Shown: in pieces, positions 1 to 36,774 of the stretch
Layout of the letters: every line of letters starts with the position of its first letter
How positions within the stretch are numbered: the stretch's first letter is position 1
Virus record (IMG/VR): IMGVR_UViG_3300025873_000014
Span: 1 to 36,774 of that record
DNA from: a virus
Strand: one strand, 5' to 3'
DNA: 36,774 nt
Program-made: the position numbers and the translations under genes
Notes under the pieces: generated by a model
Seen by the model: only the letters and a program-made list of their open reading frames with translations
What the model was told of the DNA's origin: nothing
The model's database searches: none

Positions 1-199
1 GGGAGACTGGTGCAAAAAGCCTACACCCCCATTCCCCGCGGGATCCCATCCCATGCCCTAGGGCGTTATAGGGGTGAAAACCACACGCCCCCCATACGCT
101 CTGAGAGGCTCGCCACTGCTATCGAGTACCGCACCCTACCCAGGACACCCGAAGACAATAATATCCATTTTGGGGGGTTTTCCCCACTATAATAAAGTG
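1..199. other. Left edge, no supported gene
   Basis: No convincing gene is seen here. A GTG at 10 follows GGGAG and opens a 60-codon frame ending at 192, but its composition (Pro/Arg/Thr-rich, no motif) and low-complexity GC tracts give no support. A G-tract followed by a C-tract (about 171-187) could form a short hairpin just upstream of the first promoter. It lacks a clean T-tract on either strand. Confidence 0.3.
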
Positions 200-228
200 T
201 TGTAATAGAACGTGTTCTAGTGTATAGT
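200..228 (+). promoter_or_regulatory. Promoter P1 of the left operon with operator-like palindrome
   Basis: A sigma70-like pair TTGTAA (200-205) and TATAGT (223-228) is separated by 17 bp. The spacer contains a perfect palindrome, TAGAAC-GT-GTTCTA (206-219). A repressor bound there would sit between the two promoter boxes, so the site reads as a regulated early promoter. The predicted start, around 235, falls at the base of the leader hairpin at 237-254. The palindrome resembles a LexA box of the GAAC-N4-GTTC type but has only 2 central bases, so LexA control is not claimed. Confidence 0.5.
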
Positions 229-236
229 TCTCTTGT

Positions 237-254
237 GGGGGCCGAATGGCTCCC
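237..254 (+). other. 5' leader hairpin with GAAT loop
   Basis: GGGGGCC (237-243) pairs with GGCTCCC (248-254), giving seven pairs including one G-U, closed by a GAAT tetraloop. It would lie at the extreme 5' end of the transcript from P1, where a stable hairpin can protect RNA or set its stability. The same stem-loop core recurs at 677-690. Confidence 0.5.
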
Positions 255-273
255 GATACAGAGAGGGGAGACC

Positions 274-654
274 ATGCGTCTGCAGTATCGGAAGCGAGAC
301 CCGGAAGCGGGCATCTTCAAGTGCCAGACCACCCGGGAGCGAGGCAAGCGGGCGACCCACGCGAGGCATGCGGAAGCTGCGCAGGAGCAGCCGATAGGAT
401 CCCGCAAACCAGATCGGGCAGTTAAGGAGAGGGTAGACCGCCAGCATGATAGGGCCAACCGATCCGGGAGCGCGCCCGATGGGCGCGAGATGGGGTCAAT
501 AGCCTATCGGCGCGAGGCCGAAGCGCGAGGGATCCGCACCAACGGAAAGCCACTCAAGAAGAAGTGGAGGCAAAACCTAGCAAACGCTCGCAAGAATCCC
601 GATGCCAAACCGGGGCTATACGACAAGCTACTACTGCAGTACTGTACCGCGTAA
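274..654 (+). CDS. Small basic protein, unknown function
   Basis: A 126-residue protein not recognised as any family. It is strongly basic (many Arg and Lys, with clusters such as KPLKKKWRQN near residues 105-115), suggesting nucleic-acid contact, though that is inference. The start at ATG 274 is chosen because GGGGAG lies 5-10 nt upstream; a longer frame opens at 220 but has no ribosome site and would overlap the leader hairpin. It is the first gene after P1, a position where phages often place host-takeover proteins. Its TAA stop (652-654) overlaps the first copy of the 21-nt palindromic element. Confidence 0.6.
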   Translation: MRLQYRKRDPEAGIFKCQTTRERGKRATHARHAEAAQEQPIGSRKPDRAVKERVDRQHDRANRSGSAPDGREMGSIAYRREAEARGIRTNGKPLKKKWRQNLANARKNPDAKPGLYDKLLLQYCTA

Positions 655-673
655 AAAACAACGCTGTTATTTA
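653..673 (+). repeat. 21-nt palindromic intergenic element, copy 1
   Basis: Matches the family core AACAACGNTGTTNTT with A-rich left and T-rich right arms. It begins inside the stop codon of the gene ending at 654, and unlike other copies lies 86 nt from the next start (760). As RNA it can form AAxAAC/GTTxTT paired arms around a GNT loop. Confidence 0.8.
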
Positions 674-676
674 CCC

Positions 677-690
677 GGGCCGAATGGCTC
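677..690 (+). other. Second copy of the GGGCC-GAAT-GGCTC hairpin
   Basis: Five pairs (677-681 with 686-690, one G-U) close a GAAT loop. The 14 bases are identical to the core of the leader hairpin at 239-252. A CCCGGG at 674-679 can instead pair with CCCGGG at 696-701, giving an alternative fold. It lies in the leader of the gene starting at 760. Confidence 0.5.
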
Positions 691-759
691 GGATACCCGG
701 GCGAGGGATTCACCCTTGCCCATACCGGGGGCCATGCCCCTACTATCAGGAGAACCAAA

Positions 760-1311
760 ATGTCGAATTTCAAAGCAACGTATGCCGGGCTCGTAGCCCA
801 TACCGTATCCACCGACAAGGCGGACAAGGCGCGCAACGAGGCCTACGCGAGAGCCGATGGCGCCGCGCTGAAGGTCGCCGTGCCGGACTCGCTCTTCGCC
901 CTTCGGGCGGATGGGTTCAGGACGAAGCGGAGCTTCACCAAGGGACAGCGCACCGAGGGGTCCAAGGTGAAGCTCGCGAGGGATGGCCTGATTGAGGCCT
1001 TCGTCGAGGCCGGAAAGTCGGAGTCGAGCGCGAAAAAGTGGTGGAACCGTCTGGTGCTGATCGCAACGGACTACCGGTTCAAGAAGGTGGAGACTCGCGA
1101 GGCCTTCTGGACGAAGCTGGAGGACGCGGAAGTGGACTCTATGGCCAAGCTGGACGCGCTGCTGCGTGGACCCGTGGACCTCGCGGACAGGGCCGAGAAG
1201 CAGGCCCGGGAGCTTCTTAAGACTCTCGCCAAGCTCTCCGAGGATACCGTGGATCTTGAGGCCTTCGTGAGCGGCGAGGCAGCCGTCGAGCTGAAAGCGA
1301 TCATCGGCTAG
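760..1311 (+). CDS. Hypothetical protein, 183 aa, Lys/Ala-rich
   Basis: Not recognised. The protein is soluble in composition, rich in Lys, Ala and Glu, and probably mostly helical, with a Trp-containing helix (KKWWNRL) near residue 95 and an acidic, Leu-rich C-terminal third. Start ATG 760 follows the canonical leader of this operon, CAGGAGAACCAAA. The 5' untranslated stretch 655-759 is unusually long for this operon and contains the palindromic element and a GAAT-loop hairpin. A GC-rich hairpin at 1330-1351 follows the stop. GC content is visibly higher than in the genes after 1.8 kb. Confidence 0.7.
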   Translation: MSNFKATYAGLVAHTVSTDKADKARNEAYARADGAALKVAVPDSLFALRADGFRTKRSFTKGQRTEGSKVKLARDGLIEAFVEAGKSESSAKKWWNRLVLIATDYRFKKVETREAFWTKLEDAEVDSMAKLDALLRGPVDLADRAEKQARELLKTLAKLSEDTVDLEAFVSGEAAVELKAIIG

Positions 1312-1329
1312 ATCGAACCAGAGCAGCAT

Positions 1330-1351
1330 CCCCGGGGCGAAAGCCCCGGGG
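1330..1351 (+). terminator. GC-rich GAAA-loop hairpin, possible attenuator
   Basis: CCCCGGGGC (1330-1338) pairs perfectly with GCCCCGGGG (1343-1351) around a GAAA tetraloop, a very stable 9-bp GNRA hairpin. The following bases (GTTGTTGGCTT) are not a true T-tract, so it is more likely an mRNA-stabilising or partially terminating structure than a full intrinsic terminator. Confidence 0.5.
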
Positions 1352-1368
1352 GTTGTTGGCTTGGACCT

Positions 1369-1389
1369 AAAAAACATCGTTGCTTTTTA
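1369..1389 (+). repeat. 21-nt palindromic intergenic element, copy 2 (divergent)
   Basis: The most divergent copy: A6-CATCGTTGC-T5-A. It keeps the A-tract/T-tract arms and the CG centre but differs from the consensus at three core positions. The next start is 34 nt downstream (1424). Confidence 0.65.
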
Positions 1390-1423
1390 GATCTGAACCA
1401 GCAACCACCACAGGAGAACGAGC

Positions 1424-1531
1424 ATGGACCTAACAGGATTTGACCTGACCACAGCGTTGCGCTGCATCATCGGAATCGCCGGGATGCTCTCGCTGTTCTT
1501 CGTAGAGGACGAGAAGGGGATGCTCCAATGA
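1424..1531 (+). CDS. Small single-span membrane peptide, 35 aa
   Basis: A 35-residue peptide. After a short polar N-terminus (MDLTGFDLTT), residues about 11-27 are hydrophobic (CIIGIAGMLSLFFV), followed by an acidic tail (EDEKG). This is the pattern of a single membrane helix. The ATG follows CACAGGAGAACGAGC, an exact copy of the operon's ribosome-binding leader, and the stop overlaps the next start as ATGA (1528-1531), so coupled translation is likely. Function unknown. Small inner-membrane phage peptides of this kind often act on host envelope proteins or block superinfection, but nothing here shows that directly. Confidence 0.65.
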   Translation: MDLTGFDLTTALRCIIGIAGMLSLFFVEDEKGMLQ

Positions 1532-1779
1532 AACGCGGCCCCGACCTGGGAACGATGGGCATCCCGCCCCGCGACCGCCTGGAGATAAGGCGGGAGTGGG
1601 TCGTGTCTGAAATCGAGAAGCTCCGGGGAGAGCTTGACAAGCTGGAGGGTGAGCGGGGGTGGATCGATCTCAATCTTGTCTGGCACTCGCGGAAAGAAGA
1701 TGAGGCCCGGGGCTTCACTAAATTCCAGAGGGCGTGTGAGGCATTCATAGCGAAGCCAAAAAACAACGATGTTTTTTAA
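1528..1779 (+). CDS. Hypothetical coiled-coil protein, 83 aa
   Basis: Not recognised. Residues about 17-45 (RLEIRREWVVSEIEKLRGEL onward) are strongly helical with heptad-like Leu/Ile spacing, consistent with a short coiled coil. The gene is coupled to the membrane peptide upstream by an ATGA overlap. Its last codons, ending in NNDVF and the TAA, are written by copy 3 of the palindromic element, so the element contributes the C-terminus. Confidence 0.6.
   Translation: MKRGPDLGTMGIPPRDRLEIRREWVVSEIEKLRGELDKLEGERGWIDLNLVWHSRKEDEARGFTKFQRACEAFIAKPKNNDVF
1758..1778 (+). repeat. 21-nt palindromic intergenic element, copy 3
   Basis: A6-CAACGATGTT-T4-A, closest to the consensus. It encodes the last residues and part of the TAA stop of the upstream gene and ends 17 nt before the next ATG (1796). 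Confidence 0.85.
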
Positions 1780-1795
1780 CAACAGGAGAACTAAA

Positions 1796-2116
1796 ATGGA
1801 CGAAGGGCAGACCTGTGCCACCTACGTATTCGAGGATCATGATCATATCTATCTGGAAAAGATCAGCCCGCAACACGCCCGGTCGCTGGTCAAGAAGGGA
1901 CCCCACTTCCAGGATATGACCTACCTGCAGCGAGGTGGGGAGAGGGACGTAATTATCAACGGTGTTAATTACGGTGAGCAATTTCTCAATAACAAGTACG
2001 CGGTGAGGGTTGCCGACTACGCAGCAAAACTTGAGAACCCTGAGTATGGGGAGGAGCTATGGGTGTACCGGTCGGATGATAATTATATCCTGACCGCACC
2101 CCGGAAGCGGGGATAG
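1796..2116 (+). CDS. Hypothetical protein, 106 aa
   Basis: Not recognised. The protein is acidic to neutral with a mixed alpha/beta pattern and no membrane segment or Cys cluster. The ATG at 1796 is preceded by ACAGGAGAACTAAA, the operon's standard leader; an in-frame ATG at 1769 lies inside the palindromic element and is rejected. It is followed by copy 4 of the element. Confidence 0.65.
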   Translation: MDEGQTCATYVFEDHDHIYLEKISPQHARSLVKKGPHFQDMTYLQRGGERDVIINGVNYGEQFLNNKYAVRVADYAAKLENPEYGEELWVYRSDDNYILTAPRKRG

Positions 2117-2124
2117 TCCTCGCT

Positions 2125-2145
2125 AAAAAACAACGGTGTTTTTTA
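2125..2145 (+). repeat. 21-nt palindromic intergenic element, copy 4
   Basis: A6-CAACGGTGTT-T4-A, identical to copy 3 except for the variable central base. It ends 12 nt before the next start and abuts the ACAGGAGAAC leader directly. Confidence 0.85.
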
Positions 2146-2157
2146 CAGGAGAACCAG

Positions 2158-2355
2158 ATGGACATCATCATCAAGAAAATGGAATCAATCCCGCCGGACT
2201 CAAACCCTTTCGATCATGACTCTTTCCATATGGGTAACACCATAGGCAAGGATCTACTCATGATGTATGCGACCCATAAAGACGAGGAACTCAAGTACTT
2301 CATACTCGTTGACCAGAAGACGGGCGAGCGAGTCAGGATCAACATCAGTAAGTAA
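2158..2355 (+). CDS. Hypothetical protein, 65 aa
   Basis: Not recognised. The short protein ends in a beta-rich stretch (YFILVDQKTGERVRINISK). The ATG follows TTACAGGAGAACCAG, a leader match of 12 bases to the motif complementary to 10934-10945. The next gene begins 22 nt downstream with the same leader. Confidence 0.6.
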   Translation: MDIIIKKMESIPPDSNPFDHDSFHMGNTIGKDLLMMYATHKDEELKYFILVDQKTGERVRINISK

Positions 2356-2377
2356 ACATCAAAACAGGAGAACTAAA

Positions 2378-2479
2378 ATGGACGAAGAACAGATCGAGGA
2401 GTACTACCAGGATATAAGCAGGGAGGCCGACAGCGGTCAGGATCTCATGATGGCACTCAAGCTGGAGGTCGAGCAATGA
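2378..2479 (+). CDS. Acidic peptide, 33 aa
   Basis: A 33-residue, very acidic and probably helical peptide (MDEEQIEEYYQDISREADSG at its start). Its start is well supported by AACAGGAGAACTAAAATG, the same leader seen at 1796. The stop overlaps the next start as ATGA (2476-2479). Acidic micro-proteins in phage early regions are often inhibitors of DNA-binding host proteins, which is an inference from class only. Confidence 0.6.
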   Translation: MDEEQIEEYYQDISREADSGQDLMMALKLEVEQ

Positions 2480-2628
2480 ATGAGCCCACGTTCAAGGAAC
2501 TCATGAACTGCAACACCGGTAGCGACGATAGACGCTGGGTCAAGGACGAGGCCGAGTACGATGACCGCACCACTGCAAGCCTGGGTGAGATCGCCCGGAT
2601 AGTCTTCACCGAGGATAAGGAGGAGTAG
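2476..2628 (+). CDS. Acidic small protein, 50 aa
   Basis: A 50-residue acidic protein, not recognised (MNEPTFKELMNC at the start, FTEDKEE at the end). It is coupled to the acidic peptide upstream through the 4-nt ATGA overlap. The end of the gene (AAGGAGGAG) supplies the ribosome-binding site of the next gene at 2632, a second coupling. The two acidic neighbours may act together, but there is no direct evidence. Confidence 0.6.
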   Translation: MNEPTFKELMNCNTGSDDRRWVKDEAEYDDRTTASLGEIARIVFTEDKEE

Positions 2629-2631
2629 ACT

Positions 2632-3096
2632 ATGACCGATAAACACACCAAGATAGATGAACTGATTAAGGCTCAGAAGGTACGGCAAGGCAGGGTCGCG
2701 GAACTGTATGAAGATCTGGCACAATCCCTTGCAATAGAGAGACTATTCCCCGATGCCTTTGAGCATGGCGCGTGCAAGCAGTCGTGGAATGACCTTGATA
2801 TTCCAGAGGGTGGCATGAAGTGGCCGGACGGATTGAGAACTGTCTCGTTGAAGGTGACCCGTGGCGATGAGTCCGTCAGGACAATGCTCTTCGAGGATCT
2901 CCCCGAATGGTTCATCAACGAACTGATAGTACGGAGAGGGATCACTGGCATCGAGCATATACCGGGTAGATCGAGAGCAAAACGTCTGACAGAAAAAGGC
3001 AGAGAACACCCAAGGCTGGACAGTAAACTGTCCAGAGTAGCCATGAAGAATAAGCTGAAGCGTAGGTTGAGACGCAACGCATCGAGATCTAAATAA
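2632..3096 (+). CDS. Hypothetical protein with basic tail, 154 aa
   Basis: Not recognised. The N-terminal half is helical and Lys/Asp/Glu-rich. The centre carries a WPDGLRTVSLKV strand pattern, and the C-terminal 35 residues are extremely basic (KNKLKRRLRRNASRSK), typical of RNA or DNA contact. AAGGAGGAG just upstream fixes the ATG. The TAA stop at 3094-3096 lies inside copy 5 of the palindromic element. Confidence 0.65.
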   Translation: MTDKHTKIDELIKAQKVRQGRVAELYEDLAQSLAIERLFPDAFEHGACKQSWNDLDIPEGGMKWPDGLRTVSLKVTRGDESVRTMLFEDLPEWFINELIVRRGITGIEHIPGRSRAKRLTEKGREHPRLDSKLSRVAMKNKLKRRLRRNASRSK

Positions 3097-3111
3097 CAAC
3101 GATGTTTCTTA
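3091..3111 (+). repeat. 21-nt palindromic intergenic element, copy 5
   Basis: AAATAACAACGATGTTTCTT plus final A. It contains the stop codon of the upstream gene. A purine-rich site (AGGGGGA) follows immediately, with GTG at 3123 placed like the starts after other copies. Confidence 0.8.
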
Positions 3112-3122
3112 GGGGGACCAAC

Positions 3123-3323
3123 GTGGTGGGTGATTCAACGCATGAAGTAGTTGAAGTATTTTGGGAGGAGATCTGCGCCATGGATTATGAAGTAGTTGCA
3201 GTATTTTTGGGGGAGGACCAGGCCCTGGAATATATCGAGAGCAAGACAAGGGATGAGCAGGACTCTCTATATATCACCAAGGATATGTTTAGCGGAAGCT
3301 ATGAAGTTGTGAAAATAAAATAG
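3123..3323 (+). CDS. Hypothetical small protein with internal tandem duplication, 66 aa
   Basis: Not recognised. The likely GTG start at 3123 lies 11 nt after the palindromic element, as in other copies, behind AGGGGGA. An internal ATG at 3180 has an excellent site (GGGAGGAG, 9-nt spacing) and would give a 47-residue version starting MDYEVVAVFLGED. The two regions are tandem duplicates with a 45-nt period: HEVVEVFWEE is followed by YEVVAVFLGE in the same frame. The 47-residue form resembles the small one-domain proteins common in phage early regions; the duplication adds an extra copy of the first strand and helix. Confidence 0.5.
   Translation: MVGDSTHEVVEVFWEEICAMDYEVVAVFLGEDQALEYIESKTRDEQDSLYITKDMFSGSYEVVKIK
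3142..3207 (+). repeat. 45-nt-period tandem duplication
   Basis: ATGAAGTAGTTGAAGTATTT at 3142 recurs at 3187 with a single mismatch over 21 bases. The period is a multiple of three, so the reading frame is kept. Confidence 0.75.
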
Positions 3324-3333
3324 GAGGAGTGAA

Positions 3334-3606
3334 ATGAGAGATCCAGGGAGAGAGACAAGGACATACAGAATTGATTGGGAGGCAACGATAGAGGGCGCAG
3401 CGTATATCGAAGCATCCTCGGTGACAGAAGCGGTTCGATGGTTCAATAAAGAACCAGGGATTTACACCAACCCGTTGGTCAGTCACAAGGTCGTAAGCAA
3501 GCCCGCTGCGATGGACGGGTATGAGTACAACGGCTACAGGATCAAGGTAGTGGGAGAGGAATACGACGAAAACGGCAACAGGATTAAATGCAAGGAGGAG
3601 GAGTGA
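3334..3606 (+). CDS. Hypothetical protein, 90 aa
   Basis: Not recognised by name. The pattern RTYRIDWEATIEGAAYIEAS, then a helix (VTEAVRWF) and a second strand pair (GYRIKVVGEEYDENGN), suggests a small alpha/beta domain often seen in phage proteins of about 90 residues. TAGGAGGAG 9 nt upstream sets the ATG. It is the last gene before promoter P2. Confidence 0.6.
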   Translation: MRDPGRETRTYRIDWEATIEGAAYIEASSVTEAVRWFNKEPGIYTNPLVSHKVVSKPAAMDGYEYNGYRIKVVGEEYDENGNRIKCKEEE

Positions 3607-3633
3607 ACCCGGCAGCGTAGGGAAATACACACA

Positions 3634-3661
3634 TTGACAACCATTATAGATGTGCTATAAT
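3634..3661 (+). promoter_or_regulatory. Promoter P2, near-consensus sigma70 with extended -10
   Basis: TTGACA (3634-3639), a 16-bp spacer, then TATAAT (3656-3661) preceded by TGC, so both boxes are perfect and the -10 is extended. An inverted repeat, ATTATAG (3643-3649) and CTATAAT (3655-3661), covers the spacer and the -10. This is the best host-type promoter found in the window. It drives the three-gene ATPase/metallopeptidase cassette, with palindromic element copy 6 in its leader. Confidence 0.85.
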
Positions 3662-3681
3662 GATATAGTAAGTTGAGTCGC

Positions 3682-3702
3682 AATAAACAACGGTGTTATT
3701 TA
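3682..3702 (+). repeat. 21-nt palindromic intergenic element, copy 6
   Basis: AATAAACAACGGTGTTATTT plus final A, located between promoter P2 and the next start (3718). Because P2 lies upstream, this copy is transcribed in the 5' leader, about 14 nt after the likely start site. It is therefore not itself the promoter. Confidence 0.85.
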
Positions 3703-3717
3703 CAACAGGAGAACACA

Positions 3718-4635
3718 ATGGCAGGCAAGAATGAAGCAATCAAGTTTCCCAGTCCCGCTGAGTTGGGAACAACCATCTCTTTGCACGCGAGATTTGGTGG
3801 AGGAAGGAAGCAGCACAGGACCGCAACGGCTGAGTTGATTGAGTCCAAGTCAGTCAAAAATAAAAAGCGAGCAGGTGTATGGGTTGAACTCTTCGACTCA
3901 CCCCATCTGAACAACGCCAAGAATATGAAGCAGACTCTGGCGAACTGGATCAAGGCCAACACTATGCCCTGGGGTGATGACGGGCGAAGGTTCGTACCCA
4001 ACGCAATCAAGATTGAACTCGACAGTCATATCAATAAGGCAATCACGGAGATCAAGGGGGAAATGGAGAAGCACTTCGGCTCCTACATTGACCAGAAGAA
4101 ACTCTGGGAATCAGAGGGTGGCGGCCTTGCACAATACGGAATGGAGTTTCCCTCCGAGGAGGTGGGTAGAAGTAAGTTTGAAATAGAAGCAATCCCAGGA
4201 GTTATCACGGAAGCTGCCGACGTTAACGTGAGTGGATTGACAGAAGAGCAGAAGGAACGGTTCATTAAGGACGTACACGCTGCTGAAAATAGCAGACTCC
4301 AGGGTACGGTTCGGGATGTGACTAGCAGGGTGGAGGATGTTCTCGTAAGGATGGTTGATAGAATGGGAGCATATGGCAAGGACGAGAACGGCAAAACCGT
4401 AGGCAAGTTTCACGATACAATCGTGGGTAACGTGCGGGAGATCGCCGGACTACTTGGACACTTCAACATCACCAACGATCCCGAGATCGAGAACGTGCGA
4501 AGACGATTGGTCAACGAGATCTGCGTTGTTACCCCTGATGAACTAAGGGAGGACCCCGAACTCAGGAAGAATATCAAGAGCAAGGCAAGCGACATCCTCT
4601 CCAGGGTTGGACAGTTTGGTTCCAAGCGAGATTAA
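3718..4635 (+). CDS. DUF3150-like protein, partner of MoxR/VWA genes
   Basis: A 305-residue protein resembling the DUF3150 group, which in phages and some bacteria sits next to a MoxR-type ATPase and a VWA protein. That assignment rests on the general pattern (N-terminal GTTISLHARFGGGRKQ, central MPWGDDGRRFVP, helical middle around YIDQKKLWE, then a long helical C-terminus) and on the neighbourhood, not on a search. The start at ATG 3718 follows ACAGGAGAACACA; upstream in-frame codons run through the palindromic element and are rejected. It is the first gene behind P2, and the next gene starts 25 nt after its stop with the same leader. Its likely role is as a substrate, adaptor or third subunit of the ATPase system. 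Confidence 0.65.
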   Translation: MAGKNEAIKFPSPAELGTTISLHARFGGGRKQHRTATAELIESKSVKNKKRAGVWVELFDSPHLNNAKNMKQTLANWIKANTMPWGDDGRRFVPNAIKIELDSHINKAITEIKGEMEKHFGSYIDQKKLWESEGGGLAQYGMEFPSEEVGRSKFEIEAIPGVITEAADVNVSGLTEEQKERFIKDVHAAENSRLQGTVRDVTSRVEDVLVRMVDRMGAYGKDENGKTVGKFHDTIVGNVREIAGLLGHFNITNDPEIENVRRRLVNEICVVTPDELREDPELRKNIKSKASDILSRVGQFGSKRD

Positions 4636-4660
4636 TATTTCTAAAACAGGAGAACAAGAA

Positions 4661-5812
4661 ATGGAATGGAACAACACGGACGAATTCACGACAGAAGAAG
4701 TCATGGACATGATCGACGCGACAGTCGAAGCGCAACTGGCAGGCGGGGATGCGACTATCCTCTATATGGAATCTCCTCCCGGCATCGGCAAGACCAAGAT
4801 GATCTGTGCATATGCAGAGTGGAAGGAGAAGCACGGATCCAAGGCGCTCGGCATCGCCCATCCCAAGGTGCTCGTGAGGATAAATATCCTCTCGCAAAGT
4901 GACAGCGTTGACTTCGGGGCACCGGCACCGGACTTCAAGGAGGGGAAGCTGAACTTCCTGGTACCTGATGATATCCTTGGACAAGCCAAGGGGGATGAGC
5001 AGTACGATATTGTGATGGTGTTCTGGGACGAGCTTCCCAACGCCAATCCCGCAACCCTTTCAGCTTGGCAGTCCGTTGCCGAGGAGGGTGAGATTCGCGG
5101 GAGGAAGAAGGCGGACAACTGCGTGTATATCGCAGCAGGCAACCGGCCCGAGGATAAGTGCGGAGCGAGGGCTCTTCCTAGATCCATCCGCGAGGGTCGA
5201 ATCATTACTGTCCCGATGGGTGTATCTATGCCCAGGCTCATCGCCTACGCTGAGGAGAAATGCTGGGATGCTCGGCTGGTTGCCATGCTTGGCTGGGCAG
5301 AACTACAGAACAAGGAGATGCTCAACTCGTTCGATCCCAACACCAAGAGCAAGGTGCAGCCATCTCCCCGTGGTGTACAGAAGCTCAACTCTCTACTGAA
5401 CCAGGGACTCGACGAAAAAATACTCGATGCTCTCGCGCCTGGCTGCGTGGGTGACAAGATGTGGACAGAGATCAGAGCCTTCTTCATTATGGCAGAAGAT
5501 CTCCCCACACTCACTGAGATCTTCGATGATCCCGATGGTGCAAGGATGCCCGGGGAAGACAACCCCGAAGTGGGACCCAACGGGCAGTACGCTGTGATCT
5601 CCAATGTCGCAGCGTTCCTCCAGCACTGCAAGAATGGGGGCAATCATGTAGAGTCGAAGACATTCAATGCAATCGCATCCTACTTCGAGCGGATGGATGC
5701 GGAGATGCTTCTCTTCGGACTCAAGCTGTGCCAGAACGCACATGATGAATTCTCCAATTGTTCCAAGTGGGGAGAACTTCAGGTCACGCACAGTGAAATC
5801 ACCCTCGGTTAA
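4661..5812 (+). CDS. MoxR-like AAA+ ATPase
   Basis: A 383-residue AAA+ ATPase. Visible motifs are a Walker A (SPPGIGKTK, residues 38-46), a Walker B (IVMVFWDE, D123-E124), a sensor-1 Asn in AAGNRPEDK (N161) and candidate arginine fingers at R174/R177 in LPRSIREGR. Members of the MoxR group act as ring chaperones that remodel proteins or insert metals, usually with a VWA-domain partner. Here the next gene encodes such a partner, and the gene before is DUF3150-like. The ATG at 4661 follows AACAGGAGAACAAGA. The TAA stop overlaps copy 7 of the palindromic element. Confidence 0.85.
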   Translation: MEWNNTDEFTTEEVMDMIDATVEAQLAGGDATILYMESPPGIGKTKMICAYAEWKEKHGSKALGIAHPKVLVRINILSQSDSVDFGAPAPDFKEGKLNFLVPDDILGQAKGDEQYDIVMVFWDELPNANPATLSAWQSVAEEGEIRGRKKADNCVYIAAGNRPEDKCGARALPRSIREGRIITVPMGVSMPRLIAYAEEKCWDARLVAMLGWAELQNKEMLNSFDPNTKSKVQPSPRGVQKLNSLLNQGLDEKILDALAPGCVGDKMWTEIRAFFIMAEDLPTLTEIFDDPDGARMPGEDNPEVGPNGQYAVISNVAAFLQHCKNGGNHVESKTFNAIASYFERMDAEMLLFGLKLCQNAHDEFSNCSKWGELQVTHSEITLG

Positions 5813-5830
5813 AAACAACACTGTTATTAA
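5810..5830 (+). repeat. 21-nt palindromic intergenic element, copy 7
   Basis: TAAAAACAACACTGTTATTA plus final A; the central G is replaced by A. It contains the stop codon of the ATPase gene and ends 11 nt before the next ATG, with GGGAGAAC between them. It is the last copy seen. Confidence 0.8.
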
Positions 5831-5841
5831 GGGAGAACTCA

Positions 5842-7152
5842 ATGATCCGAGACATACTTTTTACACAGATAGATGGTGCAGAAAAGAGGCAGTGCATCAA
5901 GGCTGTACAGAGGTGCAGGTGGAGGCTGCTGAACGACTATCCATATTACGGATCCATTGCGATGGGATTCGATGTGGTGGTATGCAACAACTGGAATGGT
6001 CGCGGAGTAGAGACGGCAGCAACGGATGGGAGGCATCTCTTTGTCAACCCACAATACTTCCTCGACCTGACGTTCGACGAGCAACTCTCACTCGTTGTTC
6101 ACGAAGTATCACACAAGGCCCTGGCACATCACCTTAGACGGGGCGGTCGGAATCATGATCTCTGGAATGCAGCAACCGATCATGCCGTGAACCACCAGAT
6201 TCTGGATGCCGGAATGAAGATCGGGGAGGGCTGGTATTGTGATTACAAATACAAGGGGTGGAGTTCGGAAAGGATATACGGAAGGGTGGAGGAGGAGTTC
6301 AAGCCGCCCCCGCCCCCGCCCCCGCCGCCCGGGGGAAAGCCTCCCCCGCCTGGGGCTGGGGGAAACGAGCCGCCGCCGCCCGGGGGAGGTGGGGAGCCGC
6401 CCGAGAAACAGCCCGGCGAGGTGTGGGATGCCACCGACAAGGACGGCAAGGAGTTGACCGAGGAAGGGAAGCATAAAGCAATGCGCGACCTGACTGTGGA
6501 TGTACACATGGCCAACGAGGCAAGCAAGACTGCTGGCAATGACGGCAGCGCTCTCCACAAAAGATCGGTGAACGAAATTCTCGCACCGTCTGCCGATTGG
6601 GCAAACCTCCTGTCTGAATTCTGGTCTGGAACCGGCACTCCCATTAACGAAACGTGGAGCAGGCCAAACAGGAGATACCTGCCCGCAGGTATCTGGGCAC
6701 CCTCCATTCATGAGGGAGGAATTGATTGGGGCGTAATAGGCATGGATGTCTCCGGCTCTATTATGCAGAGGGAGTGTGACGCATTCATAGCAATGATCAA
6801 CCAACTCAGGACGGAGGTCCCGGCAAGGAGGATCACCATCGTACCATTCAACTCTGTGATACAGAAGGATGATATAGTGGAAATATATGATGGTGACGAT
6901 GTGCCGAATAGATTCAACGTCGGCGGAGGAACCAACTTTAAGTCGATTACCAACTGGGTGAAGAGGCAGACAGAAGATCCTGACTTCCTCATTATCTTCA
7001 CTGATCTTTGTTGCTCTAGCTACGGACCGAAGCCAAGCTGCCCCACACTATGGGCAAGCTCGGACCCGGTATATGACAGCGACTCGTATTCAAACAGGCC
7101 TCCGTTCGGAGATGTCATAGAGGTGGAGGTTCCCGGGCCGCGCTGGTACTAA
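5842..7152 (+). CDS. DUF2201-type metallopeptidase/VWA protein
   Basis: A 436-residue two-domain protein. The N-terminal domain carries a zinc-peptidase motif HEVSH (H87, E88, H91) followed by HDLWNAATDHAVNH, where Asp/His can supply the third ligand. A Pro/Gly-rich linker (about residues 154-193) with runs of up to nine Pro follows. The C-terminal half is a VWA-like domain with a metal-ion-dependent adhesion motif DVSGS (302-306) and FTD near residue 390. This is the arrangement known as the DUF2201 putative metallopeptidase with VWA-like domain, paired with MoxR ATPases. The inferred role is a protease or metal-binding adaptor worked by the ATPase. GGGAGAACTCA sets the start. Confidence 0.85.
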   Translation: MIRDILFTQIDGAEKRQCIKAVQRCRWRLLNDYPYYGSIAMGFDVVVCNNWNGRGVETAATDGRHLFVNPQYFLDLTFDEQLSLVVHEVSHKALAHHLRRGGRNHDLWNAATDHAVNHQILDAGMKIGEGWYCDYKYKGWSSERIYGRVEEEFKPPPPPPPPPGGKPPPPGAGGNEPPPPGGGGEPPEKQPGEVWDATDKDGKELTEEGKHKAMRDLTVDVHMANEASKTAGNDGSALHKRSVNEILAPSADWANLLSEFWSGTGTPINETWSRPNRRYLPAGIWAPSIHEGGIDWGVIGMDVSGSIMQRECDAFIAMINQLRTEVPARRITIVPFNSVIQKDDIVEIYDGDDVPNRFNVGGGTNFKSITNWVKRQTEDPDFLIIFTDLCCSSYGPKPSCPTLWASSDPVYDSDSYSNRPPFGDVIEVEVPGPRWY

Positions 7153-7174
7153 TAAAATATTTCAGGAGAACAAA

Positions 7175-7795
7175 ATGAAAAGAGTAATGTGCGAAAAGCA
7201 CACCGCACAAAAATCATGGGTAATTGATAAGGGTCACAGCAGGGGGGGTCGCTTCAGGTGTACCCTGTGTGTCAAGGAATACAATACAGGCTACAGGCTC
7301 AAGCACGCTGATAAGCTCCGCAGTTCAGCCAGGAAGCGCTCCTCAAAATACCGGGAAGAGAACCGAGAAAGATGCAACGCATACAACAAGAAATATTGCA
7401 AGGGGTACCGTATCCGGAATCGTGGGGTCATCAAGGAGAAGCGGGATGCCCGGCGACTTTCCTACCCCGAGAAGAGGAGGAAGGAGAGGCAACTCTACAG
7501 GGCGAGGAAGGCAAGCTCGATATGTACGGTATGCAATGGAAACGAATACGAAAAGATTGTGACCGGTACCTGTTATGTATGTCTCTCGGAACCGGCTGCG
7601 CAGACGGATCACATCACCCCGCTCGCAAAGCAGGGGAGGCATTGCAACCTTAACTTTGGGGGCATCTGTCCCGGGTGTAACCAATCGAAGGGATCCAGGG
7701 TGTGGCCCGGACATAAGGGCTGGGATTCATTCGTCATGGAGAGGAGGGGTGAGATAGATGGACTTTATGTTCATGGAAGTGGAGTGGGAGTCTAG
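7175..7795 (+). CDS. HNH endonuclease
   Basis: A 206-residue protein with a C-terminal HNH nuclease domain: CYVC, then DHITPLAKQGRHCNLNFGG and CPGCNQSKGSR, giving two zinc-binding CxxC pairs and the metal-binding DH and N residues. An N-terminal zinc knuckle (CEKH, CTLC) is joined by a very basic helical stretch (residues 45-110), as in DNA-binding HNH proteins of phages. It may be a free-standing homing endonuclease or a nuclease acting on host or phage DNA; the sequence does not decide. TTCAGGAGAACAAA precedes the ATG. Its 3' end overlaps the next gene by 38 nt. Confidence 0.85.
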   Translation: MKRVMCEKHTAQKSWVIDKGHSRGGRFRCTLCVKEYNTGYRLKHADKLRSSARKRSSKYREENRERCNAYNKKYCKGYRIRNRGVIKEKRDARRLSYPEKRRKERQLYRARKASSICTVCNGNEYEKIVTGTCYVCLSEPAAQTDHITPLAKQGRHCNLNFGGICPGCNQSKGSRVWPGHKGWDSFVMERRGEIDGLYVHGSGVGV

Positions 7796-8294
7796 TTTAA
7801 CGGAGGAGCTGCTTGACTGGGCGTTTAATCAACCCGAAGAAATGTGGATCCAATACTACGCTTTCAAGGCACTCCCGCTAAAGGGTCCGGGCGGGGAATT
7901 CAAATTCTGGAGTGATGGCTTCCTGCAATGGCTGTACAAGAGGCATCCATTCGTAGCTGGTGTCTTGAAGATAAACGGCAACTCATACTATGACTGGCAT
8001 GTTGACGCCGATAGGGGTGTGAGTGTGAACATGCTACTCACACCAGAGAACCACAGCCATTGTCTGTTCTCACCGGAGTATCAAGCAGAGGACGAGGACA
8101 ATGCGAGGAGGGGACCCTGTGTTGAACTTGTGTATAAACCAAACACATTCTATCTATTGAATACCCAAGTACACCATTGTGTGGTAAACCTTGACAAGCC
8201 AAGGTACATGATGTCGGTGGAATTCGCAGAAGATAAAAAGGTGATGTCCTTCGGGGATCTAGCTAAGGAAATCAGGGAGGAATGGACGGTATGA
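7758..8294 (+). CDS. 2-oxoglutarate/Fe(II) oxygenase-like protein
   Basis: A 178-residue protein with the iron-binding triad of the 2OG-Fe(II) dioxygenase superfamily: HVD (H81, D83) after YYDW, a distal His at H139/H140 in NTQVHHCV, and Arg (R149) nine residues later, suited to bind 2-oxoglutarate. Length and order fit small prolyl-hydroxylase or Asp/Asn-hydroxylase-like phage members. The substrate is unknown: a host protein, or a modified amino acid or nucleotide. The start overlaps the HNH gene and is supported by GGAGGGGTGAG just upstream. The stop overlaps the lipoprotein start as ATGA. Confidence 0.75.
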   Translation: MDFMFMEVEWESSLTEELLDWAFNQPEEMWIQYYAFKALPLKGPGGEFKFWSDGFLQWLYKRHPFVAGVLKINGNSYYDWHVDADRGVSVNMLLTPENHSHCLFSPEYQAEDEDNARRGPCVELVYKPNTFYLLNTQVHHCVVNLDKPRYMMSVEFAEDKKVMSFGDLAKEIREEWTV

Positions 8295-8524
8295 AAAATA
8301 TCATAATTATTTTCCTAACAGCAACACTATCATACGCTTGCCAAACGGGTCCAGTCCCAGACCCGGAGAGTGACTCCCCACTAATACTGGGTGACACGGT
8401 GGATACACCCTGGGGATGTGTCTTGTGGAGAAGGGACAACAGTCAGAAATGTTGCTACCTGGAAAGAATCGATGAGACAATCGATGACTCTTCGGGATGG
8501 GAACTAGACGATTGGGATTGCTGA
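8291..8524 (+). CDS. Small lipoprotein
   Basis: A 77-residue precursor with a typical signal: Lys at position 2, a hydrophobic core (IIIIFLTATL) and a lipobox-like SYAC with the Cys at about residue 17. The mature part is acidic and has five further Cys, so disulfides and a periplasmic or outer-membrane location are likely. The start at ATG 8291 is preferred to ATG 8282, because AGGGAGG lies about 10 nt upstream of the former but only 2 nt from the latter, and because 8291 forms an ATGA overlap with the previous gene. Phage lipoproteins of this size, such as T5 Llp, can block superinfection by masking a receptor; that role is inference here. Confidence 0.75.
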   Translation: MKNIIIIFLTATLSYACQTGPVPDPESDSPLILGDTVDTPWGCVLWRRDNSQKCCYLERIDETIDDSSGWELDDWDC

Positions 8525-8913
8525 TGAATTATATAGAAGATGCTGGTAAAATTTTCCGCAGGGTAAAGAATGGCTTTACATACAAGAGCGACAAGGAACT
8601 GTACGACAAGCCAGAGGATTGGAGATTCCCAGAAAACTATGACCGCATCTATGGTGATTGTGATGACTTCGCAATCGCATGTAGATCATTGCTGAAGAAG
8701 AAAGGTCACGACTGTCGATTGATATTTTGCATGACTGAGGACAACTCCGGACACTTGATATGTTCAGTAGGTAAACTTGCCCTGGACAACAGACTCAAGT
8801 GGCCCATGAAATTGTCCGACCTAGTTCGAGTTCACGGATACAAAATAATATCAGTTAGCGGACTCAATCGCGGTGACCCATGGAAATCCGCATCACTGAA
8901 GGGAGGAAACTAA
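8524..8913 (+). CDS. Transglutaminase-like cysteine peptidase
   Basis: A 129-residue protein matching the bacterial transglutaminase-like cysteine peptidase pattern: catalytic Cys in GDCDDFAIACR (about residue 46), His in NSGHLICSV (about residue 79) and Asp in LALDNR (about residue 88). The start at ATG 8524 overlaps the preceding TGA as TGATG, so translation is coupled to the lipoprotein gene. Phage members of this family are mostly unstudied. Cleavage of a host or phage protein, or of peptidoglycan peptides, is possible; there is no signal peptide, so a cytoplasmic or virion role is more likely. Confidence 0.8.
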   Translation: MNYIEDAGKIFRRVKNGFTYKSDKELYDKPEDWRFPENYDRIYGDCDDFAIACRSLLKKKGHDCRLIFCMTEDNSGHLICSVGKLALDNRLKWPMKLSDLVRVHGYKIISVSGLNRGDPWKSASLKGGN

Positions 8914-8914
8914 A

Positions 8915-9193
8915 ATGAACAGCAAGGTTGAATGCCCAAGCAATTCCTGGGACCGACACTACGATTCGCAAGAGAGCGCCGAGGCAGAAGTAATCCATGA
9001 ATGGATCATGGGTGAGATCGAGAAGGTTCGTCCCAGGATTGGGAACAGAACTTCCGTACACAGGGACCACTTCAAGCCCGCTGATGGTTGGCCGGAAGAC
9101 CCCGCTGAGATCGCGGATGAGATCACCAACCTTGTCGGTAACCATGGAGCATTGATCGAGGTGATCATGCTGCTGGCCAAGGCGAATAAATAA
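8915..9193 (+). CDS. Hypothetical protein, 92 aa
   Basis: Not recognised. It is an acidic, helical protein (residues about 20-45 and 60-90) with a Trp-rich N-terminus. The last 30 residues (EIADEITNLVGNHGALIEVI) look like an amphipathic helix bundle, resembling small dUTPase/MazG-like phage helices only loosely, so no function is given. GGGAGGAAAC precedes the ATG. Two strong hairpins follow the stop at once. Confidence 0.6.
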   Translation: MNSKVECPSNSWDRHYDSQESAEAEVIHEWIMGEIEKVRPRIGNRTSVHRDHFKPADGWPEDPAEIADEITNLVGNHGALIEVIMLLAKANK

Positions 9194-9253
9194 TCCGGGA
9201 CTGTCCCGGAAGTCCCCTCTCCCGAAACCCGGGGGGGTCAAGGGGGAGGGGAC
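9194..9253 (+). terminator. Tandem hairpins, possible transcript end or attenuator
   Basis: Hairpin 1: TCCGGGA (9194-9200) and TCCCGGA (9204-9210), a perfect 7-bp stem with a CTG loop. Hairpin 2: bases 9212-9223 pair with 9242-9253 over 12 positions with one T-G wobble. No T-tract follows either one, so full intrinsic termination is uncertain; RNA processing or stabilisation is equally possible. Confidence 0.5.
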
Positions 9254-9269
9254 ACTACAGGAGAATCAA

Positions 9270-9527
9270 ATGAAAACAATCATACATGTGAATCAGCACA
9301 TTATAAAACGGAACAAGAAGAGCGGAACCAACGAACCTGTTCTTACTGTCAAGAATTACAAGTCGAATAGGTACGCGCACACGGTAGACATCTCCGGCCC
9401 ATCCCGGATTGTGTACTCACCGGACAAACCACTGTCGTGTGGTGCGCATTGCTGGATAGAGACTGAATCAAAAGTACTGACATGGAAAAGGGTCGAACCC
9501 AATGAATTCACAAGTAATATACTGTAA
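9270..9527 (+). CDS. Hypothetical protein, 85 aa
   Basis: Not recognised. The protein is basic and beta-rich, with an N-terminal strand (MKTIIHVNQHIIKRNKKSG) and two Cys/His-containing strands (CGAHCWI). The ATG follows ACAGGAGAATCAA, the last recognisable copy of the operon's leader. It overlaps the next gene by 26 nt in a different frame. Confidence 0.6.
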   Translation: MKTIIHVNQHIIKRNKKSGTNEPVLTVKNYKSNRYAHTVDISGPSRIVYSPDKPLSCGAHCWIETESKVLTWKRVEPNEFTSNIL

Positions 9528-9876
9528 GCATTGCAGCCTGATAGTTCCCAAGCCAGACAAGGCACCACACAATAAAATATATTGCTCAAATAAATGTTAC
9601 CGTGGCGCTAAGAAGATCCGCAACCGAGGCGAGCGCACATACAAGCAAAACATGGAGAAGGTGAGGGCAGTGTGGACGAAGAGACATCCCAAGTCAGACA
9701 TACAGCCAGCATGGCCACACCGTTTCGACGAGGATTTGGTGTGTGAATTCTGCGGTATCTACTGGAGCGAAAACCAAACAGGATTGTCTCCGAAATGTTC
9801 AAACCCACAGGGGTATATGGATATATCGATTGACAGGAATGGAAAACCAAGGGTGATAAAGGTGGAAAGTAATTGA
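9502..9876 (+). CDS. Zinc-ribbon protein, 124 aa
   Basis: Two separate zinc-binding pairs at the N-terminus (YCKHC and YCSNKC, residues 7-32) form a treble-clef-like finger, followed by a basic helix. A second CxxC (CEFCG, about residue 82) and a Cys in PKCSN form another candidate site. Proteins with this layout bind nucleic acid or ribonucleoproteins, but no specific family is recognised. The start lies inside the upstream gene and has only a weak site, so expression is probably coupled. Confidence 0.6.
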   Translation: MNSQVIYCKHCSLIVPKPDKAPHNKIYCSNKCYRGAKKIRNRGERTYKQNMEKVRAVWTKRHPKSDIQPAWPHRFDEDLVCEFCGIYWSENQTGLSPKCSNPQGYMDISIDRNGKPRVIKVESN

Positions 9877-9900
9877 CCAACCCAAGCAATGGGTTATCAT
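9873..9900 (+). promoter_or_regulatory. Promoter P3 with inverted-repeat spacer
   Basis: TTGACC (9873-9878) and TATCAT (9895-9900), each one mismatch from consensus, lie 16 bp apart. The spacer is filled by an inverted repeat, AACCCA (9879-9884) and TGGGTT (9890-9895). It begins in the stop region of the zinc-ribbon gene and points at the gene starting at 9923. Confidence 0.5.
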
Positions 9901-9922
9901 TCATTGGTAAGGAGGCTCAAGG

Positions 9923-10165
9923 ATGGCCAATGCCTGGAGATTCAGAACTGAATTTGGTGGTGACGAGGTGTGGGTGTATTCACTCTCCGAACCAGCAGCA
10001 AGAAGGAACGAAATGCCGGGGCCAGCAGCGCTGGCAATACCAGTAGACATGCCTGAGAATATAGAAGAGGCCTTTGGGTACACCAACGGATCAACCCATA
10101 CACCGGAGGCTGTGTTGGCAGATGCTGACTCGGGAGAAATTGTAAAGATCTTTCCCAATGAGTAG
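9923..10165 (+). CDS. Hypothetical protein, 80 aa
   Basis: Not recognised. It starts with a beta-rich segment (WRFRTEFGGDEVWVYSLSEP), has a Pro/Ala-rich middle (MPGPAALAIPVDMP) and an acidic C-terminus. AAGGAGGCTCAAGG precedes the ATG. The 3' end overlaps the next gene by 8 nt. It is the first gene behind promoter P3, so it and the following regulator-like gene may be expressed independently of the rest of the operon. Confidence 0.6.
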   Translation: MANAWRFRTEFGGDEVWVYSLSEPAARRNEMPGPAALAIPVDMPENIEEAFGYTNGSTHTPEAVLADADSGEIVKIFPNE

Positions 10166-10463
10166 CCCCCCTTGTCCGCTATGTGGTGGAAGGGGGAGTG
10201 TAGTATCAAACTATGGTGATTGCATAGAGTTTGAAAAATGTCAATGCCAAACAAGAACGTACACAGAGGAGAAGAAAATGGAAAGTAATACCCCGAAAAT
10301 CCGCAAGGTTCAAAATAATTTGGTACTATCCCTGCCCGGGGGCGATGAAGGAAAGCGCATAAAGGATGCACTAAAAGACATGGCCACTGACAACCACAGG
10401 AGTCTCAGCAATCAGGTCAGCCTGATCCTGATACGCTTCCTGAGGGAAGAGGGAAAGATGTAG
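10158..10463 (+). CDS. Zinc-finger/ribbon-helix-helix regulator candidate
   Basis: A 101-residue protein with two parts. Residues 6-35 hold a DnaJ-like zinc motif (CPLCGGRG then CQCQ). Residues about 50-101 resemble an Arc-type ribbon-helix-helix DNA-binding domain: a short strand (NNLVLSLPGG), helix 1 (GKRIKDALKDMATDN) and helix 2 (SLSNQVSLILIRFLREEG). An internal ATG at 10278 has its own strong site (AGAGGAGAAG) and would give the bare 61-residue RHH domain. This looks like either a fusion or a gene with two products. Arc-family dimers bind short palindromes with TAGA/TCTA half-sites, and the P1 palindrome has such ends, so self-regulation of the left operon is a testable inference. Confidence 0.6.
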   Translation: MSSPPCPLCGGRGSVVSNYGDCIEFEKCQCQTRTYTEEKKMESNTPKIRKVQNNLVLSLPGGDEGKRIKDALKDMATDNHRSLSNQVSLILIRFLREEGKM

Positions 10464-10464
10464 G

Positions 10465-10650
10465 ATGATTGATGAAGAAATGCGTGCCCTAGTAAGGGCA
10501 TGTCATGGCTCCGGCGAATCGTGGGAGGACATAGAGGGCGCAGTGTATACAGGTATATGGCGGAGCGTGGGAATGGATTCATCCATGACTGAATGGTCCA
10601 TCAAGAAGGCTAAGGAAATTGTCTCATTGGAAAAATCAACCTATGAATAA
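10465..10650 (+). CDS. Hypothetical protein, 61 aa
   Basis: Not recognised. It is a helical protein: EEMRALVRACHGSGESWEDI, then AVYTGIWRSVGMDSSMTEW and a C-terminal helix. The spacing resembles a small helix-turn-helix fold, but no recognition helix can be picked with confidence. It starts 1 nt after the regulator-like gene and overlaps the next gene by 8 nt, so all three are probably translated together. Confidence 0.55.
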   Translation: MIDEEMRALVRACHGSGESWEDIEGAVYTGIWRSVGMDSSMTEWSIKKAKEIVSLEKSTYE

Positions 10651-10876
10651 TGGCCTCGACGCACACTCCATGGATCTATTCACAACAGATCTTCATGCAG
10701 CCATAACCGAGGATCGACCAACTTGGCTAAAGATTTTCAGGAATGGTAGCTGTGAGGCCGGATCGCTTAATCGGTCCGCAATGTTCATGACGGTAAGTCA
10801 CATGCAATCTATGATCAAAGTAGATCTAGATGAGTACGATACAATGCACATGTCTTTAGACATGTTTAGCCCTTGA
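10643..10876 (+). CDS. Hypothetical protein, 78 aa, last gene of the left operon
   Basis: Not recognised. The protein is acidic and Met-rich (nine Met in 78 residues). It has a possible helix at residues 8-24, a strand pair (TWLKIFRNG and GSLNRSAMFMT) and an acidic C-terminus. The ATG at 10643 overlaps the previous gene; a start at 10619 would lie deep in that gene and is rejected. There is no strong ribosome site, so coupling is likely. The terminator at 10981-11011 closes the operon about 105 nt later. Confidence 0.5.
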   Translation: MNNGLDAHSMDLFTTDLHAAITEDRPTWLKIFRNGSCEAGSLNRSAMFMTVSHMQSMIKVDLDEYDTMHMSLDMFSP

Positions 10877-10932
10877 CCGAACACCCGGTGTACGCAATAC
10901 TTGCATTGAACGGATGAGGTTGTTACGCCCAT
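10798..10932 (-). CDS. Possible 44-aa minus-strand peptide
   Basis: On the minus strand, CACAGGAGAACCA is followed directly by ATG (start 10932) and 44 codons, beginning MGVTTSSVQCKYCV. The ribosome site and spacing are excellent and identical to the plus-strand operon's leader. However, most of the frame lies antisense to the gene at 10643-10876 and has no recognisable domain. It could be a real tail gene of the primase transcript, which runs into this region. The leader may instead be meaningful as an antisense sequence (see findings). Confidence 0.3.
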   Translation of the reverse strand: MGVTTSSVQCKYCVHRVFGQGLNMSKDMCIVSYSSRSTLIIDCM

Positions 10933-10933
10933 T

Positions 10934-10945
10934 GGTTCTCCTGTG
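10934..10945 (+). promoter_or_regulatory. Exact complement of the operon's ribosome-binding leader
   Basis: GGTTCTCCTGTG on the plus strand is the reverse complement of CACAGGAGAACC. It pairs over 12 nt with the leader at 2158, over 12 nt (including downstream A-A) with that at 760, and over 10-11 nt with those at 1424, 1796, 2378, 3718 and 4661. It lies between the last gene and the intrinsic terminator. Confidence 0.5.
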
Positions 10946-10949
10946 CAAC

Positions 10950-10976
10950 GGGGGGAGGGGATGTCCCCCTCCCCCC
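10950..10976. other. Very GC-rich hairpin between convergent operons
   Basis: A G6-A-G4-A arm faces a T-C5-T-C6 arm around a short TG loop with a one-base bulge. It is stable on both strands but lacks a T-tract on either, and it lies directly before the plus-strand terminator and just beyond the minus-strand stop at 10979. It may protect 3' ends of either transcript. Confidence 0.45.
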
Positions 10977-10978
10977 AC

Positions 10979-11551
10979 CTAAAGGCCCCTTAACGGGGCC
11001 TTTTTCTTTTTGTAGTAGCCAACCTGACGACGAACAATTTTCCTCGGGTCTCTCCTGCTGGCTATCCCATAAAAGTCTACCAGTGCGGAGAGCGCTGGAA
11101 GAAGTGAGTTCGCCAGCCCCATCAAGACACCCTTCGATTTCGGGTATGTGTATATGTCGGAGAAAATATCAACCAGTCGGGTCGCGGCCTCGTCGCCGCA
11201 CTCGGCAACAACTCTCCGGTACGGGGCAGAGAACGCCATCCTCCTGTCGGCCATCGCATCCCCGACAGCATACGCGGGTGGTCTTGAAACTGTATCCGGC
11301 GAGATGCCGGACAGGGACATGCCGGATGATATGGTGGACCCCAAAAATAAATGAACAGCCTCATGGTGACCCTGATCAATCATCTCCATTAGGAACATGG
11401 CATCGAAGATTGTTTGATCTACAACCCTGTTCCTCTTGACCAGACCCCCGATGTCTACGTCTTCGGACACAAAGCCACGCTTCGAGGACTGCGCCTTGTC
11501 TGGCAGATCATCGGAAGTCAACGTCAAAACCCTCCCATCCAAGGGCAACAT
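10979..11551 (-). CDS. Hypothetical protein, 190 aa, downstream of primase-helicase
   Basis: Not recognised. The central part is helical (IFDAMFLMEMIDQGHHEAVHL, AFSAPYRRVVAECGDEAATRL, LANSLLPALSALVDFYGI) and the C-terminus is very basic (GYYKKKKAP). The start is uncertain: ATG 11551, GTG 11566 and TTG 11521 all overlap the primase gene, and TTG 11521 has the best ribosome site (GGGAGGG, 8-nt spacing). The last 11 codons are written by the opposing terminator, so the tail KKKK is the antisense of its T-tract. It is the last well-supported gene of the minus-strand replication block. Confidence 0.6.
   Translation of the reverse strand: MLPLDGRVLTLTSDDLPDKAQSSKRGFVSEDVDIGGLVKRNRVVDQTIFDAMFLMEMIDQGHHEAVHLFLGSTISSGMSLSGISPDTVSRPPAYAVGDAMADRRMAFSAPYRRVVAECGDEAATRLVDIFSDIYTYPKSKGVLMGLANSLLPALSALVDFYGIASRRDPRKIVRRQVGYYKKKKAPLRGL
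10981..11011 (+). terminator. Intrinsic terminator of the left operon
   Basis: AAAGGCCCC (10981-10989) pairs with GGGGCCTTT (10995-11003) around TTAAC, followed by T5-C-T5. This is a strong rho-independent terminator for plus-strand transcription. On the minus strand only three T follow the stem, so it acts in one direction. It lies inside the final codons of the opposing gene. Confidence 0.85.
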
Positions 11552-19151: not shown

Positions 19152-19386
19152 TCCAGTTCACATCGTGTTCTAACAGGTGACGCCGTGTAGAATTTTCATG
19201 GCGCGGGGCACTGTCGGGGAAGGCCGACCTCAACTCCCTGTGAACGAGCAGGGCACTCGGCTTCCTCTCACCCTCCTTCGCTGTCATCTTGAGGCTGTCT
19301 GAGATCCACGAAGACATATCCTCATTCCTGCATATCATACACCGCCTGCTTGGAATGGAGGATCTGAAGGCGAGCGGCTTTACCAT
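19129..19386 (-). CDS. Small Cys-containing, helix-turn-helix-like protein
   Basis: An 85-residue protein. CMICRNEDMSSWISDSLKMT near residues 16-35 and a later stretch ending RRHLLEH resemble the small phage proteins in which a CxxC zinc knuckle is followed by a resolvase-type helix-turn-helix and an ending like 'SR.H...H'. The core recognition helix is poorly conserved, so the assignment is tentative. The ATG at 19386 overlaps the o-spanin stop by 7 nt. Confidence 0.5.
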   Translation of the reverse strand: MVKPLAFRSSIPSRRCMICRNEDMSSWISDSLKMTAKEGERKPSALLVHRELRSAFPDSAPRHENSTRRHLLEHDVNWSEWVEES

Positions 19387-19616
19387 TCCCCCTCATCCCC
19401 CATAGCCATACAGTATCTGTACACCTCACCTATCCAGTACAGCGTACCGGGGAATGCACCGCTGCTCACGATTGCATCTATCTCGCCAGCAACGAGGTGA
19501 TTCGGAGCCGGGCACGGGGGTATGCTATCTCCTTGACCATGAGCGCAGCCCAGCAACAAGATCGCGACCACGAAGAACGGGCTTGCTGAGCGCACGATTG
19601 AATCTCTTGAAAGCAT
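19380..19616 (-). CDS. Outer-membrane spanin candidate (Rz1-like lipoprotein)
   Basis: A 78-residue precursor. After a short basic N-terminus comes a hydrophobic core (FFVVAILLLG) and a lipobox LLGC with Cys at about residue 23, then a short mature domain with Pro (SIPPCPAP). This is the layout of outer-membrane lipoprotein spanins, which fuse the two membranes in the last step of lysis together with an inner-membrane spanin. It starts inside the i-spanin gene in another frame, the classic Rz/Rz1 arrangement. The mature part is longer than the typical Pro-rich Rz1. Confidence 0.7.
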   Translation of the reverse strand: MLSRDSIVRSASPFFVVAILLLGCAHGQGDSIPPCPAPNHLVAGEIDAIVSSGAFPGTLYWIGEVYRYCMAMGDEGEW

Positions 19617-19743
19617 TCACCCTCTCAGTCTCATTACTCAAATTAGATTCAGCCCGGCCAAGTCGCCTCACATAGAAGGCAACTATGAACACCAGGACCA
19701 GTATGATAATTAAACCCGAAAGCGAAAGGGATGCCACCGTCAT
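19525..19743 (-). CDS. Inner-membrane spanin candidate (Rz-like)
   Basis: A 72-residue protein with an N-terminal membrane helix (LSGLIIILVLVFIVAFYV) and a basic, helical C-terminal part (RRLGRAESNLSNETERVNAF onward). That is the i-spanin topology, though shorter than lambda Rz (153 residues). The o-spanin gene begins within it. Its ATG overlaps the holin stop (ATGA at 19740-19743). Confidence 0.65.
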   Translation of the reverse strand: MTVASLSLSGLIIILVLVFIVAFYVRRLGRAESNLSNETERVNAFKRFNRALSKPVLRGRDLVAGLRSWSRR

Positions 19744-19919
19744 TCAGCGTTCGTTGCTTTACCCACGTTACCGCCCAAGGCATTCAAGATATTAAGCACA
19801 AGATCCACAGCCTTGTTGTCGCTAGTGTTCGGCGTAAGCGCAGAGACAATCGCAGCAATTCCTACTATGCGAGTTATAACATCGAACACACTACTCCAGT
19901 TTGCAGTAATCCAATCCAT
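19740..19919 (-). CDS. Holin candidate, 59 aa
   Basis: A 59-residue protein with one hydrophobic segment (VFDVITRIVGIAAIVSALTP, about residues 11-30). The rest (NTSDNKAVDLVLNILNALGG, then NVGKATN) is of a kind common in phage proteins that sit beside endolysins: 'ALTPN..D', then an amphipathic helix and an 'NVGKA' end. The role as holin is inferred from position between endolysin and spanin and from the membrane segment; a single span is unusual but known in type III holins. AGGAGC 6 nt upstream of the ATG (19919) supports the start. Confidence 0.65.
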   Translation of the reverse strand: MDWITANWSSVFDVITRIVGIAAIVSALTPNTSDNKAVDLVLNILNALGGNVGKATNAE

Positions 19920-19928
19920 CGTAAGCTC

Positions 19929-20378
19929 CTAGTTTTTGAGATCCAGACTCCAGGAATGATCCCTGAATTCGAGAACCTCTTTTCTGTTATTTCCCAGATA
20001 AGAAACATGGACCCACCCAGATGATGGGATGTCCCTATCGTGATGCTCTAGTATCAGTTGATCGAAGTCTAGATTATCCCTAATCCAGACCGCAAGATCA
20101 TAGTTCGATACACCATAAATTTCTAAATCGGCAGCCTGCCCCAGTATGTGCTGGCTTTTGTCGTGAGAACCTATCTCGTTGTTTAACACCAACGACCGGT
20201 AGCCGGACGCGGGGCTGAACGGCCTGTCGAAATGAAACCTAACTGGTTCAAGTATATTTTTACATAAAGACTTTAGGTTAGAAACCTCAATCCAGCTAGG
20301 ATCATTGGGTATATTCTTCCTGGTAGCAACCTGACTCCTCGTCAACTCAGCCAACGAAAAATTTTCAGATAACTTCAC
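19929..20378 (-). CDS. M15-family endolysin (peptidase)
   Basis: A 149-residue peptidoglycan hydrolase of the M15 (D-Ala-D-Ala carboxypeptidase/L-Ala-D-Glu endopeptidase) group: FSPASGYRS (55-62), SQHILGQAADLEI with zinc ligands H77 and D84, a Glu at about 111 and WVHVSY with H124. There is no signal peptide, so it needs a holin to reach the wall. The start is a GTG at 20378, overlapping the stop of the giant gene as GTGA. It opens the lysis cassette. Confidence 0.9.
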   Translation of the reverse strand: MKLSENFSLAELTRSQVATRKNIPNDPSWIEVSNLKSLCKNILEPVRFHFDRPFSPASGYRSLVLNNEIGSHDKSQHILGQAADLEIYGVSNYDLAVWIRDNLDFDQLILEHHDRDIPSSGWVHVSYLGNNRKEVLEFRDHSWSLDLKN

Positions 20379-23300
20379 CGTCCGGCGATCATCCTCTTTA
20401 GCTCGGGAACCATACTCAGAGCACGACTCTCCATCTCATCGTACATAAACTCCCTCTCTTTCGTAAGCCTGTTTGTTCGGAAATCCTTAGACCTAGCATT
20501 CCTTATCTTGGAGAGGTTCCTCTCTATTGCGTTCACAGCACCCCTCACCGAGAGAAGATCGGCATTGTCACTGATCATCTCAACTGCCCGCTCCGGCTCA
20601 GTCCCCTGAACCTGCTTGATGGCCAGCATCATCCCGTCGATAGCGTTCCTCATCTCGTAGAAGTCAGTCTTCAGACCACCGCCGTACTGATCTCTAACGA
20701 ATCTCCGAACGATGGGGAGATCGGTAGCCCTGGCGCCGGGCCTTGTAGGCATACCAGGAATCATCCATCGCAACCCGTTGTCCAGGGCCTGCAACGTGTA
20801 GATACCAACTCCACCAAAGATAGTTCTCAGTGTGTTATCGATCTTCCTCGGACTCAGCCCGGTAGCACTGCCGAGGAGCCTGGCTTGCGCAGTAGTGTTG
20901 TCAGAATATTGTTCAGCACCAGGCATATTCTCCTGCCACTGCGGGACAATGGGATTACCAGTAAACATATTCTTGTTAGCGAACCATTCCCATACCGGCC
21001 TGATGGCCTGGGGCGTTGGATTAAAACTAAGAGTACTCGTTATGCCATGCCAAAGAGACTTACCAACGTCAGCCCTCGTTCCGCCGTATCTTCCGTCCGT
21101 CATCTCGCCGATGATGAAGTTTGTTATCGCCTCCGGAACCAACTTATACATGACCCCGGCCTCAAACGGAATCGGGACCCCGAACCAGTAATCCATGCCG
21201 GGGATGGGCAGCAACCAATAGTCATCCTTCACATGATCTGGCAGTTTTTCCCTATCGGTGTCAAGGATTGCCATCGCTGCGTACATGGCGGAGACCGATG
21301 ATACGGTAGTTGCCCTGAGGAGCATCGATGTCTTTACATCTTGCGGGTTCAACCTCCCCGTAATACTGTCCCCGCGCATAGACCTTGCCGCCGTTGCCAG
21401 ACCCTGCAATCTGGAATTGAGGAACGGTACAGTCGCCGTTATGAGTTGCATGTATGGATTACTACCATGCCGACTAAAGTTCAGGACCTCTACAGCCTGA
21501 TACGCAGCCTCTCCCATAGCCTTTCTTTCGGCGATATTTATACCGTTGTCATCCAGGCGGTCGAACCCAGCCTCTCGGTACTTATTTAGTGCATGAATGT
21601 AAGCAGACTCATAGACATTCTCCCTCGTCGCAGATTCAGAGCGCGAACTCAACTCACCAGTCGCATCCCAAAATTTCCTGAGAATATTCCCAACTCCGGC
21701 ACCCTTGCCGATATCCATGGCGAATCGTCTGGTTAGTCGCTCGGGGGTAAGCTCTGCGTGTTCCACTCCGGAAATGGCACCCATCCTCTGCAAGTGGGTG
21801 TATGTCTCATTGGCCTCACCACGGGTCATCTTTGAAACATTGCTCGCCATCGTCTTGGCTGCATCGATGATTGGCTCGGCCTCCCCGCCATTCAGGATAT
21901 ACACATGCAACGAATCCCTAAGCATGTTTGCAATCAAGTAGTCAGGGGACCGCGTGACCAATGATCTAAGCAACCTTGCCGGTATGCCCAGAAATTCAAA
22001 GTATGGATTATGACCCTGGAAACCACCGACTATAGCTTCATGGAATATGGGATCCTTCAGGAGGTAGTGCTTGTTCTCTCCGGCAACACGGATAGTTACC
22101 GTGCTCTGCTTCTCATTGATGCCTAGCCTGCCCAATTCCCCGGATGAAATTTCGGTAGCCTGATCTATCATCAGGGCATCGCGGATAGCCCTCTGCGATG
22201 CAATATTTCTCAACGACCCGGTAATGGCCGCCCTTGCATTTCTGACTATGGACTCAATCGGATCAAGTATCGCCTGATCCTTTCCAAGCCCAGAATACTT
22301 CATGTGCTGACGTTGATTAGCTATACCAGCAGACATGAACATCTCTGCATCGGGGCGACCCAATTCCCTGCTCAGGATACCCTCAATCGTCTCGTTCCTG
22401 ACCCCCTCAAGCTCAACGTAGAACGGTATGTAATCCGAATACCTTCGGTAGACATCGCCCATCTCTTCGCTGATAATACCCGCATCGATCTGGAGTTGAA
22501 TGATCCCGTCGTTCCAGTTCTGTATATTTTGTGCAGCAACAACTATCTCGGGATTATTCTTTGCAGCCTCCATCCCCTCCGCTATCACATCCTTATCGAA
22601 GGGTACCGACCGGCCCTCATGATTGAGGCGGGCACCTCTGAGCGCACGCATATACAGGAACAGTTCAGGAATCAGCCTCTTCGCAGACAGTGCTTCGAGT
22701 ATCGGAAAGAGACCACCCTCTGATCCCTCTTCGTACATACCCTCAACGGTAACCATCTCGCGCTCAACCGTTCTCCCTGTAACTGGATCGAACTCCCTCC
22801 TGGGGGCAGAGTTAACCAGTTTTAACCCCTCGATCATCGGGACTCCGTGCTTGTATGTCATCACCCCATCCCTGAGGGAGGTCGCCAGATACCCAGCCGC
22901 CTTGTCCGACATAAGGGCCATCGCGTGGGCGGATACATCAAACAGATCGTGCATCCCCTCGTACCCAAGCTCCTCGGCCTTGGCCCTAGCAAGTTTTCCG
23001 TATCGCTCGATCCGCTTAAACCGATCAAGCATTGAAGCAATGAGGATATCGCTCCAATCCTTCGTGGGAGAAGCTAGCGATGCGCTGAAGGAATCCCAAA
23101 TTGTCCTGAGGCCGTGGCTGCCAGACTGGGGAAGCCCGACACTTTCAAGTGCTCTCACTTGCTCCGGAGATCTGCCCTCGTATGAATTGGTCGCATACCT
23201 CCTGCGTTCCGAATCTCTGAGCTTAGGAGACAACTCAGGCTTCAGGAATGTTTTAATCGACTCGATACTGGCATCCTTGCCGTGCAGATGCCCAGTAATA

Positions 23301-26300
23301 TTCCTTCTACCGCCGACGGGGTTTGCAAACGTGTCTACCGGGTAAGCAGATACAACATAGGCAACATCCCCCAGCCCTTCCTTTGGAATATTCATGGTCC
23401 TGACTAGGACTGGCTTCTTGAACTCCGGACTAGACCATATGAAGGAAACTGCACCCTGCTCTGGATATGAAACAATTTCCCCAATCCTCTCCTTGTTCTT
23501 GAAGTCCCTCATCTCCCTCCCGAAGCCAACGAGAAGTTCGCGCCAATTCTTGTAGCTGGAGGTTAAATTCTGTATGTCCTCGTTGTGCCTGTCTAGGTGT
23601 ACGGCACCGAAGCCACGCTCCCCCAACTCTGTACCGTCCGGGGCTAGCCTTGCATCCTCATGGTGTCCCGAGAGAACCACGACTGGCATACCGGACTCAC
23701 TGTACTGACCGACACCATCATAGTTGATCCCGAACCAAGAGGAATCGCCAACGCTCAGGGCTCCGGAAGCATAGCCATCTTCGGGAACAGCACCCGGTGA
23801 AATCGGGGTAAAGGAATCATCAAGCACCTCGTCACCGAAAGGTTGATCCCTAATGAGACCACGGTCTGCGGAATCCACAACGGATGTTGACTCCCTCAGC
23901 TCCCGAGTTCCGCCAATCGTAGAAGCCCTGGATCTGGTGGGGTCCCTGGGTAGGCCAGCGGCTTCGCGGGGGGAAATGGGGGCTGGCCTGAGCCTAAGCG
24001 CCTCTGCCTCACCCCTCCTTCCTTCCGATTCCAGTCTTTCGTATTCGGAAACCAAGCCATCCAGAACTCGCGCCTTCTGCATGAGGGCATCGTACTCACC
24101 CTTACCGAGATGGATTGCCATATCTTTCCCTAGCTTACCCATCTCTGTTAACGCTACGTTATGGGTCTCGTGAGCATCTACATAGCGAGAGAGTGCAGAT
24201 ATCTCAGACCTCCTCTGCCTCTCAACCTCCTTACTGATTAGATCCTTGAGATTTGGATGTTTCTTCCGGAACGCATTCCATAAATCAGACCTAGTTTCAA
24301 AGCCTGCTCTTTTCCGGACTTCCGAACCTGCATCATCCAAGCGCTTAAGCTCGGGCTCCAAAATAGGAAGAAGGTCAAACTCTGCGTTGAAGCGTCTCGA
24401 ATCCTCGATGTCATCCTCAAGAGACATTCTTCTCTCTGAACCAAACCGCAAAACCTTATTAACCTTTTCCCTAACATTTATAATGGCTATTCCTTTATGC
24501 TGCTGGGCTCTGTTGGATATATCCCCAACGTGCTCCAGCAGGTCGCCAAGGACTGCCGGGAATCCAGCACGATTAGCCCCTGCCGTTATCTCATCCATAA
24601 CGGCTTCGGGTACGCCCCGCTGCGTTTGCGCGGCGGCATGGGCATCTCCTTCGGAGATCAGTTGCCCCCCAACCATCGAAGCTCTGGATCTGGTCGGATC
24701 CTCGGGTAGGCCAGCGGCTTCGCGGGGGGACCTCTCCTCCCACGCATCATCCCTCCATTCCTTGAGCAACTCAAGATCGTCAAAGTACTGCTTGCTGTCT
24801 GCTATTAGCTCATCAAAATTCCTAATCGCTTCGCGTTTCGTAGTCTCCCTAGAGTCTATACCCACAAGACTGCGAACATCATCTACGCCAGCGTCATCGG
24901 GCAACTCTTCAAGTTTGGCCCTCTGCGCCTCTCGACCCCGAATATTCTCAGTTGCCGACTCTTGCTGCCTGTTGATCTCTTCGATAGTTGGCGCAGCACC
25001 ACCTGCAAGTCTGATTTCTCCGTTAGGCCTTCTGTCGAATGATCCACGCTTAATGGCTGCATCTATGGTGTTCGTCGGGGCCGTCACAATACGGTCGTCA
25101 TCAACCATGCCAGATAGCTTGCGAATCATGCTACGAGCGTCAGTTGCACTCATTATCTGAGGATCCGCAGCGCCAGTATAAACCTCAACCTCATTCTTGC
25201 CGAACATCCTGAATGTTTTTCCGTCGAATGCCGTCTCGCCGTTATTGCGTAATTCCCTGAGGCGCACCCTGATTAGGTCTTCGGGGTCAACTCCCCCACG
25301 GGCACCCTCACCAACCATCGAAGCCCTGGATCTTTCGGGGTCTTCGGGCAGACCGGCGGCTTCGCGGGCAGCCCTCGCCTTTCTCTCGCGACCAGCCGCA
25401 TCCAGCCCGGCCTCAACCCCCGTGCTGGTAGGCATGACTCCCGACTCGCGCTGGAGTATCGCATCCACCTCTGCCTCAGGTTTACCCATCGCCAGGAGTT
25501 GCTTTCTTCGCTTATCAGTTACTTTCTCTAGCTCTCCGCGAAGGGCGAGGGTCTTGCTCCTTATCTCACTCGCCTCGCCCGACCTCCTGGCCCACCAGGG
25601 ATCAAGGGATCTTCCATTCTCAATCCTGGTAGCCATCTGGTCGCCATAAAGGGAGTGGAATATTTCGTCAGCACTCTTGTAACCCTGGCCAGTGAGTGCC
25701 CTGAATACACTCTTCAGGAAGTTGGCCGCCCTGAGTATCAAACCCTTGGGCTGACCCGCCAACTTGACCTCGCCAGTAAACACATCCTGGTATAGCTGGG
25801 CGATTGCCTCCTCGAAATAATCATCCTCGATCCACTTCAGGGAACCCTCACGATCCATCTCCGCCCTGAACTCTTCCTCAGTCATAGCCCCTTCACTGAG
25901 GGCATTCTCCAGCTTGCTTATCTCAGCAGACCTGTTACCCATTTCAGAATAGGAACTCTGCGCAAAATCTAAATACGTTGAACCCTCGGCGAGCGGCTTC
26001 TTGCCATCTGCGATTAGGGCGTCATTCATCTCCTTTAGGCGGGCACTGGAGATCTTCCTCTTCAGAGCAAACTTCCTCAGGGACTTCCACTCTTGTGGCT
26101 TAATAACTCCCAACTTCCTGAAGGCATGAATGGTCTCATGGCGAACGAAGGGGAGAAGGATGTTTACAAGAGTTTCCTCTGAACTTATCTCCTGCAACCC
26201 CACTGTGTATGCAAGCTCGATTGTCTGGGTAGCATCGTTGAATGTTGCGAGAGCACCAGTCTCGTCCTGTAGCGCCTCAACAAGATTGATCCTCACATCC

Positions 26301-29300
26301 TCCAGGCCAACCTGCTTCAGGACAGAACGCAACTTGGTCGTAACGGCCTTGACGAGATTGGACTGATCATTCGGGGGCGGGGGAAGCGGCTTCCGCACTG
26401 GGGTTGAGACATCTTCTAAGGTTGGTTCCGGAACAGCCTCAAGCGCCCTGGCCTCGAAATCATCCGGCCTAGCCCTCCTGCCCAACCTACCCTTGACGGA
26501 CTCGCGACCAGTCCTGTCATGTATGATTAGGTCACGACTCCCAATTGCTCTCTTCTCTGCCTTCCGCGCAAGAATTTCTTTAGCCTTGTCGTATCGGGAC
26601 TGAGTAATCTGACCACTCTGGAGCATTACATCCAGGGCAGCGAGATCGTCCGTGTAATCAAAGAAGTCAACCTCCCGCATTCGGGAAGACTTCTCCCTAC
26701 CGGAAGCACCCTCCTCCTCCGTCCTTGACTCGGACAAGGACCAGCCAACTTCCTTCCTGGGAGCCAACAGTCCAGCGTCAACACCAACTGACTGGACCTT
26801 CATGCTCTTGGCGTAGGCCTTGGAAGCCTTCAGGGCCTTCTCCCTGGCCATCCTATCGATGGTCTGACTTCCATAAATGGAATCAGAACGCCACGGGAAC
26901 CTAGAGGGTTCCGACGTAGCCTCCCCCAGGGACTTCACAACAGCGTCGTAGTTCGATTTATATACAGACGCCTCTTTGTCCCGCTTGAACTTATTGGCCT
27001 CCGACCTTGAGGAAAGTCTCTTGATCCTTACGCCGTCTACAACAACATCGAATACCCTGGTATTGCCGTTGGCCCTACCTACATATTCCTCAGCCTTCTT
27101 CTTGGACGAAAAAGACTTTACGAAATCACCCTTCGCCTGCCCTTCGACGGGGGCCTTCCTTACAACCCAGGCCGTACCGCCCCTCCCCCCGGGCTTGTGG
27201 GTTACGGAATATCTATACCCCTCCACGACCTCGGGAATAGGCCGGGATGGATTCTCAATTATTTCCACAACCCCCATGGGGTTGGTCGAGCGGAACGCAT
27301 TGCCCATTGCCCTGGCATCGGACACACCCTCTTGTTCAGCGTCAAGACCAGATGAATAAATAGAAGACCTGGCCTCTTCCGCCTCCTTCTTGCTGGAATA
27401 CCTAGTTGGGTCGAGGGTTCCATTGACTATTAGCTGGTAAGACCCGGCATCTCCCCGGTCGGGAGAAACATACTCCTTGCCCTGCCTTACCTCGATATCT
27501 CTCCGCGTAATGGCGGCTGTGCGGAGTCTGTCATAGGCCCGGAGGCTATGTATCCCGTACTTCTTGCCCATCTCCTTGAGGGATGGGAATGCTCCATCCT
27601 TTGAATCGATGGCGTCCTGAATTATCTTCTTATACAGGCTCTCATTAATCCCCTTGGGGAGACTCGAACCAGACAAGGAATATTTAACATCGCCACTACT
27701 GGTGGTCTCGGCCTTAACGAGACCCATCTCAACCATCTTCTCGATATAACCATCAGCGATAGCGTCCGTTGTGGTGTCATCGAGGCTCGCATCATTAAGA
27801 CCGAGGGCGGATCGGACACCGGCAGTGGTGACGGACTTACTCTTACGCTTATTTAGCTTGGCACCAAGGTCAACCGCCTCCTCGGGGCTGGCGTAAGCGA
27901 GCCTGGATGCTGACTCCTGCCTGGGCATAGCGGATATCCGCTTATACATAGACAGGAGCTGATCATCGTTCATACTGTCAAGCTCAAGAGACCCGGTGAG
28001 CCTCTTGCTGAATGACATGAACGCGGGATCATTATCCCAGAGAATGTTTCTGTCCTCTGCTATCTGTACAACATCCCGCTTGGTAACCTTCTCGTCGTTG
28101 TAGATTATCCTCCGGTACTGTTCCCTCAACCCACCGGCAATCTCGCTCATTCTTCCGAGCCAGAACTTACTCTGGCGAGAATCCATATCCCTCGTAGCAG
28201 CCTCAGCTTCTACGGTCTCTGCCGTAAGTCGCTCCTCACTCTTGCGAACAGCCTCCTGGACCCTTATGTAATCTTTGTAATTCTGTTCAACCTCGGCGTC
28301 CGAAAGCAGGCTGCGCTTCTGCTGTATCTTGTGACCAACCTCACCCATTCCCGCAAAGCCAATGGATGGAAACAGGGTTGCGAGTGCGATCTCGGCATAC
28401 TCGGCGGCAGCCTCTTCATCAGCGGGGCTAACTGCAAGACCGGCCTGCCACCGCTCAAGCGCCTGCTGCCCAATTTCCGCCACCTCTTCCTCAACGAGCG
28501 TGCCAACAAACCTATTAAGCGGAGAGGATCTACTTATCTTGTCAGCCACCCTGGCAAAGGCAGACCTCGCAGCACCCTGCGCTGGCTTGCTGCCGATCCG
28601 AAGCGCCGGACCCAATATCAGGAATCCCAGATTATCCAAGGCAGTCTGACCGGCGGCAGCAGTAAGCACCTTGCCCAGGCTGACATCCTCGGTGTCAACT
28701 AGGCCCTCGGCGTAGTCCCTCTCCAGTTCCTCGGACATAAACGCAAGCATGGTAGTCAGGGACCTGCCCGCCCAGAACCCCGCCGTGCCCCCCAGGGCAG
28801 CACCGGGTGGACCAAGCACACTACCCAACAATGCCCCGGCAGCGCCGGTCACAAGGGATGGGGTCACCCTGCCCATGCTGCTGCCTATCTGCTCTGCACC
28901 GAACTCAAAGCCAGTGCCAATGGCGGACAACAATCCATCCTTGTCGTATGCCTCGCCAATATCGCCCACACTGAGGAGGTCGGGGGCTATAGCGTGAGCC
29001 TCCCTGCTGGCCCTCACCAACCTTGCCTGGGCCTCGTCGTAGGCCTCCTCGTCGCCCGAAGCAACCGCAACAGCAGCCCTAGCGCCTGGAATCAGGCCAG
29101 AAACTGTGCGGTCAAGGCTGGATACGAATGCGTCTATCGGACCAGAGTCCTCGTCGGTCGCAAATATTTCCGGGTACTTCTCCCTGGCCCTGGCCAAGGC
29201 CTCCTCGTCCGTGACTTCCGGGCCAACCTTGACATGGCTCCCGTCGGGAAGATAAACCATCCTCTTCTGTTCCGGTTCAGCCGGACGAGGACGCCTTCCG

Positions 29301-29368
29301 GCAAGCGAGAATATATCCTGGCTACCACCACCGCCCTGGATCATCCTCAGATACTCTTCGCTTGTCAA
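20375..29368 (-). CDS. Giant polyvalent virion-associated protein, 2,997 aa
   Basis: Probably a structural or ejected protein of the 'polyvalent protein' class. Visible parts: a Gly/Ala-rich segment resembling membrane-inserting helices (about 170-210); three short 'SSKKEAEE'-type repeats (about 640-830); a zincin motif HETIH (H1077, E1078, H1081) in RHETIHAFRKLG; three copies of REAAGLPxDPxRSRAS (1335, 1549, 1801); a possible toxin-like domain (VLVRTMNIPKEG, about 2000); and a C-terminal LPD38-like region (RSPDYLIANMLRD about 2470, PYMQLITATVPFLNS about 2632). Such proteins are often injected with the DNA. The start is TTG 29368, overlapping the previous stop (TTGA), with GGAG 8 nt upstream. 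Confidence 0.8.
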   Translation of the reverse strand: MTSEEYLRMIQGGGGSQDIFSLAGRRPRPAEPEQKRMVYLPDGSHVKVGPEVTDEEALARAREKYPEIFATDEDSGPIDAFVSSLDRTVSGLIPGARAAVAVASGDEEAYDEAQARLVRASREAHAIAPDLLSVGDIGEAYDKDGLLSAIGTGFEFGAEQIGSSMGRVTPSLVTGAAGALLGSVLGPPGAALGGTAGFWAGRSLTTMLAFMSEELERDYAEGLVDTEDVSLGKVLTAAAGQTALDNLGFLILGPALRIGSKPAQGAARSAFARVADKISRSSPLNRFVGTLVEEEVAEIGQQALERWQAGLAVSPADEEAAAEYAEIALATLFPSIGFAGMGEVGHKIQQKRSLLSDAEVEQNYKDYIRVQEAVRKSEERLTAETVEAEAATRDMDSRQSKFWLGRMSEIAGGLREQYRRIIYNDEKVTKRDVVQIAEDRNILWDNDPAFMSFSKRLTGSLELDSMNDDQLLSMYKRISAMPRQESASRLAYASPEEAVDLGAKLNKRKSKSVTTAGVRSALGLNDASLDDTTTDAIADGYIEKMVEMGLVKAETTSSGDVKYSLSGSSLPKGINESLYKKIIQDAIDSKDGAFPSLKEMGKKYGIHSLRAYDRLRTAAITRRDIEVRQGKEYVSPDRGDAGSYQLIVNGTLDPTRYSSKKEAEEARSSIYSSGLDAEQEGVSDARAMGNAFRSTNPMGVVEIIENPSRPIPEVVEGYRYSVTHKPGGRGGTAWVVRKAPVEGQAKGDFVKSFSSKKKAEEYVGRANGNTRVFDVVVDGVRIKRLSSRSEANKFKRDKEASVYKSNYDAVVKSLGEATSEPSRFPWRSDSIYGSQTIDRMAREKALKASKAYAKSMKVQSVGVDAGLLAPRKEVGWSLSESRTEEEGASGREKSSRMREVDFFDYTDDLAALDVMLQSGQITQSRYDKAKEILARKAEKRAIGSRDLIIHDRTGRESVKGRLGRRARPDDFEARALEAVPEPTLEDVSTPVRKPLPPPPNDQSNLVKAVTTKLRSVLKQVGLEDVRINLVEALQDETGALATFNDATQTIELAYTVGLQEISSEETLVNILLPFVRHETIHAFRKLGVIKPQEWKSLRKFALKRKISSARLKEMNDALIADGKKPLAEGSTYLDFAQSSYSEMGNRSAEISKLENALSEGAMTEEEFRAEMDREGSLKWIEDDYFEEAIAQLYQDVFTGEVKLAGQPKGLILRAANFLKSVFRALTGQGYKSADEIFHSLYGDQMATRIENGRSLDPWWARRSGEASEIRSKTLALRGELEKVTDKRRKQLLAMGKPEAEVDAILQRESGVMPTSTGVEAGLDAAGRERKARAAREAAGLPEDPERSRASMVGEGARGGVDPEDLIRVRLRELRNNGETAFDGKTFRMFGKNEVEVYTGAADPQIMSATDARSMIRKLSGMVDDDRIVTAPTNTIDAAIKRGSFDRRPNGEIRLAGGAAPTIEEINRQQESATENIRGREAQRAKLEELPDDAGVDDVRSLVGIDSRETTKREAIRNFDELIADSKQYFDDLELLKEWRDDAWEERSPREAAGLPEDPTRSRASMVGGQLISEGDAHAAAQTQRGVPEAVMDEITAGANRAGFPAVLGDLLEHVGDISNRAQQHKGIAIINVREKVNKVLRFGSERRMSLEDDIEDSRRFNAEFDLLPILEPELKRLDDAGSEVRKRAGFETRSDLWNAFRKKHPNLKDLISKEVERQRRSEISALSRYVDAHETHNVALTEMGKLGKDMAIHLGKGEYDALMQKARVLDGLVSEYERLESEGRRGEAEALRLRPAPISPREAAGLPRDPTRSRASTIGGTRELRESTSVVDSADRGLIRDQPFGDEVLDDSFTPISPGAVPEDGYASGALSVGDSSWFGINYDGVGQYSESGMPVVVLSGHHEDARLAPDGTELGERGFGAVHLDRHNEDIQNLTSSYKNWRELLVGFGREMRDFKNKERIGEIVSYPEQGAVSFIWSSPEFKKPVLVRTMNIPKEGLGDVAYVVSAYPVDTFANPVGGRRNITGHLHGKDASIESIKTFLKPELSPKLRDSERRRYATNSYEGRSPEQVRALESVGLPQSGSHGLRTIWDSFSASLASPTKDWSDILIASMLDRFKRIERYGKLARAKAEELGYEGMHDLFDVSAHAMALMSDKAAGYLATSLRDGVMTYKHGVPMIEGLKLVNSAPRREFDPVTGRTVEREMVTVEGMYEEGSEGGLFPILEALSAKRLIPELFLYMRALRGARLNHEGRSVPFDKDVIAEGMEAAKNNPEIVVAAQNIQNWNDGIIQLQIDAGIISEEMGDVYRRYSDYIPFYVELEGVRNETIEGILSRELGRPDAEMFMSAGIANQRQHMKYSGLGKDQAILDPIESIVRNARAAITGSLRNIASQRAIRDALMIDQATEISSGELGRLGINEKQSTVTIRVAGENKHYLLKDPIFHEAIVGGFQGHNPYFEFLGIPARLLRSLVTRSPDYLIANMLRDSLHVYILNGGEAEPIIDAAKTMASNVSKMTRGEANETYTHLQRMGAISGVEHAELTPERLTRRFAMDIGKGAGVGNILRKFWDATGELSSRSESATRENVYESAYIHALNKYREAGFDRLDDNGINIAERKAMGEAAYQAVEVLNFSRHGSNPYMQLITATVPFLNSRLQGLATAARSMRGDSITGRLNPQDVKTSMLLRATTVSSVSAMYAAMAILDTDREKLPDHVKDDYWLLPIPGMDYWFGVPIPFEAGVMYKLVPEAITNFIIGEMTDGRYGGTRADVGKSLWHGITSTLSFNPTPQAIRPVWEWFANKNMFTGNPIVPQWQENMPGAEQYSDNTTAQARLLGSATGLSPRKIDNTLRTIFGGVGIYTLQALDNGLRWMIPGMPTRPGARATDLPIVRRFVRDQYGGGLKTDFYEMRNAIDGMMLAIKQVQGTEPERAVEMISDNADLLSVRGAVNAIERNLSKIRNARSKDFRTNRLTKEREFMYDEMESRALSMVPELKRMIAGR
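23909..23968 (-). repeat. Boundary repeat 3 in the giant protein (residues 1801-1820)
   Basis: Encodes REAAGLPRDPTRSRASTIGG. It agrees with the copies at 24665-24724 and 25307-25366 over most of its length at both peptide and DNA level. Confidence 0.85.
24665..24724 (-). repeat. Boundary repeat 2 in the giant protein (residues 1549-1568)
   Basis: Encodes REAAGLPEDPTRSRASMVGG, following a predicted helical module and preceding another. Confidence 0.85.
25307..25366 (-). repeat. Boundary repeat 1 in the giant protein (residues 1335-1354)
   Basis: Encodes REAAGLPEDPERSRASMVGE, about 250 residues after the HETIH motif. Confidence 0.85.
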
Positions 29369-31167
29369 AGCTTCCGCTCCACACCGCTAGCACCATTCCC
29401 GCCGGACAAAAACTCCAGCGCTCTGACGTATGCCTTTTGCCACTGCGCATTGTAATCCTCACCCACATGATCCTTCATTTGGGCATTGGCCATGTCTGCC
29501 GCCATCTTCGTGTACGCACGGGACTCTTCAGCGTTGAACTTTTGAAAAGAGAACTTATCCATCGCAATCTGCCTAGCCTGCCTGGAGGTCGCAAGTTTCT
29601 CGTTTCTCTTTGACTCTTCCTGTGTAAACTCAAACCCGGAATACCATCTGTTGTGAGCATTTAACGCGTTATCCCTGGACAATTCATACTGCTTCTCACT
29701 GATACCCAATCTCCTGGATTCATTCTCGGACCTGAAGGCAGTTTGCCCCATCTCGAAGCGATCCCTGAGGCTCGCATTGGTGTCCAGGGTATCTTGCCTG
29801 GACGCCATCGCCCCCCGGTGGGCCTCAGATCGACGATCAGCGTTGCGACCCTGCTGGCGTTCAAGTCTCCCAAGCTCTTCCCTGAGTGCCTGATTCTTAA
29901 CCCTGGACTCTTGCATCCTGCCCTGCTGCATATACGGAAGGGCACCCCGGACCGAACGACCGACATCCTCAGGGAAGTTTCCACGCCCGCCCATCAAGCC
30001 AGCGCCGAGGGCCAGTATTGTATCAGACCTCCAGTCTGGACCCTTCGTGTCAGATATTCTCCCAGCAACTTCATCGATCTGCCCCTGAAGCGCATCACCC
30101 TGCCCCATTGCAGACATGGCTGTGTCGAATCGCTCTTGGTAGGGAGCAATATTTACAGGTGTGGGCGGAGTAGCTTGCTGATATTCACGATGGAAGGCCC
30201 CGAGACCTCCTGAATCCTTATAGGGCCTGGTTTTAACGTCCCTAGCAGGATCCGGCATGGCGGGATCGCCCCCGGGTGCCGTCACGGCGGGATCTGCCCC
30301 ATGCGCAGCAAAGAATTGCGCCTCCGGACTATTCCGACTACTCAATTGACCCATGACGGGTACCCGGCGATCCCGGGTCGGCACTTGACTTTCGGACCGG
30401 TTCGCCGCCATGGCTTGCAAAACGTAACCAGGAACATCATCCTTAGTCTCGTCCCATTTGCTACCGCCGGGCGGTCCCGTCATCAGCCTACCCACCGAAC
30501 CGACTGCCTCCCTGAGTACGTCAGGCCCGCGATAGTCCTCGCCCATGCGCCGTGGAGCTTTTTCTTCAGCGACCGCCAGGGCCATAGCCCTGGCGTTGGG
30601 GGAGGATGTAGGATCGTTCAATATCCGTATCGCCTCTTCGAGGGGCATCCCCACCTTGCCGCCATTATCGTACCCAGGGACCAAGCCACCCATATTCATA
30701 CCCATCTGGGGACCCTGCATACCCTGCAAGGATGCAAGGAACTGCATGGGATCTTCATTGGGTACACCGGGCTGTCCCCCGGGTGGCATCTGGGGTGGCA
30801 TTTGGCCCTGCATCTGGGGTGGCATTTGGGGTGGCATTTGGCCCTGCATCTGGGGTGGCATTTGGCCCTGGGGCGCACCACCAGACAGTGCCTCTTCGGC
30901 AATCGATGTTGGGGGAACTGGACCTCCGGGTTCCCTGAACCGGACATCGTTCCTCTTGGTTTTTTCCGCAAGGATGATATGACCAGGGGCCATCGGACCC
31001 TCAACGGGGACGGGACTATTCTGTACCGCTATCGCCCTCTGGAGTTCCTCGTCGATCCTCTCGTCCGGCCAACTCTTTATTTCCTCGATGAGCTGGGAAT
31101 CCGTGGGAGTATCTGCCCCGGGTGAACTCATTCCGGAACCTGCGCCCGGCATACCAAATCTAGCCAT
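29365..31167 (-). CDS. Phage virion-associated protein with Gln/Pro/Met repeats, 600 aa
   Basis: Probably an internal or tail-associated protein; no catalytic domain is seen. The N-terminus (residues 1-60) is Gly/Pro-rich then helical. Residues about 100-140 are a low-complexity run of QGQMPPQMPP units. MNMGGLVPGYDNGGKVG at about 155 is a motif recurring in phage structural genes. The C-terminal half is helical and Arg/Glu-rich, likely coiled coil. GAAGGTG sets the ATG. It is followed by the giant gene with a 4-nt overlap, so the two products may be made together. Confidence 0.7.
   Translation of the reverse strand: MARFGMPGAGSGMSSPGADTPTDSQLIEEIKSWPDERIDEELQRAIAVQNSPVPVEGPMAPGHIILAEKTKRNDVRFREPGGPVPPTSIAEEALSGGAPQGQMPPQMQGQMPPQMPPQMQGQMPPQMPPGGQPGVPNEDPMQFLASLQGMQGPQMGMNMGGLVPGYDNGGKVGMPLEEAIRILNDPTSSPNARAMALAVAEEKAPRRMGEDYRGPDVLREAVGSVGRLMTGPPGGSKWDETKDDVPGYVLQAMAANRSESQVPTRDRRVPVMGQLSSRNSPEAQFFAAHGADPAVTAPGGDPAMPDPARDVKTRPYKDSGGLGAFHREYQQATPPTPVNIAPYQERFDTAMSAMGQGDALQGQIDEVAGRISDTKGPDWRSDTILALGAGLMGGRGNFPEDVGRSVRGALPYMQQGRMQESRVKNQALREELGRLERQQGRNADRRSEAHRGAMASRQDTLDTNASLRDRFEMGQTAFRSENESRRLGISEKQYELSRDNALNAHNRWYSGFEFTQEESKRNEKLATSRQARQIAMDKFSFQKFNAEESRAYTKMAADMANAQMKDHVGEDYNAQWQKAYVRALEFLSGGNGASGVERKL
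30782..30870 (-). repeat. Short tandem coding repeats (QMPP units)
   Basis: Several imperfect copies of a 24-nt-scale unit (on the plus strand, CTGGGGTGGCATTTGGCCCT) encode alternating QGQMPPQ and MPPQM. Such repeats expand and contract readily. Confidence 0.8.
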
Positions 31168-31191
31168 TGCAACACCTTCTATTATTCATGA

Positions 31192-34100
31192 TCAGCCTCC
31201 GGCCTGGAAGAGATTCCCGAGCTGGCTACCCATTAGACCAAGGCCGAGGAGTTCGGAGACCGGCGAGGGTCCCGGCTGTGTCTGATACGTCTGCTGGGCG
31301 GCGGGTGCCCCAGACAGTAGACCCTGCAACCAGTTCAACTGGTCACCGGCCCAATTGGTTCTTCGCATGTAGTCTTCATAACTCATATCCAAGACAGATT
31401 GATCAAGCTCACGCCTGGATGCGCCAGCGCGCTCCATCTCCCTCAGGCGATTTAGCTGCCTGGCGTCGAACTGGGTGCCAAGGTCGGAGGCCATCCCGGC
31501 CTGCTGGGCATACATACCCGCCTGAGCGAGCGCATTCTCCATACTCCTTCCCTGTGCTTCGACACCCAGTGCAGCATCTTGGTACTTGGCCTGCTCGGCA
31601 AGCCTTTGGGCTTCAAGGGCAATCGGGGAATAAGCAGCCTCCGCCTGGACATTCATTGCGCCCTGTTGCTGCCTTGCCTGTTCGTACGCACTCCAGGCTG
31701 CCTGCGCGGCAGCCCTATCGGCCTGACCAGCCTGCGTGGATAGTTCAGATTCTCGCATCTTCAGCTCTTGAAGGAGTTGAGCGTCCTGGAATGACTGGCC
31801 CGCATTAAACTGGGAAATTCCCGCAGCGCCCTGGCCAGCACCTAGTCCAAACCTATTTTCCATCTCGTACTCTGCCTGCCGGGCAGCTTGATTTGCTATC
31901 GAGGCGTTCATACCCCCCTGGCCAGCGCCTAGTCCAAACCGGTTGAACATGTCAATCTGGGACTGGGAGGCAGCCTGGTTCGCCATCGACGCCCGGAGGC
32001 CCTGCTCGGAAGCAGCAATCCCGAAGCCTTGGCCGCTTTCCCATGCAGCCTGGGCGGCCTGCTGGTTTGCCATCTGCGCCCTGAGGGACGAATCTGTCCT
32101 CGCCAGTCTGTACTGTTCAAGCAGCGCCTGCTCGCCCTGTCGGGCTTGCTGGTTTGCCATCATGCTACGAAGATCAAGATCGCCCTTCGCAAGATTGTAC
32201 TGGTTGTACAATTCCTTCTCTGAGGGCCTCGCCTGCTGATTTGCCATTGCCGCACGGAGAGATTCCTGTCCCGCAGCTAGGCCGTACTGCTGCTCCATCC
32301 CGTGCTCCGCCTGGGCGGCCTGCTGGTTTGCCATCAAGGCCTGCAAGGCCTGCTCTCCGGAAGCCACACCAAACTGATTCATCAATTGGTATTCGGCCTG
32401 TCGGGCCGCTTGATCCGATATGCTTGCGCGAGAAGCCCCCTCGGCAGAAGACAATCCGAAGCGATTAAGCAGGTCATATTCACCCTGCTTCGCTTGCTGG
32501 TTTGCCATCGCCGCTTGCAACGCAAACTCTCCGGACGATACACCGAACTGATTCATCAATTGGTATTCGGCCTGTCGGGCTTGCTGGTCCGCAATGCTGG
32601 CGCGGGATGCCCCCTCGACACTAGACAATCCGAAGCGAGTAAATAAATCATACTCACTCTGCATCGCCTGCTGATTCGCCATCGCCGCACGGAGAGACTG
32701 TTCGGAGGAGGACAAGCTCATCCCCTCCCCTATCCTCGCCTCCTCTTGCGCTGCTTGCTGATTTGCTATCGCGGCCCGCATCGACTGGTCACCATAGGTG
32801 GACTTAAATCTTTCCTGAAGTTCCCTGGCTTGCAAATTGGCGGCCCGATCACCACCCCATGCCTGGATCCCTTGCTGAGACGCCCTGAAGTCAGACTCGT
32901 CCGACATCTGGGCAGCAGTAATGCTGGAACGCCTATCTCGCTCAAACTGCTCGGAGGCTATGCCCCAAGCCTTTTCAGTTTCACGCGACCTTAGGTCCGC
33001 CTTCGCCTTAACAAGCGCAGCATCTCTCTCTGCTTCGTAAATAGCTTCCCTGTAACCACCGCGAGACCCGCTGGCTACACCCTCAGCACTTTTGGCCAAA
33101 TCCTCTTCAGCAAACTGGGCCTCAAGATCCTCCTCTAACCGAGATATGTGCGCTTCCATTTCATCAGTGTACGGATCTATGTAGTTCCTTCGTATAAGAC
33201 TCGTAGTGGAAGATGGATCGTCGGGATCTCCCAAGGGCTTACTCACATCCCAAGATCCAAAATCTTGGTCAGGCGCAGTGTATTTCAAGTCATTCCAATC
33301 ACCTGGAGCAAGGGCACCCGCGTTAATTGTGCCAGGGTCACCGTACACACTGGATGCAGTCCCGAAATCCAACTCCCCGGGGCCGCCGTACCCACTGGAA
33401 ACATCGCCCCAGTCAGCCGCTCCGGGAGTAAATGCCCACAAAGCGTTTCCGGATGAAAGTGCACTCGGGGCACCGTAGACATTGGAAACATCGCCCCAGT
33501 CAGCCTCTCCCTGGCTTGTGAAATCCCATGCAGCGTTTCCCGAACCAAGAGCACTGGGTGCCGCATAAGCAGATGTAATGTCAGTAAAATCAAATGCACC
33601 CGGGGCACCGTAGGTATTGGACACATCGCCCCAGTTAAAGGCTGCTCCCGGGCCAGTGTAACCCGAAGAAGCATCCCCAAAAGCGGGAGAGTCTGGACCA
33701 TAATAATAAGACTCGACCGAATTCGGGGAATACGCACCAGGAGCACTATAAGATGGCGAAGATAGACGATCCGGGTTAAAACTCGCCAAATCACCCGGGG
33801 AGTAATCAAACGAAGCATCCCCAGAACCCAGTGCTCCGGGGGCAGCGTAACCCCAGGTGGCCGGGGACGTACCGTAAGTCTCGGGAGCAGAATACGTTGA
33901 GGAAACACTGGGAGCACCGTACGAGGCGGTCGGAACATAGCCGGAGCTGATGGCAGTCGGGGTAAAGCCACCGGGGCTATAGGAATCGGTCACAGCCGCT
34001 ATGCCACCAAGGGTAGTATTCATCGAGTTCCACGCATTCCACGCAGCAGCACTCTCGGGATCGCCACGCGTATACAGATCCTGCCTGCCCTGGAACGCGG

Positions 34101-34293
34101 CGCTTTGGAGCGGATCAAACCCGGCTATCCTGGGGATGGCCACACCCTCCGCAGTCTGGTAACTGGGGAACGGACGAGTCCTGGCTACCTCCGTACCCCA
34201 ACGCGCCAATTCCATGTGGGCAGGCTCAATCCATACCGGCATATCCGATGTATAATTAACACCCTGTGAGTAATTCGTTCCGCCTCCACCCAT
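31192..34293 (-). CDS. Repeat-rich virion-associated protein, 1,033 aa
   Basis: Likely a structural or ejected protein. The N-terminal region (1-100) contains PVWIEPAHMELARWGTEVAR, seen in phage genes of this neighbourhood. Residues about 120-345 are a low-complexity beta-type repeat with units such as WGDVSNTYGAPGAFDF. A charged helical stretch (about 375-505) follows. Residues 510-828 are eleven tandem 29-residue helical units. The C-terminus (about 835-1033) is Gln/Ala-rich and helical, ending in a Gly/Leu-rich tail. The start at 34293 has GGAG about 10 nt upstream. It precedes the 600-aa gene by 24 nt and has no recognised enzymatic domain. Confidence 0.75.
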   Translation of the reverse strand: MGGGGTNYSQGVNYTSDMPVWIEPAHMELARWGTEVARTRPFPSYQTAEGVAIPRIAGFDPLQSAAFQGRQDLYTRGDPESAAAWNAWNSMNTTLGGIAAVTDSYSPGGFTPTAISSGYVPTASYGAPSVSSTYSAPETYGTSPATWGYAAPGALGSGDASFDYSPGDLASFNPDRLSSPSYSAPGAYSPNSVESYYYGPDSPAFGDASSGYTGPGAAFNWGDVSNTYGAPGAFDFTDITSAYAAPSALGSGNAAWDFTSQGEADWGDVSNVYGAPSALSSGNALWAFTPGAADWGDVSSGYGGPGELDFGTASSVYGDPGTINAGALAPGDWNDLKYTAPDQDFGSWDVSKPLGDPDDPSSTTSLIRRNYIDPYTDEMEAHISRLEEDLEAQFAEEDLAKSAEGVASGSRGGYREAIYEAERDAALVKAKADLRSRETEKAWGIASEQFERDRRSSITAAQMSDESDFRASQQGIQAWGGDRAANLQARELQERFKSTYGDQSMRAAIANQQAAQEEARIGEGMSLSSSEQSLRAAMANQQAMQSEYDLFTRFGLSSVEGASRASIADQQARQAEYQLMNQFGVSSGEFALQAAMANQQAKQGEYDLLNRFGLSSAEGASRASISDQAARQAEYQLMNQFGVASGEQALQALMANQQAAQAEHGMEQQYGLAAGQESLRAAMANQQARPSEKELYNQYNLAKGDLDLRSMMANQQARQGEQALLEQYRLARTDSSLRAQMANQQAAQAAWESGQGFGIAASEQGLRASMANQAASQSQIDMFNRFGLGAGQGGMNASIANQAARQAEYEMENRFGLGAGQGAAGISQFNAGQSFQDAQLLQELKMRESELSTQAGQADRAAAQAAWSAYEQARQQQGAMNVQAEAAYSPIALEAQRLAEQAKYQDAALGVEAQGRSMENALAQAGMYAQQAGMASDLGTQFDARQLNRLREMERAGASRRELDQSVLDMSYEDYMRRTNWAGDQLNWLQGLLSGAPAAQQTYQTQPGPSPVSELLGLGLMGSQLGNLFQAGG
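31810..32766 (-). repeat. Eleven tandem 87-nt coding repeats
   Basis: Codes for eleven 29-residue units (residues 510-828 of the 1,033-aa protein) that begin A-N/D-Q-Q/A-A, carry Glu-Tyr or Gln-Glu at about position 9-10, and end L-R-A-x-M or S-R-A-S-I. Neighbouring units alternate in sequence (units 2 and 4 are alike, as are 3 and 5), suggesting growth by duplication of pairs. Confidence 0.9.
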
Positions 34294-34294
34294 A

Positions 34295-34783
34295 CTATAT
34301 CTCCAACTCTAAAACGATATAAGATTTCTCAAACCCGAGGGGAGAAAGAACCTTCTCCCACCCCTTACGGCCCGAAAGCTCTATACCTGAACATCCATGC
34401 TGCGAGGCCCAATCCTTGAGCCTGGAAATAATCATGGATCTATTATCATGCCAGTACGACTCGCTACCATCGGAGCCGCAAAAGGGAATATTCAACATCT
34501 TCTTGTCCGGATAATTCTGTATCGATGTAGTCAGGACAACCATCATGTCGTCATCACCCTTGTAAAGAACCCAGAGGACCTGAATACCCTTATCTATTTC
34601 GTCCCTAACTGATTCGGGAGTAAATCTTCCATTTGAGTAGGCACAAGCCCTCTCTATCATGGGCTCGGCTCTTTCCCAGCAAGCATCCACAAGGCTGGGA
34701 CTAATGGGAGTAAATTTCGCATCCGCGTTAGAAGGATCCTGAAATATCAAAATAGAATACTCATGCTGGTATCGCTGGACCAT
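34295..34783 (-). CDS. GNAT-like protein, 162 aa
   Basis: The helix CWERAEPMIERACAYSNGRF, strands VLWVLYKGDD and MMVVLTTSIQ, helix SRLKDWASQHGCSGIELSGR and closing GWEKVLSPLGFEKSYIVLEL follow the GNAT fold order. Similar short proteins lie among virion genes in many phages and their activity is unknown. The layout matches the protein at 17354-17785. The ATG at 34783 lies 23 nt inside the previous gene, and the next gene begins 1 nt after its stop. Confidence 0.6.
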   Translation of the reverse strand: MVQRYQHEYSILIFQDPSNADAKFTPISPSLVDACWERAEPMIERACAYSNGRFTPESVRDEIDKGIQVLWVLYKGDDDMMVVLTTSIQNYPDKKMLNIPFCGSDGSESYWHDNRSMIISRLKDWASQHGCSGIELSGRKGWEKVLSPLGFEKSYIVLELEI

Positions 34784-36758
34784 TCCTTCCGTTAGTGGCA
34801 GCCCTAATGCTATCCACCATACTCATCAAATTACCAGCCCCAGACTTGGTACTACCGCCGCCGATCTGCTTGACGATATCTGCTGGAACAACGTACTCTC
34901 CGCTGGATAGATTGACGGGTTCCGTACCGTCTATAAGTCCAGAAATATTATCAGCCCTACCATCACCGGGGCCACGCAAGAAACTACCGTCGCCGCCATT
35001 AATAATGTCGGCAACCAGCATTTCCAGCGCACCCTCGCCATACTGTTTGATAAATTTAGAGATCACAACTCCGGAATCCTTAACTTCTCCGGTAAGCGCC
35101 GAGACCGTCATGTCTATCAAATCAGAACTGGGCTCCCCTGAAGAATATTCGGGGACAGGGGCCAAAGCCCCACCATCGGCCATCCCGAAAGCCATGCCGT
35201 GCCAATCTATATCCCAATCGAAGGAGGGCGCAACTCCATATTCCGCAGCGCCCGGAACAATCTGGGGCACAGTATATTCCCCCGTATCCGGATCTGCTGA
35301 CAAGAACGAGGGTCGCGGAGGGGCGTAATACCTCCAATCGCTATACCTGCCGGAGGGGTCGGGCCTGTTCGGATCAGCCCACCCGCCTATCGACATCGGA
35401 TCAGTCATCAACTCGGAAATTCCGGCAAGGCTGGCGAGGGGGGCACCGGGTGCCGCCCCACCAAACAGGCGTCCGGGTTCACCCGCTTCACCCTCAGCAC
35501 CCGTTCTATTGAAAGCTCCGGAAAATAGACCCGGGATGATGGCCCCTATACCCGGGTTCTCGGCTAGATCAATGTAGGGATTGTCGGTCGGGAGGAAGCT
35601 CGAAGCATCACCCAGCGAAGTGGGGGAACTTTCCAGGACGCCGAAGGGGTCGGTGCCCGCTTGCGCGAAGGATGTATTCATGCCGAACGGAGTATCGCCA
35701 GAAAGTGAACCCAGGTAATTCACCAAGGCACCTATACCGGATTCCGATGACGGCCTAAGTCCACCACTCATCTGCGAAGTCAAGCCCTCAAGTGTCCCAA
35801 CGGGGCCACCAGCGCCGGGACCCTGATGTACCGACGGTGGAATAATGCCCTCGGCCTGATCGATGAATTGCTCCCAGCTTATATTTCCATCGAAGTAGTC
35901 AGCGCGCAAGTCACGCTGGCCCAACGGATCGGATTCTCGATTAAGTGCCCAGTCGTAATCGAGCAAATGTGCGGGAGTCGCGGAGGCTTCTGTGGTATCG
36001 AACGGATTCCCAACACCCTCACTGGCCCAACCATATTCCTGTAGATCCCACAATTCATTCAGGGTATACGGCATGGTGTACGCGGCGGAGGTGACGGGAT
36101 CCGGGAGGCCCTCATGGTAGACTCCCAAGGAGGTCCACGGATGGTTTTCTCCGGGGAGCGGGATGCCAAACTCTGTTTCGGGCCACCAATCTCCATAAAG
36201 TGAATTGTTCCATGATGTGGTACCCGACGTACCAATCAGCGCATTGAGTTCGGCCATACCCGCTTCATCAAGCTCGCTGATCGGAGTTCCGGAAAGTGGA
36301 TTTTCCGTAAATACTGGAGTTATGTCGTAACCAAACTGTGCAGACAAATCTTCAAAGGGTAGACTGAGGTCCACAAATGGCGTATCCCCCCCCGTAAAAA
36401 GGTCGTAGTAACCCGTGGGGGTTCCCTGCATATTTACACTAGGGAAGACACCTTCCGTATACACCTGGTCATACGCATCCCTTATTGCATACGTCTCTGC
36501 TTTCTTGAGATAGTCTTTGATATTAAGTCCGCCAAGGTCCACAGAAAATCCCCCTCCACCGCCCGGCGCAACAGGGGGAACATCCCAGGGGGCGGGAGCA
36601 TCGCCTGTTCGGTTGACGCCAAAGTAATCATACTCGGCCTCGTAGGCATCGCCGAAAATCCTCGCCATCGCACTTGACTCATCCAACGACGACATAGTGC
36701 TGTCCATGAAGCCCCAAGTATTGGGATTGTACCCGCCCCATCCGGGCTGAGGACCCAT
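34761..36758 (-). CDS. Virion-associated protein, 665 aa or longer (possibly cut at window edge)
   Basis: A Gly/Pro/Asp-rich protein of low helical content. The C-terminal region has a recurring phage pattern: GDGSFLRGPGDGRADNISGL, then DGTEPVNLSSGEYVVPADIV and GAGNLMSMVDSIR. This motif occurs in many phage late genes of unknown function. The ATG at 36758 has no clear ribosome site, and the frame upstream is open to the right edge, so the true start may lie outside the window. It is the first gene visible in the late block. Confidence 0.6.
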   Translation of the reverse strand: MGPQPGWGGYNPNTWGFMDSTMSSLDESSAMARIFGDAYEAEYDYFGVNRTGDAPAPWDVPPVAPGGGGGFSVDLGGLNIKDYLKKAETYAIRDAYDQVYTEGVFPSVNMQGTPTGYYDLFTGGDTPFVDLSLPFEDLSAQFGYDITPVFTENPLSGTPISELDEAGMAELNALIGTSGTTSWNNSLYGDWWPETEFGIPLPGENHPWTSLGVYHEGLPDPVTSAAYTMPYTLNELWDLQEYGWASEGVGNPFDTTEASATPAHLLDYDWALNRESDPLGQRDLRADYFDGNISWEQFIDQAEGIIPPSVHQGPGAGGPVGTLEGLTSQMSGGLRPSSESGIGALVNYLGSLSGDTPFGMNTSFAQAGTDPFGVLESSPTSLGDASSFLPTDNPYIDLAENPGIGAIIPGLFSGAFNRTGAEGEAGEPGRLFGGAAPGAPLASLAGISELMTDPMSIGGWADPNRPDPSGRYSDWRYYAPPRPSFLSADPDTGEYTVPQIVPGAAEYGVAPSFDWDIDWHGMAFGMADGGALAPVPEYSSGEPSSDLIDMTVSALTGEVKDSGVVISKFIKQYGEGALEMLVADIINGGDGSFLRGPGDGRADNISGLIDGTEPVNLSSGEYVVPADIVKQIGGGSTKSGAGNLMSMVDSIRAATNGRNGPAIPA

Positions 36759-36774
36759 GATGGTCGGGCCGATC

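Follow-up and report, generated by a model that had tools for sequence, protein, structure and literature searches.

Several AAA+ rings act together with a VWA cochaperone, among them NorQ/NorD, CbbQ/CbbO and RavA/ViaA, which have known cellular clients; to our knowledge none of the three possesses a peptidase domain or a DUF3150 subunit. Of the systems related in kind to the genes described here, NorQ-NorD has been studied best. In phage N4, the adjacent genes of gp24 and gp25, core genes of N4-like phages, encode an ATPase and a metallopeptidase-VWA protein. Group 2.2 jumbo phages carry a MoxR and metallopeptidase-vWA pair of the same two-protein architecture, with no third subunit described there and with a proposed role in virion assembly (PMC7824862). 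The ATPase/VWA pair is already known from these N4 and jumbo-phage genes, and a first-pass annotation of the present locus therefore went too far in stating that its purpose was not described by anything visible. In the MoxR-vWA ternary conflict systems the third component is VMAP, iSTAND or FtsH, whereas here it is DUF3150-like; the general Pfam and PADLOC libraries, as distinct from those systems' own models, gave no sign of VMAP, iSTAND, FtsH or effector domains. The three-part form appears to be undescribed, as the open-access literature yielded no paper naming DUF3150 and none describing the three-part form or tying it to plasmid cassettes.

The window analysed here is the 36,774-base virus record IMGVR_UViG_3300025873_000014 (positions 1-36,774). 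It contains three adjacent, co-directional genes on the plus strand, gene 1 at 3718-4635, gene 2 at 4661-5812 and gene 3 at 5842-7152, with ATG start codons at 3718, 4661 and 5842, respectively. A ribosome-binding site of the type CAGGAGAAC/GGGAGAAC lies upstream of each, a pattern with 13 occurrences in the window where 3.6 would be expected. The first-pass annotation placed the three genes after the best promoter in the window, which agrees with our coordinates and starts: the sigma-70-type promoter at 3634-3661 on the plus strand (TTGACA-16-TATAAT, with TG before the -10 box) scores 12/12, which no other site in the window equals (the runners-up reach 10/12), and by our own estimate about 0.01 such perfect matches are expected per window by chance. 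The promoter is kept in the nearest relative found (L012; 61% identity in gene 1 and 58% in gene 3), where TTGACA-16-TATACT, one base off, precedes the same three genes.

Gene 2 encodes a 383-residue MoxR-like AAA+ ATPase. A Pfam search gave no significant match, and comparison with the ATPase family phrog_1297 yielded an E value of 6e-39. The residues of Walker A (K44), Walker B (D123/E124), sensor 1 (N161) and sensor 2 (R237), together with the arginine-finger candidate R180, were all found and hardly vary among 82 relatives, with Glu or Asp at position 124 in 82/82. Judged from these residues, gene 2 is an AAA+ ATPase with the full set of predicted catalytic motifs, as first annotated.

Gene 3 encodes a 436-residue protein in which a DUF2201 metallopeptidase domain is fused to a VWA domain. 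The Pfam matches are DUF2201_N (PF13203; E 4e-34, 118.9 bits, cut-off 23.2) and the DUF2201 VWA domain (PF09967; E 1.3e-17, 64.5 bits, cut-off 26.4). The first-pass annotation had pointed to an HEVSH protease motif and a VWA domain, and both were recovered: HEVSH occupies residues 87-91 (from 6100) within DUF2201_N, as part of a zincin motif HEVSHxxxxH (residues 87-96; 6100-6129, plus strand), and the VWA domain follows. Of 90 relatives, 89-90 retain H87, E88, H91 and H96, and the putative metallopeptidase motif is intact; the conservation of W108, N109, A111 and D113 was partly built in by a search pattern that used these residues. The complete DxSxS-T-D MIDAS, formed by D302, S304, S306, T364 and D388 (6745-7005, plus strand), is retained in 90/90 relatives. 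The predicted model (mean pLDDT 86) gave a VWA fold match with a Z score of 13.0 and an rmsd of 2.5 over 132 residues. A proline run at residues 155-163 (6304-6330, plus strand) starts a flexible linker between the two domains, with low pLDDT at residues 171-190. Directly before the VWA core lies a conserved basic motif, RPNRRY (residues 274-279; 6661-6678, plus strand; pLDDT 62-67), in which position 277 is Arg or Lys in 87/90 relatives and R278 is kept in 87/90. This segment is a candidate docking finger or linker.

Gene 1 encodes the third subunit, of 305 residues. Direct Pfam, PHROG and NCBIfam searches gave no match, Pfam DUF3150 (PF11348) at its cut-off included, and the DUF3150-like label proposed at first was not borne out at that level. 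It was recovered at the level of the family. Comparison of 46 aligned gene 1 family members with seven DUF3150 proteins by the program hhalign yielded a probability of 97.6% (P 2.8e-12, 203 columns), against at most 4.4% for shuffled, reversed and unrelated control profiles; with a single DUF3150 sequence the probability was 10%, the rise coming with the seven seeds. The AlphaFold (AF2) model of gene 1 has a mean pLDDT of 91, and its best viral structural match by Foldseek is a DUF3150-named protein (E 2e-17, TM 0.76/0.79). In addition, the Pfam DUF3150 model matches family members from Peteryoungia, just over the cut-off, and from Cloacimonadota and Cupriavidus, below it; mapped back, the Peteryoungia, Cloacimonadota and one of two Cupriavidus matches fall on the gene 1 loci fetched. 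By these profile and model comparisons, gene 1 is DUF3150-like through family-level homology; it lies under the Pfam threshold itself and hence is not a member. Fold searches of the PDB revealed no significant match, a second look gave common four-helix bundles only, at residues 183-305 (Z < 11), and tblastn of gene 1 in phages returned chance-level matches only.

The N4 ATPase (26% identity) and metallopeptidase-VWA protein (25% identity) are homologous to those of the window and stand in the same order, whereas the DUF3150-like gene is absent from the entire N4 genome. The pair of jumbo phage GAP32 matches both profiles built here. All three genes are present in the cultured cyanophage MinM2 (other deposits of it bear the names Pag-Yong1 and Pra-JY27), and their products match our profiles (7e-71, 2e-94 and 6e-85). 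MinM2 carries Erf, a PD-(D/E)XK nuclease and a primase 37% identical to that of the window along with the three-gene set; its 65 kb genome differs in gene order (ATPase, DUF3150, VWA) and in the small genes interspersed among the three.

The first-pass annotation had suggested a survey of phages with the same three genes, and these were found together in 34/80 viral loci, with the ATPase in 76/80, the sample being the 80 loci nearest to gene 3 out of at least 566. Among bacterial and archaeal genome loci, a set consisting mostly of Burkholderiales, the ATPase is present in 73/80 and all three genes in 46/80; both samples are nearest relatives and not a census. The order ATPase, gene 1, VWA prevails (62/72), and that of the window is found in 8/72. 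The three-part form also occurs in Burkholderiales plasmids, and plasmids of Rhodovastum, Burkholderia and Variovorax have a gene 1 homologue of about 300 residues between the ATPase and VWA genes. Gene 1 is absent from the whole genomes of N4, Deifobo, D265, I29 and GAP32, so the DUF3150-like subunit is not essential to every version. The 41 viral records that lack it near the cassette, many of them fragments, have none elsewhere in the record either. On the VWA tree its presence switches state about 7 times, indicating repeated gain or loss. In many phages an Nmad5-like gene separates the ATPase gene from the VWA gene; considered as a replacement for gene 1, it proved neither homologous to it nor mutually exclusive with it.

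The genes most often recognised next to the cassette in phages encode DNA polymerase A, primase/helicase, exonucleases, RusA, and a clamp or clamp loader. Among 139 same-strand neighbours scanned, none of the 25 most frequent matches is to a head or tail family. In the window itself, an exonuclease (phrog_2139) and an Erf-like annealing protein are encoded at 14006-15483 on the plus strand by profile match, and the cassette is on the strand opposite to that of the giant late-type proteins. N4 gp24/gp25 are middle transcripts (PMC4193335). The early-region setting initially assigned is supported, as an early/middle setting in DNA metabolism, by synteny and by this middle transcription.

That the cassette acts as a MoxR-VWA protein-remodelling machine, as the first-pass annotation supposed, is well supported. 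We tentatively propose that genes 1-3 form an ATP-driven protein-remodelling and processing machine, acting early or in mid-infection within the phage DNA replication/recombination programme. In NorQ-NorD, the finger of the VWA protein is in the ring pore, its C-terminus is on the post-sensor-1 loop, and the partner is twisted as ATP is hydrolysed (PMC13036017). By this model, the ATPase would form a hexamer and the VWA part would dock on the ring through a finger or linker, in the manner of NorD on NorQ. The client would be held by the MIDAS or the DUF3150-like subunit and would be twisted or opened upon ATP hydrolysis, and the metallopeptidase may then cut the client or a regulatory segment. 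Among possible clients, a DNA-transaction protein of phage or host would be the likeliest, for example a nuclease at DNA ends or a replication/recombination factor. This DNA-transaction reading is supported by the near-invariant catalytic and MIDAS residues, the DUF3150 kinship of gene 1 and the co-occurrence of the three genes, as well as by the DNA-gene neighbours, the MinM2 gene set, the distant plasmid cassettes next to ssb-bet-exo, the middle transcription of N4 gp24/gp25 and the docking known from NorQ-NorD. Against it, gene neighbourhood is indirect evidence, and the Burkholderiales plasmid copies adjoin type IV secretion genes, not recombination genes. In addition, both the H and the E of HExxH have been lost from a Variovorax copy, 11 viral loci have a terminase small subunit gene nearby, and the DUF3150-like subunit is absent from N4 and the other four phages named above.

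A role in virion assembly and maturation, with the machine folding and clipping structural proteins, appears rather unlikely. It was proposed for the same ATPase/metallopeptidase-VWA pair in jumbo phages on the analogy of the tail-assembly MoxR-VWA pair of Acidianus two-tailed virus (PMC7824862), and in roseophage RPP1 four virion proteins are found near the gp24/25 homologues (PMC4193335). However, the machine is also carried by plasmids, which make no virion, and its phage neighbours are replication genes; on these two grounds we favour replication/recombination. The strand opposite to the giant late-type proteins and the middle-phase transcription of the N4 pair also argue against assembly.

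The suggestion in the first-pass annotation that the set might process or disarm a host protein found no direct support. Counter-defence or takeover, in which a defence nuclease, for instance, or another host protein is disarmed, is unlikely: a PADLOC search gave no convincing match, no reported anti-defence gene was recognised nearby, the neighbours are replication and recombination genes, and the core residues are conserved instead of fast-changing. It draws on the presence of the machine in both phages and plasmids, with ssb-bet-exo adjoining in IncC and Vibrio plasmids, and on the conflict roles known for MoxR-vWA ternary systems (PMC7159879). Carriage by conjugative plasmids and phages would also suit the element's own defence against other phages or plasmids (exclusion), which is very unlikely, as Pfam and PADLOC searches found no effector domain and the cassette sits in replication modules. 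Chelatase-like insertion of a metal or cofactor, as by CobST, NorQD and CbbQO, shares the ATPase/VWA logic (PMC13036017) and the common CobS/CobT-like naming of distant kin, and is most improbable, since no metalloenzyme or tetrapyrrole gene was seen near the cassette and an intact peptidase motif is retained instead.

The conjugative plasmids bear further on the replication/recombination reading. Relatives of DUF3150 occur in 1,168 plasmid records, 978 of them conjugative, and the Pfam-proper DUF3150 genes accompany a CobS-like ATPase and a VWA gene with an HExxH motif. An IncC plasmid has the arrangement AAA, hypothetical, ssb, bet, exo, DUF3150, VWA, and a Vibrio plasmid has ssb, bet, exo, AAA, hypothetical, DUF3150, hypothetical, VWA, radC, primase-helicase. 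These cassettes fill the same three roles with a related DUF3150 protein, and differ in the adjoining ssb-bet-exo genes and in an ATPase that is only distantly related. Their VWA proteins have HEAAH and MIDAS motifs and no detectable kinship with DUF2201, so homology may account for one part of the common architecture and convergence for the other. It is possible, though doubtful, that all AAA+/DUF3150-like/metallopeptidase-VWA cassettes constitute one unrecognised class of remodelling machine, shared by phages and conjugative plasmids, that helps these elements to recombine by single-strand annealing or to replicate; one way would be to remove or process proteins located at DNA ends. The N4 core gene pair and a conserved cassette of multidrug-resistance plasmids have been without a function for years, and a single architectural class with a common third subunit and a DNA-recombination setting offers a definite, testable hypothesis for both.

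Further elements were found around the cassette. A dyad element of the early region, AAAACAACGRTGTTTT, occurs at seven places within 655-5827 with at most 3 mismatches, including copies at 3684-3699, between the promoter and the gene 1 ribosome-binding site, and at 5812-5827, between genes 2 and 3 (both plus strand). It is also present in the nearest relative and absent from shuffled sequences at 2 or 3 mismatches. As an RNA hairpin it is predicted to fold no better than shuffles, so an operator remains equally likely. Elsewhere in the window, the identification of a 2,997-residue protein as an N4-like virion RNA polymerase was dropped because the protein carries LPD38. Downstream of gene 3, an HNH endonuclease gene (7175-7795, plus strand), which adjoins the cassette in the nearest relative too, is a neighbour and not a part of the machine, and the operon probably runs on into it.

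A 16-base dyad, AAAACAACGRTGTTTT, recurs through the early region of the window, with copies at positions 655, 1371, 1760, 2127, 3093, 3684 and 5812. In L012, the closest relative found, the same element lies at 110, 782, 1625, 2814 and 4944. Most copies of the dyad are placed directly 3' of a stop codon and 5' of a ribosome-binding site, and none would be expected by chance at 2-3 mismatches. Scanning of IMG/VR for exact matches revealed only two records with more than one copy, the contigs of L012 and of L238, the latter being a second relative that carries the cassette.

A protein of about 220 residues resembling Nmad5 (nucleotide modification associated) is encoded inside or adjoining the cassette at 28 viral loci, such as L082 (2490-3143), the match having an E value of 7.6e-6, slightly below the Pfam cut-off. 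The cassette's gene run in the window includes a small transglutaminase-like cysteine peptidase (Peptidase_C93, 8497-8913). On the minus strand, 20375-29368 encodes a giant protein of 2,997 residues, in which a Large Polyvalent Protein domain 38 lies close to the C-terminal end.

The metallopeptidase-VWA family is named 'HNH endonuclease' in PHROGs (phrog_1314), and its members are labelled 'HNH endonuclease' or 'homing endonuclease' in many phage records; the window's protein showed no HNH domain. The VWA protein of the Variovorax plasmid (L010, 6928-8214) has lost the His and Glu of the HExxH motif and retains the MIDAS residues.

The cyanophage records OQ594354, OL906435 and PP438419, deposited under different names and hosts, are equal in length (65,014) with an identical DUF3150 protein, and probably represent a single phage.

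Follow-up and report, generated by a model that had tools for sequence, protein, structure and literature searches.

A 19-nt block on the plus strand of a 36.8-kb virus record (IMGVR_UViG_3300025873_000014, positions 1-36,774; hereafter the window, the whole stretch of DNA analyzed) is complementary to a ribosome-binding leader that recurs along an operon of small genes, and is identical in a relative whose surrounding noncoding sequence has diverged. Judging from the sequence, we estimate with a probability of about 65% that the site encodes a plus-strand regulatory RNA (about 10908-11012), which has its own promoter and terminator and pairs with many leaders of the operon.

A complement of the repeated leader precedes the operon terminator

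The small-gene cluster occupies the plus strand from about 760 to 10876, the minus-strand genes converge on it, and the anti-leader site sits between both sets (Table 1). Along the plus strand, the promoter-like pair TTGACC-17-AATACT is followed by the block CCCATTGGTTCTCCTGTGC, a GC hairpin and a T-tract terminator, and nothing except the predicted short RNA lies between the promoter and the terminator. The sequence-only reading had picked out this promoter-like pair and a strong terminator, and both were recovered as described. At the other side of the site, the product of the minus-strand 195-aa gene has KKKKAP as its last residues, whose codons coincide with the stem and T tract of the terminator on the plus strand (10979-11011); this overlap is also present in the relative. 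Elsewhere in the window, positions 20375-29368 of the minus strand form one unusually large open frame of 2997 codons.

Table 1 Features of the anti-leader site, its surroundings and the leader targets in the window. Energies are those of the block-leader duplexes.
Feature	Coordinates	Strand	Remarks
Anti-leader block CCCATTGGTTCTCCTGTGC	10928-10946	+	Antisense to the Shine-Dalgarno sequence and start codon of the leader; identity with the relative 100%; duplex energies given with each leader
Putative small-RNA promoter	10873-10901	+	TTGACC (10873-10878), 17 nt, AATACT (10896-10901); 9/12 consensus
Predicted small RNA, about 105 nt	10908-11012	+	Inferred from promoter and terminator; 5' end from the -10 box
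GC-rich hairpin between block and terminator	10950-10976	+	11-bp stem
Intrinsic terminator with T tract	10981-11012	+	Stem 10981-11003; overlaps the 3' end of the minus-strand 195-aa gene
44-codon frame	10798-10932	-	Plain alternative; judged a non-gene
Small protein gene near the site	10278-10463		
Last plus-strand gene of the cluster	10619-10876	+	Stop at 10876 overlapped by the promoter-like pair
195-aa gene	10979-11566	-	No assigned function
Primase/helicase gene	11508-13205	-	PHROG 239
Leader of gene 760, ATCAGGAGAACCAAAATG	745-762	+	-20.7 kcal/mol
Leader of gene 1424, CACAGGAGAACGAGCATG	1409-1426	+	-24.0 kcal/mol
Leader of gene with ATG at 1796, AACAGGAGAACTAAAATG	1781-1798	+	-23.5 kcal/mol
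Leader of gene 2158, TACAGGAGAACCAGATG	2144-2160	+	-27.3 kcal/mol
Leader of gene 2378, AACAGGAGAACTAAAATG	2363-2380	+	-23.5 kcal/mol
Leader of gene 3718, AACAGGAGAACACAATG	3704-3720	+	-25.9 kcal/mol
Leader of gene 4661, AACAGGAGAACAAGAAATG	4645-4663	+	-20.6 kcal/mol
Leader of gene 7175, TTCAGGAGAACAAAATG	7161-7177	+	-17.8 kcal/mol; weakest target
Leader of gene 9270, TACAGGAGAATCAAATG	9256-9272	+	-21.4 kcal/mol

The leader core CAGGAGAA is common to nine plus-strand genes, and the longer leader 10-mer ACAGGAGAAC is found in six plus-strand leaders (1410, 1782, 2145, 2364, 3705 and 4646). At 10934-10945 (+), the sequence GGTTCTCCTGTG reads as CACAGGAGAACC on the minus strand with no mismatch, the sole exact match. 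The antisense 10-mer occurs once in the 36.8 kb, just 5' of the operon terminator, confirming that a complement of the leader is placed there; the chance of finding it in the 104-nt 3' region is ~5e-5 under a first-order Markov model. The earlier claim was that this sequence can pair over 10-12 nt with at least seven leaders; when G-U pairs are allowed, seven leaders form at least 10 contiguous pairs, often running on across the AUG. None of the leaders matches all 12 nt of GGTTCTCCTGTG exactly, and two of the six with the 10-mer match over 11 nt, with one mismatch each (1409 and 2144).

The duplexes between the block and the leaders of the nine genes range from -18 to -27 kcal/mol, where the background is -11.7 +/- 3.6, and those with the relative's own leaders from -20.6 to -24.4. 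When whole molecules were cofolded, the mean gain was -12.4 for the leader genes, compared with -6.8 for the other operon genes and -5.7 for the minus-strand genes, and a scrambled block still yielded -9.1 on the window leaders. In this whole-molecule test, target 7175 was unsupported and target 9270 was not specific. In the relative, the native block outperformed its scrambled version on each of the five leaders.

The leader genes carry other elements nearby. An inverted repeat rich in A and T, AAAAAACAACGNTGTTTTTTA (stem of 8 bp, ACGN in most loops), lies just 5' of the ribosome sites of several operon genes, at 655, 1371, 1760, 2127, about 3685 and 5812 (+), and is kept in the relative (reverse complement of L095: 6089, 6890, 7733 and 9244); it may serve as an operator for a repressor or as a protein-bound RNA hairpin, which would give these genes a second regulatory mark. 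Directly 5' of the ribosome site of gene 9270, a GC-rich hairpin (GTCCCCTCTCCC ... GGGGGAGGGGAC) was found at 9204-9272 (+), and a similar C-rich/G-rich arrangement precedes the counterpart of this gene in the relative.

The plus-strand elements are conserved in a diverged relative

A good Shine-Dalgarno sequence with an ATG on the minus strand has the same look as a complement of the leader on the plus strand, so that strand evidence has to decide between the two. We compared the site with the only relative type that spans it, represented by two near-identical IMG/VR contigs (3300013110_000395 and IMGVR_UViG_3300013115_000607); the conservation described here rests on this one effectively independent relative, whose block is identical to that of the window. 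Two further relatives, L004 and L099, whose sequences break off within the 195-aa gene, were left out of the site comparison. The relative shares about 67-70% DNA identity with the window in the main alignable blocks and has the same gene order around the site. One gene, at 1841-2145, stands far above the rest, with 91% protein identity and exact DNA runs of up to 107 nt, which suggests a recent exchange.

Conservation of the complement had been named beforehand as a check on the RNA, and the block is preserved letter for letter over its 19 nt, in the same place, followed by the GC hairpin and the U-tailed terminator. Identity at 19 of 19 positions amid diverged noncoding flanks is expected with a probability of about 6e-5 at 60% identity. 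The islands of the alignment are the -35 box (CTTGAC), the -10 box (ATA.T), the block, the lower GC stem and the terminator, all of which are plus-strand elements, whereas the spacer that separates the -35 island from the -10 box has 5/18 matches in a by-eye count, the chance level. The pattern thus favors the plus strand as the functional one. It also bears on the idea that recombination left the block behind as an inverted leader copy without function. The leader is indeed a repeated cassette in these genomes, whose copies may move, but a leftover would hardly be expected to retain every position of the block between diverged flanks, together with a promoter and a terminator, and we consider this origin highly improbable.

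The sequence-only reading had offered a plain alternative, namely that the same bases, on the minus strand, serve as the ribosome site of a 44-codon gene, and had set conservation of that frame with synonymous changes in the complement as one observation that would speak against an RNA. Such a short gene, or a leader peptide, would have its ribosome-binding site and start here and follow the primase operon. The 44-codon frame does exist, CACAGGAGAACCAATG is a well-spaced ribosome site, the conserved block extends to the minus-strand ATG, and other ribosome sites in the genome are also preceded by hairpins (9204-9256). In the relative, however, the frame meets a stop after 14 codons (MGNLPSWHTYTMEH) and resembles that of the window only at Met-Gly; the frame has no Pfam match; in the window, it overlaps the end of the plus-strand gene 10619-10876 in antisense; and the conserved promoter and terminator point in the opposite direction. 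A minus-strand gene is therefore quite unlikely. Taken together, both sequence tests favor the small RNA that the sequence-only reading had proposed.

A short structured RNA is predicted from a conserved promoter

The promoter had been called weak, and it matches 9 of 12 consensus positions in the window; its position and spacing are kept in the relative, where the sequence is TTGACA-17-CATAGT (10/12), and the promoter-to-complement distance is 60-61 nt in both. In the plus direction, a score of at least 10/12 is attained by only two sites in 16.4 kb of the relative, the putative small-RNA promoter and site 9163. The latter is apparently the counterpart of the strong 3634 promoter of the window, as both directly precede the same gene.

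The predicted 105-nt RNA has a folding energy of -57 kcal/mol (z -5.6), and its counterpart in the relative has a z of -6.5; the GC hairpin and the terminator account for much of this stability. In the predicted fold of the window RNA, UCCUGUGC is unpaired between the hairpins, whereas part of the block is paired in that of the relative, which counts against the RNA reading. The lower stem of the GC hairpin is kept in the relative and the upper stem is altered. The 5' hairpins of the two RNAs are built from different pairs and therefore lend no covariation support. The two relative contigs differ once beside the block (GGC/GGT), preserving a U-A or U-G pair of the predicted 5' hairpin, a change that proves little for this hairpin. 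Among the features that mark a trans-acting small RNA, the site has its own conserved promoter, as judged by sequence, an intrinsic terminator with a U tract, and complementarity to translation initiation regions.

The nearest rival to a separate RNA is a complement acting only in cis, in which the 3' untranslated region of the operon pairs with the leaders of its own mRNA and the promoter-like sequence is irrelevant. The block is located in the operon 3' region, before the operon terminator; the leaders and the 3' motif are on the same strand in the same cluster; and icaR provides a precedent for such 3'-UTR pairing (PMC3868564). On the other hand, the promoter is kept in position and spacing inside otherwise diverged sequence, and the leaders are 1.6 to 10 kb upstream of the block, behind internal promoters such as 3634. 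We regard an exclusively cis-acting complement as unlikely; pairing in cis could work alongside an RNA acting in trans.

Searches outside the two contigs

At the DNA level, 6 kb around the site found no match in annotated phages, and the 195-aa protein had none in annotated phages or prokaryote genomes, where the ATPase and primase found only distant relatives. The exact 17-mer ACAGGAGAACCAATGGG was present at 11 loci in IMG/VR, with the same context in the two relative contigs only. Protein alignments with the 195-aa, 10278-10463 and ATPase products returned the same relatives again, plus contigs ending inside the 195-aa gene. Among 80 primase-related viral loci scanned, none outside this clade combined a repeated leader with a complement of it ahead of a terminator. 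Several candidates were discarded: a pattern of anti-leader and terminator had 24 matches in prokaryote genomes, several of them tRNA-like and the rest without sign of kinship; a match on contig L005 lies in coding-looking sequence and was judged to be due to chance; and the relative has a second antisense 10-mer, located within a coding frame of 112 aa.

Discussion

From the sequence, the complementarity and the conservation, we infer the following course of events. The small RNA would be transcribed from the promoter at the operon end, and could additionally arise as the 3' end of operon read-through transcripts. Its 19-nt block would then pair in the cell with the repeated leader (A)ACAGGAGAAC..AUGG, over the Shine-Dalgarno sequence and the start codon, and this pairing would block 30S binding and lower translation. 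The duplex would probably also be exposed to RNase III. In this way, a single RNA would reduce the output of about seven to nine phage genes at once, and the simplest purpose would be a timed shut-off or a balancing of the operon.

No Rfam family reached its threshold for the predicted RNA. The candidates Atu_C8 (RF02502; 31.3 vs 50 bits gathering threshold), BjrC68 (RF02353; 31.4 vs 39 bits) and suhB/mmgR (RF00519; 20.9 vs 41 bits) were rejected; the weak Atu_C8 and BjrC68 matches rest on the hairpin and terminator, and none of the three families was listed for the relative. The Cuckoo / alpha-r14 RNAs (e.g. NfeR1) resemble the predicted RNA only in having an anti-Shine-Dalgarno motif in the unpaired part of a short structured RNA (PMC10746234). 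They are host-encoded and carry CCUCCUCCC in three hairpins, whereas the window RNA would be phage-encoded, has a single CCCAUUGGUUCUCCUGUGC beside hairpins and no family match; an unpaired CCUCCUCCC repeat is absent from 10908-11012, which places it outside that family.

A closer likeness in pairing is found in the 3'-UTR motif of icaR in S. aureus, which pairs with the Shine-Dalgarno region and thereby both prevents initiation and creates a substrate for RNase III (PMC3868564). Both are short motifs before a transcript 3' end that match a Shine-Dalgarno sequence; the icaR motif is bacterial and has 7 nt and one cis target, whereas the phage site offers 10 to 17 pairs with many targets, and its conserved promoter suggests a separate RNA. 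The c4 RNA of P1/P7 is likewise a phage RNA complementary to the ribosome-binding site of a phage mRNA and dependent on its own fold, and phage antisense RNAs such as c4 have been described with a single target mRNA (PMC12197685). While c4 controls the ant mRNA, the RNA of the window could control the about seven to nine genes that share the leader.

The T4 protein RegA is a known case of coordinated shut-off of translation initiation on many phage genes, and according to a T4 review no small trans-acting regulatory RNA from T4 had been functionally characterized (PMC3014915). If the reading as a trans-acting RNA is true, the leader/anti-leader pair would show how sharing one ribosome-binding leader can bring many genes under one RNA, and the signature to seek in other phages would be a repeated leader whose complement precedes a terminator. 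We hold it to be an even call whether the RNA is the equivalent of RegA, in which the shared leader marks the genes, one antisense RNA silences them all and the match is kept over evolution. The two would have in common that one phage factor acts on the translation initiation regions of many phage mRNAs; RegA is a protein acting on about 30 of them (PMC3014915), whereas the factor of the window would be an antisense RNA.
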